Assembly (NCBI RefSeq): GCF_002982315.1 | Contig: NZ_MWZD01000017.1 | Span: 1 to 64,000, forward strand | Length of the DNA: 64,000 bases | Direction of reading: 5' to 3' | Origin: Leucobacter massiliensis | GTDB lineage: Bacteria; Actinomycetota; Actinomycetes; Actinomycetales; Microbacteriaceae | Shown: positions 1 to 64,000 of the stretch, piece by piece | Layout: each line of letters starts with the position of its first letter | How positions within the stretch are numbered: position 1 is the stretch's first letter | Translations under genes and position numbers: made by a program | The notes under the pieces: model-generated | Seen by the model: only the letters and a program-made list of their open reading frames with translations | Told to the model about the DNA's origin: nothing | Databases searched by the model: none

Positions 1-195
1 CGACTTTTGCTTGAAAAAAAAAAACTTGATTTGACTACTGATGTAGAACAAAAACTTATTGATAACAGTTGCAGTAAACACAGTAGATACACATATCTGA
101 ATTATTGCTCAAAGTTTTTTGTTTTTTTTTAAAAAGAGGTGCGGCCGCCACAAAGGCTGCCCCTGTGAATATCGGCGACGCCGTAAAATGAGTAG
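1..195. other. Probable sequencing-adapter contamination at the window edge
   Basis: This stretch is strikingly AT-rich compared with the rest. It opens with a near copy of the reverse P7 end (CGACTTTTGCTTG versus CCGTCTTCTGCTTG) followed by a poly-A run. Around 165-190 it reads GTGAATATCGGCGACGCCGT, close to the reverse complement of the P5 adapter (GTGTAGATCTCGGTGGTCGC...), preceded at 155-161 by GGCTGCC as in the Nextera read-1 tail. Around 88-103 there is a weak match to the Tn5 mosaic end. I see no gene here. Genomic sequence probably starts close to 195. Confidence 0.7.
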
Positions 196-207
196 AGGGA
201 ACGATTC

Positions 208-277
208 CCCGCCGAGCCCGCACCTTTCTGCGTGACAGGAATGTGCGGGCTCGGCGGGAATATGCGGACTCGACGGG
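208..277. repeat. Dispersed intergenic palindromic repeat, copy A
   Basis: Two perfect 16-base inverted arms (208-223 and 243-258) flank a 19-base loop. They are followed by a short tail, TGCGGACTCGACGGG, at 263-277. A clearly related element lies at 61744-61813 with the same order of arm, loop containing CTGCG/CGCAGAA, arm and TGCGGACTCG tail. It sits downstream of metY, so it could also act as that gene's terminator. Confidence 0.65.
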
Positions 278-326
278 TGCCGCGCGGCGGGCGCCGCCGC
301 GCGAGCGGGTGCCGCGGCGCGGCGGC

Positions 327-1652
327 TCAGGCGGCGCGGCCCGCGGCGACGACCTCGCGGGCTGCGGCGAAGCCGCGCTCCAGGTCGGCCGTGATGTCGT
401 CGATGTGCTCCAGGCCCACCGAGAGGCGCACCAGGCCCGGGGTCACGCCCGCGGTGAGCTGCTGCTCGGGGGTGAGCTGCGAGTGCGTGGTCGATGCCGG
501 GTGGATGATGAGTGAGCGCACATCGCCGATGTTGGCGACGTGGCTGAACAGCTCGACGTTGTCGACGAAGGCCTTGCCCGCGTCCACGCCGCCCTTCAGC
601 TCGAAGGAGAGCACCGCGCCCACGCCCTTCGGCGCGTAGCGGTTCGCCGCGGCATACCAGGGCGAGGTGGGCAGGCCCGAGTAGTAGACGGTCGCGACGT
701 CCTCGTGGGAGTCGAGCCACTCGGCGACGGCCTGCGCGTTCTGCACGTGGCGCTCCAGGCGCAGCGACAGCGTCTCGACGCCCTGCAGCAGCTGCCAGGC
801 GCTCTGCGGCGCGATCGCGGAGCCCAGGTCGCGCAGCAGCTGCACGCGCGCCTTGATGATGTACGCGATGCCGTCGCCCACGGCGCCCGTGTAGCTGACC
901 CCGTTGTAGGAGGGGTCGGGCTCGGTGAGCCCGGGGAAGCGGTCGACGTGCTCGGACCAGGGGAAGCGGCCGCCGTCGACGATCACGCCGCCGAGGGTGG
1001 TGCCGTGGCCGCCGAGGAACTTCGTGGCCGAGTGCAGCACGATGTCGGCGCCGTGCTCGAAGGGGCGCACCAGGTAGGGGCTCGCGACCGTGTTGTCGAC
1101 GATCAGCGGCACGCCGTTCTCGTGTGCGACGTCGGCGACGGCCTGGATGTCGAGGACGTTCGAGCGCGGGTTCGCGATCGACTCGGCGAAGAACAGCTTG
1201 GTGTTCGGGCGCACGGCGCGCTGCCACGCGGCGGGGTCGTCCTGGTCCTCGACGAAGGTGACCTCGATGCCGAGCTTCGCGAGCGAGTACTTGAAGAGGT
1301 TGTAGGTGCCGCCGTAGATCGAGCTGGAGGAGACGATGTGATCGCCCGAGTTCGCGATGTTCAGCACCGCGAAGGTGGAGGCCGCCTGGCCGCTGGCGAG
1401 CAGCAGCGCAGCGGTGCCGCCCTCGAGCGCGGCGATGCGCTGCTCGGCGACGTCCTGGGTGGGGTTGGTGATGCGGGTGTAGATGGGGCCCAGCTCGGAG
1501 AGCGCGAAACGGTTCGCGGCCTGCTCGGTGCTGTCGAAGACGAAGGCGGTGCTCTGATAGATCGGCAGGGCGCGGGCGCCCGTGACGGGGTCGGGCTGCT
1601 GGCCCGCGTGAATCTGCTTGGTCTCGAATCCCCAGGCGGTCTGGTCGTTCAT
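327..1652 (-). CDS. metY: O-acetylhomoserine aminocarboxypropyltransferase (O-acetylhomoserine sulfhydrylase)
   Basis: PLP enzyme of the Cys/Met metabolism family. It makes homocysteine directly from O-acetylhomoserine and sulfide in cytosolic methionine synthesis. The 441-residue length fits MetY, which is longer than the roughly 390-residue MetB/MetC type. The cofactor lysine is K211 in [10 protein letters not shown], and the long N-terminus [11 protein letters not shown] is typical of MetY. AGGAGC lies 6 nt before the ATG. The gene stands alone and is divergent from the SDR gene, with a 173-bp gap in which I see no clear operator or SAM riboswitch. No metX is in view. Confidence 0.93.
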
Positions 1653-1825
1653 GGTGCTCCTCGGTGAGTGCGGGTGGCTGTGCGCCCCCGGCCGCAGGGC
1701 GTCCGGGGCTGGTCGTGAGTTCTGGGACGCGGTGTGGCGCCGGTGAACAGACTACGGAGCGCTCCGGCACGGGGCAATGCCGGGGACACGAGGCGTAATG
1801 CGGGCGCGCAATAATAGGGAGGCCG

Positions 1826-2689
1826 GTGTCAGTGTTCGAGGCGAAGGGAGTCCCGGTGGCGGAGGCGGAGCGCGCGGGATCGGGATCGGGATCTCGGTCG
1901 GGATCGGGACCGGGATCGCCGGGCCGGGTCGTGGTGACCGGGGCGAGTTCGGGTATCGGCGCGGCGACCGTGCGCCGCTTCGCGGAGCTCGGCTGGCAGA
2001 CGGTCGCGGTCGCGCGGCGCGCGGATCGCCTGCAGGCGCTCGCCGCCGAGACCGGCGCGTACCCGCTCGTCTGCGATGTCACCGACGAGGAGCAGGTGAG
2101 CCGCCTCGCCGCGGAGGTCGCGCACACGGGCGGGGCGACGGGGCTGGTCAACAACGCGGGCGGCGCGATCGGCACCGAGTCGGTCGAGCGCTCCTCCAAC
2201 GAGGACTGGCGCCGCATGTTCGAGGTGAACGTGCTCGGGCTGCGATCCGTGACCGCCGCGCTGCTGCCGGTGCTGCGCGAGGGGGCGCGCCGCACGGGCT
2301 GGGCGTCGATCCTGAATCTCACCTCCACCGCGGGGCACGACGTCTACCCGGGCGGCGCCGGCTACAACGCCGCCAAGTTCGCCGCCCACGCCGTGACGGG
2401 GGTGCTGCGCTTGGAGCTCGCCGGCGAGCCGATCCGGGTGATGGAGCTCGCCCCCGGCCTCGTGCACACCGAGGAGTTCACGCTCAACCGCCTGCGCGGA
2501 GACGCGGCCGCCGCGGCGAAGCCCTACCTCGACGTCACCCCGCTCACCGCCGAGGAGGTGGCGCGTGTGCTCGTGGGCGCCTTCGAGCAGCCCCCGCACG
2601 TCAACCAGGACCTCATCGTGCTGCGCCCGGTCGCGCAGTCGAGCGTCTTCCACACGCATCGCGGGCCGCTGGCCCCGAGGGCCGAGTGA
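1826..2689 (+). CDS. Short-chain dehydrogenase/reductase (SDR)
   Basis: Classical NAD(P)-dependent SDR of 287 residues. The Rossmann motif GASSGIG is at 39-45, NNAG at 109-112, and the catalytic YNAAK places Y180 and K184 after a serine near 167 (LTSTAG). The substrate is unknown; the family resembles YdfG-type 3-hydroxy acid dehydrogenases. The first 35 residues hold a Gly-Ser run encoded by a GGGATC microsatellite, so the true start could lie inside it. I take the GTG after AGGGAGG, although a second GTG two codons later has better spacing. The stop overlaps the ung start (GTGA), which implies translational coupling. Confidence 0.85.
1876..1918 (+). repeat. GGGATC hexanucleotide microsatellite inside the SDR gene
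   Basis: About seven imperfect tandem copies of GGGATC/GGGACC encode a Gly-Ser-Arg linker just before the Rossmann fold. Because the unit is six bases, length changes keep the frame, so this should alter only linker length. Confidence 0.8.
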
Positions 2690-3399
2690 GCCTGGAGCGC
2701 GAGATCATGGCGATGTCGATCCCCGAGCTGGCCGAGCACGGGTACATCGCCGCCGACTGGGCCGAGGCGCTCGCCCCGATGGGGGAGCGCCTGGCCGAGC
2801 TGGGCCGCTTCCTCAACGCGGAGCGCGCCGCCGGGCACCGGGTGCTGCCGGCGGGGGACCGGATCCTCGCCGCCTTCCAGCGGCCGCTGGCCGAGACGCG
2901 GGTGCTGATCGTGGGGCAGGATCCCTATCCGACGCCCGGCCACCCCATCGGCCTGTCGTTCGCGACGGCGCCCGAGGTCCGGCCGATCCCGCGCAGCCTG
3001 CAGAACATCTACCGCGAGCTGCACGACGACCTCGGGATCCCGCCCGCCGCCCACGGTGACCTGAGCGCCTGGGCCGAGCACGGGGTGATGCTGCTCAACC
3101 GCGTGCTGACCGTGCGCGCCGGCGTGCCCGCATCGCACCGCGGCAAGGGCTGGGAGGCGTTCACGGAGCTCGCGATCCGCGCCCTCGTCGCGCGCGGCGG
3201 CCCGCTCGTCGCGATCCTGTGGGGGAACGACGCCCGCTCGCTCGCACCGATGCTCGGCGCCATCCCGCGCATCGAGAGCGCCCACCCCTCGCCGCTGTCG
3301 GCCTCGCGCGGCTTCTTCGGCTCGCGCCCCTTCAGCCGAGCCAACGAGGTGCTCGCGTCCCAGGGGGCCGATCCGGTGGATTGGCGCCTGCCGGGCTGA
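2686..3399 (+). CDS. ung: Uracil-DNA glycosylase, family 1
   Basis: Removes uracil from DNA to start base-excision repair. All family-1 signatures are present: [16 protein letters not shown] with catalytic D79, LLNRVLTV at 136-143, and HPSPLSA with catalytic H200. The protein is 237 residues from the GTG at 2686, which overlaps the SDR stop codon. ATG codons at 2707 and 2713 are alternative starts that lose only a few residues. It has the actinobacterial form of the water-activating loop (PYPTPGH instead of PYHGPGQ). A repair gene coupled to an SDR is probably a coincidence of operon packing. Confidence 0.95.
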
Positions 3400-3508
3400 G
3401 GCTCCCGGGCCGGGGGTCGCGTCGCTCCGGCCGATCCCGGATCGAGCCTGGCACGGGGCAGCGCCTCCTGCCAGGATGGGGGCATCCGAAGCGTGAAAGG
3501 AGCGCCCC

Positions 3509-4852
3509 GTGACGCACCCCGATGTCCCTGGCGCCGCGGCCGGAGCCGCGCGGGCCCTCGCGCCCGAGGGTGCGGCGGCCGTCTTCGCCCCGCTCCCGGC
3601 GGCTCCGAGTCGCGAGCAGTGCCTGGCTCTGGACGCCGCCGACCCCCTCGCCGCCTCGCGCGAGCTGTTCGCGCTGCCGGCGGGCGTGATCTACCTCGAC
3701 GGCAACTCCCTCGGAGCCATGCCGCGGAACGCGCCCGAGCGGGCGCGCGAGGTGGTCGAGCAGGAGTGGGGCCGCGATCTCATCGGCAGCTGGAACAAGC
3801 ACCACTGGTTCGAGCTGCCGACGCGGCTCGGGGCGAAGATCGCGCGTCTCGTGGGAGGCGAGCGGGGTGCCTGCGTGGTCACCGACACCACCTCGGTGAA
3901 CATCTTCAAGGTGCTCGGCGCCGCGCTCGAACTGCAGCGCGCCGTCGATCCCGGGCGGCGCGTGATCGTTTCGGAGCGGGAGAACTTCCCCACCGACCTC
4001 TACGTGATCGAGGGCATGGTCGAGTGGCTGGATCGCGGCTACGAACTGCGGCTGATCGACGAGGACGCGCCGCTCGAGGACGCGCTCGGCGTCGACGTGG
4101 CGGTCGTGCTGCTGACGCAGGTGAACTACCGCACGGGCCGGCTGTGGGATCTCGCCGCGGCGACCGCGCAGATCCACGCCTCCGGCGCGCTCGCGATCTG
4201 GGATCTGTGCCACTCGGCGGGAGCGGTGCCGGTGGGCCTCGACGCGGCCGGGGCGGACTTCGCGGTCGGCTGCAGCTACAAGTACCTGAACGGCGGCCCG
4301 GGATCCCCGGCCTTCGTGTGGGTGGGGGAGCAGCACCTGGGCAGCGCGCGGCAGCCGCTGACGGGGTGGTGGGGGCACGCTCGGCCCTTCGACATGGAGC
4401 CCGGCTATGAGCCCGCGAGCGACATCCGGCGCTTCCAGGTGGGCACGCAGCCGATCCTCTCCCTTGCGACCGCGGAGTGCGGCATCGACATCGCGCTCGG
4501 GGCCGACGGTGCGGCGCTGCGCCGCAAGTCGATCGCGCTGAGTTCGCTGTTCATCGAGCTCGTGGAGACCCGGCTCGCCGCTCACCCGCTCACGCTCGTC
4601 ACGCCCCGGGACCCGGCCCGGCGCGGCAGCCACGTGAGCTTCAGGCACCCGGAGGGCTTCGCGGTCATGAAGGCGCTGATCGCGCAGGGCGTGATCGGGG
4701 ACTACCGGGAGCCGGAGGTGCTGCGCTTCGGCTTCGCGCCGCTCTACAACGGCTTCGCCGAGGTGTGGGACGCGGTGGAGGCGCTGCGCCGCGTGCTCGA
4801 CGAGGAGCTGTGGCGGGCGCCCGAGTTCGGCGAGCGCGGCGCCGTCACGTAG
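3509..4852 (+). CDS. kynU: Kynureninase
   Basis: PLP hydrolase that splits L-kynurenine (or 3-hydroxykynurenine) into anthranilate (or 3-hydroxyanthranilate) and alanine in tryptophan degradation. It has 447 residues with the family motifs YLDGNSLG (62-69), ERENFPTD (157-163) and SYKYLNGGPGSPAF, which contains the PLP lysine K258. GTG start behind AAAGGAG (3496-3502). No tryptophan dioxygenase or formamidase is nearby, so the rest of the pathway must be elsewhere if it exists. The gene is convergent with hutG, with only 39 bp between the stops. Confidence 0.93.
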   Translation: MTHPDVPGAAAGAARALAPEGAAAVFAPLPAAPSREQCLALDAADPLAASRELFALPAGVIYLDGNSLGAMPRNAPERAREVVEQEWGRDLIGSWNKHHWFELPTRLGAKIARLVGGERGACVVTDTTSVNIFKVLGAALELQRAVDPGRRVIVSERENFPTDLYVIEGMVEWLDRGYELRLIDEDAPLEDALGVDVAVVLLTQVNYRTGRLWDLAAATAQIHASGALAIWDLCHSAGAVPVGLDAAGADFAVGCSYKYLNGGPGSPAFVWVGEQHLGSARQPLTGWWGHARPFDMEPGYEPASDIRRFQVGTQPILSLATAECGIDIALGADGAALRRKSIALSSLFIELVETRLAAHPLTLVTPRDPARRGSHVSFRHPEGFAVMKALIAQGVIGDYREPEVLRFGFAPLYNGFAEVWDAVEALRRVLDEELWRAPEFGERGAVT

Positions 4853-4891
4853 GGAGCGGCCTGCTCGGCGGGGCAGCGGGGCGGGGCGGGC

Positions 4892-5866
4892 TCAGCGGCC
4901 GAGGCGGCGGGCGAGGCCGGCGGCGGCCTCGAGCACGAGGAGCGCGGCGAGGCGCACGGTGCGGCCGTCGGGGGCATCGGCCGCGGCGTCCACCTCCGCG
5001 ATGTCGATGCCGCGCACCCGGGGGTCGGCGGCGAGCAGGCGGGTGATGCGTCGCAGCTCGTGGGCCGCGAGGCCTCCCGGGATCGAGGCGGGGCAGCCGG
5101 GCGCCACCGAGCGGTCGCAGACGTCGACGTCGAGGTCGACGTGGATCGGGCCGCCGCCCGCCCCGGCGATGTGCAGGGCCTCGGCGGCGATCTCCGCAAG
5201 CGGGCGCTCCAGCAGCTCTTCGCGGTGGATCACGGTGATGCCCCAGTCGCGGGCACGCTGCCGGTAGGCGCGCGAGTTGGCGAAGTCGGCGATGCCGATC
5301 TGCACGATGCGGCGCGGGTTGAGCCCGGCCTCGACGAGCCGGCGCACGGGGGAGCCGTTGCTGCGGCCGTCGCGCAGGTCGTGGTGGGCGTCGAGGGTGA
5401 TGAGCCCGGCGGTGTCGAGCGCGTCCCCGGCGACGCCGAGGGCGGCCGGCACGGTGAGCGCGTTGTCGCCGCCGAGCGCGACGAGCAGCTCGCTGCGCGC
5501 GGCGAGCTCGGCGAGCCGCGAGCACGCGGCACGCTCGCCCTCCTCGGTGTCGGGGTCCGCGAGGTCGCCCGCGTCGACGATGCGCAGCGCCTCGTCGAGC
5601 ACGAGCTCGGCTTCCGCGCCGCGCCCCCCGGGGTGACCGGGCGCGACCAGGTGGGAGGAGTAGCGGCGCAGCGCGGCGCGGATCGCGGCGGGCGTCTCGT
5701 GCGCGGCGCTCGGCGAGAGCGAGGTGCGCGAGGTGGGCACGCCGACGAGCGCGAGGTCGCTCCGCTCGTCGCTCCGTCCGCCCGCCGGCCCGGGTGCCGG
5801 CCAGTCGCCGGTCCGCGGCCAGGAGGGATCGTGCGCGAGGGGCGGGGAGGCGGCTGCGGTGCTCAT
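4892..5866 (-). CDS. hutG: Formimidoylglutamase (arginase/agmatinase family)
   Basis: Last step of histidine utilisation: N-formimidoyl-glutamate to glutamate plus formamide. It is a dimanganese ureohydrolase of 324 residues. The metal motifs DAHHDLRDG and DLDVDVCD are intact, but the first motif reads GGDNALTVP where arginases have GGDHS, so one usual Mn ligand is Asn. I believe this is normal for actinobacterial HutG, from memory. The ATG at 5866 is preferred, because longer readings run into the divergent hutH promoter. It is paired head-to-head with hutH across a 127-bp region that carries a palindromic operator. Confidence 0.88.
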   Translation of the reverse strand: MSTAAASPPLAHDPSWPRTGDWPAPGPAGGRSDERSDLALVGVPTSRTSLSPSAAHETPAAIRAALRRYSSHLVAPGHPGGRGAEAELVLDEALRIVDAGDLADPDTEEGERAACSRLAELAARSELLVALGGDNALTVPAALGVAGDALDTAGLITLDAHHDLRDGRSNGSPVRRLVEAGLNPRRIVQIGIADFANSRAYRQRARDWGITVIHREELLERPLAEIAAEALHIAGAGGGPIHVDLDVDVCDRSVAPGCPASIPGGLAAHELRRITRLLAADPRVRGIDIAEVDAAADAPDGRTVRLAALLVLEAAAGLARRLGR

Positions 5867-5921
5867 GCCTGCGACGCTAGCAAGCGGTCGTGATCGCGGC
5901 GATCCCCGGGCCTTGCCGCCC

Positions 5922-5939
5922 TGTCCGGGATACCGGACA
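5922..5939. promoter_or_regulatory. Palindromic operator between hutG and hutH, probable HutR site
   Basis: TGTCCGGGATACCGGACA is a perfect 7-base inverted repeat around GATA. Its inner 14 bases fit the form TCnG-nnATw-CCnGA, which resembles the motif TCTGwwATwCCAGA described for the IclR-type HutR of corynebacteria (recalled from the literature, not searched). It is centred in the hutG/hutH divergent region, and an IclR gene follows hutH directly, so the local regulator is the obvious ligand. Confidence 0.7.
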
Positions 5940-5993
5940 ATGGTCGGTGCGGGGCGGTCGCCCGGAGCGGGGGCATCGGATGGAATCGTGGAC

Positions 5994-7592
5994 ATGAGCA
6001 GCTCTTCGCACGCATCCGTCACCGCGCAGCACTCCGAGCCCGTCGTGCTCGGCGCCGGCCCCCTCCGCGTCGACGACGTCGTCGCCGTCGCCCGTCACGC
6101 CGCGCCCGTCGCACTCGCGCCCGAAGCGCTCGATCGCGTGGCCGCCAGCCGCCGCGTCATCGAGGAGCTCGCGAGCGACAGCCGCCCCCACTACGGCGTC
6201 TCCACCGGCTTCGGCGCCCTCGCCAGGGTGCAGATCCCCGTCGAGAAGCGCCAGCAGCTCCAGCGCAGCCTGATCCGCTCGCACGCCGCCGGCACCGGCC
6301 CCGAGGCTGAGCGCGAGGTCGTGCGCGCGCTCATGCTGCTGCGCCTGAACACCCTCGCCAGCGGGCGCACCGGGGTGCGGCCCGCGGTCGTCGAGAGCTA
6401 CGCCGCGATCCTCAACGCGGGGATCACCCCCGTGGTGCACGAGTACGGCTCGCTCGGCTGCTCGGGCGACCTCAGCCCGCTCGCGCACTGCGCGCTCACC
6501 CTCATGGGGGAGGGGGAGGTGCGGGTGGGCGCGGACCCCGGCGCCGCCCCCGTGCCCGCCGCCGAGGCGCTCGCCGCCGCGGGCATCGCGCCGCTCGTGC
6601 TCGCCGAGAAGGAGGGGCTCGCGCTCATCAACGGCACCGACGGCATGCTCGGCATGCTCTGCCTCGCCCTGCACGACCTCGGCCGCCTGCTCGCGGTCGC
6701 GGATGTGGCGGCGGCGGCGAGCGTGGAGGCGCTGACCGGCACCGACGCGGTCTTCGCGGAGGATCTCCAGGCGCTGCGCCCGCACCCCGGCCAGGCGGAC
6801 GCCGCCGCGAACATGCGCGCGGTGCTCGCGGGCTCCGGGCTGGTCCAGCGCCCCCGCGAGGGGGAGTTCACGCGCGTGCAGGACGCCTACTCGCTGCGCT
6901 GCGCCCCGCAGGTCCACGGCGCCGCCCGCGACACGGCGGCGCACGCCGCGCGCGTCGCCGCCGTCGAGCTCGTGTCGGCCATCGACAACCCCGTCGTCAC
7001 CCCCGACGGCCGCGTCGAGTCGAACGGCAACTTCCACGGCGCCCCCGTCGCCTACGTGCTCGACTTCCTCGCGATCGCCGCGGCGGACGTCGCGAGCATC
7101 TCGGAGCGACGCACCGACCGCTTCCTCGACGTGGCCCGCAACCACGGGCTGCCCCCCTTCCTCGCGGCCGACGCCGGACTCGACTCGGGCCTCATGATCG
7201 CGCAGTACACCGCGGCGGGCATCGTCTCCGAGCTGAAGCGCCTCGCCTCGCCCGCGTCGGTCGACTCCATCCCCTCCTCGGCGATGCAGGAGGACCACGT
7301 CTCGATGGGCTGGCACGCCGGGCGCAAGCTGCGCCGCGCGATCGACGGCCTCGCGCGCGTGCTCGGCATCGAGCTGCTCGCCGCGACCCGCGCCCTCGAC
7401 TTCCGCGCGGCCGCCGGCGCCGGCGATCCCGCCCCCGCGACCGCCGCCGTGCACGCCCTGTTCCGCACCCGCATCCCCGAGCCCGACACCGACGCCTTCC
7501 TCTCTCCCGCGATCACCGCCGCCCACGCCTTCGTCGCCGAGGGAGAGGTGCTCGCCGCCGTCGAGGGCGCCGTCGGCGCGCCGCTGCGCTGA
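5994..7592 (+). CDS. hutH: Histidine ammonia-lyase
   Basis: Deaminates L-histidine to urocanate, the first step of histidine catabolism. It is 532 residues from the ATG chosen here; the ribosome site is weak. The MIO electrophile tripeptide is C156-S157-G158 within GSLGCSGDLSPLAH, where most bacterial enzymes have Ala-Ser-Gly. The other family signatures are present: YGVSTGFG (67-74), the NGTDGMLG segment, and SIPSSAMQEDHVSMG. hutU and hutI are not in the window, so the pathway is split in this genome. The IclR gene starts 9 bp downstream, which indicates co-transcription. Confidence 0.94.
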   Translation: MSSSSHASVTAQHSEPVVLGAGPLRVDDVVAVARHAAPVALAPEALDRVAASRRVIEELASDSRPHYGVSTGFGALARVQIPVEKRQQLQRSLIRSHAAGTGPEAEREVVRALMLLRLNTLASGRTGVRPAVVESYAAILNAGITPVVHEYGSLGCSGDLSPLAHCALTLMGEGEVRVGADPGAAPVPAAEALAAAGIAPLVLAEKEGLALINGTDGMLGMLCLALHDLGRLLAVADVAAAASVEALTGTDAVFAEDLQALRPHPGQADAAANMRAVLAGSGLVQRPREGEFTRVQDAYSLRCAPQVHGAARDTAAHAARVAAVELVSAIDNPVVTPDGRVESNGNFHGAPVAYVLDFLAIAAADVASISERRTDRFLDVARNHGLPPFLAADAGLDSGLMIAQYTAAGIVSELKRLASPASVDSIPSSAMQEDHVSMGWHAGRKLRRAIDGLARVLGIELLAATRALDFRAAAGAGDPAPATAAVHALFRTRIPEPDTDAFLSPAITAAHAFVAEGEVLAAVEGAVGAPLR

Positions 7593-7600
7593 GGAGCATC

Positions 7601-8386
7601 GTGGGCTCGCCGAAGTCACCCGCCGCCGATCAGACGCTGCGGATCCTGGGCCTCCTCGCGAGCTCGCGAGGGCCGCTCGCGGCGAGCATGATCTCGCAGC
7701 GGCTCGGGCTGCCCCGCTCGACGGTCTACCAGCTGCTCGCGGCCCTCCAGGACCACGGCTTCGTGATGCACCTGCCCGAGGAGCGGCGCTACGGGCTCGG
7801 GATCGCGGCCGTCGAGCTGAGCGGCGCCTACGCGCGCCAGGAGCCGCTCGCGCGGATCGGGCGCCCGCTCGTCACCGCGCTCGTGGATCGCGTGCGCCAG
7901 AGCTGCCACCTCGCGGTGCCCCACGGGCGCGACGTGCTCTATCTGATCGAGGAGCGCGCGCCCGGCTCGCCGCACCTCGTGAGCGACGTCGACGTGCGGC
8001 TTCCCGCGCAGCTGACGGCGAGCGGGCGCGCGATGCTCGCCGCGCTGCCGCCGTCGCAGCTGCGCGCCCTGTTCCCGGACCGGGAGGCCTTCGTGCACCG
8101 TCACGACGGAGGCGCGGACGACATCGACCGCTACTCGCGACTGCGCTCGGTGCTGGACGCGACGCGAGTGCGCGGCTACTCCGTCGAACGCGGATCCGTG
8201 ACCCCCGGCCTCGCCTCGATCGGCGTCGCGGTGCTGGACCACCGTGGCTGGCCGGTCGCCGCGATCGCCACGACCTTCGCCGAGGGTGCGGTCGCCGAGG
8301 ACGCGCTTCCCGCGCTCGCCGCCGAGGTGCAGCGCACCGCGGAGACGCTCTCGGCCCGCATCCACGGCCGCTCGCGGCGGGCGTGA
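7601..8386 (+). CDS. hutR: IclR-family regulator, probable HutR
   Basis: 261 residues: an N-terminal winged helix (about 10-70, with LGLPRSTVYQLLAALQDHGF as recognition region) and a C-terminal IclR effector domain (about 80-255). GTG start 9 bp after hutH. Adjacency to hut genes and the palindrome at 5922-5939 support local control of hutG and hutH. Whether it activates or represses, and whether histidine or urocanate is the ligand, cannot be read from sequence. IclR family membership is certain; the hut role is inferred. Confidence 0.82.
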   Translation: MGSPKSPAADQTLRILGLLASSRGPLAASMISQRLGLPRSTVYQLLAALQDHGFVMHLPEERRYGLGIAAVELSGAYARQEPLARIGRPLVTALVDRVRQSCHLAVPHGRDVLYLIEERAPGSPHLVSDVDVRLPAQLTASGRAMLAALPPSQLRALFPDREAFVHRHDGGADDIDRYSRLRSVLDATRVRGYSVERGSVTPGLASIGVAVLDHRGWPVAAIATTFAEGAVAEDALPALAAEVQRTAETLSARIHGRSRRA

Positions 8387-8439
8387 GCGGCGGACGCGCC
8401 CGCAGCCCCGGCTCCGCCCGCCGCAGCGCAGGGAACGTG

Positions 8440-8605
8440 TAGAATGGTGAGCTGTACTTCGGCGAGGGGCGCTCCGGCGCCCGTGATCGACGCGGGACGG
8501 ACTGCCTCAGCGGGCCATCTTGCTGCGTTGCAACGCAAGTGCGAGACACCAATCCTGGCGGCACTGCCGCCCTCATTGGGCGAGAGCCCGCAAGGAGAGA
8601 ACACC
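8440..8605 (+). promoter_or_regulatory. Promoter and long structured leader of rplY
   Basis: A TAGAAT -10 box with extended TG sits at 8440-8445. If used, it gives a leader of roughly 150 nt. The leader holds a perfect 14-base palindrome, TGCGTTGCAACGCA, and a GGCGGCA/TGCCGCC hairpin before the AAGGAG ribosome site. Long leaders are common on ribosomal-protein genes and may allow autoregulation; that role is inference. Confidence 0.45.
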
Positions 8606-9193
8606 ATGAGCGAGACCAATCAGCTCGTCGCCACCGAACGCGACAACTTCGGCAAGGGCGCGGCCCGCAAGCTGCGCGCCGCCGGCCGGACCCCCGCGGT
8701 CGTCTACGGCCACGGCACCGACCCCGTGCACATCTCGGTCGAGACCCACCCCCTGAGCCTCATCATCCGCCACGCCAACGCGCTCATCGAGCTCGACCTC
8801 GCGGGCAAGAAGCAGCTCGTGCTCGTCAAGGACGTGCAGAAGGATCCGGTGCGCCAGGTCATCGAGCACGTCGACCTGCTCGTCGTGAAGAAGGGCGAGA
8901 CCGTCGACGTCGAGGTGCCCGTCCACGTGCTCGGCGAGCCCTTCCCCGGCACCAACGCCCTGCAGGAGCTCAACACCCTGCACCTCAGCGTCCCCGCCAC
9001 CGCGATCCCCGAGAACGTCGAGGTGAGCGTCGAGGGGCTCGAGGAGGGCACCCAGGTGCTCGCGGGCGATGTCACGCTGCCGAAGGGCGCGGCCCTGCTG
9101 GGCGACGCCGAGCAGCTCGTCGTCCACATCGTGGTGCCGCGCGGCGCCGGCGGCGCCGACGACGAGGCCGCCTCGGAGGAGGCCGCCGAGTAG
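8606..9193 (+). CDS. rplY: 50S ribosomal protein L25, general stress (Ctc) form
   Basis: 195 residues. An N-terminal L25 5S-rRNA-binding domain (about 1-95, with GKGAARKLRAAGRTPAVVYG) is followed by the TL5/Ctc beta domain (about 96-185) and an acidic Ala/Glu tail. It binds 5S rRNA in the large subunit. AAGGAG precedes the ATG. It is followed by pth after a strong hairpin at 9208-9242, an order seen in many actinobacteria. Confidence 0.95.
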   Translation: MSETNQLVATERDNFGKGAARKLRAAGRTPAVVYGHGTDPVHISVETHPLSLIIRHANALIELDLAGKKQLVLVKDVQKDPVRQVIEHVDLLVVKKGETVDVEVPVHVLGEPFPGTNALQELNTLHLSVPATAIPENVEVSVEGLEEGTQVLAGDVTLPKGAALLGDAEQLVVHIVVPRGAGGADDEAASEEAAE

Positions 9194-9207
9194 TCGCGTC
9201 GCGCGTC

Positions 9208-9242
9208 CGGGCCCGTGGAGCATCGCCTGCTCGACGGGCCCG
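9208..9242 (+). terminator. Hairpin between rplY and pth
   Basis: CGGGCCCGT and its complement enclose a second inner stem GAGC/GCTC. There is no T-tract, so it may be a partial terminator or attenuator that uncouples pth-mfd from rplY. Confidence 0.55.
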
Positions 9243-9262
9243 TTCGCGTTCTGGGAGGATGA

Positions 9263-9892
9263 ATGATGTTCTGGCGCAAGCGGGAAAAGACGGAGGATCG
9301 CGTGTCCGGTGACAGCTGGCTGATCGTCGGCCTGGGCAATCCAGGCGCCAAGTACGAGGCGACGCGGCACAACGTGGGGCAGATGGCGCTCGACGTGCTC
9401 GCTGGCCGCCTCGGCTCCCGCTTCACCCCCCATCGCACGGGCGCCAGGATCGCCGAGGGGCGCGTCCGCCCGGGCGCGCCCAAGCTGATCCTCGCGAAGT
9501 CGAACGGCTACATGAACACCTCCGGTGGCCCGGTCTCGGCGCTCGCGAAGTACTTCGACGTGCCCGCGGAGCGCATCGTCGTCATCCACGACGAGCTCGA
9601 TCTGCCCTTCGACACCCTGAAGCTCAAGCTGGGCGGCGGCCACGGCGGCCACAACGGCCTGCGCGACATCGCGAAGGCGCTCGGCACGCCCGCTTTCCTG
9701 CGCGTGCGCGTCGGCATCGGACGGCCGCCCGGGCAGCAGGACCCCGCCGACTTCGTGCTGCGCCCCTTCGGCGCCTCCGAGCGCGGCACGCTTCCGGTGC
9801 TGCTGGAGGACGCCGCCGACGCCGCCGAGGCGCTCGTCGACGAGGGACTGCTCGCGGCGCAGCAGCGTTTTCACGGGCGGGATGCGAAGTGA
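9263..9892 (+). CDS. pth: Peptidyl-tRNA hydrolase
   Basis: Releases tRNA from stalled peptidyl-tRNA in the cytosol. 209 residues with catalytic H36 in ATRHNVG, NGYMNTSG (81-88), HDELDL with D110, and GGGHGGHNGLRDI. The N-terminus is about 15 residues longer than usual. ATG 9266 has better spacing to GGGAGG, and GTG at codon 14 would give the conventional length. The stop overlaps the mfd start by 4 bp (GTGA), coupling the two. Confidence 0.95.
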   Translation: MMFWRKREKTEDRVSGDSWLIVGLGNPGAKYEATRHNVGQMALDVLAGRLGSRFTPHRTGARIAEGRVRPGAPKLILAKSNGYMNTSGGPVSALAKYFDVPAERIVVIHDELDLPFDTLKLKLGGGHGGHNGLRDIAKALGTPAFLRVRVGIGRPPGQQDPADFVLRPFGASERGTLPVLLEDAADAAEALVDEGLLAAQQRFHGRDAK

Positions 9893-12800
9893 CGCTGCGG
9901 GGGATCGACCGGCTGCTGGAGGCCTCGGCGAGCTTCGCGCGCGCACTGGAGGTGAGCGGGGAGGACGCCGAGTTCTCCGTCGCGGCCGAGGGGCTGCGCG
10001 CGCCGCTCATCGCGGGCCTGCTGCGCCGCCGCAGGGAGGCGGGGGACCGGGGAGCGCTGCTCGTCGTCGCGGCGACCAGCCGCGAGGCCGACGCGCTGCG
10101 CACGGCGCTCGCCTCGCTCATGCCCGAGGCTGAGACGGCGGAGTTCCCCGCGTGGGAGACGCTGCCGCACGAGCGGCTGAGCCCGAGCGCCGAGACGGTG
10201 GGGCGGCGCGCCGCGGCCCTGCGACTGCTGCGCGAGCACGACGGCTCGCGCCCCCTGGTCCTCGTGGCCTCGGTGCGGGCAGCCCTGCAGCCCGTGTCGC
10301 CGCACGCCGCCCAGGCCGAGCCGCTGCTGCTGCGCGCCGGCGAGCCCGCTGAGGCTGGCGGTGAGCTCGGCCTCGACGCGGTGGCGCGCGAACTGGTGCT
10401 GCGCGCCTACACGCGCGTCGACATGGTCACTCGTCGCGGCGAGTTCGCGGTGCGCGGCGGCATCCTCGACGTCTTCCCGCCCGAGGCGGGACAGGCGGTG
10501 CGCGTCGACTTCTTCGGCGAGGAGGTCGATCAGATCCGCCGCTTCGCCGTCTCCGATCAGCGCAGCGCCGGTGATCCGATCCCGGAGGTGGAGCTCTGGC
10601 CCGCCCGCGAGCTGCTCCTCACCGAGGGGGTGCGGGAGCGCGCGGCGGAACTGCTGCCGCGTTTCCCCGCCCTCGGCGCCCTGCTCGAGAAGATGAGCCA
10701 GGGGATCCCGGTCGAGGGCATGGAGAGCCTGCTGCCGCAGCTCGTGGACGGACTGCGGCCGCTCACGGCGCTGCTGCCCGAGGGCGGGGCCGTGCTCGTC
10801 GCCTCCCCGGAGCGGGTGGCGGGACGGGCCGTGAGCCTCGCCGAGACGAACCGGGAGTTCCTGGAGGCCGCGTGGAGCGCGGCCACGGCGGGGGCCGACG
10901 CCCCGGTGCCCACGGACGACCGCGGCATGCTGTCGCTCGGCGAGCTGCGGGCCGCCGCCGCGGGGCGTCCGTGGTGGACGGTCTCGACCTTCGCGGCCGA
11001 CGAGGACGCGATGGCGGAGGACGCGACGACGCCGGCGCCCGCCGCCTCCGCGGGCGATCCGCTCGCGATCACCGTCGCGGGCGGGGCCTTCCCGCGCCAC
11101 GCACCCGGCGCCGAGGCGACGGGCTCGGCGATCCGGCTCTTCTCCGAGCGGCTGCGCGAGGGCTGGCACGTGGTCGTCACCGCGCAGGGTACGGGCCTCG
11201 TGGAGCGCGCCCGCGACGTGCTCGCAGAGGCGGGCGCTGCGGCCCGCATCGTCGAGGAGCTGCCGGATCGGCTGGACGACGGCGTGGTGTACCTCGTGGC
11301 GGGCACCGCGTGGTCGGGCTTCGAGAGCGCGGAGGCGAAGCTGCTGCTCGCCACCGAGGCCGAGTTCTTCGGCCGCTCGGCCGGAGCCCAGGCCGCGGGC
11401 GGGCAGAAGCTCGCGAAGCGCCGCGGCAAGAACGTGGTCGACCCGCTGAAGCTCGTGCCCGGCGACTACGTGGTGCACGAGACGCACGGCATCGGGCAGT
11501 TCGTGGAGCTCACGCAGCGCATGGTGCCGACCGGCATCGGCCGCGACGCCACGAAGGCGCTGCGCGAGTACCTGGTGCTCGAGTACGCCTCGAGCAAGCG
11601 CGGCATGCCCAAGGACAAGCTCTACGTGCCCACCGACCAGCTCGATCAGCTCTCGCGCTACGTCGGCGGCGAAGCGCCGGCGCTGTCGAAGATGGGCGGC
11701 AGCGACTGGGCGAACGCCAAGAAGAAGGCACGCAAGGCCGTGCGCGACATCGCGGTCGAGCTGGTGAAGCTCTACTCGGCGCGCGTCGCCTCCAAGGGCC
11801 ACGCCTTCTCTCCCGACACGCCCTGGCAGCACGAGCTCGAAGAGGCCTTCCCCTACGCGGAGACGCTGGATCAGCTCACCACCATCGAGGAGGTGAAGCG
11901 CGACATGGAGCGGCCGATCCCGATGGATCGCCTGCTCGCCGGCGACGTCGGCTTCGGCAAGACCGAGGTGGCGGTGCGCGCGGCCTTCAAGGCGGTGCAG
12001 GACGGCAAGCAGGTCGCCATGCTCGTGCCGACCACGCTGCTCGTGAACCAGCACCTGGAGACCTTCCAGAACCGTTTCGCCGGCTTCCCGGTGCGGCTGC
12101 GGCCGCTCAGCCGCTTCCAGTCGGAGAAGGAGTCGCGCGACACCATCGTGGGGCTCGCCGCGGGGACCGTGGACGTCGTCATCGGCACGCACCGGCTGCT
12201 CTCGGAGAGCATCGTCTACAAGGATCTGGGCCTGCTCATCATCGACGAGGAGCAGCGCTTCGGCGTCGAGCACAAGGACGCGCTGAAGAAGCTGAAGACC
12301 GGCGTCGACATCCTCGCGATGAGCGCGACGCCGATCCCGCGCACCCTCGAGATGGCGGTGACCGGCATCCGCGAGATGTCGACGCTCGCCACGCCTCCGG
12401 AGGACCGGCACCCGATCCTCACCTTCGTCGGCCCGCGCAGCGACAAGCAGATCACGGCCGCGATCCGGCGCGAGCTGCTCCGCGAGGGACAGGTGTTCTT
12501 CGTGCACAACCGGGTGCAGTCGATCGGGCGCGTCGCCGCGCACATCTCGGAGCTCGTGCCGGAGGCGCGGGTGGCGGTGGCGCACGGGCGGCTCAGCGAG
12601 CACCAGCTCGAGCAGGTCGTGCAGGACTTCTGGGAGCGGAAGTTCGACGTGCTCGTCTCCACGACGATCGTGGAGACCGGGCTCGACATCGCGAACGCCA
12701 ACACGATCATCATCGACTCGGCCGACAAGTACGGGCTGAGCCAGCTGCACCAGCTGCGCGGTCGCGTGGGGCGCAGCCGGGAGCGCGCCTACGCCTATTT

Positions 12801-13554
12801 CCTCTACGACCCCGAGAAGCCCCTCACCGAGCACGCGCACGAGCGCCTGGAGACCCTGGCCGCGAACAACGAGCTGGGCTCCGGCATGCAGGTCGCGCTG
12901 AAGGATCTCGAACTGCGCGGAGCGGGCAATCTGCTCGGTGGCGAGCAGTCGGGGCACATCGCGGGCGTGGGCTTCGACCTCTACCTGCGCATGATCGGCG
13001 AGGCGGTGAACACCTTCAAGGGTGAGGAGGCCACCGGCCCGGTCGAGCTGGTGCTCGAACTGCCGGTCGACGCCCACATCCCCGAGAGCTACGTGGAGAG
13101 CGAGCGGCTGCGCCTGGAGGCCTACCAGAAGTTCTCCGCCGCCTCGCACCCGCAGGCCCCCGAGGATCACGTCGCGCTCGTGCTCGACGAACTGCGCGAC
13201 CGCTACGGGGAGCCTCCGGCCGAGGTGCAGCGGCTCGCGGCCGTCTCGGCGCTGCGGCGGCGCGCCGCCAGGCTCGGCCTCGCGAAGGTGGTGGCGGCCG
13301 GTCCCTCCCTGCGCCTGGAGCCGGTCAAGCTGCCCGATTCGCGCCGCATGCGCATGAACCGCATGTATCCTGGCGCGCGCTACACGGAGGCGACGGGCAC
13401 GCTGCAGGTGCCGCTTCCGGGGGGAACGGCCTCCTCCCGCAGCCCGCTCGCGGGCGTGGGGCAACGGCACGTGGGCGACGAATCGGACATCGTCGCGTGG
13501 ACCGGCCGCGTGCTCGCGACGCTGCTCGAAGAGGATCCGCCGGCCTCGCCCTGA
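9889..13554 (+). CDS. mfd: Transcription-repair coupling factor
   Basis: Dislodges RNA polymerase stalled at DNA damage and recruits UvrA. 1221 residues, a little above average. In order: UvrB-like N-terminal module with the ETLPHER region near 90, RNA-polymerase-interacting domain opening at PGDYVVHETHGIGQF (about 525), translocase with Walker A GDVGFGKTE (about 685-693), DEEQ box (about 786), the SATPIPRT motif, and the C-terminal TRCF domain. A variable Ala/Thr-rich stretch around 380-400 is probably a linker. It is translationally coupled to pth. Confidence 0.96.
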   Translation: MTLRGIDRLLEASASFARALEVSGEDAEFSVAAEGLRAPLIAGLLRRRREAGDRGALLVVAATSREADALRTALASLMPEAETAEFPAWETLPHERLSPSAETVGRRAAALRLLREHDGSRPLVLVASVRAALQPVSPHAAQAEPLLLRAGEPAEAGGELGLDAVARELVLRAYTRVDMVTRRGEFAVRGGILDVFPPEAGQAVRVDFFGEEVDQIRRFAVSDQRSAGDPIPEVELWPARELLLTEGVRERAAELLPRFPALGALLEKMSQGIPVEGMESLLPQLVDGLRPLTALLPEGGAVLVASPERVAGRAVSLAETNREFLEAAWSAATAGADAPVPTDDRGMLSLGELRAAAAGRPWWTVSTFAADEDAMAEDATTPAPAASAGDPLAITVAGGAFPRHAPGAEATGSAIRLFSERLREGWHVVVTAQGTGLVERARDVLAEAGAAARIVEELPDRLDDGVVYLVAGTAWSGFESAEAKLLLATEAEFFGRSAGAQAAGGQKLAKRRGKNVVDPLKLVPGDYVVHETHGIGQFVELTQRMVPTGIGRDATKALREYLVLEYASSKRGMPKDKLYVPTDQLDQLSRYVGGEAPALSKMGGSDWANAKKKARKAVRDIAVELVKLYSARVASKGHAFSPDTPWQHELEEAFPYAETLDQLTTIEEVKRDMERPIPMDRLLAGDVGFGKTEVAVRAAFKAVQDGKQVAMLVPTTLLVNQHLETFQNRFAGFPVRLRPLSRFQSEKESRDTIVGLAAGTVDVVIGTHRLLSESIVYKDLGLLIIDEEQRFGVEHKDALKKLKTGVDILAMSATPIPRTLEMAVTGIREMSTLATPPEDRHPILTFVGPRSDKQITAAIRRELLREGQVFFVHNRVQSIGRVAAHISELVPEARVAVAHGRLSEHQLEQVVQDFWERKFDVLVSTTIVETGLDIANANTIIIDSADKYGLSQLHQLRGRVGRSRERAYAYFLYDPEKPLTEHAHERLETLAANNELGSGMQVALKDLELRGAGNLLGGEQSGHIAGVGFDLYLRMIGEAVNTFKGEEATGPVELVLELPVDAHIPESYVESERLRLEAYQKFSAASHPQAPEDHVALVLDELRDRYGEPPAEVQRLAAVSALRRRAARLGLAKVVAAGPSLRLEPVKLPDSRRMRMNRMYPGARYTEATGTLQVPLPGGTASSRSPLAGVGQRHVGDESDIVAWTGRVLATLLEEDPPASP

Positions 13555-13584
13555 GGCGTCGCGCGGCCGCGGCCGGCCGGAATC

Positions 13585-13625
13585 ACGGAAGGGGCCCGGA
13601 CGCCGAGCGCCCGGACCCCTTCCGT
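13585..13625. terminator. Convergent terminator between mfd and the lipoprotein gene
   Basis: ACGGAAGGGG and its complement extend into a CCGG/CGCC inner stem with two imperfect pairs. It sits between convergent stop codons and can serve both strands. Confidence 0.75.
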
Positions 13626-13633
13626 GCGAGCTC

Positions 13634-14173
13634 TTACTTGCTGCAGAGCTCCTCGAGCTTCGAGCTCGCCGAGGTCAGTGCCTCGGTGCGCTCGTTGAGC
13701 TCGGTCTGCAGCTCCTGGCTCTTCTGCTGCAGCTCCTGGCTCTTCTGCTGGAGCTCGTCGAGCTTCGCCATCGCCTCGGGGTCGCTCGGATCCAGATCCG
13801 AGAGGTCCGAGAGCTCCTGGAACGCGGAGAGGTCGATCGCCGAGATCGTGTCGGCGAAGGTCTGGTACTCGTCGACGAAGCCGTCGAGGGCGTCCTTCAC
13901 CTCGGCGTTGGTGACCTTCTTCTGCGCATCGCCGAGTGCGTCGAGCACGGGCTGAAGGGTCGCGCCCAGGTCGATGTCCTCGCCCTGCATGGCGTCCTGA
14001 AGCGCCTGCTGCGTGTCCGCCTGGGACTGCGAGACGACCTCGGTCATGGTGTCCTCGGCGATCTGGCACGCCTCGGCGACGCTCTGGCCGCCGGCGCAGG
14101 AGGCCAGGCTCAGCGTGAGCAGCGCCGCGCCGACCGTTCCGGCCGCCTTGAACATCGTCTTCTTGCGGGTCAT
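13634..14173 (-). CDS. Secreted coiled-coil lipoprotein of unknown function
   Basis: 179 residues. A lysine-rich start and a hydrophobic run lead to the lipobox LASC, so the mature protein is anchored by a lipid-modified Cys near residue 27. The rest is Glu/Gln/Asp-rich and predicted helical. Near the C-terminus a heptad-like unit, QQKSQEL, is repeated in tandem at both DNA and protein level. Two other cysteines (in EACQIAED after the lipobox, and ELCSK at the end) could form a disulfide that closes the hairpin. I do not recognise the family. It is convergent with mfd and divergent from mazG. Confidence 0.75.
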   Translation of the reverse strand: MTRKKTMFKAAGTVGAALLTLSLASCAGGQSVAEACQIAEDTMTEVVSQSQADTQQALQDAMQGEDIDLGATLQPVLDALGDAQKKVTNAEVKDALDGFVDEYQTFADTISAIDLSAFQELSDLSDLDPSDPEAMAKLDELQQKSQELQQKSQELQTELNERTEALTSASSKLEELCSK

Positions 14174-14356
14174 GTGTGGGGTCCCCCCTCAGCTTGTTCT
14201 GGTAGAGGCGATAGCTGATCGCCCGTAGCAGCGTAGCAGGCGCCGGGAGGCGGGGGCGGGCCGCGATACGACGGCGCGCGAGCCGTGGACGCGTCGAAGG
14301 TCTCTGCGAGGGAGCCCGGCGTGACGTCCCGGCGCAGGCCGCTAGGCTGTGTGAGC

Positions 14357-15064
14357 ATGACGACCCCAGCCGAGGAACCGTCCGATCCGATCGCCGCGCT
14401 GCAGCGCACGGTGCGCGCCCTGGTCTTCCCCGGGGGATGCGCGTGGCACGCCGAGCAGAGCCACGAGTCGCTCACCCGCTACCTCGTGGAGGAGACCGCC
14501 GAGTTCATCGATGCGGTGGAGCGCGAGCTGCCGGTGGAGGAGGTGCGATCCGAGCTCGGGGACGTGCTCTACCAGGTGCTCTTCCACGCGGCGATCGCGG
14601 AGCGGGACGGCGAGGGCTACGATCTGGCCAGCGTCGCCGAGTCGCTGAACGAGAAGCTCATCGCCCGGCACCCGCACGTCTTCGGCGACCGCGGGCCGAT
14701 GACGGCGGCGGAGCTGAACGCCGAGTGGGAGCGGCTCAAGGAGGACGCCGCCGGCGAGGACCGGGGGTCCCGGAGCCCGCTCGACGGCATCCCGGCGTCC
14801 ATGCCGGCGCTCGCGCGCGCGGCGAAGGTCGTGGACCGGCTCCGGCGCGCGGGGCTCATCAACCCCTCGGCGGCGGAGCGCTCGCACGAGGATCCGCTCG
14901 CCGCGGTGATCGGCCCCGACGAGCAGCGGCTCGCCGAGTTCGGCATCGGCGACGCGATGCTCGCGCTGGTGACGCGCGCGAACGCGGCCGGAGTCGACCC
15001 GGACCGGGCACTGCGGCTCGCCGTGGACCGGCTCGCCGCCCGCGCCCTGCACACGGGCGACTGA
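14357..15064 (+). CDS. mazG: MazG family nucleoside triphosphate pyrophosphohydrolase
   Basis: Hydrolyses (d)NTPs to NMP and PPi, a house-cleaning enzyme. 235 residues with the EExxE...ExxD metal motif visible as VEETAEFIDAVE and RSELGDVLYQVLFH, followed by a second degenerate MazG half (ASMPALARAAKVVDRL...). A TAGGCT -10 box at 14343-14348 lies 8 nt before the ATG and there is no Shine-Dalgarno, so transcription is probably leaderless. mazG follows mfd and precedes hisS/eno here, as in other actinobacteria. Confidence 0.92.
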   Translation: MTTPAEEPSDPIAALQRTVRALVFPGGCAWHAEQSHESLTRYLVEETAEFIDAVERELPVEEVRSELGDVLYQVLFHAAIAERDGEGYDLASVAESLNEKLIARHPHVFGDRGPMTAAELNAEWERLKEDAAGEDRGSRSPLDGIPASMPALARAAKVVDRLRRAGLINPSAAERSHEDPLAAVIGPDEQRLAEFGIGDAMLALVTRANAAGVDPDRALRLAVDRLAARALHTGD

Positions 15065-15070
15065 TCGGGA

Positions 15071-15940
15071 TCAGAGGATCAGCCCGTGCAGGCGGGCAGT
15101 CGAGACTGCCGCGTGCCGGCTCGACACGCCGAGCTTCGACATCGCCGCCTGCATGTAGCTCTTCACTGTGCTCTCCGTGAGCCCGAGCGCCGAGCCGATC
15201 TGCGCGTTGCTGAGGCCGAGCGCGGCGTGGGCGACCACGTCGAGCTCTCGGCGGGAGAGGGACGATGCGACGCCCTCCCGCGGCGCGGGGCGCTGCGGTT
15301 CGCTCCCGCAGCCCGCCGAGGCCAGGCGCCGTTCGAGGGAGGCGAGCCGCTCGCGGAGGGCGGGATCCTCGACCTCGGCGACGATGCGGCGCAGCTCGGC
15401 CTGGCTGCTGCGCAGCGATTCGAGCAGCGGAGCGGGCGCCGCGGCGTGGACCGGTCGTTCCAGCGAGGCGGCCGCGAGGCGCCGCTCGACCTCGTCCTGC
15501 ACCCGGATCTCCTGGGCGAGGTCCCCGGCCACGCCCGCGGCCGCGTTCACGAACGAGGCGTCGTGCACGGAGCCTCCCCGGGTGCCCGCGTAGAGCACGG
15601 CGCGCACCCGCCGCTCCACGACGACCGGCATCGCGACGAGCAGCATGATGTCCTCCGCGTTGATCTCGGTGTCGTAGTCGTGCGTGATCTGCCGCGAGCG
15701 CATGTAGTCGGTGGTCAGCCGCGGCCGGAGCTCGTGCATCGCCCGCCCCCCGAGCCCCCTGCCGCTTTCGACGCGCAGGCCGTCGAGGCTCATGGTGCGG
15801 TGCCCGGCGAGCGCGGTGACGGTCGCGACCCCGTCGCTCACGAAGCCGCCGAAGGCGAGGGGGAGGCGCGTCGCGCGCGCGAACTCCGCGACCGCGTCGT
15901 CGAGCACCCGCTGCGCGGGCGCGTCGGTGAGCTTCGTCAT
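15071..15940 (-). CDS. ramA: RamA-like LuxR-type regulator with GAF domain
   Basis: 289 residues from the ATG at 15940; a GTG at 16030 would add 30. An N-terminal GAF-like sensor (about 10-150) and a C-terminal LuxR helix-turn-helix (about 225-289, SRRELDVVAHAALGLSNAQI) match the size and layout of corynebacterial RamA, the LuxR-type activator of acetate and propionate metabolism. The context agrees: it is divergent from a prpE-like acyl-CoA synthetase (now a pseudogene) and close to an ActP/MctC transporter. It has no receiver domain, so it is not a two-component response regulator. Naming is by architecture and neighbourhood. Confidence 0.7.
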   Translation of the reverse strand: MTKLTDAPAQRVLDDAVAEFARATRLPLAFGGFVSDGVATVTALAGHRTMSLDGLRVESGRGLGGRAMHELRPRLTTDYMRSRQITHDYDTEINAEDIMLLVAMPVVVERRVRAVLYAGTRGGSVHDASFVNAAAGVAGDLAQEIRVQDEVERRLAAASLERPVHAAAPAPLLESLRSSQAELRRIVAEVEDPALRERLASLERRLASAGCGSEPQRPAPREGVASSLSRRELDVVAHAALGLSNAQIGSALGLTESTVKSYMQAAMSKLGVSSRHAAVSTARLHGLIL

Positions 15941-16048
15941 CGTGACTACCAACTTTCGGAGGTGTTTCCTGCGGGCTGGGGTGCCTAGCATCGTGAGCGC
16001 ACCTCGCAGCGTTGCGGTGTGCGTGATCACCGATTCATAGGAGAAGCA

Positions 16049-17289
16049 GTGGCCTCACACGAATCATCATCAGCTTACGGTGCGTATCGGCAGATCGCTG
16101 ACCGGGCCCGCCGGGATCCCGAGGGCTTCTGGCTGGAGACCGCCACGGCGCTCGAGTGGCAGACGTCTCCCTCGCGCGCCCTCGATGAGCGAGGGGAGGC
16201 CGAGTGGCGCTGGTTTCCGGACGGCGAGCTCAACGTCTGCGCCAACGCCCTCGACCGGCACGTCGCGGCAGGGCGCGGCGAGGACACCGCGCTGATCTAC
16301 GACTCCGCGATGACCGGAACGAAGGCGCGGTTCAGCTACGCGACGCTGCGAGACAGGGTCGCCGCCTTCGCGGGGGTGTGGAGACGGTGATCGTCCACGA
16401 CCGGGAGGCCGTCCCCGGTTCCGCGGCGGACTTCTCGGGCGAGCTCGGGATCGAGTGGCTCGACTGGGCGGAGACCGAGGCCGCCGCCACCCCGGCTGAT
16501 CCCGTGCCGCTGCGCGCGGAGGAGCCGCTCTACATCCTCTACACCTCGGGCACCACGGGCAGCCCGAAGGGCGTTGTGCGCGACAGCGGCGGCTACGCGG
16601 TGGCGCTCTCCTGGGTGATGCGCAACGTCTACGACTTCGGTCCGGGCGACACGATCTTCACCGCCTCGGACGTGGGGTGGGTCGCCGGCCACCCCTTCAT
16701 CGTCTACGGCCCGCTGCTCGCCGGGGGCACCACGGTGCTCTACGAGGGCAAGCCGGTCGGCACGCCGGATGCTGGCGCGTTCTGGCGGGTCCTCTCCGTG
16801 TACCGCGCCAAGGTGCTCTCCACGGCGCCGACGGCGCTGCGCGCGATCCGGCGCGAGGATCCCGAGCTCGCGGAGCGTGCGGGGCACGAGCTCTCCCTGC
16901 TTCTGCCGCCCGGCGGGCTGCTCGAGATCTGGGGCAGCCGCCAGCGCTTCATCGACTCCTACCTCAGGGCCTTCCCGGCTACTACGCGACGGGCGACGCC
17001 GGCCACTTCGACGAGGACGGCTACCGAGGAGCTCGCCGCCGAGCTCGTGCGCCTGGTGCGCGAGCACATCGGCCCCGTCGCGGCCTTCCGCGACGTCACG
17101 ATCCTCGAACGCCTGCCGAAGACCCGCTCCGGCAAGATCCTGCGCAAGACCATGCGTCAGATCGTGGACGGCGAACCCTACGCGGTGCCGGCCACGATCG
17201 AGGATCCGGCCGTGATCGACGATCTCATCGCGGCGCTGGCGACGACGGTGTCCGCGCCGGCGACGCAGGCCGTGTCCGTGCCTCGGTAG
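16049..17289 (+). pseudogene. prpE: Propionyl-CoA/acetyl-CoA synthetase (PrpE-like) pseudogene
   Basis: Clear fragments of a roughly 630-residue acyl-CoA synthetase remain. They are the N-terminus (MASHESSSAYGAY...), the AMP-binding motif YILYTSGTTGSPKG, the TASDVGW region, and the C-terminal catalytic lysine motif LPKTRSGKILRKTMR. The frame breaks near 16380 (about 80 residues lost, stop at 16390) and near 16900 (about 90 residues lost between GHELS and LLPPG). One G is missing near 16977, so FPGYYATGDAGHFDEDGY is out of frame, and about 70 residues are gone near 17030. The total is about 1.24 kb instead of 1.9 kb. Start and AGGAGA site are intact. No full-length enzyme can be made. Confidence 0.85.
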
Positions 17290-17350
17290 AGATTCGGACT
17301 CAAATCCCAATACCCTCGATTGAACACCATCCATGCGGCAAGGAGGCCCC

Positions 17351-17737
17351 ATGTCATCTGATCCGAACACGCTCGACGAGCACCCGTCCATCGATTACGA
17401 GGCGTTCCAGGCGAAGCCCGAGTTCCAGGAGATGAAGCGCGACTTCCGGCGCTTCGTCTTCCCGCTCACGGTCGCGTTCATGCTCTGGTTCCTGCTGTTC
17501 GTCGTGCTCGGCACCTACGCGCACGCGCTCTACGCCGTGCCGTTCCTCGGCCTGAACGTGGGACTGTGGCTCGGCATCGCGCAGTTCGTCACGACCTTCG
17601 CGATCACCACCTGGTACGTGTCGTGGGCCAACAAGCACCACGACCCCCGCATCACCGCCCTGCGAGCGGAGCTCGAGACCCTCGAAGCCGCGGGCACCGG
17701 TTCCCGATCCGACGACGCCGAGGGAGGCGCACGATGA
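17351..17737 (+). CDS. DUF485 membrane protein, partner of the acetate symporter
   Basis: 128 residues. A soluble N-terminus is followed by two transmembrane helices (about 38-58 and 68-92) and a charged C-terminal tail. AGGAGG precedes the ATG. It overlaps the transporter gene by 4 bp (ATGA). DUF485 proteins (YjcH, or MctB-like in corynebacteria) are nearly always encoded with ActP/MctC symporters and are thought to form a complex with them. Confidence 0.88.
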   Translation: MSSDPNTLDEHPSIDYEAFQAKPEFQEMKRDFRRFVFPLTVAFMLWFLLFVVLGTYAHALYAVPFLGLNVGLWLGIAQFVTTFAITTWYVSWANKHHDPRITALRAELETLEAAGTGSRSDDAEGGAR

Positions 17738-19359
17738 ACCCGACCGTCTTCCACACCGCGGAGCCCGTGGCCGCGACGCAGAACACGGCACTCAACATCT
17801 CGATCTTCCTCGTCTTCGTGATCGTGACGATGGTGATCGTGATCCGCGCGAGCCGCAACAACAAGACCGCCGCCGACTTCTACGCGGGCGGCCGCTCCTT
17901 CTCCGGCACGCAGAACGGCATCGCGATCGCGGGCGACTACCTCTCGGCGGCGTCGTTCCTCGGCATCTGCGGTGCGATCGCGATCAACGGCTACGACGGC
18001 TTCCTGTACTCCATCGGCTTCCTCGTGGCGTGGCTCGTCGCGCTGCTGCTCGTCGCCGAGCTCATGCGCAACACCGCGAAGTTCACGATGGCCGATGTGC
18101 TCTCCTTCCGCCTGAAGCAGCGCCCCGTGCGCATGGCGGCGGCCCTCACCACCCTCGCGGTGACGTTCTTCTACCTGCTCGCGCAGATGGTGGGCGCCGG
18201 GGGCCTCGTGTCGCTGCTGCTCGGGATCCCGGCCGACAACAAGCTCGGCACGTGGATCGTGATCGCGGCCGTGGGCTTCGTGATGATCTTCTACGTGCTC
18301 ATCGGCGGCATGAAGGGCACCACCTGGGTGCAGATCATCAAGGCGGTGCTGCTCATCGCGGGCGCGGCCGCGATGACGATCTGGGTGCTCGCGCTGCACG
18401 GCTTCAACCTCGCTGCGGTGCTGGATGCGGCCGTGAACAACCCGGAGAACGCCAACGGCGCGGCGATCCTCGCGCCGGGCATCAAGTACGGGGCGAATCC
18501 GATCGACTTCATCTCGCTCGCCCTCGCCCTCGTGCTCGGAACCGCGGGCCTGCCGCACGTGCTCATGCGCTTCTACACGGTGCCGACGGCGAAGGAGGCG
18601 CGCAAGTCTGTGGTGTGGGCGATCTGGCTGATCGGCTTCTTCTACCTCTTCACTCTCGTGCTCGGCTACGGCGCCGGTGCGCTGGTCGGTCCCGAGACGA
18701 TCGCGGGAGCGCCGGGCGGGGAGAACTCTGCCGCGCCCCTGCTGGCCTACCAGCTGGGCGGGCCGGTGCTGCTCGGCTTCATCTCGGCGGTGGCCTTCGC
18801 GACGATCCTCGCGGTCGTGGCCGGCCTCACGATCACGGCCTCGGCATCCTTCGCGCACGACATCTACAACGCGGTGATCAAGAAGGGCACGGCCTCCGCG
18901 AAGCAGGAGGTGAAGGTGGCGCGCTTCACGACGCTCGGCATCGGCATCATAGCGATCCTGGGCGGCATCCTCGCGCAGGGGCAGAACGTGGCGTTCCTCG
19001 TCGCGCTCGCCTTCGCGGTCGCGGCCTCCGCGAACCTGCCGACGATCCTCTACTCGCTGTTCTGGAAGAACTTCACGACCCGCGGTGCGGTCTGGTCGAT
19101 GATCGGCGGCCTGCTGACGGCCGTCGTGCTCATCGCGTTGTCGCCGGTGGTGTCCGGCAGCGAGAAGGCGATGATCCCCGGCGCCGACTTCGCGATCTTC
19201 CCGCTGTCGAACCCCGGCATCATCTCGATCCCCGTCGGGTTCCTGCTCGGCTGGATCGTGTCGGTGCTCGACAACCGTGCCGAGTCGAAGAAGCTGGCTG
19301 CGGAGATGGAGGTGCGCGCGCTCACCGGCTTCGGTGCTGAGCCGCCCGTCAACCACTAG
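17734..19359 (+). CDS. actP: Sodium/monocarboxylate symporter, ActP/MctC type
   Basis: Solute:sodium symporter family (541 residues, about 13 helices), expected to import acetate, propionate or pyruvate. The SSS signature runs through the ADFYAGGRSFSGTQNG and GDYLSAASFLG segments, and GGMKGTTWVQ is typical of ActP. It is translationally coupled to DUF485. Together with the RamA-like regulator and the prpE remnant it forms a short-chain-acid uptake locus. Because prpE is broken, activation of the imported acid must depend on enzymes elsewhere (for example AckA-Pta or Acs). Confidence 0.88.
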   Translation: MNPTVFHTAEPVAATQNTALNISIFLVFVIVTMVIVIRASRNNKTAADFYAGGRSFSGTQNGIAIAGDYLSAASFLGICGAIAINGYDGFLYSIGFLVAWLVALLLVAELMRNTAKFTMADVLSFRLKQRPVRMAAALTTLAVTFFYLLAQMVGAGGLVSLLLGIPADNKLGTWIVIAAVGFVMIFYVLIGGMKGTTWVQIIKAVLLIAGAAAMTIWVLALHGFNLAAVLDAAVNNPENANGAAILAPGIKYGANPIDFISLALALVLGTAGLPHVLMRFYTVPTAKEARKSVVWAIWLIGFFYLFTLVLGYGAGALVGPETIAGAPGGENSAAPLLAYQLGGPVLLGFISAVAFATILAVVAGLTITASASFAHDIYNAVIKKGTASAKQEVKVARFTTLGIGIIAILGGILAQGQNVAFLVALAFAVAASANLPTILYSLFWKNFTTRGAVWSMIGGLLTAVVLIALSPVVSGSEKAMIPGADFAIFPLSNPGIISIPVGFLLGWIVSVLDNRAESKKLAAEMEVRALTGFGAEPPVNH

Positions 19360-19386
19360 CGGGCTCGCCCGGCGCCTCGCGCGCCG

Positions 19387-19428
19387 CGTCCCGGGGACCC
19401 GCGGTCGAGACCGCTCGTCCCCGGGACG
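19387..19428 (+). terminator. Strong hairpin after actP
   Basis: CGTCCCGGGGAC and its complement enclose an inner GCGGTC/GACCGC stem, giving a near-perfect 19-bp helix. There is no T-tract, which is usual for this GC content. Confidence 0.8.
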
Positions 19429-19497
19429 TCGTCGTGTGAGGGGAGGAAAGAGGGAGCGGTCACGCCGCGGGCGGGAAGGATGGAAGAATGGGTGCTT

Positions 19498-20829
19498 ATG
19501 GCAGCACCCGTGAATCCGCCGCGCGGCATGCGCGACTTCCTCCCCGCCGACAAGGCCCGGCGCGAGCACGCGCTCGGCATCATCCGGGGGGTCTACCGCG
19601 CGCACGGCTTCGACGAGATCGAGACGCCCGTGGTCGAGGACTACGCGCGGCTGCACGCCGGGCTCGGCGGGGACAACGAGAAGCTCAGCTTCTCGATCCT
19701 GAAGCGCGGGATCCGGCCCGAGGCGCTCGCCGCCGCAGCCAAGGCGGGCGACGCCGAGGCCCTCGCCGACCTCGGGCTGCGCTTCGACCTGACCGTGCCG
19801 CTCACCCGCTTCTACGCCAGCCACCGCGCTGAGCTTCCCCCCGTCTTCCGCTCCATCCAGATCGCGCCCGTGTGGCGGGCCGAGCGCCCGCAGAAGGGGC
19901 GCTACCGGCAGTTCGTGCAGGCCGACATCGACATCATCGGGGAGGCCGGGCCGCTCGCCGAGATGGAACTCATCACCGCCACCTCCCAGGCGCTCGCGGC
20001 GCTCGGCCTGCAGGGCTGCGTGATCCGCGTCAACGACCGCCGCATCCTCTTCGGGCTGCTGGAGCGCTGCGGCTTCGCGGCGGACACCCACGACCGCGCC
20101 CTCATCACCGTCGACAAGCTCGACAAGATCGGCGCCGCCGGCGTCGTCGACGAGCTGCGCGAGATCGACGCCGCCGCGTCCGAGCGGCTCGGCGAGGTGC
20201 TGGCCGCCGTCGAGCCGGCGCTCGCGGGGGAGGGGATCCCGCTCACCCGCTCCGCGATCGCCGCCGCGCTGCCGGGCGCTGCCGAGCAGCCGGGCGCCGC
20301 CGCAGGCATCGAGAACCTGGCCGCGCTGGGCGAGGCACTCGCCGGCGCGCTGCCCGAGGGGGTCGAGCTGCGCTTCGATCCGACCCTCGTGCGCGGCATG
20401 GGCTATTACACCGGCACCATCTTCGAGGTCGCGCACCCCGGATCGGGCAGCTCGGTCGGCGGCGGCGGCCGCTACGACGGCATGGTGGGACGCTTCCTCG
20501 GACAGGACGTGCCCGCAGTCGGCTTCTCGATCGGCTTCGAGCGGGTCGTCGACCTCATCGCGCTGCCGGAGGCGAGCGGGCCGGAGGCGGTCGCGCTGAT
20601 CGCGGACGCCGATGCGGAGCTCGCGGATCTGCTCGCGCTCAAGCGCGAGCTGGTGGCGCGCGGCCACCGCGTGCGGATCGAGAAGCGCCAGAAGAACATG
20701 AAGGCGCTCCTCGCCCGGGTCGCCGCCGAGGGCTTCGCCGCCATCGCCAACGTGCGCGCCGGCGTGCGCGACGCCGACGCCCTCGAGCTCCGCCCCCTCG
20801 CGGGCGGGGCCGCTCCAGGGCGGCTGCCC

Positions 20830-20832
<3 letters not shown>
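19498..20832 (+). CDS. hisS: Histidine-tRNA ligase
   Basis: Class II aminoacyl-tRNA synthetase of 444 residues. Motif 2 is visible as WRAERPQKGRYRQFVQ, the histidine-binding signature as LVRGMGYYTG, and motif 3 as FSIGFERV. A C-terminal anticodon-binding domain follows (about 350-440). I use ATG 19498. An in-frame ATG at 19480 adds six residues, but a -10-like AAGAAT at 19484-19489 lies 8 nt before 19498 with no ribosome site, which suggests a leaderless mRNA. It belongs to the HisRS subgroup that begins MRDFLPADKARRE. Confidence 0.93.
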
Positions 20833-22176
<1,344 letters not shown>

Positions 22177-22184
22177 GCCCCGCC

Positions 22185-22214
22185 CCCGGTGCCCCCGCCG
22201 CCGGGGGCACCGGG
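22185..22214 (+). terminator. Hairpin after eno
   Basis: CCCGGTGCCCCCG pairs with its complement around a short loop just after the eno stop. The ftsB-like gene starts 30 bp later, so it may only attenuate. Confidence 0.65.
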
Positions 22215-22244
22215 CCACCGTCCCCACACTCCCGAGGACCGAGC

Positions 22245-22814
22245 ATGAACGACACGAGCACCAGCAGCGGCGGGGTGCGCCGCTGGGCAGGTGACCTCAG
22301 TGCGTGGGCCAGCAGCCTGCGCTTCAGCGGCTTCACCGCGCTCGTCGTCGTGCTCGTCCTCGCGGGGGCGATCATCGTGAGCCCGACGCTCTCGACCTTC
22401 GTGCAGCAGCGGCGGGAGATCGCCGAGCTGCGCGAGAGCGTGCGGCAGCACCAGGAAGCCGTCACCGAGATCGACGCCGAGCGCGCGAAGTGGAAGGACC
22501 CGGTCTACATCCGCTCGCAGGCCCGAGACCGGCTCTTCTACGTGATGCCCGGCGAAACGCAGCTCAATGTGATCGACGACATCGTGATGCCCAGCGACGC
22601 CGAGGAGGAGACGAACGCGGAGCTCACGCGCATCGAGAGCGCATGGGCGCGCGGCCTCGCAGCGTCCTTCCTGGGGGCGGGCCTCACAGATGCCCCGCCC
22701 GAGGAACTCGCCGGAGACGGCGGCGGGGCCTCGTCCGAAGCCCCGGGCGTCGAGGACCCCGCCACCGGAGACTCCGCACCCACCGACCCCGCCACCGAGG
22801 AGACCCAGCCATGA
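22245..22814 (+). CDS. FtsB/DivIC-like septum formation initiator
   Basis: 189 residues. A short cytoplasmic start, one transmembrane helix (about 32-50), an extracytoplasmic coiled coil (about 55-85, QQRREIAELRESVRQHQ), then the conserved block WKDPVYIRSQARDRLFYVMPGE and a long disordered acidic Pro/Glu/Ala tail (about 140-189). FtsB-type proteins bridge FtsL and FtsQ in the divisome. The position after eno is classic for actinobacteria. It overlaps DUF501 by 4 bp. Confidence 0.88.
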   Translation: MNDTSTSSGGVRRWAGDLSAWASSLRFSGFTALVVVLVLAGAIIVSPTLSTFVQQRREIAELRESVRQHQEAVTEIDAERAKWKDPVYIRSQARDRLFYVMPGETQLNVIDDIVMPSDAEEETNAELTRIESAWARGLAASFLGAGLTDAPPEELAGDGGGASSEAPGVEDPATGDSAPTDPATEETQP

Positions 22815-23293
22815 GCCGCCCGCCCTACACCGAGCCGACCGCCCAGGACATCGCGGCGGTGAGCGAACAGCTGGGACGCGAGGCCCGCGGCGTCGTCGGG
22901 ATCGCGGCCCGTGCGGCCGACGGCGATCCCGCCGTGGTGGCGACGGCCCCGCGCCTGCCCGACGGCTCACCGTTCCCCACCTTCTACTACCTGTGCCACC
23001 CGGAGGCGGTCGCGGCGGCCTCACGGCTGGAGGCCGCCGGCGTGATGCAGGAGTTCAATGAGCTGCTCGCCGAGGACGAGGAGCTGCGCGAACGCTACCG
23101 GCGCGCCCATGAGCAGTACATCGCGGATCGCGACAGCGTGGGTGAGGTGCCCGAGCTGGCCGGCGTCAGCGCCGGCGGAATGCCCACGCGCGTCAAGTGC
23201 CTGCACGCGCTCATCGGTCACGCGCTCGCCGCAGGACCGGGCGTGAACCCGATCGGCGACCTCGCGCTCGAGCGCTGTGACTGGAACGGCTGA
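22811..23293 (+). CDS. DUF501 protein
   Basis: 160 residues, cytosolic. The family pattern is clear: FPTFYYLCHPEAVAA, the RYRRAHEQYIADR region, GGMPTRVKCLHALIGHALAAGPGVNPIGD and a final ALERCDW. The biochemical function is unknown. In many actinobacteria it lies between divIC and the exopolyphosphatase gene ppx. Here ppx is missing and a 211-bp gap follows, suggesting rearrangement. Confidence 0.88.
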   Translation: MSRPPYTEPTAQDIAAVSEQLGREARGVVGIAARAADGDPAVVATAPRLPDGSPFPTFYYLCHPEAVAAASRLEAAGVMQEFNELLAEDEELRERYRRAHEQYIADRDSVGEVPELAGVSAGGMPTRVKCLHALIGHALAAGPGVNPIGDLALERCDWNG

Positions 23294-23426
23294 GCGGCCG
23301 GCCGAACGCCCGAACATCCGCAGAAGCATCGGTCCCCGCCCGCATTTCCGGGCGATATGCGCTTTTTTCATGCGCTTTCCGCCGAAACGGCAGGACTCGC
23401 CGATGAAAGCGGGTAAAGTGAAAGCC

Positions 23427-23462
23427 GTGGGCGCCCGACGCCCGCTTTTTCTGTGCCCGTGA
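23427..23462 (+). CDS. Possible 11-codon leader peptide upstream of ndh
   Basis: A TAAAGT -10 box (23414-23419) is followed after 7 nt by GTG and the short frame MGARRPLFLCP. The frame reads straight through a GGGCG/CGCCC hairpin with a T5 tail (23429-23450). A ribosome here would disrupt that hairpin, as in attenuation. The alternative is a plain terminator of the preceding operon. Translation is not proven. Confidence 0.35.
   Translation: MGARRPLFLCP
23429..23450 (+). terminator. Intrinsic hairpin with T-tract upstream of ndh
   Basis: GGGCG-CCCGA-CGCCC followed by GCTTTTT is one of very few hairpins in this window with a U-tail. It either ends the DUF501 operon or attenuates ndh. Confidence 0.6.
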
Positions 23463-23504
23463 GGTGGGCACGCATCACGCTCATAGCCCCAAGGAGACTG
23501 CTTC

Positions 23505-24836
23505 GTGGCGAAGAAGATTCTGATCGTCGGCGGCGGCTACGCCGGCTTCTACACCGCATGGAAGCTGGAGAAGCTGCTGCGTGCGGGCGAGGCCGAGGTG
23601 ACGATCGTCGATCCGCTGCCCTACATGGCCTATCTGCCGTTCCTGCCCGAGGTCGCCTCGGGGTCGATCGAGCCGCGTCACGCGGTCGTCGCCCGCCGGC
23701 GCCACCTGAAGACCACCGCGAACATCGCCGGCAAGGTGACGGGCATCTCACACGCGACGAAGACCGCCACCGTCACCCCGAACGCAGGGGAGCCCTTCGA
23801 GTTCGCCTACGACCACATCGTCGTCACCACCGGCTCCGTCTCCCGCACCTTCCCGATCGCGGGCATCGCCGACAACGCGATCGGCATGAAGACCATCGAG
23901 GAGGCCGTCGCGGTCCGCGACCGCCTCGTCGGCAACTTCGAGCGCGCCTCCTCCCTGCCGAAGGGCTCGGCCGAGCGCGCCCGCCTGCTCACCGTCACCG
24001 TGGTGGGCGGCGGCTTCGCCGGCATCGAGACGATCTCCGAGCTGCGCTCCTTCGCGACCTCGCTGCTGCGCCGCTACCCCGAGATCTCCTTCGACGAGAC
24101 GGTGTTCCACCTGGTCGAGGCGATGGGGCGGATCATGCCCGAGGTGTCGCAGCAGACCGCCGACTGGGTCGTGAAGGATCAGACCCGGCGCGGGGTGCAG
24201 ATCCACCTCGACACGCAGCTCTCCTCCGCGGTCGGCGGCAAGATCGAGCTCTCCACCGGTGAGCACTTCGAGTCCGACCTCATCGTGTGGACCGCCGGCG
24301 TCATGCCGCGGCCGTTCCTGCGCGGCACCGACCTGCCCATCGGCCCCCGCGGGCACGTCATCGGCAGCCCGACGCTCCGGATCACCACCGAGGACGGCGA
24401 GGCGCTCGAGGGCGCCTGGACCGCGGGCGACACCTCGCAGGTGCCCGACATCTCCCCGACCCCCGGCCCCGGCGGCTTCTGCGTGCCCAATGCGCAGCAC
24501 GCCGTGCGCCAGGGCAAGCTGCTCGCCAAGAACATCGCCGCCGATCTGCGCGGCGAGGGCGTGCGCGAGTACAACCACAAGAACAAGGGCGCGGTCGCGG
24601 GCCTCGGCGTGAACACGGGCGTGTTCCAGTCGGGCAAGTTCGCGATGAAGGGGTACTTCGCGTGGCTCGCGCACCGCTTCTACCACGGCCTCGCAATCCC
24701 CTCGTGGGAGCGCAAGTGGCGCGTGTTCGGCGGCTGGGTCGGCCACTTCTTCCTCGGCCGCGACATCGTGGGCATCGAGGCCGTGCAGCAGCCCCGTGAG
24801 ATCTTCGAGGAGTTCGCCGCGCGGCCCAAGGCCTAG
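23505..24836 (+). CDS. ndh: Type II NADH dehydrogenase (NDH-2)
   Basis: Non-proton-pumping NADH:quinone oxidoreductase, peripheral on the inner face of the membrane. 443 residues with FAD-binding VGGGYAG (8-14), NADH-binding VVGGGFAGIE (about 166-175) and the flavin-proximal AGDTSQVPD...CVPNAQHAVRQ region. The C-terminus holds an amphipathic segment rich in Trp and Phe (AWLAHRFYHGL...WVGHFFLGRD) that would anchor it. GTG start after AAGGAG. A hairpin with T-tract and a possible leader peptide precede it. Confidence 0.93.
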   Translation: MAKKILIVGGGYAGFYTAWKLEKLLRAGEAEVTIVDPLPYMAYLPFLPEVASGSIEPRHAVVARRRHLKTTANIAGKVTGISHATKTATVTPNAGEPFEFAYDHIVVTTGSVSRTFPIAGIADNAIGMKTIEEAVAVRDRLVGNFERASSLPKGSAERARLLTVTVVGGGFAGIETISELRSFATSLLRRYPEISFDETVFHLVEAMGRIMPEVSQQTADWVVKDQTRRGVQIHLDTQLSSAVGGKIELSTGEHFESDLIVWTAGVMPRPFLRGTDLPIGPRGHVIGSPTLRITTEDGEALEGAWTAGDTSQVPDISPTPGPGGFCVPNAQHAVRQGKLLAKNIAADLRGEGVREYNHKNKGAVAGLGVNTGVFQSGKFAMKGYFAWLAHRFYHGLAIPSWERKWRVFGGWVGHFFLGRDIVGIEAVQQPREIFEEFAARPKA

Positions 24837-24875
24837 CCGCTTCTCCGCTGCGGGATCTCCGAAGCCGCAGCCCTC

Positions 24876-24918
24876 ACGCAGGAACCCCCGCTGTCGCCGA
24901 CCGCGGGGGTTCCTGCGT
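24876..24918. terminator. Convergent terminator after ndh
   Basis: ACGCAGGAACCCCCGC and its perfect complement surround an 11-base loop, giving a 16-bp stem between ndh and the convergent RamB-like gene. Confidence 0.85.
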
Positions 24919-24958
24919 TGCGAGTGCTCCCGCGGCTGGTGAGCCGCGCGCCTCCGGC

Positions 24959-24981
24959 GGAAAAACACGATGCGTTTTTCC
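24959..24981. terminator. A/T-armed hairpin at the end of the RamB-like gene
   Basis: GGAAAAAC and GTTTTTCC flank ACGATGC, touching the stop codon at 24982. It is a likely terminator for the minus strand. The core ACGATGCGT recalls the nested hairpins at 28738 and 35426, but it lacks their outer stem. Confidence 0.5.
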
Positions 24982-26457
24982 CTAAGCCTCCGGCGCAGGC
25001 GCGTGCTTCGAGAGGAAGGCGTACATCTCGGTGTCGTCAACCCCGGGGAAAGTGCCCGTGGGCAGCGGCGAGAGCACATGCGCGTGCATGCGCGCGCTCG
25101 GCCACGCCTTGCCCTGCCAGCGCGCCAGCAGCTCCGGGCTGGGCGTGCGGCAGCACGCCGGATCCGGGCAGCTCGACACGCGCCGCTCCTGCGTGTCGCG
25201 GCCGCGGAACCACTTCGCGTCGTCGAACGGCACCCCGCAGGCGATCGCGAACGGCCCCTGCTCGGCGTCCCCGGTCTGCACGCTCGACCAGAAGGTGCCC
25301 GCCGGCGTGTCCGTGTACTGGTAGAACTCGCTCGTCCGGTTCGTCCGGTTGAAGGCGGTGCGGCCGCCCCACTTGTGACACAGGATCTCGCCCTCGATCA
25401 CCCCGGAGTCGTCGCTCGGGAACGGGGTCCCGTCGTTCTCGTAGCCGCGCATCAGGGCGCCCGCACCATCCGCACGGTAGTGGTGCACGCGGAGGTCGAG
25501 GTGCCGGGTGGCGAGATTCGTGAAGCGGTGAGCGGCGGCCTCGTGCGTCACGCCGAAGGCGTCGCGCAGATCCTCGATCGCGAGATTGCGATTGCGCTTC
25601 GCCTGCTGCAGCAGATCCACCGCGCGAGCCTCCGGCATCAGGCACGCCGCCGCGAAGTAGTTGATCTGCAGCCGCTGCTCCAGGAACTCCGCGTAGCTCG
25701 CGGGTTCCGTGTGCCCGAGCACCCGGTGCGCCATCGCCTGCAGCGCCAGCGAACGCAGGCCGTGCCCGCCCGGGATCGAGGCCGGCGGCAGGTAGATGCG
25801 GCCGTTCTCCAGATCCGTGATGCTGCGCGTGTTCGAGGGCAGCTCGTCGACGAAGATCAGGGTGAAGCCCAGCAGCTCGGCCGCCAGGGCCACCTCGCGG
25901 TGCGTGACCGCGCCGGTCGTGTGCCCGATCCGGCGCATCAGATCGGAGGCGACCAGCTCGATCTCGTTGATGTAGTTGTCGCGTTCCCGCATCTGCATGC
26001 GGATCGCCGTGTTCGCCCGGCGCGCCTCCTCCGAGGTGGTGGCGGCGGCGCGGGAGCGGCGCGCCAGCTCGCGGTGCAGGCCGACGAGCGCCTCCAGGGT
26101 CTCATCGCTGAGCGTACGCGGCGCCCGCACGTGGGGGAGGCCCAGGCGGAGGTAGCCGGGAGAGGTCTGCGCCCGCTCCAGCTCGATCTCGAGTTCGCTG
26201 CGTCGATCCGGCGCCTCCCGCTTCAGCAGCTCGGAAGGGTCGATGCCGAGTTCGCGCCCGAGCGAGGTCAGCAACCCGAGCCGGGGCTCGCGGCGCCCGT
26301 TCTCGATGAGCGAGAGCTGACTCGCGACGACGCCCACGCGCTCGCCGAGCTGCTCCAGGGTGAGTCCGGCGCGCGTCCGGAAGAAGCGGAGGCGCTTGCC
26401 GACGAGCATCCGGTCGAGTTCGGCCTCGCTCTGGGTAGGGGTCACATCCGGGGTCAT
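24982..26457 (-). CDS. ramB: RamB-like XRE-family regulator of acetate metabolism
   Basis: 491 residues. An XRE helix-turn-helix (about 20-78, LEQLGERVGVVASQLSLIENGRREP), a helical linker, an ImmA/IrrE-like domain whose metal motif is degenerate (AHRVLGH instead of HELGH), and a C-terminal short-chain fatty-acid-regulator domain with a cysteine cluster (SSCPDPACC). This is the layout of RamB, the repressor of acetate and glyoxylate genes in corynebacteria. On the minus strand TATAGT lies 6 nt before the ATG, so it is probably leaderless. It is divergent from pckG, a gluconeogenic gene, with 133 bp between. Confidence 0.8.
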   Translation of the reverse strand: MTPDVTPTQSEAELDRMLVGKRLRFFRTRAGLTLEQLGERVGVVASQLSLIENGRREPRLGLLTSLGRELGIDPSELLKREAPDRRSELEIELERAQTSPGYLRLGLPHVRAPRTLSDETLEALVGLHRELARRSRAAATTSEEARRANTAIRMQMRERDNYINEIELVASDLMRRIGHTTGAVTHREVALAAELLGFTLIFVDELPSNTRSITDLENGRIYLPPASIPGGHGLRSLALQAMAHRVLGHTEPASYAEFLEQRLQINYFAAACLMPEARAVDLLQQAKRNRNLAIEDLRDAFGVTHEAAAHRFTNLATRHLDLRVHHYRADGAGALMRGYENDGTPFPSDDSGVIEGEILCHKWGGRTAFNRTNRTSEFYQYTDTPAGTFWSSVQTGDAEQGPFAIACGVPFDDAKWFRGRDTQERRVSSCPDPACCRTPSPELLARWQGKAWPSARMHAHVLSPLPTGTFPGVDDTEMYAFLSKHAPAPEA

Positions 26458-26590
26458 GATTTGACTATAAGGCAAAAAGCGCGAAAATTGACAGCCGTTC
26501 TGGTGAACACGAGGTGAATCGCTTGCTCAGAATAGAAGATGTCACCGATTCTTCACCGGCACGGTGCGAACCCAAGGAGAACGAAACGTC

Positions 26591-28438
26591 ATGAGCGCAA
26601 TCCAGGTCATCGACGCCGAGATCACGATCGCCGATCTGGTCCGCGAGAACGCCAGCACCGACAACGAGGAGGTGCTGCGGTGGGTCACCGAGATCGCCGA
26701 GCTCACCCAGCCGGATGAGGTCGTCTGGTGCGACGGCTCCCAGGACGAGTGGAACCGGATCACCTCCGAGATGGTCGAAGCCGGATCCCTGATCCCGCTC
26801 AACCAGAATCTCCGCCCCGGCAGCTTCCTCGCCCGCTCGCACCCCGGCGACGTCGCCCGCGTCGAAGACCGCACCTTCATCTGCTCCGAGAAGCAGGAGG
26901 ACGCCGGCCCCACCAACAACTGGGTCGCCCCCGCCGAGATGAAGGCCGAGCTCACGCCCCTCTTCACCGGCTCCATGCGCGGACGCACCATGTACGTGGT
27001 GCCGTTCTCGATGGGCCCGGTCGGCGGCGCCATCACGCAGCTCGGGATCGAGATCACCGACTCGCCCTACGCCGTGCTCAACATGCGGATCATGACCCGC
27101 ATGGGGCAGACCGCGCTCGACGGCATCACGCCCGGCAGCGAGTGGGTGCGCACGGTGCACTCCGTGGGCGCACCGCTCGTCGACGGCGCCGAGGACGTCG
27201 CGTGGCCCTGCAACGACACCAAGTACATCACCCACTTCCCCGAGACGCTCGAGGTGTGGTCCTACGGCTCCGGCTACGGCGGCAACGCGCTGCTGTCGAA
27301 GAAGTGCTTCGCGCTGCGCATCGCCTCGGTGATGGGGCGCAACGAGGGCTGGCTCGCCGAGCACATGCTGCTGCTCAAGCTCACCAACACCGAGACCGGC
27401 AAGGCCTACCACCTTTCGGCCGCGTTCCCCTCCGCGTGCGGCAAGACCAACCTGGCCATGCTGCAGCCCACCATCCCCGGCTGGAAGGTCGAGACCATCG
27501 GCGACGACATCGCCTGGCTCCGCCCCGGCAAGGACGGCCGGCTCTACGCCATCAACCCCGAGGCCGGCTTCTTCGGCGTCGCCCCCGGCACCGGCGAGTC
27601 GACGAACCCGGTCGCGATGGAGACGCTGTGGGGCAACACGATCTTCACGAACGTGGCCCTGACCGACGAGGGCGATGTGTGGTGGGAGGGCAAGACCGAC
27701 GAGGTCCCCGCGCACCTCATCGACTGGCAGGGCGAGGACTGGACGCCGGCGGCCGATCGCCCCGCAGCCCACCCCAATTCGCGCTTCACGGTGCCGATCC
27801 AGCAGACGCCCACCCTCGCCGCCGACTGGTACGAGCAGGACGGCGTGCCGCTCGACGCGATCCTCTTCGGCGGCCGCCGCGCCACGAACGTGCCGCTCGT
27901 CGCGCAGTCGCTCTCCTGGGAGCACGGCGTCTTCGTGGGCGCCACCGTGTCCTCCGAGAAGACCGCCGCGCAGGAGGGCACCGTCGGGGAGCTGCGCCGC
28001 GACCCCTTCGCCATGCTGCCCTTCTGCGGCTACAACATGGCCGACTACTGGGGTCACTGGCTCGAGATCGGGCGTCAGCTGGGCGACAAGGCGCCGAAGG
28101 TGTTCCAGGTCAACTGGTTCCGCAAGGGCGCCGACGGCCGCTTCCTGTGGCCGGGCTTCGGCGAGAACTCGCGCGTGATCGACTGGATCATCCGCCGCGT
28201 GGAGGGCGAGGTCGAGGGACGCGAAACCGCGATCGGCACCGTCCCCGCCGCGGGCGAGCTCAAGCTCGACGGCATCCAGGTGCCCGAGGCCGACCTCGAG
28301 GAGCTCTTCTCGATCGACCCCGCCTCCTGGCTGGCCGAGGCCGATCTCACCGAGGAGTTCTTCGCGCAGTTCGGCGAGCGCGTCCCCGCCGCGCTGCGCG
28401 AGCAGCTGGAGGGCCTGCGCAAGCGACTCAGCGCCTGA
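26591..28438 (+). CDS. pckG: Phosphoenolpyruvate carboxykinase (GTP)
   Basis: Converts oxaloacetate plus GTP to PEP and CO2, the entry to gluconeogenesis from acetate or amino acids. 615 residues. The kinase-1 loop is [13 protein letters not shown], and the PEPCK signature [10 protein letters not shown] and the GFGENSRV substrate segment are intact. AAGGAG lies 12 nt before the ATG. The upstream gap holds a -10-like CAGAAT (26528-26533) and A-rich tracts near 26471 that the divergent RamB-like protein might bind. Confidence 0.96.
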
Positions 28439-28481
28439 GACTCCGGCTGCGGGACACGCGCCCGCTGTGCCGGCACCGACC

Positions 28482-28517
28482 GTGAGCCCCGCAGTTCTGC
28501 CCGACTGCGGGGCTCAC
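28482..28517 (+). terminator. Terminator after pckG
   Basis: GTGAGCCCCGCAG pairs perfectly with CTGCGGGGCTCAC across a 10-base loop. Confidence 0.85.
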
Positions 28518-28597
28518 TGCTGCCGTCTGCGGTTCGCGCAGCCCAACCGCCGCGCTGCGGGTCCGGCGCGCTCGGTAGGCTATGAGCGGAGCAGCAG

Positions 28598-28671
28598 CCC
28601 CCCATAGCCCAACCGGCAGAGGCAGCCGACTTAAAATCGGTGCAGTCTGGGTTCGAATCCCAGTGGGGGGA
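28598..28671 (+). tRNA. tRNA-Leu(UAA) with a short variable arm
   Basis: Cloverleaf by eye: acceptor CCCCCCA/TGGGGGG, D arm GCC/GGC with GG in the loop, anticodon stem GCCGA/TCGGT with loop CTTAAAA (anticodon TAA at 28632-28634), variable region of only 5 nt (28642-28646), T arm CTGGG/CCCAG with loop TTCGAAT, discriminator A. CCA is not encoded. Leucine tRNAs normally have a long class II variable arm, so this is atypical. It may read UUA codons, very rare here, or serve a special role. The 5' C at position 1 is also unusual. Confidence 0.85.
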
Positions 28672-28872
28672 CGAGAGTCCCCCCACTGGGATTCCCGAAG
28701 AACCCATTACCGGGCGCGAGGGCGCGCCCGGCGGCGTGCGCGCGCGACGCGATGCGTCGCTTTGAGCGCGCGGCCGGGGTTCGAATCCCAGGGGGGGCGA
28801 AGGTCCCCCGCACTGGGATTCCTGAAGAACCCAATACCGGGGCGCGAGGCGCGCCCCGGCGGCGTGCGCGCG
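28672..28872. repeat. Duplicated and inverted tRNA 3' ends downstream of tRNA-Leu
   Basis: The T-arm sequence of the tRNA reappears in direct orientation at 28777-28791 and in inverted orientation at 28678-28694 and around 28811-28822. The blocks from the T arm to a GGCGGCGTGCGCGCG stretch form two tandem units offset by about 127-128 bp, roughly 85% alike by eye. The first inverted copy with the tRNA 3' end makes a 17-bp hairpin that could terminate the tRNA transcript. Such tRNA 3'-end remnants are typical of integration sites, but I see no integrase. The block also contains the nested hairpin at 28738-28771. Confidence 0.7.
28738..28771. repeat. 34-nt nested hairpin element, copy 1
   Basis: Order: 6-base outer arm GCGCGC, 7-base inner arm GCGACGC, loop GAT, inner arm GCGTCGC, 5-base one-sided bulge TTTGA, outer arm GCGCGC. 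An element with identical geometry but different stem bases occurs at 35426-35459. Confidence 0.6.
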
Positions 28873-28916
28873 AGCCCTCTCTGTCGGCGGCTGCGTGCTC
28901 CCGGTATTCTGGGGGC

Positions 28917-29246
28917 ATGACCGCGCCGCCTCCCACGACTGCGACGCTGGCACTGCGCCAGCTGCTGGGCGAGCACGGTGACGCATTTCGGGACCTGCTT
29001 GCAAGGTATCGGGCCACGAATCCGCGACTGTTCGGCTCAGTCGCCCGTGGTGACGCCCACGACCGCAGCGACCTGGACATCATCGTGGAGATGGACCCTG
29101 CCGACGGAAACCTGCTCATGCGAGCCGCGGGCCTGATGGAGGAAACCCGCGCACTCTTCGGGCGCGATGACGTCGACATCTTTCCGGTGCAACTGCTCAA
29201 ACGTCCCGTCTCCGAGCGGGCCCTGGCGGATGCGGTTCCTTTGTGA
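28917..29246 (+). CDS. mntA: MntA-type nucleotidyltransferase antitoxin
   Basis: 109 residues, minimal nucleotidyltransferase. The active-site motif is complete: GS at 40-41 in LFGSVARGDAHDRSDLD, with metal-binding D52 and D54 and a third acidic residue likely at D76 in DVDIFPV. MntA-type enzymes AMPylate the HEPN toxin encoded beside them and so neutralise it. TATTCT lies 6 nt before the ATG without a Shine-Dalgarno, so it is probably leaderless. Its stop overlaps the toxin start by 4 bp. Confidence 0.88.
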   Translation: MTAPPPTTATLALRQLLGEHGDAFRDLLARYRATNPRLFGSVARGDAHDRSDLDIIVEMDPADGNLLMRAAGLMEETRALFGRDDVDIFPVQLLKRPVSERALADAVPL

Positions 29247-29578
29247 CTCGCGGTGACAGTGAACGCATCGCTCACATCATCGAGGCGGTCAATCGATGCC
29301 GTCAGTATGCGGATGCGCTCACCGAAGCAGATCCGGTGATCGCGATGATGGCTGAGGATGCCATCCAGCGAAATCTCCAGATCATCGGCGAGGCTGTCAG
29401 GCATCTCTCTCCCGGCGTCACGGCCGCACACCCCGAGATCCCGTGGGCGCAGATCCGGGGATTTCGGAACATTCTCGTCCACCAGCACTTCGGTGTTGAC
29501 TCGGCCACGGTCCGAGACGTCGTCGAAACGCACCTGCCCCCACTGAGACTCGCCCTGGAGCGGCACATCGACCCGTAG
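29243..29578 (+). CDS. hepT: HepT-type HEPN ribonuclease toxin
   Basis: 111 residues, all-helical HEPN protein (DUF86/HepT). The RNase motif R-X4-H is present as R75-N-I-L-V-H80 in GFRNILVHQHF. The usual tyrosine of the HxY target site is replaced by F83 (HQHF), so the AMPylation site may differ. HepT toxins cleave RNA, in some cases tRNA 3' ends. GTG start within the mntA stop (GTGA). Location directly behind a repeated tRNA 3' end suggests arrival on a mobile element. Confidence 0.85.
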   Translation: MTRGDSERIAHIIEAVNRCRQYADALTEADPVIAMMAEDAIQRNLQIIGEAVRHLSPGVTAAHPEIPWAQIRGFRNILVHQHFGVDSATVRDVVETHLPPLRLALERHIDP

Positions 29579-29676
29579 GGAGGACGCGCCCGGCAGGAGG
29601 CCGCGGGGCTGCTTCCAGACCGTCGCGATGAGGACGTCGACGACGGTCAGGATCCGAGCGCCGCGGCGCCCGCGCC

Positions 29677-30369
29677 CTACGCCGGCTCGATGAGCTCCGG
29701 CCCGTCACCGCGCAGTGGCCGCACCGCGTACTCCCGCAGCCGCTCCGAGATCGGCAGCGAGGACTCCGCGACCGCATTGACGAGGAGCTGGTCACCGAGC
29801 GTCTGCGGATCCAGCCAGTCGCGCAGCAGCTCCTCGCCCAGGAACACCGGCATGCGATCGTGCAGCGGCTCCATCACGCCGGCCGAGCTGCGGGTGAGGA
29901 TCGTCGCCGTCAGATGCCAGCCCGCGTCGTCCGCGGCGCCCGGCTCGTGCCACCAGGTGTACAGGCCCGCAAGGGGGAGCACCGGCTCCGGCCCGAAGAT
30001 CGCGTGGGGGACGCGGGCCGACTTCGGGCCGGTCCACTCGTAGAAGCCCGAAACCGGGACGACGCAGCGCCGGGACTGCAGCGAGGGACGGAAGCTCGGC
30101 TTCTCGGCCGCGGTCTCCGCGCGGGCGTTGAAGGTGGGGAAGCGGCTGCGCAGCTCCTTCGACCAGGGCGGCACGAGCGACCAGTGCGCGTACTCGAATC
30201 GGCGCGAGCCGTCCCGCCGGTCCGTGAAGGCGACCGGAATCGGCTGCGTCGGCTTCAGGTCCCAGCTCGGCGCATAGCCGTCCGGGCGGCCCACCATCCA
30301 CTCCGACAGAGCCCCGCCCTCGGCGACCCCCAGATTCTCGTCGTAGTCGACGATCACTCTCCCGCACAT
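29677..30369 (-). CDS. yedK: SRAP-domain protein (HMCES/YedK family)
   Basis: Senses abasic sites in single-stranded DNA and forms a covalent DNA-protein crosslink through Cys2. 230 residues. After Met removal the N-terminus is the required cysteine (MCGRV). Other active-site blocks are FNARAET, VPVSGFYEW and the histidine in PLHDRMPVFL. A separate 98-bp gap separates its stop from the convergent hepT stop; I see nothing in it. Confidence 0.92.
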   Translation of the reverse strand: MCGRVIVDYDENLGVAEGGALSEWMVGRPDGYAPSWDLKPTQPIPVAFTDRRDGSRRFEYAHWSLVPPWSKELRSRFPTFNARAETAAEKPSFRPSLQSRRCVVPVSGFYEWTGPKSARVPHAIFGPEPVLPLAGLYTWWHEPGAADDAGWHLTATILTRSSAGVMEPLHDRMPVFLGEELLRDWLDPQTLGDQLLVNAVAESSLPISERLREYAVRPLRGDGPELIEPA

Positions 30370-30483
30370 GCGACCAGCGTAGGCCCCGCCACCCCCTTTC
30401 GTCTGCCCCTCCCGCTTGCTACGGTGGCAGGCCAGGGTCAGGCGCTGCGCAGCGCGGCGGACAGCGGGAGACGGGGGAACGGG

Positions 30484-31059
30484 ATGGCCAGCACGCACAC
30501 CGGAGCGGGGACGCGCCCAGCGGAGTGGCGGCGCACGGACGCGGATGCCGGGCCGTCGCGGCCGCGACAGCTGCTCGCCGCCCTCGCCTTCCTCCTGATC
30601 GTGGCCCTCATCGCGGTCCTCGGCTCGCTCGCCTCCGCGAGCAATGTCGATGGCTGGTACGCGGAGGCCGAGAAGGTGCCGTGGGATCCGCCGAACGTGG
30701 TCTTCGGCCCGGTCTGGACGGTGCTCTACGCGCTCATCGCGCTGGCGGGCTGGCTGATCTGGCGGGCGGGCTTCGCCGCCGGCCGGCCGAATCGCGCCCG
30801 GCGCGCGCTCGGCATCTTCGTCGCGCAGCTCGTGCTCAACTCCCTGTGGACGCCCGTGTTCTTCGCGGGCTTCCCGCTCTTCGGCGAGGCCGCGTGGTGG
30901 ATCGCGCTCGCCATCATCGTCGCGCTCGCGATCACGGTCGTGTGGCTGGCCGCAGCTGCGGCGCCGTGGTCGAAAGTCGCTGCGGGGATCATGGTGCCCT
31001 ACCTCCTGTGGCTGCTCTTCGCGACGAGCCTCAACATCGGGATCATCGCGCTCAACTGA
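30484..31059 (+). CDS. tspO: TspO/MBR family membrane protein
   Basis: 191 residues. A hydrophilic N-terminal extension of about 28 residues precedes five transmembrane helices. The family signature WYAEAEKVPWDPPNVVFGPVWTVLY lies at about 58-82 (shown in two parts: WYAEAEKVPW and PPNVVFGPVW). TspO proteins bind porphyrins and are linked to tetrapyrrole or redox stress; the bacterial role is not settled. It starts with ATG after GGGAGACGGGGGA. Confidence 0.9.
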   Translation: MASTHTGAGTRPAEWRRTDADAGPSRPRQLLAALAFLLIVALIAVLGSLASASNVDGWYAEAEKVPWDPPNVVFGPVWTVLYALIALAGWLIWRAGFAAGRPNRARRALGIFVAQLVLNSLWTPVFFAGFPLFGEAAWWIALAIIVALAITVVWLAAAAAPWSKVAAGIMVPYLLWLLFATSLNIGIIALN

Positions 31060-31091
31060 GCGACGCCGCGCGGGCCGCGTAAGCTGGCCCC

Positions 31092-31241
31092 GTGCTCTTC
31101 GCCAAGGTGCTGCTCGTGATCGCGATTCTCGTCGTGATCGTGCTCGCCCTCTTCCTCCGCCTGCGGGCGTGGCGGCAACGGCGCGCCGAGGCGCGCGCAC
31201 GGTGGGAGGCGGAGCTGCGCCGGGACCTCCGCGGCGAATAG
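31092..31241 (+). CDS. 49-residue single-pass membrane protein
   Basis: Small GTG-start gene. TAAGCT (31080-31085) lies 6 nt before the start, which suggests a leaderless transcript. The protein has a hydrophobic helix (LFAKVLLVIAILVVIVLALF, residues 2-21) followed by a very Arg-rich amphipathic tail with alternating Arg, Ala and Glu. Codon use matches neighbouring genes. I do not recognise the family. It could be a small accessory subunit or a regulator of a membrane complex. Confidence 0.6.
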   Translation: MLFAKVLLVIAILVVIVLALFLRLRAWRQRRAEARARWEAELRRDLRGE

Positions 31242-31308
31242 ACCCGGCGAGCGCTTCGAGGGGACGCGAGGGGATGCACAGCGGCCCCGAAGGTTCTACA
31301 CTGCCCCC

Positions 31309-32562
31309 ATGACCCTCGACGTCAGTGCACCGGCGCTCGCTGCCGCTGCCGCCGCGGCGCCGTGGGAGCGGGCGGAGGAGTGGTGGGGTCGCTGCTCCGA
31401 GGCGACGCGGGAGCTGCCCGCCCCCGTCGTCGTCCTGAGTCTCGCCGCCCTGCGGCGCAATGCCGACGATCTTGCGCGGCGCGCGGGCGGGATCCCCGTC
31501 CGGCTCGCCAGCAAGTCACTGCGCGTGCGCGGGGTGATCGAGGCGGTGCTCGCCCTGCCGGGCTTCGCCGGGGTGCTCGCCTACACGCTCGCCGAGGCGC
31601 TGTGGCTCGCCGACACGATCGAGGACGTGGTCGTGGGGTACCCCACGGCCGACCGTCACGCCATCGCCCGCCTCGCCGCCGACGAGCGGGCCGCGGCCCG
31701 CGTCACGCTGATGGTCGACGGCGTTGAGCAGCTCGACCTCGTCGACGCGGTGGCACCGCCCGCAAGCCGGGCTCCGATCCGCGTCTGCCTCGAGCTCGAC
31801 GCCTCCTGGCGCAGCGCGGCGCTCGGCCACATCGGCGTGCGCCGCTCGCCCGTCCACGAGCCCGCCGAGCTGCGCGCGCTCGCCGCAGCCGTCGTCTCGC
31901 GCCCCGGCTTCGTGCTGGTGGGCGTGATGGCGTACGAGGCGCAGATCGCGGGAGTGGGGGACCGGCCGTCGGGCCGCCCCGCGCAGGGTGCGCTGCTGCG
32001 CGCGGTGCAGCGGCTCAGCGGGGCCGAGCTCGCCGAACGCCGCGCCGCGGCCGTCTCCGCCGTGCGCGAGCTGGCCGACCTGGAATTCGTGAACGGCGGC
32101 GGCACGGGGTCGCTCGAACGCACCGCCTGCGAAGCGGTCGTGACCGAGCTCGCCGCCGGCAGTGGCCTCTTCGGCCCGCACCTCTTCGACCACTACGCCG
32201 GTTTCGCCGTCGCTCCGGCCGTGGCGTTCGCCCTGGACGTGGTGCGCAAGCCCACGCCCGACCGCGCCACGCTGCTCGGCGGCGGCTGGATCGCCTCCGG
32301 CCCCGCGGCCGCCGACCGTCTGCCGCTGCCCGTCTGGCCGCCCGGCCTCGCCTTCGAGCCGCGCGAGGGGGCGGGAGAGGTGCAGACCCCCGTGCGGGGG
32401 ACGGCCGCCCGCGCGCTGCGGCCCGGCGACCGGGTCTGGATGCGGCATGCGAAGGCGGGCGAGGTGATGGAACACACGAACGAGGTGGTGCCGCTCGACG
32501 CGGACGGCGCCGCCCTGCCGGCGATCCCGAGCTATCGGGGAGAGGGAAGGTGCTTCCTGTGA
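31309..32562 (+). CDS. Fold-type III PLP enzyme, D-threonine aldolase/D-serine dehydratase-like
   Basis: 417 residues. An alanine-racemase-type N-terminal barrel carries the PLP lysine K69 in VRLASKSLRVRG. The C-terminal D-serine-dehydratase-like domain ends with RHAKAGEVMEHTNE, a position where relatives bind metal. Such actinobacterial proteins are labelled amino acid deaminase/aldolase. The substrate is not known and a D-amino or beta-hydroxy amino acid is likely. TACACT lies 6 nt before the ATG (leaderless). It overlaps the oxidase gene by 4 bp. Confidence 0.8.
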   Translation: MTLDVSAPALAAAAAAAPWERAEEWWGRCSEATRELPAPVVVLSLAALRRNADDLARRAGGIPVRLASKSLRVRGVIEAVLALPGFAGVLAYTLAEALWLADTIEDVVVGYPTADRHAIARLAADERAAARVTLMVDGVEQLDLVDAVAPPASRAPIRVCLELDASWRSAALGHIGVRRSPVHEPAELRALAAAVVSRPGFVLVGVMAYEAQIAGVGDRPSGRPAQGALLRAVQRLSGAELAERRAAAVSAVRELADLEFVNGGGTGSLERTACEAVVTELAAGSGLFGPHLFDHYAGFAVAPAVAFALDVVRKPTPDRATLLGGGWIASGPAAADRLPLPVWPPGLAFEPREGAGEVQTPVRGTAARALRPGDRVWMRHAKAGEVMEHTNEVVPLDADGAALPAIPSYRGEGRCFL

Positions 32563-33863
32563 ACGCACGCTGGAGAAACTGGGCCCGCACCGAGTCGTCG
32601 CGGCCCGCGCTCGTGATCGCGCCCCGCACGCCCGAGCACGTGGCGCTCGCGGTGCAGCGGGCTCGTGAGACGGGCCACACCGTCAAGCCCATCGGCGCCT
32701 CCCACAGCTTCACGGGGATCGGCGCGAGTGACGGCATCCGGCTCGACATGAGCCGCATGCGTGGCCTCGTCTCCGCCGACGTCGGCGCCGGGCGGGTGAC
32801 CCTGTGGGCGGGCACCCACCTGTGGGAACTCCCCGCGATCCTCGGCCCGCTCGGCCTCGCGCTGCCCAATATGGGCGACGTGGACCGCCAGACCATCACC
32901 GGGGCGACGCAGACCGGCACGCACGGCACGGGGCTGCGGCTGCCCGGGATCGCCGCCGGGGTGGTGGGCGCCCGGCTCGTCACCGGCACGGGCGAGTTGA
33001 TCGACGTCGACGAGGGCCACCACCCCGAGCTGCTGCCCGCCGTCGCGCTCGGCCTGGGCGCGCTCGGCGTGCTCGTCACGGTGACGCTGCAGTGCGTGCC
33101 CCGCTTCCTGCTGCGGGCCGAGGAAGCGCCGGAGCCGCTCGACGCGGTTCTCGACGGCTTTGCGGAGCGGGTGAGGGATCGCGACCACTTCGAGTTCTTC
33201 TGGTTTCCGCACACCCGCCTCGCCCGCACCAAGACGAACACCCGGCTGCCGCTCGACGCGGGCGCCGAGCCGCTGAGCCGTTTCGCGCGCTTCGCCGACG
33301 AGGAACTGGCGAACAACGTCGCCTTCGGGGCGTGCAACGCGATCGGCGCGGCCGTCCCGGCCGCGATCCCGCGCATCAACCGGCTCGTCGAGCAGCTCTC
33401 GAGCCGGCGCAGCTACAGCGACGAGTCGCATCGCGTGTACATCACGCGCCGTCGCGTGCGCTTCGACGAGACCGAGTACGGCGTGCCCCTGGAGGCGGTG
33501 CCGGAGGCGGTGCGCGAGCTGCGCACCATGATCGAGCGCCGCGGCTATCGCGTGTCCTTCCCGATCGAGGTGCGCACGGCGGCGGCCGACGAGTTGCTGC
33601 TCTCCACCGCGCACGGCCGCGATAGCGGCTACATCGCCGTGCACCGCTACTGGCGGGACGCCGACCGCAGCTACCAGCGCGAGGCCGAGGCGATCCTCGC
33701 CGCCCACGACGGCCGGCCCCACTGGGGCAAGAGCCACACGCTCGGGGCCGGGGAGCTTCGGCGGCGGTACCCCGCCTTCGACCGCTTCGCGGAGATCCGG
33801 GACCGGCTCGATCCCGAGCGGATCTTCGCGAACCCCTACCTCACCCGGGTCCTCGGCGCCTGA
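32559..33863 (+). CDS. FAD-linked aldonolactone oxidase (D-arabinono-1,4-lactone oxidase family)
   Basis: 434 residues from a GTG that overlaps the previous stop, with GAGGGAAGG upstream. The vanillyl-alcohol-oxidase FAD domain has H49 in IGASHSF, the usual covalent flavin attachment site. The C-terminal ALO domain ends with the HWGKSH motif. Family members oxidise aldonolactones or sugar alcohols with O2, giving H2O2. Tight coupling to a D-amino-acid-type PLP enzyme suggests one pathway, but I cannot name it. Confidence 0.85.
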   Translation: MNARWRNWARTESSRPALVIAPRTPEHVALAVQRARETGHTVKPIGASHSFTGIGASDGIRLDMSRMRGLVSADVGAGRVTLWAGTHLWELPAILGPLGLALPNMGDVDRQTITGATQTGTHGTGLRLPGIAAGVVGARLVTGTGELIDVDEGHHPELLPAVALGLGALGVLVTVTLQCVPRFLLRAEEAPEPLDAVLDGFAERVRDRDHFEFFWFPHTRLARTKTNTRLPLDAGAEPLSRFARFADEELANNVAFGACNAIGAAVPAAIPRINRLVEQLSSRRSYSDESHRVYITRRRVRFDETEYGVPLEAVPEAVRELRTMIERRGYRVSFPIEVRTAAADELLLSTAHGRDSGYIAVHRYWRDADRSYQREAEAILAAHDGRPHWGKSHTLGAGELRRRYPAFDRFAEIRDRLDPERIFANPYLTRVLGA

Positions 33864-33936
33864 CACGCCCGATCCGTCCGAAGCGCACTCGCCCGATGCC
33901 CAGGCGGTTCCGGGCCTGGCCGGATAGGATACAGCC

Positions 33937-34506
33937 ATGTCTGGTGGATTGATTGCCCTGCTCATCGGGGTCGGTGTCCTCGTCCTGCTCATCGGCTACG
34001 TCTGGGTGACCTACAACTCCCTCGTCACGCTCCGCGTGCGCGTCGACGAGGCGTGGAGCGACATCACGGTGCAGCTCAAGCGCCGAGCCGACCTGATCCC
34101 CTCGCTCGTCGAGACGGTCAAGGGATACGCCTCCCACGAGAAGGGAGTGTTCGACTCCGTGACGCGCGCCCGCGCCGAGACCATCTCGGCGCAGGGCCCC
34201 GCCGAGGCCTCCGTCGCCGAGAACCACATGCAGCAGGCGCTGAAGAGCATCTTCGCCGTCGCCGAAGCGTACCCCCAGCTGCAGGCCAGCCAGAACTTCC
34301 TGCAGCTGCAGGGTGAGCTGGTGGACACCGAGAACAAGATCCAGGCGGCGCGACGCTTCTACAACGGCGGCGTGCGCGAGTACAACACGAAGATCCAGGT
34401 GTTCCCGAACACGATCTTCGTGCGGGCGATGGGCTTCACCGAGCGCGAGTTCTTCGAGGTCGAAGACGTCGCCTCGATCTCGGAGCCCCCGCGCATCCAG
34501 TTCTAG
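33937..34506 (+). CDS. lemA: LemA family protein
   Basis: 189 residues. A short N-terminus, one transmembrane helix (about 5-25), then the long LemA helical bundle with the signatures VRVDEAWSDITVQLKRRADLIPSLV (about 37-61) and NFLQLQGELVDTENKI. TAGGAT lies 6 nt before the ATG, so it is likely leaderless. It forms an operon with the HtpX-type protease that follows 7 bp later, a pair conserved in many bacteria. Confidence 0.93.
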   Translation: MSGGLIALLIGVGVLVLLIGYVWVTYNSLVTLRVRVDEAWSDITVQLKRRADLIPSLVETVKGYASHEKGVFDSVTRARAETISAQGPAEASVAENHMQQALKSIFAVAEAYPQLQASQNFLQLQGELVDTENKIQAARRFYNGGVREYNTKIQVFPNTIFVRAMGFTEREFFEVEDVASISEPPRIQF

Positions 34507-34513
34507 GGGCGCC

Positions 34514-35383
34514 GTGTACAGCGCGATCCGCCGCAACAAGGTCAACAGCTTCCTCATCATCCTGCTGTTCGTCGGGATCGTCGGCGGGCTCGGCTGGCTT
34601 GCGGCGGCCATCTACCGCTCCCCGGGGATCGTCATCACGGTCGTGGTCATCGCGCTCGGCTACGCCGTGATCCAGTACTTCGCGGCCGGCCGTCAGGCCA
34701 TCGCGATGAGCGGAGCCCGGCGCATCACCGAAGCCGACAACCCGCGGCTCTACCGCATCGTCGAGAACCTGGCCATCACCACCGGCACGCCCATGCCCGA
34801 GGTCTACATCGTCGACGATCCCGCGCCGAACGCCTTCGCGACGGGGCGGGATCCCGAGCACGCGATGGTCGCCGCCACCACCGGCCTGCTCGACATCATG
34901 ACCGACCCCGAGCTGGAGGGCGTCATGGCGCACGAGCTGGGGCACGTCCGCAACTACGACATCCGCGTCTCCATGATCGTCTACGGGCTCGTCGTCGCGG
35001 TCGGCATGATCGCCGATGTGCTCATGCGCATGGCCTTCTTCGGGCGGAACAACAACGGCAATCCGGTCGTGATGATCTTCGGGCTCGTCGCGATGCTCGT
35101 CGCACCCCTCGTCGCCACCATGGTGCAGCTCGCCGTCTCTCGGCAGCGGGAGTACCTGGCCGACGCCACCGGCGCCCTCACGACGCGCCACCCCGAGGCG
35201 CTCGCGAGCGCACTGCACAAGCTCTCGGAGTACGGCCGTCCGCTGCAGAAGCAGCAGTCGAGCATGGCGCACCTGTGGATCGCGGACCCGCTGAAGCCGG
35301 GCGTCATGCAGCGGCTCTTCGCGACCCATCCGCCGATCCCGGATCGCATCCGGCGGCTGCTGGACATGGGCGGACGCTTTTAA
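34514..35383 (+). CDS. htpX: HtpX-type M48 membrane metalloprotease
   Basis: 289 residues from GTG. Two N-terminal helices (about 15-55), the zinc motif HELGH in GVMAHELGHVRNYD (about 137-141), two further helices, and the third ligand region SRQREYLADATGA. Expected to degrade damaged membrane proteins in envelope stress. Ribosome site AGGGG is weak, and coupling to lemA may provide initiation. Confidence 0.92.
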   Translation: MYSAIRRNKVNSFLIILLFVGIVGGLGWLAAAIYRSPGIVITVVVIALGYAVIQYFAAGRQAIAMSGARRITEADNPRLYRIVENLAITTGTPMPEVYIVDDPAPNAFATGRDPEHAMVAATTGLLDIMTDPELEGVMAHELGHVRNYDIRVSMIVYGLVVAVGMIADVLMRMAFFGRNNNGNPVVMIFGLVAMLVAPLVATMVQLAVSRQREYLADATGALTTRHPEALASALHKLSEYGRPLQKQQSSMAHLWIADPLKPGVMQRLFATHPPIPDRIRRLLDMGGRF

Positions 35384-35394
35384 CCGCCCATTGA

Positions 35395-35459
35395 CCTCGC
35401 CCGGGGGGGGCGGGCGAGGCGCGGTGGGCGCGAAACGCGGTGCGTTTCTTGGAGCGCCC
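35395..35459. repeat. Terminator hairpin plus nested hairpin element, copy 2
   Basis: CCTCGCCCG/CGGGCGAGG (35395-35419) is a terminator for lemA-htpX. It is followed by a 34-nt element at 35426-35459: GGGCGC, GAAACGC, loop GGT, GCGTTTC, bulge TTGGA, GCGCCC. This is geometrically the same as 28738-28771, with compensating stem changes. Confidence 0.65.
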
Positions 35460-35605
35460 CGGGGGGGCGGGCGCTTCTGACCGGGCCTTGGCGCGGGCGC
35501 GCGCCCGCCGCAAGGGAATAGTCCCGGCTCGGTCCGCGTTGTACGGTGGGCGTGTCCGCCGGCGCTCGCCGGCACGCCCGTCCGCCCGAGGAGGTCGCCC
35601 GCTCC

Positions 35606-37087
35606 GTGTCGAACATGTTCCGATCGCTCGCCGTCCGTGACTACCGCATCTGGTTCGCGGGGGCGCTCGTCTCGAACATCGGAGCGTGGATGCAGGCCAC
35701 CACGCAGAACTGGGTGGTGCTCACCGAGCTGACCGACACCAATGCCTCCGCGGTCGGGCTCACCATGGCGCTGCAGTTCGGCCCGCAGCTCCTGCTCGTG
35801 CCCTTCAGCGGCGCCGTGGCGGATCGCTTCGACCGGCGCAGGGTGCTGCTCGTCACCCAGTCGCTCCTCATGCTGCTCGCCGCGGGCCTCGGCCTGCTGC
35901 TCGTGCTCGGCCACGCCGAGCTGTGGCACGTGTACGCCTTCGCGCTCGGGCTCGGCATCGTGAACGCCTTCGACACGACGTCGCGGCAGGCCTTCGTCTC
36001 CGACCTCGTGGGCACCGATCAGCTCTCGAACGCGGTCGCGCTCAACTCGGCGTCGTTCAACTCGGCGCGGCTCATCGGCCCGGCGGTGGCGGGGGTGCTC
36101 ATCGCGGCCGTCGGCTCCGGCTGGGTGTTCCTCATCAACGCGGTGAGCTTCCTGGCGGTGCTCGGGGCGCTGCTCGCGATCCGCAGCAGCCATCGCCCGC
36201 GCGCGGCGGAGGCGAGGCGCGAGTCGCAGCTGCGGCAGCTCTCCGCGGGGTTCCGCTACGTCGCGCGCCGCCACGACCTGCTGGTGATCTTCGTGATGGT
36301 GTTCCTGGTCGGCGCCTTCAGCATGAACTTCCCGGTGATCTCCTCGACCATGGCGGTCGAGTTCGGCCGGGGCGCGAGCGATTACGGACTGCTCTCCTCG
36401 ATCCTCGCGATCGGATCGCTCTCGGGTGCGCTGCTCGCCGCCCGGCGCCCCAGCGCGCGCATGCGCGTGGTGATCGTCGCGGTCGGCGGCGTGGGCGTGG
36501 TGAGCGTGGTCGCCGCGGTGATGCCCACCTTCTGGACCTTCGCCGCGACCCTTGTCTTCTTCGGTCTCGCGATCTCGACGATGCTCACGACCGCGAACGG
36601 CTTCGTGCAGACGACGGCGGACCCAGCGGTGCGCGGCCGCGTGCTCGCGCTCTACATGGCGATCCTCATGGGCGGCACGCCGGTCGGTGCGCCGCTCGTG
36701 GGTTTCGCGGCCGACGCCCTCGGGCCGCGGTCGACGCTCGTCATCAGCGCGGTCGCCGGGCTGCTCGCCTTCGGGGTGGGCATGACGTGGCTGTTCACCG
36801 AGCGGCGTCTGCGCTTCCACCGCGAGCGGGGCCTGCGCTTCGCGGTGACGCATGCCGGGCGACCGTGGCTGGGTGAGGCGCCGGCCGAGCAGCGAGAGAC
36901 GCTGACGGCGCCGCTCACGGTGCTGCGTCGCGGAGGACCGTCGATCGGGGCGGGGGAGTCCGCCCCCGTGGAGGGCTCGACGGCCTCCGCGACGGGCGCG
37001 ATCCGCATCGGCGAGGCGGATCCGGTCCTCGGCTCCGAGCCGCGCCGTGAGCCCGGACGCGGCGGCCGTCCCGGGCCCGGCCGCTGA
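35606..37087 (+). CDS. MFS exporter (EntS/MFS_3 type)
   Basis: 493 residues, about 12 helices. It resembles the enterobactin-exporter-like group: FRSLAVRDYRIWFAGALVSNIGAWMQ at the start in two recognisable parts, ADRFDRRRVLL loop, and QLSNAVALNSASFNSARLIGPAVAG. A hydrophilic tail of about 85 residues follows, rich in Gly, Pro and Arg. The substrate is unknown. GTG is chosen after GAGGAGG. ATG 35615 is possible. A tandem repeat covers the stop codon. Confidence 0.82.
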   Translation: MSNMFRSLAVRDYRIWFAGALVSNIGAWMQATTQNWVVLTELTDTNASAVGLTMALQFGPQLLLVPFSGAVADRFDRRRVLLVTQSLLMLLAAGLGLLLVLGHAELWHVYAFALGLGIVNAFDTTSRQAFVSDLVGTDQLSNAVALNSASFNSARLIGPAVAGVLIAAVGSGWVFLINAVSFLAVLGALLAIRSSHRPRAAEARRESQLRQLSAGFRYVARRHDLLVIFVMVFLVGAFSMNFPVISSTMAVEFGRGASDYGLLSSILAIGSLSGALLAARRPSARMRVVIVAVGGVGVVSVVAAVMPTFWTFAATLVFFGLAISTMLTTANGFVQTTADPAVRGRVLALYMAILMGGTPVGAPLVGFAADALGPRSTLVISAVAGLLAFGVGMTWLFTERRLRFHRERGLRFAVTHAGRPWLGEAPAEQRETLTAPLTVLRRGGPSIGAGESAPVEGSTASATGAIRIGEADPVLGSEPRREPGRGGRPGPGR

Positions 37088-37151
37088 GGGCGAGCGGGCC
37101 GGGCCGCTGAGGGGGGAACGGGCCGGACTGCTGAGGGCGAGCGGGCCGTGG
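37081..37151 (+). repeat. Three tandem 23-24-bp repeats across the MFS stop codon
   Basis: Copies at 37081-37103, 37104-37127 and 37128-37151 share the pattern CNGCTGAGGGCGAGCGGGCC. The TGA stop of the exporter lies inside the first copy and the copies each hold an in-register TGA. Confidence 0.75.
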
Positions 37152-37207
37152 GACGGCCGCGGGGGAGGTGCCGGCGGGCGTCCCGGGGCGCGCACCCGCC
37201 GCCCGCC

Positions 37208-39761
<2,554 letters not shown>

Positions 39762-39917
39762 TCTAGTATCGATGAGGTGCGCCGGACGGCGCAAGACCTC
39801 GCGCGGCGGGTCGAGCACGCGGGGCACCGGGGCACGTGGCTTCCCGCGACCCGGACCCCGCCCCGGGGCGCGCCTCGGAGACCGCGGCGCGGCGCATGCG
39901 TCACCCCGCGGCGCGGC

Positions 39918-41417
39918 TCAGGCGTCGATGACGAGGTCCGTGACGGCGGTCGAGCAGCAGGGCAGGAACTTGCCCGCTTCGATCTCACGCGCGCGGATCC
40001 CGCCCTGATGCTGCATCTCGACCTCGCCCTCGAGCTTGACGCTCTTGCACGAGCCGCACATCCCCTCCTCGCAGTTCGCGGGGATCCGGATGCCCGCACG
40101 CTGCGCGGGGCGCAGGATCGTCTCACCCGGCTCGATGCGCACCTTCAGCCGGCTCTGCATGAAGCACATCGTGAGGCTGCCGGAGCCGACCGTCTCGAAG
40201 TCCGCGGCATCGGCCGCCGCAGCGACGTCGTCCCGGTCCCGGCCTCCCGGACCCTCCGTGGCGGCGCCGGAGGAACCCTCCGCGGTGCCGGACGGGGAAA
40301 CCCCGTCTGCCGATCCCGCTCGAGCCTCCGCACCCGGCTCCGCCGCACCCGGCTCCGCCGCTCCCGGCGACGCCTCCGGCGGGGCTGCGGATCCCTCCTC
40401 CGCGACCGGCTCGCCGAGCCCCTCGACCGCGTAGGCCGACTCGGGGCCGTAGAGCTCCTCGGCGGGCGGCTCGTCGGCCGCGAGCTCGACGGCGAGATCG
40501 CTCGCGAGCGCCACCTCCTCCGCATACTCGCGGATCGTCTGGCGGTCGCCCGTGAAGTACTCCATGAAGATCGAGGTGTCGTCGACGCCGATGCTCCGCA
40601 GCAGCTCCTCCGCCATCGTGAGGTACCCCTCGGGCCCGCAGGCGTACACCTGGCGGCCGTTCGCATCGGGCGCCACCTCGTTGAGCATCGACGCCGTCAG
40701 CCGGCCCGCCATCCACTCCCAGCTGCCCGGGGTGTCCCGGTTGCCCAGGGACCAGAACACCTTGATCCGGGAGTCGGTCGCCGCGAGGTATTCGAGCTCG
40801 TTCGAGAAGGCGAAGCCACCGGCCTTCGCCGCGTGGTAGAGCAGCACCACATCGGCCTGGCCCGGCAGGCTGTGGATGGTGCGGATCATCGACATCAGCG
40901 GCGTGATGCCCGCCCCGGCGCCCAGCAGCAGGTAGCGCGCGCGCCGGTCCGCGTCGGGCAGGTGGAAGGCACCCACCGGTCCGAGCATGTCGAGCACCGT
41001 GCCCGGGCGCACCTGCTCGTGCGCCCAGGAGGAGACGAGGCCGTTCGGATCCCGCTTGATCGAGATCGAGAAGGTCCACGGCTGCGTCGGCGCGCTCGAT
41101 ATCGAGTAGCTGCGGTCGACCGGGGCCTCGCCCTCGCCGTGCACCGGGAACTCGATGTTGAGGTACTGCCCGGCGCGGAAGGAGAGCGGGGCCCCGTCCA
41201 CCCGGCGGAACACGAAGGTCATCATGTCCCCGGGCTCCGTCACGGTCTCGACGCACTCGGCGAGGAACTCCTGCGGGCGGTAGGGATCGAGCGCCCGCGC
41301 GGCCGGGCTCGACGCCGGGGCGTCGGCCGCCGCCGCGAGCGCGCGGTTCCAGGGCATCTCGAGCCCGCTGATGCGCAGCGGCTCGGGGGCCGAGATGGGC
41401 GAGGTGCTCAGCGTCAT
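39918..41417 (-). CDS. gbcB: Glycine betaine monooxygenase reductase subunit
   Basis: Electron donor to the Rieske oxygenase. 499 residues: an FAD-binding ferredoxin-reductase domain (about 45-145, RSYSISSAPT), an NAD domain (about 150-290, LLGAGAGITPLMSMI), and a C-terminal plant-type [2Fe-2S] ferredoxin with CEEGMCGSC and a fourth Cys in KFLPCCS. A low-complexity Ala/Glu/Gly/Pro linker of about 110 residues between the reductase and ferredoxin parts makes it some 130 residues longer than typical GbcB. The ATG overlaps the gbcA stop by 4 bp. Confidence 0.9.
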   Translation of the reverse strand: MTLSTSPISAPEPLRISGLEMPWNRALAAAADAPASSPAARALDPYRPQEFLAECVETVTEPGDMMTFVFRRVDGAPLSFRAGQYLNIEFPVHGEGEAPVDRSYSISSAPTQPWTFSISIKRDPNGLVSSWAHEQVRPGTVLDMLGPVGAFHLPDADRRARYLLLGAGAGITPLMSMIRTIHSLPGQADVVLLYHAAKAGGFAFSNELEYLAATDSRIKVFWSLGNRDTPGSWEWMAGRLTASMLNEVAPDANGRQVYACGPEGYLTMAEELLRSIGVDDTSIFMEYFTGDRQTIREYAEEVALASDLAVELAADEPPAEELYGPESAYAVEGLGEPVAEEGSAAPPEASPGAAEPGAAEPGAEARAGSADGVSPSGTAEGSSGAATEGPGGRDRDDVAAAADAADFETVGSGSLTMCFMQSRLKVRIEPGETILRPAQRAGIRIPANCEEGMCGSCKSVKLEGEVEMQHQGGIRAREIEAGKFLPCCSTAVTDLVIDA

Positions 41418-42718
41418 GCGATGTGTTCCCGCATGCGCTGGGTGTACCAGTTGACGAAGGCCTCGACCTGGTACTCGCTGTCCATGTAGGGCCCCTGCTC
41501 GTAGGCGGGGCTGGCTGCGCCGAGCTGGCACATCTCGACGAAGGCCTTGTCTTGGAGGTTCGTCTGCTTCCACACGTGCGTGAGCTCGTCGAGGTCGTAG
41601 TCGACGCCCTCGACGGCGTCGTCGGCCACGAGCCAGGTGGTGCGCACGAGCGTCTGGTGCTCGTTGATGGGGATCGCCGCGAAGGTGACGATGTGATCGG
41701 AGAGGAAGTGGAACCACGAGTTGGGCTGCAGGTGCAGCGAGCAGCGGCCGAGGCGGAAGTCGCGCAGGCTGCCCAGCAGCTTCTTCGAGAGCCGGCGGCC
41801 GGTGGCCGAGAACGACTCGCCGGCGCCGTCGAGCGACTCGCGGGAGATGCGGAAGCCCGCGATGCGGGTGTCGAGCTGCTCGATCACCTCGTGGTGGAGC
41901 CCGTAGCGGTCGCAGCGCTCCTCGAGCTGGATCTTCGCCTCGACGTTGCGGGCCCAGACCTCCTCGAGGTGGGGCGGGATCAGGCCGTCGCTGAGCCCCC
42001 AGGTGGGGAACAGGGAGCAGGCGAGCTCGGGGTGGCCGTCGCAGTGGTAGCACTCGCGGTTGTTCTCCATCACCAGCTTCCAGTTGCCCTCTTCGATGAT
42101 GTTCTGCTGGTAGGCGACCTTCGTCTGGGAGATGTCGTGCGGCGCGAGGTAGGGCTCGATGAGCGGGATGACCTCGTCGAAGTCCTCGGGCGGCTCCTCC
42201 GCGAGGCAGGTGAAGACGAGGCCCGCGACGATCCGCACCTGCGCGCGCTTGAGGGCGAAGCACTCCTTGTCGAGCTTCTCACCGGGGGCCGTGGACGCGT
42301 GGATCAGCGTTCCGTCCTCCGCGTAGGTCCACGAGTGGTAGCCGCAGACCATGTTGCCGGTGGAGCCGCGGCTCTCGGTGAGCACCCGGGCGCCGCGGTG
42401 GCGGCAGATGTTGTGGAGCACGTTCACCCCGCCGTCGTCCGTGCGCAGCACGATGAGCGCATAGGGTCCGAAATCGAGCGTGACGTAGTCGCCCGGCTCG
42501 GGGATCTCGGCGATGCTCGCCGTGAAGATCCAGTGCTTGCCGAAGATGCCCTCCATATCGGCCTTGAAGATGCCCGGATCGGTGTAGAAGGGCCCCTCCA
42601 TCGAGTAGCCGGTGCGGCGGCGCTCCAGCAGCTCGGTGAGCTGCGCGAGCGTTTCGGCCGGCACGAAGCCCGTGTCCGGGCGCTGCTCGCTGCGGGGTCT
42701 GGTCAGGGTGTAGCTCAT
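41414..42718 (-). CDS. gbcA: Glycine betaine monooxygenase oxygenase subunit
   Basis: Rieske non-haem iron oxygenase that removes one methyl of glycine betaine as formaldehyde to give dimethylglycine. 434 residues. The Rieske cluster ligands are C105, H107 (CRHRGA), C125 and H128 (CGYHSW). Mononuclear iron histidines are H225 and H229 in NNRECYHCDGHPEL. It is first in the gbcA-gbcB operon. A good promoter precedes it (TTGCAC, 16 bp, TAGATT), intergenic with the divergent LysR gene. Confidence 0.93.
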   Translation of the reverse strand: MSYTLTRPRSEQRPDTGFVPAETLAQLTELLERRRTGYSMEGPFYTDPGIFKADMEGIFGKHWIFTASIAEIPEPGDYVTLDFGPYALIVLRTDDGGVNVLHNICRHRGARVLTESRGSTGNMVCGYHSWTYAEDGTLIHASTAPGEKLDKECFALKRAQVRIVAGLVFTCLAEEPPEDFDEVIPLIEPYLAPHDISQTKVAYQQNIIEEGNWKLVMENNRECYHCDGHPELACSLFPTWGLSDGLIPPHLEEVWARNVEAKIQLEERCDRYGLHHEVIEQLDTRIAGFRISRESLDGAGESFSATGRRLSKKLLGSLRDFRLGRCSLHLQPNSWFHFLSDHIVTFAAIPINEHQTLVRTTWLVADDAVEGVDYDLDELTHVWKQTNLQDKAFVEMCQLGAASPAYEQGPYMDSEYQVEAFVNWYTQRMREHIA

Positions 42719-42793
42719 GCGATCTCCATTGATTGAACCGTGGCCGAGCGACCCCGGGGAGCCGCAGCGGCCCTGACGACGCTGACGTCCCTC

Positions 42794-42852
42794 AATCTAG
42801 GCTCGTTCAAGAAAGGTGCAAAACAATGTTGATCATCGTGCAGAATATCTGC
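42794..42852. promoter_or_regulatory. gbcA promoter and LysR operator
   Basis: On the minus strand TTGCAC (42816-42821) and TAGATT (42794-42799) are spaced 16 bp and would drive gbcA. GCAGA-ATA-TCTGC (42840-42852), a palindrome with T-N-A character, touches the LysR start codon. This fits an activator site near -60 of gbcA combined with autorepression. Confidence 0.6.
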
Positions 42853-43782
42853 ATGATCGACCCTCGGCTCGCGACGCTGCGCACCTTCGCCTCCTGCGGC
42901 ACCATCTCGGGCACGGCCGAGCTCACCGGCCTCTCGCCGTCGGCGGTCTCCGCGCAGCTGCGCGAGGTGCAGCGGGCGCTCGGGGTGCGACTGCTCGTGC
43001 GCGACGGCCGCGGCCTGCGTCTCACGGCCGCCGGTCACGAGCTCGTGAGCCGCTCCGACGGGCTCGTCGAGGAGTGGGAGCGGATCCGGGCGGCGGTGCT
43101 GAGCGAGGGACGGCAGCTGCAGTCCCGGCTGGGGATCGGCGGCTTCTCGACCGCCGCCGCGAACCTGCTCGCCCCGCTCGCCGCGCGGCTGCGCGAGAGC
43201 CGCCCGGATGTCCGGGTGCACGTGGTCGAGGCGGATCCGGCGCGCTGCGCCGAGCTGCTGCTCGCGGAGCGGCTCGACCTGGCCGTGATCGTCGCCATGC
43301 AGGCCGAGGCCCGCGACGGAGACGACTCGCGCTTCGAGCAGTTCGAGCTGCTCGCGGACCCGCTCGACGTGATGATGCCCAGTGACCACCGGCTCGCGGG
43401 GCGCGACTCCGTGGCCCTCGCCGAACTGGCCGGGGAGGACTGGATCACGGCCGCGTCCGGCCCGTACTTCGCGCTGTTCGTGGCGGCGTTCACGGCCGCT
43501 GGCCTCACCCCGCGGGTGCGCCATGAAGTGCTCGAGTGGGAGACGTCGATGGCGCTCGTCGGGGCGGGCATGGGGGTGGGGCTCGTGCCCCGGCTGGTGA
43601 GCGTGGCCGGGACCCCGAATGTGACGCGGGTGCGGATCGCGGGCGCTGCGGCGCCCAAGCGCACGATCCTGGCCGTGGTGCGCCGGGGCGCTGCCGAGTC
43701 GACGCTGATCCGGGAGTCCCTGCTCGCGCTGCGCGGCATCGCTGCGTCGATCCTCGAGACGCGGCTCTCCGAGGACTCGTGA
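42853..43782 (+). CDS. LysR-family regulator of the betaine genes
   Basis: 309 residues. N-terminal winged helix (about 1-60, TLRTFASCGTISGTAELTGL in the helix region) and a type 2 periplasmic-binding effector domain (about 90-295). Divergent from gbcA, hence a likely local activator of betaine demethylation. CAGAAT lies 6 nt before the ATG and there is no ribosome site, so leaderless. In pseudomonads this job belongs to an AraC-type protein (GbdR), so the regulator type differs here. Confidence 0.8.
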   Translation: MIDPRLATLRTFASCGTISGTAELTGLSPSAVSAQLREVQRALGVRLLVRDGRGLRLTAAGHELVSRSDGLVEEWERIRAAVLSEGRQLQSRLGIGGFSTAAANLLAPLAARLRESRPDVRVHVVEADPARCAELLLAERLDLAVIVAMQAEARDGDDSRFEQFELLADPLDVMMPSDHRLAGRDSVALAELAGEDWITAASGPYFALFVAAFTAAGLTPRVRHEVLEWETSMALVGAGMGVGLVPRLVSVAGTPNVTRVRIAGAAAPKRTILAVVRRGAAESTLIRESLLALRGIAASILETRLSEDS

Positions 43783-43796
43783 CTAGACTGTCGGGC

Positions 43797-44612
43797 ATGC
43801 GCGAGGAGGTGGCCGCCCGGGGCGGCGGGGGTGGTCGCGGTGACGCCTCGCCGGTGCAATCGGTCGACCGGGCGCTGCGGATCCTGGAGCACGTCGCCGA
43901 CCGGGGCGCCGCCGGCATCGCGGAGATCGCCGCGGAACTCGGGGTGCATCGCTCCACGGCGTTCCGCCTGCTCGCCACGCTCGAGGCTCGTCGCTTCGTG
44001 GTGCGCGGCCCCGACGGCGCCTACCGGCTCGGGGGCGGCGCACTGCGCATCGCGGGCGCGGTGACGGCGCGCGTCGACTTCGCCCGGGAAGCGCAGCTCG
44101 TCTGCGACGAGGTGACCGCGGAGCTGGGGGAGACGTCGAACGTGGCGATCCTCGTGGACGGCGACGCCGTGAACATCGCCCAGGCGACGGGCAGCGGCAG
44201 CGTCGCGGTCCGCGATCAGTTCGTCGGTCAGCGCACGCCGGCGCACGCCACCTCATCGGGGAAGGTGCTGCTCGCCTCGGAGGGGCCCGCCGCCCTGGAG
44301 CGCGTGATCGCGGAGGGGCTCCGGCGCTACTCCGAGTCCACGATCGTCGAGCCGGAACGGCTCTCGGACGAGCTGCGGCTCGTGCGGGACCGCGGCTGGG
44401 CCGCGGCACTCGCGGAGTGGCAGGAGCACGCGCACGCCGTCGCGGTGCCCGTCCGCGACTCGGACGGCGCGGTGATCGCGGCGCTGAGTGTCACGGCGCC
44501 CGCCTTCCGCATGCCGGAGAGCGAGCTGCCGGCCCTCGCGGCCACCCTGCGCGCGCACGCGGACGAGCTGTCGCGGCGTCTCGGCCACCGGGTGCCGCCC
44601 GCGCGCGGATAG
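43797..44612 (+). CDS. IclR-family regulator
   Basis: 271 residues. A Gly-rich start (ARGGGGGRGD), winged helix (about 20-80, GVHRSTAFRLLATLEAR), and an IclR ligand domain (about 95-265). TAGACT lies 7 nt before the ATG (leaderless). It follows the LysR gene after 14 bp. A candidate for the tandem palindromes before dmg. The effector is unknown. Confidence 0.8.
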   Translation: MREEVAARGGGGGRGDASPVQSVDRALRILEHVADRGAAGIAEIAAELGVHRSTAFRLLATLEARRFVVRGPDGAYRLGGGALRIAGAVTARVDFAREAQLVCDEVTAELGETSNVAILVDGDAVNIAQATGSGSVAVRDQFVGQRTPAHATSSGKVLLASEGPAALERVIAEGLRRYSESTIVEPERLSDELRLVRDRGWAAALAEWQEHAHAVAVPVRDSDGAVIAALSVTAPAFRMPESELPALAATLRAHADELSRRLGHRVPPARG

Positions 44613-44926
44613 GCGGGCGGGGCAGCGCGGCGCGCGAAGGCGCACCCGCGGAGAAAGTGGCCTCAGTGTGAATTTGGGCGTAATGCTTGGCGACGGCACC
44701 CGAGCGCGATAGCCTGAAACAGATATATGAGTTACACGTCACGGTGTCCCCCCTCGGCCCCCCGCCCCCCGCTCCGGAGCCGGCTCTGGGCGCACCGCGC
44801 TCCGCGATCCGGGGGGACCGCGGCCCGAGCGGGATTTCGCAGTACCGGTCAGCGCCGACCGTGAGCGCCCGGTTCCCTGGGGGAACTGAGGTGCCGCGAG
44901 CTCGGCGCCCGTGAAAGGAGTGCCGC
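44613..44926 (+). promoter_or_regulatory. 314-bp promoter region and long leader of the betaine transporter
   Basis: No gene is seen. A TAGCCT -10 box (44710-44715) and the GATATAT operator (44720-44731) imply a leader of about 200 nt. The leader holds C-runs and GC-rich inverted pieces near 44760-44880, and AAAGGAG lies before the GTG. I do not recognise a known riboswitch. Such a leader on an osmolyte transporter could be regulatory. Confidence 0.5.
44720..44731. promoter_or_regulatory. GATATAT operator at the BCCT promoter
   Basis: CAGATATATGAG lies at the expected transcription start. It matches CTGATATATCAC at 49430 and CTGATATATTAG at 50592. AT-only hexamers are rare in this GC-rich sequence, so three copies at related promoters is meaningful. 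Confidence 0.6.
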
Positions 44927-46873
44927 GTGGCACGTTCACCCCGCCCCAAGCGCCCTCAGACCACTGAGGAGCACATCGCCTTCCTGCAGCAGAGCAAGCA
45001 GCCGACGAAGACCCGACGGCGCACGGGCGTCGACGCCATCGTCTTCGGCGCCGCAGGCGCGATCGCTCTCGCCTTCATCGTCTGGGGCATCATCTCCCCG
45101 TCGGGCCTGGGCAACGTCGCCTCGCAGCTGCTGGCGGGCACCATGAACAACTTCGGCTGGCTCTTCGTCGTCGCCGGGGCGCTGTTCGCGACCTTCGTGA
45201 TCGTCGTCGCCGTCAGCAAGTTCGGCCGGATCCCGCTCGGCAAGGACGACGAGCGACCGCAGTTCAAGACCGCCTCGTGGATCTCGATGATGTTCGCCAC
45301 CGGCATGGGCATCGGGCTCGTCTTCTACGGAGTGGGGGAGCCGCTGTTCTTCTACCTCGCGCCCCCGCCGGACACGGTGACCGCCGCGTCGAGCGAGGCG
45401 ATCAGCGTCGCGATGGGTCAGACCCTCTTCCACTGGACGCTCTTCCCGTGGGCCATGTACGCGATCGTCGGCCTCGGCATCGCCTACAGCACCTACCGCC
45501 TCGGGCGCTCCATGCTCTTCTCCTCGATGTTCACCTCGCTGTTCGGCGAGCGCGTCGTGAACGGGGCGGGCGGGCGCATCATCAACGTGCTCGCGATCCT
45601 CGCGACCCTCTTCGGCTCGGCCTGCTCGCTCGGACTCGGCGCACTGCAGATCGGCGGCGGCATCCAGTCGAGCGGTATCGTCGGCCAGGTCACGACCCCG
45701 CTGCTCGTCGGCGTCATCGCCGTGCTCACCGCCGCCTTCGTCGCCTCGGCCGTCTCCGGCATCGAGCGGGGCATCCAGTGGCTGTCCAACATCAACATGG
45801 TGCTCGCCGTGCTGCTCGCGGTCATCGTCTTCATCGGCGGCCCCACGCTCTTCATCCTCAACGTCGTGCCGACCTCGATCGGCTCCTTCGTCGAGATGCT
45901 GCCGCAGATGGCCTCGCGCACCACCGGCCTCGGCGATGACGTGTCGACGTGGCTGTCCAACTGGACCGTGTTCTACTGGGCGTGGTGGGTGTCGTGGTCG
46001 CCCTTCGTCGGCATCTTCATCGCACGCATCTCACGCGGCCGCACGATCCGCCAGTTCATCGTGGGCGTGCTCTTCGTCCCGTCCCTCGTGTCGCTGTTCT
46101 GGTTCGCGATCTTCGGCGGCGGCGCGATCGGCATCCAGCAGCGCGCCGAGCAGGGACGCGACAACGTCGAAGCGCTCGTGCAGATGGTCGACGGCGCGCC
46201 GCAGCTGAACTTCGACACCGCGCTCTTCGACCTGCTGAATGCGCTGCCGCTTCCCGCGTTCATCACGATGGCGCTCGTCGCCCTCGCAGTCGTGCTCATC
46301 GCGATCTTCTTCGTCACCGGGGCCGATTCGGCCTCGATCGTGATGGGGGCGCTCTCCGAGAACGGGGTGCTCGACCCGACGAAGCGCTCGGTGATCTTCT
46401 GGGGCGTCGCGACCGGCGCCGTGGCGGCCGTGATGCTGCTGGCCGGAGGCGATCACCCCTCGGAGGCGCTGAACGGCCTGAAGAACATCACGATCGTGTC
46501 TGCGCTGCCCTTCGTGATCGTGATGGTGCTGCTCTGCGCCGCCCTCTGGCGCGATCTCTCCCGCGACCCGCTCGTGATCCGCGGCGCACTCGCCTCCAAG
46601 CTGCTGGAGGAAGCCGTCGTGGCGGGGGTGGACCGGCACGCCGAAGGCCAGGCCTTCGGACTGGTCACCAGCGAGATCACGATCATCACGGAGGAGCAGA
46701 TCACCGCGGACGCCGAGGCCAAGCGAGCGGCGAGCGGCTCGCCGATCGTCGAGGGCGCCTCACCGGGCGCCGATCCCGACCCCGCTGCCGCGCAGCCGGA
46801 CCGGGCAGCGGCGGCGGGCCCGGATGCCGAGGCCGGTCCCGACACCACCGAGAAGCAGGTCACGGGAGGCTGA
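44927..46873 (+). CDS. BCCT-family betaine/choline/carnitine transporter
   Basis: 648 residues, 12 predicted helices with extended termini. The glycine-rich motif GMGIGLVFYGVGEPLFFY marks sodium-coupled BCCT members. The Trp-rich segment FYWAWWVSWSPFVGIFIARIS is the family signature in helix 8. The acidic C-terminal tail (about 580-648), rich in Ala, Pro and Asp, may be an osmosensor as in BetP. Substrate glycine betaine is inferred from the surrounding catabolic genes. Confidence 0.9.
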   Translation: MARSPRPKRPQTTEEHIAFLQQSKQPTKTRRRTGVDAIVFGAAGAIALAFIVWGIISPSGLGNVASQLLAGTMNNFGWLFVVAGALFATFVIVVAVSKFGRIPLGKDDERPQFKTASWISMMFATGMGIGLVFYGVGEPLFFYLAPPPDTVTAASSEAISVAMGQTLFHWTLFPWAMYAIVGLGIAYSTYRLGRSMLFSSMFTSLFGERVVNGAGGRIINVLAILATLFGSACSLGLGALQIGGGIQSSGIVGQVTTPLLVGVIAVLTAAFVASAVSGIERGIQWLSNINMVLAVLLAVIVFIGGPTLFILNVVPTSIGSFVEMLPQMASRTTGLGDDVSTWLSNWTVFYWAWWVSWSPFVGIFIARISRGRTIRQFIVGVLFVPSLVSLFWFAIFGGGAIGIQQRAEQGRDNVEALVQMVDGAPQLNFDTALFDLLNALPLPAFITMALVALAVVLIAIFFVTGADSASIVMGALSENGVLDPTKRSVIFWGVATGAVAAVMLLAGGDHPSEALNGLKNITIVSALPFVIVMVLLCAALWRDLSRDPLVIRGALASKLLEEAVVAGVDRHAEGQAFGLVTSEITIITEEQITADAEAKRAASGSPIVEGASPGADPDPAAAQPDRAAAAGPDAEAGPDTTEKQVTGG

Positions 46874-46897
46874 TCCCTCCCGCGCACAGGCCGCGAA

Positions 46898-46926
46898 GGG
46901 CCCCGGAGCCGAGCGCTCCGGGGCCC
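46898..46926. terminator. Convergent terminator between BCCT and MFS genes
   Basis: GGGCCCCGGAGC and its perfect complement around CGAGC, placed between two convergent stops. Confidence 0.85.
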
Positions 46927-46934
46927 GCGTGATG

Positions 46935-48260
46935 TCAGTGCCGGAGATCGACCGGCGCGGTGTCGAGGGCGACGAGCTTGGTCTCGGGCGCCCACGCGAT
47001 CGAGGCGAGGAGCCCGACGAGCGAGAAAGCCGCCATGAGGAGCAGCGTGGTGCTCACCCCGAGCGAGTCGAGCGCCAGCGGGAACAGGTACGTCGCCCCG
47101 GCCGCGCCGATGCGGCTGATCGCCGCGGCGAAGCCGACGCCCGTGCTCCGGTAGTGGGTCTCGAACATCTCGGGCGGGTAGACGTACTGGATCGTGTTCG
47201 AGGCCACGATCACGAACACGAAGGCGCCGAACACCACGAGCTTCAGCACCGGCGGCTGATCCGCCCACAGGCCCAGGTAGACGAGCATCGCCGCGAGCAC
47301 CGCGAAGGTCCAGATCACGAAACCCCGGCGCGACATGACCGCGAGCAGCCAGATCCCGAATGCGGCGCCGGCCAGCTGGAAGGCGTTGACGAGCAGATCG
47401 AAGCCGAAGGTGCCGCCGAAGCCGAGGCTGTCCAGCACGGGAGTGATGAAGGTGAAGATCGCGAACAGCGGTCCCACCTGGCAGAGCCAGAACAGTCCCG
47501 AATAGACGATCCGCCGCCAGTCGTTCTGCGTGAAGAACTCGCGCAGCGAGCTGCTGGTCTCCGTCTTCACGATGCTCGGCAGGCCGTACTCGGCGCCCCA
47601 GTGCTTCCTCACGACCTGCTCGGCCTCGGCGATGCGGCCACGGCTCTGCAGCCAGCGCGGCGACTCGGGGATCGTGACGCGCACGATGAGCACGAGCACC
47701 GCCGGGATCGCGCTCGTGGCGAGCAGCCAGCGCCACGCCGCCGGGTCCCAGAAGTGGGAGACGACGAACGCCGAGATGAAGCCGACGAACCAGAACGGCG
47801 CGATCATGCCGAGCAGCAGGGAGCGCTTCTTCACGGGGGTGAACTCGGCGAGGAGCGAGGTGCCGACGGCGTACTCGACGCCGATGAGCAGGCCGATGAG
47901 CAGCCGGTAGGCGACGAGGTCCCAGGTGCCGACGACGAAGAGCTGCAGGATCGAGACGATGACGAAGCCGACGAGATTCCAGAAGAACACGCGCTTGCGG
48001 CCGAAGCGGTCGGCGACCCGGCCGAAGAACAGGCCGCTGATGAAGATGCCGATGAGGGCGCTCGCCGCGATGAGCCCGCTGCCGAGCAGCGAGAGGCCGA
48101 GCTCCTCCGAGGCTGGGCCGACCGCCCCTCCGATGACGCCGAGGATGTAGCCGTCGACGAAGATGCCGCCGAGTGCGGCGATGGTGACGATGACGACCAT
48201 CCGGTTGACCGGGGCCTCGTCGTAGGGGCGGAGGGGGGTAGGGGCGGAGCGCAGGGACAT
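46935..48260 (-). CDS. MFS transporter (sugar/aromatic-acid porter type)
   Basis: 441 residues, 12 helices. Loop 2-3 motif GRVADRFGRKRVFFW, ESPRWLQSRGR before the central loop, and YPPEMFETHYRSTGVGFAAAISR in the second half place it in the SP/AAHS group. AAGGAGG precedes the ATG. It lies on the same strand and downstream of purU (176-bp gap), inside the betaine region. It may import a related methylated amine such as choline, carnitine or creatine. Substrate is not proven. Confidence 0.8.
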   Translation of the reverse strand: MSLRSAPTPLRPYDEAPVNRMVVIVTIAALGGIFVDGYILGVIGGAVGPASEELGLSLLGSGLIAASALIGIFISGLFFGRVADRFGRKRVFFWNLVGFVIVSILQLFVVGTWDLVAYRLLIGLLIGVEYAVGTSLLAEFTPVKKRSLLLGMIAPFWFVGFISAFVVSHFWDPAAWRWLLATSAIPAVLVLIVRVTIPESPRWLQSRGRIAEAEQVVRKHWGAEYGLPSIVKTETSSSLREFFTQNDWRRIVYSGLFWLCQVGPLFAIFTFITPVLDSLGFGGTFGFDLLVNAFQLAGAAFGIWLLAVMSRRGFVIWTFAVLAAMLVYLGLWADQPPVLKLVVFGAFVFVIVASNTIQYVYPPEMFETHYRSTGVGFAAAISRIGAAGATYLFPLALDSLGVSTTLLLMAAFSLVGLLASIAWAPETKLVALDTAPVDLRH

Positions 48261-48436
48261 CGGGGGGTGATCCTCCTTGATCGGCGATGCGGCCGGACGC
48301 GCGGCGGTGCGCGCCCGGTGGGTCTCGCGATCGGGCCGCGAGGTCTCGCACGGCGCATGCGAGGAGAGTGCTGAGGCGAGGCGACGTGGGCAGTGCCGCC
48401 CCGCCCCAGGGTCTATCGGTGCACGGGCGGGTCGCC

Positions 48437-49306
48437 TCAGCGGAGCACGACGGTGCGGTTGCCGTTCAGGAACACGCGCGACTCGCAGTGCCACTTGACG
48501 GCGTCGGCGAGGGCCTTGCTCTCCGTGTCCCGGCCCGCGGCGACGAGGTCCTCGGGCTCGAAGGAGTGATCGACCGGCTGGACCTGCTGCGCGATGATCG
48601 GGCCCTCATCGAGCTCGTGGTTGACGTAGTGCGCGGTCGCGCCGACGGTCTTCACGCCGCGCTCCCACGCCTGGTGGTAGGGCTTCGCCCCCTTGAAGGA
48701 GGGCAGGAAGGAGTGGTGGATGTTGATCGCGCGTCCGCTGAGCTCGCGCGAGAGATGATCGGAGAGGATCTGCATGTAGCGCGCGAGCACGACGAGGTCC
48801 ACCTCGAAGCGGTCCACGATCTCGAGCAGCTTCTGCTCCGCCTCGGGCTTCGTCTCGGGCGTGACGGGAATGTGGAAGAAGGGGATGCCGTGCCATTCGA
48901 CGAGCTGGCGGTGATCGGGGTGATTCGAGACGACGGCGACGATGTCTGCGGGGATCTCGCCGGCGCGGGTGCGGAACAGGAGGTCGTTGAGGCAGTGCCC
49001 GAACTTGGAGACCATCACGAGGGTCTTCACCTTCTCGGTCTCGGGCCGCACCGACCACTCGGCTTCGAAGCTCTCCGCGAGCTCTGCGAAGTCGGCCGAG
49101 ACGCTCGCCGCGTCTGCCGGCTCGCCGTCCGCGAAGGCGAATTTGGCCCGGAAGAAGAAGCGCCCGGTGACGAGGTCGTCGAACTGGCGCAGGTCGATGA
49201 TGTCGCAGCCGTGCTTCACCAGGACTCCGGTGAGCGCGTGGACGATGCCGATCTGCTGCGGGCACGTGAAGGTGAGGATGAACGTCCGCTGGGGGAGAGG
49301 AGACAT
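48437..49306 (-). CDS. purU: Formyltetrahydrofolate deformylase
   Basis: Hydrolyses 10-formyl-THF to formate and free THF. 289 residues: an N-terminal ACT domain (about 5-85) and a formyltransferase domain with INIHHSFLPSFKGA and the catalytic Asp in ELDEGPII. The true start is ATG 49306. In betaine users this enzyme regenerates THF after DMG oxidase and sarcosine oxidase load it with one-carbon units. A TATTAT -10 (49419-49424) with the operator directly upstream supports co-regulation with glyA-sox. Confidence 0.93.
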   Translation of the reverse strand: MSPLPQRTFILTFTCPQQIGIVHALTGVLVKHGCDIIDLRQFDDLVTGRFFFRAKFAFADGEPADAASVSADFAELAESFEAEWSVRPETEKVKTLVMVSKFGHCLNDLLFRTRAGEIPADIVAVVSNHPDHRQLVEWHGIPFFHIPVTPETKPEAEQKLLEIVDRFEVDLVVLARYMQILSDHLSRELSGRAINIHHSFLPSFKGAKPYHQAWERGVKTVGATAHYVNHELDEGPIIAQQVQPVDHSFEPEDLVAAGRDTESKALADAVKWHCESRVFLNGNRTVVLR

Positions 49307-49429
49307 GAAACCGCCTTTGCGTCGGTGCTGGTGAGCGGGGTGGTCCGGGTGGGCCGGATCCGCGGCCGGTCCGCCCCGAGTGTCTCGGGGTGGCTTCCCG
49401 CCGTGGACGCCGGCACCTATAATAGGCAA

Positions 49430-49441
49430 CTGATATATCAC
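49430..49441. promoter_or_regulatory. GATATAT operator at the purU promoter
   Basis: CTGATATATCAC contains the perfect palindrome TGATATATCA. It lies 5 bp upstream of the purU -10 box, between -10 and -35, where a bound repressor would block RNA polymerase. Confidence 0.7.
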
Positions 49442-49499
49442 TGCGATGCTAACCGGCTCGCGGCGCGAAGCGCAAGTACGCGGCTCTGCCCGCATCCCC

Positions 49500-49640
49500 C
49501 AATCCCCGTCTCCTATACACCTCTGACCCTCCAGATCTATTGCATGCACTCACATTTTTTTTTTTTTTCCAAGAAAAGGCCGCCATACGAACCCACCCTC
49601 GTTCTGGTGGGCTCGGAGATGTGTAAAAGAGCCCCCCCCT
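49500..49640. other. Embedded, degraded Nextera/P7 adapter sequence
   Basis: 49506-49527 resembles the Tn5 mosaic end plus adapter (CTGTCTCTTATACACATCT). A T-run at 49555-49568 is followed by 49569-49590, resembling P7 (CAAGCAGAAGACGGCATAC). Then come 8-10 index-like bases, and 49600-49633 resembles the i7 Nextera arm (GTGGGCTCGGAGATGTGT exactly). The order P7, index, transposon arm is that of a library adapter. This is an assembly artefact. Confidence 0.9.
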
Positions 49641-49802
49641 ACCCCCCGCCCCCCCGCCCGCACACGCGACAGCGAGCGGCGGTGCCGTGCGCGAACGAAA
49701 CCCCAAGGCATGGCGCACACCACCGCCACTCGCACACCACCACCACTCACCGCAGCCGAGAACCAACCGGACAGGAAGAAACAGGAAGAAACAGGGGCAG
49801 GG
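49641..49802. other. Low-quality-looking gap between adapter remnant and gntR
   Basis: C-runs, a CACACC-rich stretch and a tandem AGGAAGAAAC unit (around 49773-49792) differ from the base composition on both sides. No gene or site is seen. It may be error-rich read ends joined by the assembler. Confidence 0.5.
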
Positions 49803-50447
49803 TCAGAGAACGGTACGGACCGTGGCCTCGAAGTTGCGCACGTGATCCCCGGCGAGCTGCGCGGCGCGTTCGCTGTCGCCGTCGAGGATCGCGCTCAGGA
49901 GATCGATGTGCTCGGTGATGTGGCCGCTGATGTCCGGGATCCGATCGCGCACGAGGCACCAGATGCGCGTCGCGAGGTCGTCGAGCCGCTCCAGGGTCTC
50001 GGCGAGGTGGTGGTTGTCGATCGCGTGATAGATGAGCCGGTGCACGGTGAGGTCGTACTCGAGCAGGCCCCGCTTGTTCTCGGCGGGGTCGATCCCCTCC
50101 AGTTCGGAGATGACGGCCTCGAACTCGGCCTGCTGCTCTTCCCGCAGCGAGTTCGCCGCGTGTCGCGCCGCGAGCGGTTCGAGCACCTGGCGTACCTCGG
50201 AGATCGCGGCGAGGTCGGTGATGTCGACGTTCGTGGCGAAGGTGCCGCGCCGGGAGTAGGAGACGACGAGGTGATCGTTCTCGAGTCGCTTCAGCGCCTC
50301 GCGGATGGGCGTGCGCCCGAGGTCGAGCTCGAGCGAGAGGGCCAGTTCGTTGATGGCCGCGCCCGGCGGGATCTCCAGCATGATCAGGCGGCTGCGCAGC
50401 TCGCGATAGGCGCGGTCGGCCTTCGTCTCCTCAAGCGACCATTCCAC
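49803..50447 (-). CDS. GntR/FCD-family regulator of glycine-sarcosine genes
   Basis: 214 residues from a GTG with AGGAAG upstream; longer readings run into the promoter. A GntR winged helix (about 8-70, LGRTPIREALKRLENDHLV) and an all-helical FCD effector domain (about 80-210) with metal-type histidines (LTVHRLIYHAIDN and ITEHIDLL). It is divergent from glyA-soxBDAG. On the minus strand TAGAAT (50575-50580) is its -10 box, and the GATATAT operator lies between -35 and -10, implying autoregulation. Its 3' end abuts the suspect assembly junction. Confidence 0.83.
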   Translation of the reverse strand: MEWSLEETKADRAYRELRSRLIMLEIPPGAAINELALSLELDLGRTPIREALKRLENDHLVVSYSRRGTFATNVDITDLAAISEVRQVLEPLAARHAANSLREEQQAEFEAVISELEGIDPAENKRGLLEYDLTVHRLIYHAIDNHHLAETLERLDDLATRIWCLVRDRIPDISGHITEHIDLLSAILDGDSERAAQLAGDHVRNFEATVRTVL

Positions 50448-50591
50448 GGAGCTTCCTCTCGATAGCCGGCCCGCCGTCGGCGACCGGTGCCGCACGGCCC
50501 GCCGCGTCACTGCTCCCGGGGAGCAGCGGCTCGCCGGGCCGGGACGGACCTTGACGGGCTCATGTCCTGGCAATATTCTACTAGGGACCAC

Positions 50592-50603
50592 CTGATATAT
50601 TAG
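50592..50603. promoter_or_regulatory. GATATAT operator in the gntR/glyA divergent promoter
   Basis: CTGATATATTAG covers the probable -10 box of glyA (TATATT, 50596-50601) and the spacer of the gntR promoter, so one bound dimer could shut both. Confidence 0.7.
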
Positions 50604-50632
50604 TTGGTGATCAATCGTACGAAGGAGTTCCG

Positions 50633-51970
50633 ATGACGCAGCCCGCTGCTTTCCAGCCCCGCACCCCGCACGAGCTGAACGCCCCGATCGCAGAGCTCGA
50701 CCCCGAGGTGGCGGAGCGCATCGACGCTGAGCTCGATCGCCAGCGCCGCGGGCTCGAGATGATCGCCTCCGAGAACCACACCGCGCAGGCGGTCATGCAG
50801 GCGCAGGGATCCGTCCTCACCAACAAGTACGCCGAGGGCTATCCGGGACGCCGGTACTACGGCGGCTGCGAGGAGGTCGACGTCATCGAGACCCTCGCCA
50901 TCGACCGCCTCAAGCAGCTCTTCGGCGCCGAGTTCGCGAATGTGCAGCCGCACTCCGGCGCCCAGGCCAATGCCTCGGCCATGCACGCGCTCATCAAGCC
51001 GGGCGACACGATCCTCGGTCTCAACCTCGCTCACGGCGGCCACCTCACCCACGGCATGCGCCTCAACTTCTCGGGGCGGCTCTACAACATCGTGCCCTAC
51101 GGCGTCGATCCCGAGACCCATCGCGTCGACATGGCCGAGGTCGAACGGCTCGCCCGCGAGCACCGCCCGCAGCTCATCATCGCGGGCTGGTCCGCCTACC
51201 CGCGCCAGCTCGACTTCGCCGAGTTCCGCCGCATCGCGGACGAGGTCGGGGCCTACCTCATGGTCGACATGGCCCACTTCGCGGGGCTCGTCGCCGCCGG
51301 GCTGCACCCGAGCCCCGTGCCGCACGCGCACGTCACGACCTCCACCACGCACAAGACCTTGGGCGGGCCGCGCGGCGGGATCATCCTCTCGAACGACGCG
51401 GAGATCGCGAAGAAGATCAACTCGGCGGTGTTCCCCGGTCAGCAGGGCGGACCGCTCGAGCACGTCATCGCGGGGAAGGCGGTCGCCTTCAAGATCGCGG
51501 CGAGCGACGCCTTCGCGGAGCGCCAGCAGCGCACCCTCGCGGGGTCGCGGATCCTCGCCGAGCGGCTCACCCGCCCGGACGTCGCCGAGCGCGGCATCAG
51601 CGTGCTCACCGGCGGCACCGATGTGCATCTCGTGCTCGTCGATCTGCGCGACTCCGTGCTCGACGGGCAGGCGGCGGAGGATCTGCTCGCGGAGGTGGAG
51701 ATCACGGTCAACCGCAACGCGGTGCCCTTCGATCCGCGCCCGCCGATGGTCACCAGCGGCCTGCGCATCGGCACCCCAGCGCTCGCGACCCGAGGCTTCG
51801 GCGAGGAGGCCTTCGCCGAGGTCGCCGACATCATCGCCGAGACGCTGATCGCCGGCACCGCCGAGGGCGGCGCCGAGCCCGCGACCGTGTCCGCCCTGCG
51901 CGAACGCGTCACCGCACTCGCCGATGCCCACCCGCTCTACCCCGAACTCGCACCGATCGGAGCACGCTGA
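50633..51970 (+). CDS. glyA: Serine hydroxymethyltransferase
   Basis: Joins glycine with 5,10-methylene-THF to give serine. 445 residues. The PLP lysine is K241 in [12 protein letters not shown], and QPHSGAQAN and the N-terminal [11 protein letters not shown] are typical. GAAGGAG before ATG. First gene of glyA-soxBDAG-sdaA, so it is a catabolic copy; a housekeeping glyA probably exists elsewhere. It consumes both products of sarcosine oxidase. Confidence 0.95.
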
Positions 51971-53187
51971 TGGCCGAGCTGCTGCCGGAGCACCCGGCAT
52001 TCCTGTGGCGCAACCCCGAGCCGAAGACCGGGTACGACGCCGTCATCGTCGGCGGCGGCGGCCACGGCCTCGCCACCGCCTACTACCTCGCGAAGAACCA
52101 CGGCATCACGAACATCGCCGTGCTCGAACGCGGCTGGCTCGCCGGCGGCAACATGGCGCGCAACACGACGATCATCCGCTCCAACTACCTCTGGGACGAG
52201 TCGGCCGCGATCTACGAGCACTCCCTCAAGCTGTGGGAGCAGCTCCCCGAGGAGCTCGAGTACGACTTCCTCTTCTCGCAGCGCGGCGTGATGAACCTCG
52301 CGCACACCCTGCAGGACGTGCGCGAGTCGAAGCGCCGCGTCAACGCGAACGTGCTCAACGGCGTCGACGCGGAGTGGCTCACCCCCGCCGAGGTCAAGGA
52401 GCTGTGCCCGATCATCAACATCGGCGAGGAGCTGCGCTACCCCGTGATGGGGGCGACCTACCAGCCACGCGCCGGGATCGCGAAGCACGACCATGTGGCG
52501 TGGGCCTTCGCACGCAAGTGCGACGAGATGGGGGTCGACATCATCCAGAACTGCGAGGTGACCGGCTTCGTCAAGGAGGGCGACCGCGTCGTCGCCGTCG
52601 AGACGAGCCGCGGGCGCATCGAGACGAGGCGGGTCGGCCTGGCCGCGGCCGGCAACTCCTCCGTGCTCGCCGATCTCGCGGGCTTCAAGCTGCCGATCCA
52701 GTCGCACCCGCTGCAGGCGCTCGTCTCCGAGCTGTTCGAGCCGGTGCACCCGACCGTCGTCATGTCCAATCACGTGCACGTCTACGTCTCGCAGGCGCAC
52801 AAGGGCGAGCTGGTGATGGGCGCCGGCGTCGACGCCTACAACGGCTACGGCCAGCGCGGCGCCTTCCACGTCGTCGAGGAGCAGCTGGCGGCGGCCGTCG
52901 AGCTGTTCCCGATCTTCGCCAGAGCGCACCTGCTGCGCACCTGGGGCGGCATCGTCGACGTCACGCTCGACGCCTCGCCGATCGTCTCGAAGACGCCCAT
53001 CGAGGGCATGTTCGTGAACTGCGGCTGGGGCACCGGCGGCTTCAAGGGCACTCCCGGCGCCGGATTCTCCTTCGCGCACACGATCGCAACGGGCGAGCCG
53101 CACGCCCTCAACGCCCCCTTCTCGCTCGACCGCTTCGAGACCGGTCGCCTCATCGACGAGCACGGCGCTGCCGCCGTCGCCCACTAG
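51970..53187 (+). CDS. soxB: Sarcosine oxidase beta subunit
   Basis: 405 residues. An FAD Rossmann motif IVGGGGHG (26-33) lies near the start. The flavin-binding segment AKHDHVAW contains H173 and H175, where heterotetrameric sarcosine oxidases attach FMN covalently. Forms the catalytic core with SoxA, oxidising sarcosine to glycine with O2. The ATG overlaps the glyA stop by one base. Confidence 0.95.
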
Positions 53188-53207
53188 CGCAGCAGAAAGG
53201 AACGATC

Positions 53208-53504
53208 ATGCTGCTCATCGAGTGCCCCAACTGCGGCCCGCGCGACGAGGTCGAGTTTCACTACGGCGGACAGGCGCACGTGCCCTACCCCGAGGATCCC
53301 TTCGCGCTGAGCGACCGGGAGTGGGCGGAGTACCTCTTCTATCGCGAGAACACCCGCGGCGTCTTCGCCGAGCGGTGGAGCCACAGCGCGGGGTGCCGCA
53401 AGTGGTTCAACGCCCTCCGCGACACCGTCACCTACGAGTTCAAGGCCGTCTACCGCATGGGCGAGCCCCGGCCCGCACTGCCCGAGGAAGAGGACGCACG
53501 ATGA
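53208..53504 (+). CDS. soxD: Sarcosine oxidase delta subunit
   Basis: 98 residues. Zinc ligands are visible: C6 and C9 (CPNCG), H59 and C63 (HSAGC). Structural subunit of the SoxABDG complex. AAAGGA before the ATG. It overlaps soxA by 4 bp. Confidence 0.94.
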
Positions 53505-56467
53505 GCGCAGCACGCCTGGACGCCGGCCGCGCGGCCGGACGCGGGATCGACCGATCCCGCGAGATCTCCTTCTCCGTCGACGGCACCGCCTACCGCGGTT
53601 TCGCGGGCGACACGATCGCGAGCGCGCTGCTCGCGGCCGGCCGCATCGACTGCGGTCCCTCGATGTATCTCGGCCGCCCGCGCGGCGTCTTCTCCGCCGG
53701 GGTGGAGGAGCCCAACGCGCTCGTCGCGGTCAAGGCGCGTGCCGCAGGCGAGGTCGACGAGTCGATGCTGCCCGCCACCCGGGTGCAGATCACGGAGGGC
53801 CTGGAGGCGCGGTACCTGAGCGGCCTCGGCACGCTCGACCCGCGGAAGGACGAGTCGGTCTACGACCACAAGTTCGTGCACACCGACGTGCTCGTCGTCG
53901 GCGCGGGCCCGGCGGGCCTCGCCGCGGCGCGCGAGGCGGGCAAGAGCGGCGCACGCACCATCCTCATCGACGAGCAGAGCGCGCCGGGCGGCGCGCTGCT
54001 GAGCGCCCGCGAGGAGCTCATCGACGGCATCGAGGGTGCGCAGTGGGCCGCCTCGGTGGTCGAGCGGCTGAGCGGGCTGGGCGAGTTCAGCTACCTGCCC
54101 CGCACCACCGCCTTCGGCAGCTACGACGCGAACTACGTCGTCGCCGTGGAGGATCGCAGCGACGCCCTGCTGGCCGCCCCGCACCCCGGCTCACCCCGGC
54201 AGCGCATCTGGCACATCCGGGCGCAGCAGGTGGTGCTCGCCACGGGGGCCCACGAGCGCCCCATCGTCTTCGCGAACAACGACCGTCCCGGCGTCATGCT
54301 CGCCGGGGCGGTGCGCAGCTACCTGAACCGCTACGCGGTGGCGGCGGGTTCCCGGATCGCGATCGCCACCACCAACGACTCGGCCTACGAGCTGCTCGGC
54401 GAGCTGCACGACGCGGGCGTCGACGTGGTCGCCGTGGTCGACTCGCGTGAGCAGGCCTCGGCGTCGGCAGCCGCGGCGCTCGGCCGCGCCGGCGTGCGCG
54501 GCATCTTCGGCTCCGCGGTCGTCGACACCGCGGGCGACGGCCCGGCCGGCCGCGTCAGCGCGGTGCGGGTCTCCCGCATCGACGACGCCGGCGCGCTGCT
54601 GGGCGAGGTCGAGACCATCGAGGCGGATCTGCTGGCCGTCTCGGGCGGGTTCTCGCCCGTGGTGCACCTGCACACGCAGCGGCAGGGCCGGGTCGCGTGG
54701 GACGATCGGATCGCGGGCTTCGTGCCCAGCTCGGCCGTCGCGAATCAGGCGCTCGCCGGTGCGGTGAACGGGCGGTACGCGCTGGACGACGCGCTCTTCG
54801 AGGGCGCCACGGCCGGGCAGCGGGCGGCGCAGCGCGCGGGCTTCGCCGCGCCGCTGATGGTGCCGCAGGCGGGTGCGGCGGGCGGCGATGCCGCGGGCGC
54901 CTCCGAGGCCGCGGGGCGCCACGCCGCTGCGGCCGCCCCGGAGGACGGCGGCATCCGGCCGCTGTGGCTCGTCCCGGGAACGGGCGAGCCGGGGGAGTGG
55001 CGTGAGCACTTCGTCGACCTGCAGCGCGACCAGACCGTCGCCGACGTGTACCGGGCGACCGGCGCGGGCATGCGCTCCATCGAGCACGTCAAGCGCTACA
55101 CCTCCATCTCCACGGCGAACGACCAGGGCAAGACGAGCGGCGTCAACGCGATCGGCGTCATCGCCGCGGCGCTCGGCCGCGACGGCCTCGCCGGCTTCGG
55201 CAGCACCTCGCATCGCGCTCCGTACACGCCCGTCGCCTTCGCTGCGGTGGCCGGACGGCGCCGCGGCGAGCTCTTCGATCCTGCCCGGCTCACCTCGATC
55301 CACCCCTGGCACGTGGCTCACGGCGCCGAGTTCGAGGACGTCGGCCAGTGGAAGCGGCCCTGGTACTACCCGCAGCCGGGTGAGGACCTGGACGCCGCGG
55401 TGCTGCGCGAGTGCGCCGCGGTGCGCGAGTCGGTGGGGTTCCAGGACGCCTCCACGCTCGGGAAGATCGAGATCCGCGGCGCCGACGCCGGCGAGTTCCT
55501 GAACCGGATCTACACGAACGGCTTCGCGAAGCTCAAGCAGGGCAGCGCGCGCTACGGCGTGATGTGCACTCCCGACGGCATGATCTTCGACGACGGGGTG
55601 ACGCTGCGCCTCGCGGAGGACCGCTTCTTCATGACGACCACCACGGGCGGCGCGGCGCGCGTGCTCGAGTGGCTGGAGGAGTGGCACCAGACCGAGTGGC
55701 CCGAGCTCGACGTCGTGTTCACCTCGGTGACCGAGCAGTGGAGCACGGTCGCGGTCGTCGGACCCCGATCCCGCGAGGTCGTCGCGAAGCTCGCACCGGA
55801 TCTCGAGCTCTCCAACGAGGCCTTCCCCTTCATGACGTTCCAGGAGACGCGCCTGGCGAGCGGGATCCCCGCCCGCATCTGCCGCATCTCCTTCTCGGGC
55901 GAGCTCGCCTTCGAGATCAATGTCGAGACCTGCTACGGCCTGACGGTGTGGGAGGCGGTGGCCGCTGCGGGCGAGGAGTTCGGGATCACGCCCTACGGCA
56001 CGGAGACGATGCACGTGCTGCGCGCCGAGAAGGGCTTCATCATCGTCGGGCAGGACACCGACGGCACGGTCACCCCGCAGGACGCCGGCATGGAGTGGGT
56101 GGTGTCGAAGCAGAAGGACTTCATCGGCAAGCGCTCCTTCGCCCGGGAGGACACGGCGCGCGAGGACCGCAAGCACCTCGTCGGGGTGCTCCCGGTCGAC
56201 GGCCGGACCCGTCTGGAGGAGGGCGCGCAGTTGGTGGCGGCGGACACGCCGATCACCCCGGAGCGGGGGCCGGTGCCCATGATCGGCCATGTCACCTCCT
56301 CCTACCAGTCGGCGGCGCTCGGCCGTCCCTTCGGTCTCGCGCTCGTGGAGAACGGCCGCAACCGGATGGGCGAGCTCGTGCGCGTGCCGGCGGGCGATGA
56401 CATCATCGAGGTGGAGATCACCTCTCCCGTGTTCTACGATCCCGAAGGGAAGCGACGCGATGGCTGA
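53501..56467 (+). CDS. soxA: Sarcosine oxidase alpha subunit
   Basis: 988 residues. An N-terminal ferredoxin-like SoxA module (about 20-100, with [17 protein letters not shown]), a NAD/FAD two-dinucleotide domain ([14 protein letters not shown], about 129-142; ATGAHERP, about 248), and a GcvT-like folate domain (about 590-980) that captures the methyl carbon as methylene-THF. An Ala/Gly-rich insertion of about 35 residues near 450-485 looks like a loop expansion. The canonical order B-D-A-G is kept with overlaps. Confidence 0.95.
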
Positions 56468-57083
56468 GCACACGATCGAGCTGAACCGCCTGCGGGTCTC
56501 GCCGGCGGCCCATCTCGCCGACGCCATGCGCGCCGGCGAGATCACCGGACCGCGCGCCGTCTCGCTGCGCGAGCTGCCCTTCGTGCCGCAGCTGGGTCTG
56601 CGCTGCGTCCCCGGTTCGGCCTCCGCGGCGGCGGTCGAGGAGGCGCTCGGTCTGCCGCTGCCCGCCCGGGTGGGGGAGGTGAGCGGCGACCCCGACGGCC
56701 TGCACGTGCTGTGGCTCGGCCCGGACGAGTTCCTCGCGGTCGACGTGTCGCGGCAGCAGGAGCCGGGGGAGGGCGCCCAAGTGGCCGCCGCGCTCGACGG
56801 CCTGCCCGGCCAGTGCGTGGACCTCTCGGCCAACCGCACCGTGCTGGAGCTGCGCGGGCCGAGCGCCCGCGAGGTGCTCGAGAAGGGCTGCCCCGCGGAT
56901 CTGCACCCGCGGGTGTTCCCGGCGGGCAGCGGGATCGTCACCCAGCTGGGGCTGGTGCCGGTGCTGCTGCACCGATCGGATGAGCGCACCTTCCGCGTCT
57001 TCCCGAGGGCGTCCTTCGCGGACTTCACGGTGCGGTGGCTGCTCGACGCCATGGTCGAGTTCGCGGAGCCAGGGGGGTCCTGA
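56460..57083 (+). CDS. soxG: Sarcosine oxidase gamma subunit
   Basis: 207 residues. GcvT-like fold with the conserved [30 protein letters not shown] and [19 protein letters not shown] blocks. ATG lies within the last codons of soxA (8-bp overlap). The stop overlaps sdaA by one base. Confidence 0.93.
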
Positions 57084-58453
57084 TGCCGCTGAGCGTGCTC
57101 GACCTCTTCTCGATCGGCATCGGCCCGTCCTCATCGCACACGGTGGGGCCGATGCGCGCCGCGGCCCGCTTCCTCGGTGAGCTCAGGGGCGCAGGGCTGC
57201 TGGAGCGCGTGAACCGGGTGCAGTGCGGGCTGTTCGGCTCGCTGGGGGCCACGGGCCGCGGTCACGGCTCCGACACGGCCGTGATCGTGGGGCTCTCGGG
57301 GCACGAGCCGGAGACGGTCGACCCGGGCATCGTGCCGGAGCTGGTCGGTCGCGCGCGCGAGACGAGGACGCTGCTGCTCGGCGGCGAGCGGCCGATCCCC
57401 TTCGACGAGGCGGCGGACGTGGTGCTGCACCTGCGGCGCTCGCTGCCGGGGCACCCGAACGGCATGCGCCTCACCGCGTTCGACGCGGCGGGAGACGTCG
57501 TGCTCGAGCGGGAGTACTACTCGATCGGGGGCGGCTTCGTCGTCTCCGACGAGGAGCTGGCTTCGCCGCCGGAGGAGGAGCACCCGGATCCGCTGCCCTT
57601 CGCGAGCGGCGGCGAACTGCTGGAGCGCTGCCGCGAGATCGGCGGCGGGATCGCCGACGTGATGCTCGTCAATGAGACCGCGCACCGCGACGAGGCGGAG
57701 CTGCGCGAGCGCCTGCTGCGGATCTGGGCGGTGATGGAGGAGTGCGTGGAGAACGGCTGCACGCGACAGGAGGAACTGCTGCCCGGCAAGCTGGGCGTGC
57801 GGCGCCGCGCCCCCGGCCTGCTGGCCCGTCTCCGCGCGGAGGACCGCGAGGACGGCTCGTTGCACGCCCTGGAGTGGGTCAATCTGTACGCGCTCGCCGT
57901 GAACGAGGAGAACGCCTCGGGAGGCCGGATCGTCACGGCGCCGACCAACGGGGCCGCCGGGATCATTCCCGCGGTGCTCCACTACTACACGCGCTTCATC
58001 CGCGACGCGAACGAGGACCGCGTGATCGAGTTCATGCTGACCGCGGGAGCGATCGGCACGCTGATGAAGCGGAACGCCTCGATCTCGGGTGCGGAGCTGG
58101 GCTGCCAGGCGGAGGTCGGATCGGCCTGCTCGATGGCGGCGGGTGCGCTCTGCGCGGTGCTCGGCGGCACGCCCGAGCAGGTGGAGAACGCGGCGGAGAT
58201 CGGCCTGGAGCACAATCTGGGGCTCACCTGCGATCCGGTCGGCGGTCTCGTGCAGGTGCCCTGCATCGAGCGGAACGCGATCGCCTCGGTGAAGGCGATC
58301 AACGCCGCGCGGCTCGCGCTCGCGGGCGACGGCTCCCACCGGGTGAGCCTCGACCAGGCGATCACCACGATGCGCCAGACGGGCGAGGACATGAAGTCGA
58401 AGTACAAGGAGACCTCTCGCGGCGGACTCGCCGTGAACGTGGTCGAGTGCTGA
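57083..58453 (+). CDS. sdaA: L-serine dehydratase, iron-sulfur type
   Basis: Converts L-serine to pyruvate and ammonia, ending the betaine route. 456 residues, fused single-chain form: the beta domain with [14 protein letters not shown] (14-27) and the alpha domain with [17 protein letters not shown]. The cluster cysteines are in [12 protein letters not shown] and [18 protein letters not shown]. It is the last gene of the glyA-sox operon and is translationally coupled to soxG. Confidence 0.95.
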
Positions 58454-58620
58454 GGGTCCTGTTCCCGGACGTGCGTTGCCGTGCTCGGCCCCGGCTGTGG
58501 CCGGGGCGCTGCGGCTGCGGTGCCGCGTCCGTTCGGCTCCCGGATCCGGGGTGCCGGACGGCGCCCGGCGCCCCGGCGTCGCGGGCCGTGCCGCGGTGCC
58601 TCCGCGGGGTAGGCTGGTCG

Positions 58621-58656
58621 ATGTTGTGCGGCCGCGGCCGCGTGTTCTTCGAGTAG
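58621..58656 (+). CDS. Possible 11-codon leader peptide upstream of aspA
   Basis: TAGGCT (58610-58615) is followed after 5 nt by ATG and the frame MLCGRGRVFFE, which stops 16 nt before the aspA start. Geometry fits a leaderless upstream ORF. The 219-bp gap holds nothing else I recognise. It could be chance. Confidence 0.35.
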   Translation: MLCGRGRVFFE

Positions 58657-58672
58657 TGGAGCCCAGATACCG

Positions 58673-60157
58673 GTGAGTGACTTCTTGTCAGCGCAGACCC
58701 GTACCGAGACCGATTCGCTCGGCAGCGTCGAGATTCCCGCCTCTGCCTACTGGGGGGTGCACACCGCCCGGGCGCACGAGAACTTTCCCATCGCGCGCCG
58801 TCCCATCTCCGTCTACCCGGACTTCATCCGCGCCTTCGCCTGCGTGAAGCAGGCGGCCGCGCGGGCGAACCTCGAGATCGGCGCGCTCGACGAGCAGCGC
58901 GCCACCCTCATCGACCGCGCGTGCGAGGAGATCAAGGAGGGCATGCTCCACGATCAGTTCGTCGTCGGCGTCGTGCAGGGCGGCGCGGGCACCTCCACGA
59001 ACATGAACGCCAACGAGGTCATCACGAACCGCGCCCTGGAGCTGGCCGGTCACGAGAAGGGCGACTACGCCTTCATCAACCCGAACGACCACACCAACCA
59101 CAGCCAGTCGACGAACGACACCTACCCGACGGCGATCAAGATCGCGCTCGCCTTCTCGCTCGGCAGCCTGCTGGAGGAGCTCGCACTGCTCGCGGACTCC
59201 TTCGCGGCGAAGGGGCGCGAGTTCTCCCACATCATCAAGGTCGGCCGCACGCAGCTGCAGGACGCGGTGCCGATGACCCTCGGCCAGGAGTTCAACGCCT
59301 TCGCCGTGACGCTGCGCGAGGACATCGACCGGCTCCGCGAGGCCGTCACCCTACTGGGCGAGGTGAACATGGGCGCGACCGCCATCGGCACCGGCATCAA
59401 CGCGCCGCGCGGCTACAAGGAGGCGGTGATCCGCCATCTGCGTGAGATCACCGGGCTGGAGCTCGTCACGGCCGGCGACCTCGTGGAGTCGACGAGCGAC
59501 ACGGGCGTGTTCGTGACCTTCTCGGGGGCGCTCAAGCGCAGCGCGCTCAAGCTGTCGAAGATCTCGAACGACCTGCGGCTGCTCTCCTCGGGCCCGCAGG
59601 CGGGCCTGGGCGAGATCAACCTCCCGGCGCGCCAGGCGGGCTCGTCGATCATGCCCGGCAAGGTGAATCCGGTGATCCCGGAGGCGGTGTCGCAGGTCGC
59701 CTACTCGGTCGCGGGGGCGGACGTCACCGTGTCCATGGCGGTGGAGGCGGGCCAGCTGCAGCTCAACGCCTTCGAGCCGATCATCGCCCACTCCCTCTTC
59801 CAGTCGATCACCTGGCTGGAGCGCGCCTGCCGGACGCTGCGCGTCAACTGCGTCGACGGCATCACCGCGAACGAGGAGCACCTGGCCGACACCGTCTCGC
59901 GCTCCGTCACCGTGATCACCGCGCTCGCGCCCGTGATCGGCTACGCCGCGGCGGCGAAGCTCGCCAAGGAGGCGCTCGCCGGCAAGGAGAAGGTCTCGGA
60001 TCTCGTGGTGTCGCACGGGCTGCTCGATCAGGCCCAGCTCGACGACATCCTGCAGCCGCAGAAGCTCGCCGGGCTCGCACCCGAAACCGGCACGATCGAG
60101 ACGATCACCGAGACGAGCGAGACCCCGGCGCCCCAGAAGCTCGAAGACGGCGAGTAA
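58673..60157 (+). CDS. aspA: Aspartate ammonia-lyase
   Basis: Reversibly deaminates aspartate to fumarate. 494 residues of the fumarase/aspartase superfamily. The signature loop GSSIMPGKVNPV carries the catalytic serine (S324/S325), with GAGTSTNMNANEV and STNDTYPT as other conserved regions. The MxxN and QLQLNAFEP pattern fits aspartase better than fumarase C. GTG start with GGAG about 10 nt upstream. A disordered C-terminal tail of about 25 residues is Thr/Glu-rich. Confidence 0.9.
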   Translation: MSDFLSAQTRTETDSLGSVEIPASAYWGVHTARAHENFPIARRPISVYPDFIRAFACVKQAAARANLEIGALDEQRATLIDRACEEIKEGMLHDQFVVGVVQGGAGTSTNMNANEVITNRALELAGHEKGDYAFINPNDHTNHSQSTNDTYPTAIKIALAFSLGSLLEELALLADSFAAKGREFSHIIKVGRTQLQDAVPMTLGQEFNAFAVTLREDIDRLREAVTLLGEVNMGATAIGTGINAPRGYKEAVIRHLREITGLELVTAGDLVESTSDTGVFVTFSGALKRSALKLSKISNDLRLLSSGPQAGLGEINLPARQAGSSIMPGKVNPVIPEAVSQVAYSVAGADVTVSMAVEAGQLQLNAFEPIIAHSLFQSITWLERACRTLRVNCVDGITANEEHLADTVSRSVTVITALAPVIGYAAAAKLAKEALAGKEKVSDLVVSHGLLDQAQLDDILQPQKLAGLAPETGTIETITETSETPAPQKLEDGE

Positions 60158-60177
60158 CCCGGGCGGGCGGTCCGCAC

Positions 60178-60220
60178 ACGCGGAAGGGGGACGGATCCCG
60201 GATCCGTCCCCCTTCCGCGT
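60178..60220. terminator. Convergent terminator after aspA
   Basis: ACGCGGAAGGGGGACGGATC and its complement form a perfect 21-bp palindromic stem, between aspA and the convergent FAH-family gene. Confidence 0.88.
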
Positions 60221-60229
60221 TCTGAGCGC

Positions 60230-61096
60230 TCAGGCGGTGATGCAGTGGGAGGTGAGCGCGCCGATGCCCTCGATGGTGACGGTCACCTCGGTCCCCGGCT
60301 TCAGATAGAGCGGGGGCTTGCGCGAGCGGCCGGCCCCGCCAGGGGAACCGGTGGAGATGACGGTGCCCGGCAGGAGCGTGAGCGACTGCGAGATCGAGGC
60401 GATCAGCTGTGCGACGCTGCGGATCATGAAGCCCGTCGTCGAGTCCTGCACGCGCAGGCCGTCGACGTCCGTGGTGATCGCGAGCGCCTGCGGATCCGGG
60501 ATCTGCTCCGCGGTCACGACGACGGGGCCGATCGGCGTGAAGCCGTCGAAGGACTTGCAGCGCGACCACTGCGGCTCCTGGAACTGGATGTTGCGCGCGG
60601 TGATGTCGTTGATCACCGTGTAGCCGAAGACGTAGTCGAGCGCTTCCTCCGCCGTCACGTCCTTCGCCGCGCGGCCGATGACGACGCCGAGCTCGCCCTC
60701 GTAGTCGACCTCCTCGCTGATCTCCGCGTTGAGGGGCACGCTGCCCTCGTGCGCGCCGAGCGAGTTGGGGAAGAGCGAGAAGAGCACGGGGCCCGAATCG
60801 TTGTCGAGGCTCAGCTCGCTCGCGTGCTCGTCGTAGTTGAGGCCGACGGCCAGGACGATCGGCGCTCCGATCACCGCCGGGGCGTAGGTGACGCCCGCGA
60901 GCTCGCGCCAGGCGGAGTCCTCGAGCCGCCCGGCGGACTCGCGCACCACCTGCAGCGCGTCCGGCCCCGCCTCGATGAGCTGCTGCAGCGTCGCGTATCC
61001 GGATGCGAGCGCCCGGACCGGCACGAAGCGGTCGTCGCGTACCACCGCGAGCTCGGGAGCGGAATCGGGGGAGAGGGACAGATGCGCGAATCTCAC
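60230..61096 (-). CDS. Fumarylacetoacetate hydrolase family protein
   Basis: 288 residues. N-terminal cap, then the FAH barrel with GLNYDEHASE and metal-binding VDYEGELGVVIG, DITARN and the KSFDGFTPIGP block. Members include 2-keto-4-pentenoate hydratases, acylpyruvases and oxaloacetate decarboxylases. The substrate cannot be chosen from sequence. An acylpyruvase or oxaloacetate-tautomerase-like role would fit proximity to aspA. Confidence 0.82.
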   Translation of the reverse strand: MRFAHLSLSPDSAPELAVVRDDRFVPVRALASGYATLQQLIEAGPDALQVVRESAGRLEDSAWRELAGVTYAPAVIGAPIVLAVGLNYDEHASELSLDNDSGPVLFSLFPNSLGAHEGSVPLNAEISEEVDYEGELGVVIGRAAKDVTAEEALDYVFGYTVINDITARNIQFQEPQWSRCKSFDGFTPIGPVVVTAEQIPDPQALAITTDVDGLRVQDSTTGFMIRSVAQLIASISQSLTLLPGTVISTGSPGGAGRSRKPPLYLKPGTEVTVTIEGIGALTSHCITA

Positions 61097-61256
61097 ACCT
61101 TCAAGCCTAGTCGAAGCGGCTCAGCCCCCTGCGTCCGCCTCCCACACGAGCGGCCGCGCTTCTTTGTGCGAACCGTACTGCGCCCGGGGGCGCGCCGCGC
61201 TCCCCTGAGAGCGAACGCGGTGCCGCCGCCCCTCGCGGATCGGGAAGAATGAAGGC

Positions 61257-61628
61257 ATGAGCGAATCACCCATGACCAAGCCCGAGATCGAGTTCCCGGA
61301 GGGGCCCGCCCCCGCCGAGCTGCAGATCGTCGACATCGTGGAGGGCAGCGGCGAGGAGGCTCTCGCCAGTTCGACGGTCGAGGTGCACTACCTCGGCGTC
61401 GAGTACGACTCCGGCGAGGAGTTCGACTCCTCGTGGAGCCGCGGGGAGTCGATCAACTTCCCGCTGCGCTCGCTGATCCAGGGCTGGCAGGCCGGCATCC
61501 CCGGCATGAAGGTGGGCGGTCGCCGCAAGCTGATCGTGCCGCCGGCCCAGGCCTACGGCACCTCGGGCGGGCACCCGCTCTCCGGTAAGACCCTGATCTT
61601 CGTGATCGATCTGCTCGGCGTCAGCTGA
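61257..61628 (+). CDS. FKBP-type peptidyl-prolyl isomerase
   Basis: 123 residues, a single cytosolic FKBP domain. Conserved VEVHYLGVEYDSGEEFDSSW, LIQGWQAGIPGMKVGGRRKLIVPP and YG...IFVIDLL are all present, including the FKBP active-site Trp, Tyr and Phe positions. AAGAAT lies 6 nt before the ATG, consistent with leaderless transcription. Confidence 0.93.
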   Translation: MSESPMTKPEIEFPEGPAPAELQIVDIVEGSGEEALASSTVEVHYLGVEYDSGEEFDSSWSRGESINFPLRSLIQGWQAGIPGMKVGGRRKLIVPPAQAYGTSGGHPLSGKTLIFVIDLLGVS

Positions 61629-61648
61629 GCCGACCCGGGACGTCCCTC

Positions 61649-61692
61649 CGCAGGCCGGGGCGCGGTTCACCCGAACCGCGCCCCGGCCTGCG
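61649..61692 (+). terminator. Terminator after the FKBP gene
   Basis: A perfect 20-bp stem, CGCAGGCCGGGGCGCGGTTC with its complement, around ACCC. Confidence 0.88.
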
Positions 61693-61743
61693 CCGTCCCC
61701 GCCGCGCCCGTCCCGCCCCCCTTTCCGCCGGGTCGGCGCATTT

Positions 61744-61813
61744 CGGCCGAGTCCGCACCGAACCGTCGCGCAGAAGCGTGCGGCCTCGGCGGAAAGCTGC
61801 GGACTCGGGCGGG
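61744..61813. repeat. Dispersed intergenic palindromic repeat, copy B
   Basis: GCCGAGTCCGCAC and GTGCGGCCTCGGC (one mismatch) flank a loop with CGCAGAA, followed by a TGCGGACTCGGGCGGG tail. It is a relative of the element at 208-277, with the same order of parts. It lies in the 267-bp gap before the permease gene. Confidence 0.65.
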
Positions 61814-61895
61814 GCGCCCGCTGCGGGGTGGTAGCGTACTGCTGTTCAGGGGAGCCCCGGACTCGGGGATGAGGCAGCACAGAACGGAGTGGCCG

Positions 61896-63383
61896 GTGGC
61901 AGAGGCGCGGCAGCAGGGCGGCGGGCAGCAGACGGGGACGGACCGGCCTCGGGAGGGCGGCGTGGGCGCCGTCGACCGCTACTTCCAGATCACCGAGCGC
62001 GGCTCCAGCTTCGCGACGGAGATCCGCGGCGGCCTCGTGACCTTCGTCACGATGGCCTACATCGTGATCCTCAACCCGATCATCCTCACCAGCGGGGTCG
62101 ACGTCGAGGGCAACACGCTCGCCTTCCCCGCGGTCAGCGCCGTGACCGCGCTCACCGCCGGCGTGATGACGATCCTCTTCGGCGTGGTCTCGCGGCTTCC
62201 CTTCGGCTTCGCCGCCGGGCTCGGGATCAACGCCTTCCTCGCCTTCTCCGTCGTCGGCCAGGTGACCTGGCCCGAGGCGATGGCGATCGTGGTGATCAAC
62301 GGCGTGCTGATCGTGCTGCTCGCCGCCACCGGCCTGCGCCGCATGATCTTCGACGCGGTGCCCGTCGAGCTGAAGCTCGCGATCACGGTCGGCATCGGCC
62401 TCTTCATCGCCTTCATCGGCTTCGTCAACGCCGGCTTCGTCACCTCGACGGGCCAGAGCTCGCCGCCCGTCGGCCTGGGCATCGGCGGCTCGGTGGTCAC
62501 GATCCCGACCCTCATCTTCGTGGTGACGCTCGTCCTCACGGGAGTGCTCGTCGCGGCGAAGGTGAAGGGCGGGCTGCTCATCGGCCTCGTCAGCGGCACG
62601 GTGATCTCGGTGATCGTCGAAGCGATCTGGCACCTCGGGCCGCGTGCCGGCGAGGACGGCGGTGTGGCGAATCCGGGCGGCTGGGGGCTGACGGTGCCCG
62701 AGCTGGGATCCGCGCCCTTCGGCCTGCCCGACCTGAGCCTCGTCGGCGCGGTGAGCTTCGACCTCAGCCGCGTCGGCGTGGTGACCGTCGTGATGCTCGT
62801 CTTCACCCTTCTCTTCACCAACTTCTTCGACGCGATGGGCACGATGACGGGGCTCTCGCGGGAGGCGGGGCTCGCGGATGAGAAGGGCAACTTCCCGCGG
62901 CTGAAGTCGGCGCTGGTCGTCGAGGGCATCGGCGCGATCGCGGGCGGAGCGACGTCCGCCTCCTCGAACACGGTGTTCATCGAGTCGGGGGCGGGCATCG
63001 GCGAGGGCGCGCGCACCGGCTTCGCGAACCTCGTCACGGGGGCGCTGTTCCTGCTCGCCATGTTCTTCACGCCGCTCACCCAGATCGTGCCCACCGAGGT
63101 CGCCGCGGCGGCGCTCGTGATCGTGGGCGCGCTGATGATGGCGCAGATCAAGCACATCGACCTCGGCGACTTCCGGGTGCTGCTGCCCGTGTTCCTCACG
63201 GCCGCCGTGATGCCGATGACCTACTCGATCGCGAACGGCATCGGCGCGGGCTTCGTCGCCTGGGTGCTCGTGCACGCCCTCAGCGGCCGGGCGCGCAGCA
63301 TCCACTGGCTGCTGTGGGTGGTCGCCGCGGGCTTCGTGGTGTTCTTCGCCCGCGGGCCGATCGAGGCGCTGTTCGGGGCGTAG
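61896..63383 (+). CDS. NCS2/AzgA-family purine permease
   Basis: 495 residues from GTG (GGAG 8 nt upstream); an ATG at 61869 would add nine. About 13 helices. The AzgA subgroup is shown by RYFQITERGSSFATEIRGGLVTF at the start in two parts, FGFAAGLGINAFLAF, and TNFFDAMGTMTGLSREAGL. These import adenine, guanine or hypoxanthine with protons. A TAGCGT -10-like box lies near 61833. Confidence 0.88.
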   Translation: MAEARQQGGGQQTGTDRPREGGVGAVDRYFQITERGSSFATEIRGGLVTFVTMAYIVILNPIILTSGVDVEGNTLAFPAVSAVTALTAGVMTILFGVVSRLPFGFAAGLGINAFLAFSVVGQVTWPEAMAIVVINGVLIVLLAATGLRRMIFDAVPVELKLAITVGIGLFIAFIGFVNAGFVTSTGQSSPPVGLGIGGSVVTIPTLIFVVTLVLTGVLVAAKVKGGLLIGLVSGTVISVIVEAIWHLGPRAGEDGGVANPGGWGLTVPELGSAPFGLPDLSLVGAVSFDLSRVGVVTVVMLVFTLLFTNFFDAMGTMTGLSREAGLADEKGNFPRLKSALVVEGIGAIAGGATSASSNTVFIESGAGIGEGARTGFANLVTGALFLLAMFFTPLTQIVPTEVAAAALVIVGALMMAQIKHIDLGDFRVLLPVFLTAAVMPMTYSIANGIGAGFVAWVLVHALSGRARSIHWLLWVVAAGFVVFFARGPIEALFGA

Positions 63384-63398
63384 CGCTCGCCTGCTCGG

Positions 63399-63434
63399 CG
63401 TGCCCGGGCGGCGCGGTGCTGCCGCCCGGGCACG
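63399..63434. terminator. Convergent terminator between permease and mog
   Basis: CGTGCCCGGGCGGC and its perfect complement around GCGGTGCT. Confidence 0.85.
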
Positions 63435-63440
63435 CGTGCG

Positions 63441-63923
63441 TCAGTCGTGCTGCCCGCCGGGGCCGCCGCTGCGCTGCCCGAGCAGGTGATCGATCAGCGG
63501 GTCCAGGATCGCGAGGCCGTCGCGTACGCCGCCCAGCGAGCCGGGCAGCGTGATCACGAAGGTGCCGCGCGCGAAGCCCGCGACTCCGCGCGTGAGCAGC
63601 GCGGCCGGCATCGCTGCGGCGCCGCGGCGGCGCAGCTCCTCGATGAAGCCGGGCAGCTGCACCTCCAGCAGGGGTGCCACCTCCTCGGGGGTGCGGTCGT
63701 CGGGGGAGACCCCGGTGCCGCCCGTCGTCACGACGACCGCGCAGCGATCCCGGATCGCCGCTCGCACCGCCTCTCCCACCGGTGCCCCGTCGGCGACGAC
63801 CGCGGGCGATGGCGTCTCGAAGCCCCGCTCCGCGAGCCATTCCGCGATCACCGGCCCGGTGCGGTCCTCCGCAGTCCCGGCGGCCGCCCGCGTCGAGGCG
63901 ACGATGACCGCGGCCCGTCTCAT
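63441..63923 (-). CDS. mog: Molybdopterin adenylyltransferase (MoaB/Mog family)
   Basis: Adenylylates molybdopterin before molybdenum insertion. 160 residues. The signature VVTTGGTGVSPDDRTPE (64-80) and ITLPGSLGGVRDGL are intact. The ATG overlaps the stop of moaC (ATGA-type), so it is the second gene of a cofactor operon that runs in from beyond the window end. Confidence 0.9.
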   Translation of the reverse strand: MRRAAVIVASTRAAAGTAEDRTGPVIAEWLAERGFETPSPAVVADGAPVGEAVRAAIRDRCAVVVTTGGTGVSPDDRTPEEVAPLLEVQLPGFIEELRRRGAAAMPAALLTRGVAGFARGTFVITLPGSLGGVRDGLAILDPLIDHLLGQRSGGPGGQHD

Positions 63924-64000
63924 CCGATCGCCCAGTCGCCGCTCTTGCCACCCGACTTCGCGAGCACCCGGGTGTCCGTGATCGTGGCGTGCTTGTCGAC
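63920..64000 (-). CDS. moaC: Cyclic pyranopterin monophosphate synthase, C-terminal end (partial)
   Basis: Only the last 26 codons are in the window: VDKHATITDTRVLAKSGGKS then GDWAIG and stop. The block TDTRVLAKSGGKSG is the characteristic MoaC C-terminus. MoaC makes cyclic pyranopterin monophosphate with MoaA. The stop overlaps the mog start. Confidence 0.85.
   Translation of the reverse strand, partial: VDKHATITDTRVLAKSGGKSGDWAIG

Follow-up and report, generated by a model that had tools for sequence, protein, structure and literature searches.

The window, that is the whole stretch of 64,000 nucleotides of Leucobacter massiliensis DNA that was analysed, carries genes for a BCCT-family transporter, PurU, an MFS transporter and a GntR-type regulator, followed by a glyA-soxBAG-sdaA operon (Table 1). 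The top NCBIfam model for the BCCT transporter was that of the glycine betaine BCCT transporters, with a score below the cut-off of that model. The MFS gene follows purU in the same orientation and is possibly co-transcribed with it. The match of soxG starts at residue 104 of the open reading frame, so its true start is later.

Table 1. Features of the locus, with positions in the window
Feature	Position	Strand	Basis or remark
Candidate operator copy 1, AACAGATATATGAGTT	44718..44733	+	2 mismatches to the 16-mer; at putative BCCT transcription start
BCCT-family transporter gene (betaine/carnitine/choline type)	44927..46873	+	Pfam PF02028, 541.7 bits
MFS transporter (Sugar_tr)	46935..48260	-	PF00083, 178.8 bits
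purU, formyltetrahydrofolate deformylase	48437..49306	-	TIGR00655 above cut-off
Candidate operator copy 2, CAGTGATATATCAGTT in purU sense	49428..49443	-	Spacer, directly upstream of TATTAT -10
Degraded Illumina Nextera adapter sequence and poly-T run	49508..49631	.	Adapter comparison; purU-gntR spacer
gntR, GntR-FCD regulator (VanR-like architecture), proposed repressor	49803..50447	-	PF00392 and PF07729
Sigma70-like promoter of glyA-sox operon, TTGACG-17-TATTCT	50551..50579	+	Consensus promoter search
Candidate operator copy 3, ACCTGATATATTAGTT	50590..50605	+	gntR/glyA intergenic region
glyA, serine hydroxymethyltransferase	50633..51970	+	PF00464, PRK00011
soxB, sarcosine oxidase beta subunit	51970..53187	+	TIGR01373 above cut-off
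soxA, sarcosine oxidase alpha subunit	53222..56467	+	TIGR01372 above cut-off; true start later than ORF start
soxG, gamma subunit	56289..57083	+	TIGR01375 above cut-off
sdaA, L-serine ammonia-lyase	57035..58453	+	TIGR00720 above cut-off

The adapter-like segment between purU and gntR is probably non-genomic, an assembly artefact. In a comparison with the adapter sequences, positions 49508-49535 agreed with the read-1 adapter in 23 of 28 letters (score 18.0; at most 16.5 in a background of 170 window chunks) and positions 49603-49631 with the read-2 adapter in 27 of 29 (25.0; background at most 13.5). Neither the P7 primer (11.0 versus 13.5) nor the P5 primer (10.0 versus 14.0) rose above background.

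A first-pass annotation had pointed to three related sites, at 44720 (start of CAGATATATGAG), 49430 (start of CTGATATATCAC) and 50592 (start of CTGATATATTAG). This was borne out, as the three were found to be copies of one 16-bp palindrome with the consensus AACTGATATATCAGTT. The core proposed at that stage, TGATATATCA, is present in it, but the predicted operator is longer, comprising 16 bp. Within the window the palindrome scored 14/16 at each of the three sites and at most 10/16 anywhere else. The genome-wide scan that had been recommended (3,136,406 bases in 24 contigs) returned with up to two mismatches only the BCCT, purU and glyA sites and no unrelated matches; two more places appeared at three mismatches. 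The genome contains the string TGATATATYA just twice, at 49431 and 50593. The shorter core with up to two mismatches was dropped as a scanning motif, being too loose (85 genome places versus 40 for the reversed control). Since the 16-mer was read from the window and its first relatives, the counts across the order are a more independent test than the count in the genome itself, although some of the order-wide loci had been viewed before the motif was settled. The comparison supports, at the level of sequence, the reading of the three sites as operators of one regulon.

The sites had been placed on promoter elements, which holds for the BCCT start and the purU spacer, while the glyA site lies past the -10 and not on it. 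The BCCT site begins 2 bp past a weak -10 (TTGGCG-17-TAGCCT) and has the most divergent core of the three, with two deviations from the operon-head consensus: an A where 74 of 74 heads have T, and a G in place of the usual C or T. The -10 of purU was identified by reading the sequence; a script search found no promoter there. The glyA-sox promoter was the sole match of the consensus search between 44600 and 50650, with 0.2 matches expected in shuffles. All three sites have counterparts in another species of the genus (G310). There, CAGATATATGA stands unchanged before the BCCT orthologue (L081:4722), in promoter DNA that outside this string gives no site-to-site alignment with the BCCT promoter described here; TGATATATCA and TTGCCTAnTAT are retained at purU within divergent surroundings, and the glyA operator is kept. 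In G327 the glyA operator carries one core change.

The GntR protein belongs to the FCD subfamily according to its domain scores (PF00392, 47.0 bits, cut-off 27; PF07729, 78.5 bits, cut-off 24.3). The AlphaFold2 model (mean pLDDT 93.4) shows, after the winged helix-turn-helix, effector-domain helices at residues 78-99, 103-117, 125-141, 146-169, 174-188 and 192-213. Residues R86, D132, H136, H180 and H202 of the FCD domain were invariant in 37 sequences. By analogy with the metal-binding FCD members, in which the pattern is Asp/Asn plus three His, D132, H136, H180 and H202 form a putative Asp/His3 metal site. The fold neighbours in the PDB were PmiR, 7u5q, McbR and Atu1419; the Foldseek and VIA-align matches cover the whole FCD fold and single out no ligand. 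Because these neighbours bind different ligands, the fold comparison does not settle the effector pocket. PmiR of Pseudomonas aeruginosa (PDB 7xp0, 7xp1) controls a pathway other than that of sarcosine. Atu1419 of Agrobacterium fabrum (PDB 6z74, 6za0, 6za3, 6za7) is likewise a GntR-FCD protein of the VanR group, but it shares only about 26% identity, has a different operator sequence and serves the hydroxycinnamate rather than the sarcosine pathway. McbR/YncC of Escherichia coli (PDB 4p9f) is about 21% identical and has other targets; its reported ligand is dihydrofolate, according to an excerpt of PMC13343897. Atu1419, a tetramer with a folate effector, and McbR count as folate-responsive VanR regulators, a type marked by binding a folate or by coming off DNA in response to one. 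As described in excerpts of PMC7797058, the VanR group has six effector-domain helices and the FadR group an additional one, and the model has the six of the VanR group. The expectation that FCD proteins bind short AT-centred palindromes was not confirmed: the survey consensus for the FadR subfamily, as excerpted from PMC4494728, is GT-Nx-AC, from which some members differ, and TGATATATCA contains no such GT...AC pair. With 81.1 bits against an equivalog cut-off of 271.5 (TIGR03338), the protein is not identified as PhnR. A Brevibacterium orthologue (P0107) is labelled BioR, for biotin gene control, by one source; the sites in the present genome with up to two mismatches lie at BCCT, purU and glyA, and the orthologues occur in the context of soxB.

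To follow the palindrome across the order, 396 genomes of 110 genera were sampled. A GntR orthologue (E ≤ 1e-30) was present in 85 of them and soxB (E ≤ 1e-130) in 82, with both in 80. The promoters of orthologous loci were compared, as had been proposed, at 81 loci, these being every soxB place found in the sample apart from that of L. massiliensis. In 75 of the 81 the script found the palindrome upstream of the operon head (at least 12/16 within 350 bp of tblastn-estimated starts), and at each of the 75 heads none of 100 shuffles reached the site score. The six failures were inspected. Four are GntR-bearing genomes in which a site was then recognized: 12/16 at 30 bp ahead of the sdaA match (G164), 13/16 at 416 bp upstream of soxB (G472), 13/16 at 244 bp ahead of a partial glyA match (G419), and an intact TGATATATCA core directly before glyA that scores only 10/16 (G566), below the threshold and below an 11/16 chance match in the GntR-less G714. 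The other two, G645 and G714, are the sole soxB genomes without a GntR orthologue, and in 15 kb each contained no palindrome (best scores 10/16 and 11/16). In total, the 81 loci (1,280,672 bases) held 88 sites of at least 12/16; apart from the 75 operon heads, the remaining 13 are each less than 420 bp away from gntR or a pathway gene. With Leucobacter included, the sample has the operator at operon heads in 19 genera.

Order-wide, matches with at most one mismatch occurred in 19 of the 396 genomes, 18 of which have GntR (Fisher p 3e-12, not corrected for phylogeny and overstated, since related genomes are non-independent samples); in one of the 18 (G613) the match lies off the sox contig. The operator remains at the operon where gntR is on a separate contig (G445, G497, G511), and at the operon head where gntR sits at the 3' end (L140, L141, L050). 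A sigma70-like promoter precedes 58 of 78 operators, which begin 2-13 bp past its -10 (shuffled controls, 3/78); in 52 of these 58 cases, or 52/78 overall, the distance to the putative -10 is 6-10 bp. Comparative genomics thus establishes, by sequence, the predicted operator, its location, its linkage to GntR and the members of the regulon.

Upstream of gntR itself (within 500 bp) the palindrome reached 12/16 in just 35 of 42 loci examined. Wide regions were taken around the gntR loci, with the exception of those in G445, G497 and G506 and of the second copies in G350, G368, G425 and G658. G644 has a second gntR locus (L130) that lacks an ATATAT-type site, its best match being a 12/16 near lysR. 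An identical core stands before an MFS transporter in A. globiformis (L078, a 46% relative), where none of the seven neighbours scanned was a folate or sarcosine gene. Extra sites before an aminotransferase (L082), a P450 or hydrolase (L083) and Ldh_2 (L248) were left unused for want of an evident link, and may be chance or paralogue sites. In L143 and L208 the gene that follows the operator beside gntR encodes a predicted membrane protein, with no Pfam match in L143 and no NCBIfam match in either.

The GntR protein at 49803 is supported by these comparisons as by far the best candidate reader of the palindrome. Its proposed role as repressor of the regulon agrees with the site position. As the operator accompanies the operon even where gntR is elsewhere, and in 52 of 78 cases starts shortly past a putative -10, repression is the natural reading. 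It is highly probable that the FCD-GntR protein (49803-50447) has AACTGATATATCAGTT as its operator and would repress BCCT, purU and glyA-soxBAG-sdaA until released by a pathway metabolite. We infer direct binding as follows: a GntR dimer on the palindrome, over or beside the start of transcription or between the -10 and -35, would block RNA polymerase and keep BCCT uptake switched off, together with purU and its downstream MFS gene and with the glyA-soxBAG-sdaA operon. Binding of the metabolite at the putative Asp/His3 metal site would release the repressor, and uptake of betaine/sarcosine, N-demethylation, disposal of one-carbon units and conversion of serine to pyruvate would be turned on together. 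The genes for betaine and dimethylglycine demethylation, GbcA-like (41417-42718) and dimethylglycine-dehydrogenase-like (37211-39703), were rejected as targets, the best score at 42501-42960 being 9/16. They have no operator here, so the regulon falls short of the whole pathway.

The inducer is most likely a pathway metabolite such as sarcosine. A serious alternative keeps the same repressor and operator and replaces sarcosine or glycine by a folate, namely 5,10-methylene-tetrahydrofolate, which THF-dependent demethylation yields as its one-carbon product; this is possible, though rather unlikely. A further proposal, which we regard as doubtful, makes GntR a sensor of one-carbon load, released by the 5,10-methylene-tetrahydrofolate that sarcosine oxidase and related GCV_T-type demethylases generate. 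It is improbable that the palindrome is read by the IclR protein at 43797 or the LysR protein at 42733, with GntR as a passenger. Homologues of both recur in several loci, but the operator tracks the presence of GntR and not theirs: many operator-bearing loci have neither within the 20 kb fetched, while among the soxB genomes the operator is present together with GntR and missing from the two that have no GntR. Moreover, an altered centre (TGATACATCA) is seen in eight operators, all from one genome family in which GntR position 45 is Lys in six of eight, an association that may reflect a single event. Chance resemblance among AT-rich, -10-like sequences of a GC-rich genome, to which the looseness of the short core and the adjoining -10 boxes might point, is hardly credible for a 16-mer that is genome-specific, kept in a diverged species and found at operon heads across genera.

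With a repressor of the GntR-FCD type as the preferred reading, the regulon is new and the regulator is of a known kind. Sarcosine oxidase genes are also under transcriptional control in Bacillus thuringiensis, where, according to the title of PMC4941409, this is Sigma54-dependent and involves SoxR, in contrast to the GntR-FCD operator described here. Among the matches listed in open-licence PMC full text, judged by title and start of abstract, there was no GntR regulator of a heterotetrameric sarcosine oxidase operon, and the matches listed for the string TGATATATCA included no GntR paper. With the present assignment, the heterotetrameric sarcosine oxidase operon of 19 genera in one order acquires a predicted regulator, together with an exactly defined candidate operator and a regulon. 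If the folate proposal is true, a widespread actinobacterial repressor would tie the uptake and breakdown of betaine and sarcosine to how far the folate pool is charged, and this GntR protein would join Atu1419 and McbR in a class of VanR regulators that sense folates. The operator prediction makes folate sensing by such FCD repressors directly testable.

Together with their flanks, the three sequences that the first-pass annotation had read as one palindrome were found, at the coordinates it named, to be copies of the 16-bp palindrome AACTGATATATCAGTT, the proposed binding site (operator) of the FCD-GntR regulator. When the whole window was scored with this 16-mer, each copy reached 14/16 and the rest remained at or below 10/16. 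A scan of the complete genome (3,136,406 bases) with up to two mismatches retrieved these three operators only; at three mismatches two more places were gained. The 16-bp form is required for such a scan, since the 10-mer by itself, allowing two mismatches, is unspecific (85 genome places versus 40 for the reversed control). The motif TGATATATYA occurs at two genome places only, both in the window.

Genes and operator copies of the putative betaine-to-pyruvate region (mismatches relative to AACTGATATATCAGTT)
Feature	Position	Strand	Sequence	Basis or remark
FAD+GCV_T protein, dimethylglycine/sarcosine dehydrogenase type	37211-39703	-		upstream of BCCT-sdaA genes
Rieske oxygenase, GbcA-like	41417-42718	-		upstream of BCCT-sdaA genes
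Operator at BCCT	44718-44733		AACAGATATATGAGTT	2 mismatches
BCCT	44927-46873	+		Pfam/NCBIfam
MFS transporter	46935-48260	-		Pfam/NCBIfam
purU	48437-49306	-		Pfam/NCBIfam
Operator at purU	49428-49443		AACTGATATATCACTG	CAGTGATATATCAGTT in purU sense; 2 mismatches
GntR-FCD regulator	49803-50447	-		Pfam/NCBIfam
Operator at glyA	50590-50605		ACCTGATATATTAGTT	2 mismatches
glyA, soxB, soxA, soxG, sdaA	50633-58453	+		Pfam/NCBIfam

Judging from their sequences, the genes of the window could provide most of the route from betaine via dimethylglycine, sarcosine, glycine and serine to pyruvate. In the window the operator is limited to uptake, purU and the glyA-sox-sdaA part. The Rieske oxygenase (its top NCBIfam match is GbcA, the glycine betaine monooxygenase, at 381.3 bits against a cut-off of 670) and the FAD+GCV_T demethylase, a possible betaine-to-sarcosine supply, carry no operator in the window. 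A candidate controller of both is encoded by a LysR gene that begins near 42826 (+).

Between the purU promoter and the gntR 3' end, the stretch 49508-49631 resembles a degraded Illumina Nextera adapter with a poly-T run. Two transposon-adapter pieces in it were above the window background; P7 and P5 primer pieces alone were not. The stretch is probably an assembly artefact, and the purU-gntR distance of about 500 bp in this assembly should be regarded as unreliable. The regulon conclusion is unaffected, because the purU operator lies outside this stretch and the purU-gntR adjacency is also present in the same-genus relative G310.

With the kinship of genomes uncorrected in all genus and order counts, GntR was found in 5 of 54 genus genomes. 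All five have a site with at most two mismatches at the GntR/sox locus, and G014 and G291 have one further such site elsewhere. Sites of this quality were also detected in 5 of the 49 GntR-less genomes, with different centres (GATCTATC, GAGATATC, GATCGATC). Comparison of the orthologous promoters of the host and G310 supported the shared operator: short elements are conserved amid diverged promoter DNA, namely TGATATATCA and TTGCCTAnTAT at purU, CAGATATATGA at BCCT and TGATATATTAGTTG at glyA.

Among 396 genomes of the order, GntR was present in 85 (E ≤ 1e-30) and soxB in 82 (E ≤ 1e-130), both together in 80. Only G645 and G714 have soxB without GntR; G506, G578, G604, G626 and G723 have GntR without soxB. 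The operon heads (soxB, glyA or sdaA, assigned by script) of 81 soxB loci other than the host's were searched over 350 bp upstream. An operator of at least 12/16 was found in 75, five of them perfect, and in each of these 75 loci the score was reached by none of 100 shuffles. Inspection of the remaining six loci showed a 12/16 site 30 bp upstream of the sdaA match in G164, a 13/16 site at a distance of 416 bp from soxB in G472, and a 13/16 site 244 bp upstream of a partial glyA match in G419. In G566, TTGATATATCAA directly precedes glyA, with the 10-bp core intact and only 10/16 over the full length. In G645 and G714 the best matches within 15 kb each were 10/16 and 11/16, respectively; the two soxB loci lacking the operator are thus precisely those of the two soxB genomes lacking GntR. 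Over the 81 loci (1,280,672 bases) 88 sites of at least 12/16 were counted: the 75 operon heads and 13 others, none more than 420 bp away from gntR or a gene of the pathway. Regions upstream of gntR were less regular (at least 12/16 within 500 bp in 35 of 42 loci examined). At one mismatch or fewer, the 16-mer occurs in 19 of the 396 genomes, 18 of them with GntR, and the reversed control in three; the match in G613 lies off the sox contig. Operator-bearing soxB genomes span 19 genera, the host's included.

The operator goes with the operon rather than with the gntR gene. It remains at the operon head where gntR lies at the operon 3' end (loci L140, L141 and L050) or on a separate contig (G445, G497 and G511). 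The operator or its core also precedes purU (L146, L147), a FAD+GCV_T demethylase gene (L134), a second glyA (L086) and BCCT genes (two in G310; G014, G291). A second site follows the gntR 3' end in six genomes (G385, G519, G711, G465, G563 and G693). In L143 (8351-9484) and L208 (after 10589) this second site coincides with the start of a gene for a membrane protein about 380-400 residues long, which gave no Pfam match (L143) and no NCBIfam match (both); the protein is a candidate pathway transporter. In L248 (G699:C5:23484), from a genome without a GntR orthologue, two abutting TGATATATCA copies lie upstream of an Ldh_2-family gene.

A sigma70-like promoter was found directly upstream of 58 of 78 operators (the 75 operon heads and the host's three), with 2-13 bp between the -10 hexamer and the operator start (6-10 bp in 52 of the 58). 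Shuffled upstream sequences gave this arrangement in 3 of 78. The purU operator sits in the promoter spacer. Because a protein bound after the -10 hexamer would cover the transcription start, repression by occlusion would be the natural reading.

The GntR structure model, of high confidence (mean pLDDT 93.4), has a six-helix effector domain as in the VanR group. Residues D132, H136, H180, H202 and R86 do not vary among the 37 aligned sequences, and their spacing resembles the metal site and Arg86 of Atu1419, a known FCD regulator (PMC7797058). The operator centre TGATACATCA was seen in eight cases, all from one genome family, and in six of the eight paired GntR proteins Lys replaces Arg45. In Atu1419, Arg45 reads a key guanine (PMC7797058). 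The pairing fits GntR as the operator reader, but may represent a single evolutionary event.

For the inducer, one would conventionally expect sarcosine or some other small metabolite of the pathway. Alternatively, it could be a folate, since two structural neighbours, Atu1419 (PMC7797058) and McbR (PMC13343897), are reported to respond to folates. The folate alternative also draws on the proximity of THF-dependent demethylases: seven of the eight fetched gntR loci without soxB contain a FAD+GCV_T gene, and MTHFR and formate-THF ligase genes adjoin a 38-39% GntR relative in L051. However, the best fold matches of GntR are PmiR and 7u5q, and the metal site is common to FCD proteins with other ligands. 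Moreover, purU was seen in no more than 49 of the 81 sox loci, whose retrieved regions end at 7-20 kb, and no folate gene was found among the seven neighbours scanned in the A. globiformis relative L078. Beside the L051 relative a GcvT-like gene is also present. In L051-L053 and L245-L247 a GntR of 38-40% relatedness adjoins a FAD+GCV_T demethylase gene, and a similar site, for example TGATATATCTTGA, lies between the two genes; these loci may represent a sister regulon that has an operator of its own.

One source gives the orthologue P0107 the name 'putative biotin regulatory protein BioR', although its relatives adjoin sox genes. By domain and fold GntR is an ordinary FCD-GntR protein. Its operator does not follow the FadR-subfamily consensus GT-Nx-AC given in PMC4494728. 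Among the matches listed from the open-licence literature, judged by title and start of the abstract, none concerned a GntR regulator of sarcosine oxidase. As far as searched, the regulon is new and its regulator is of a known kind.
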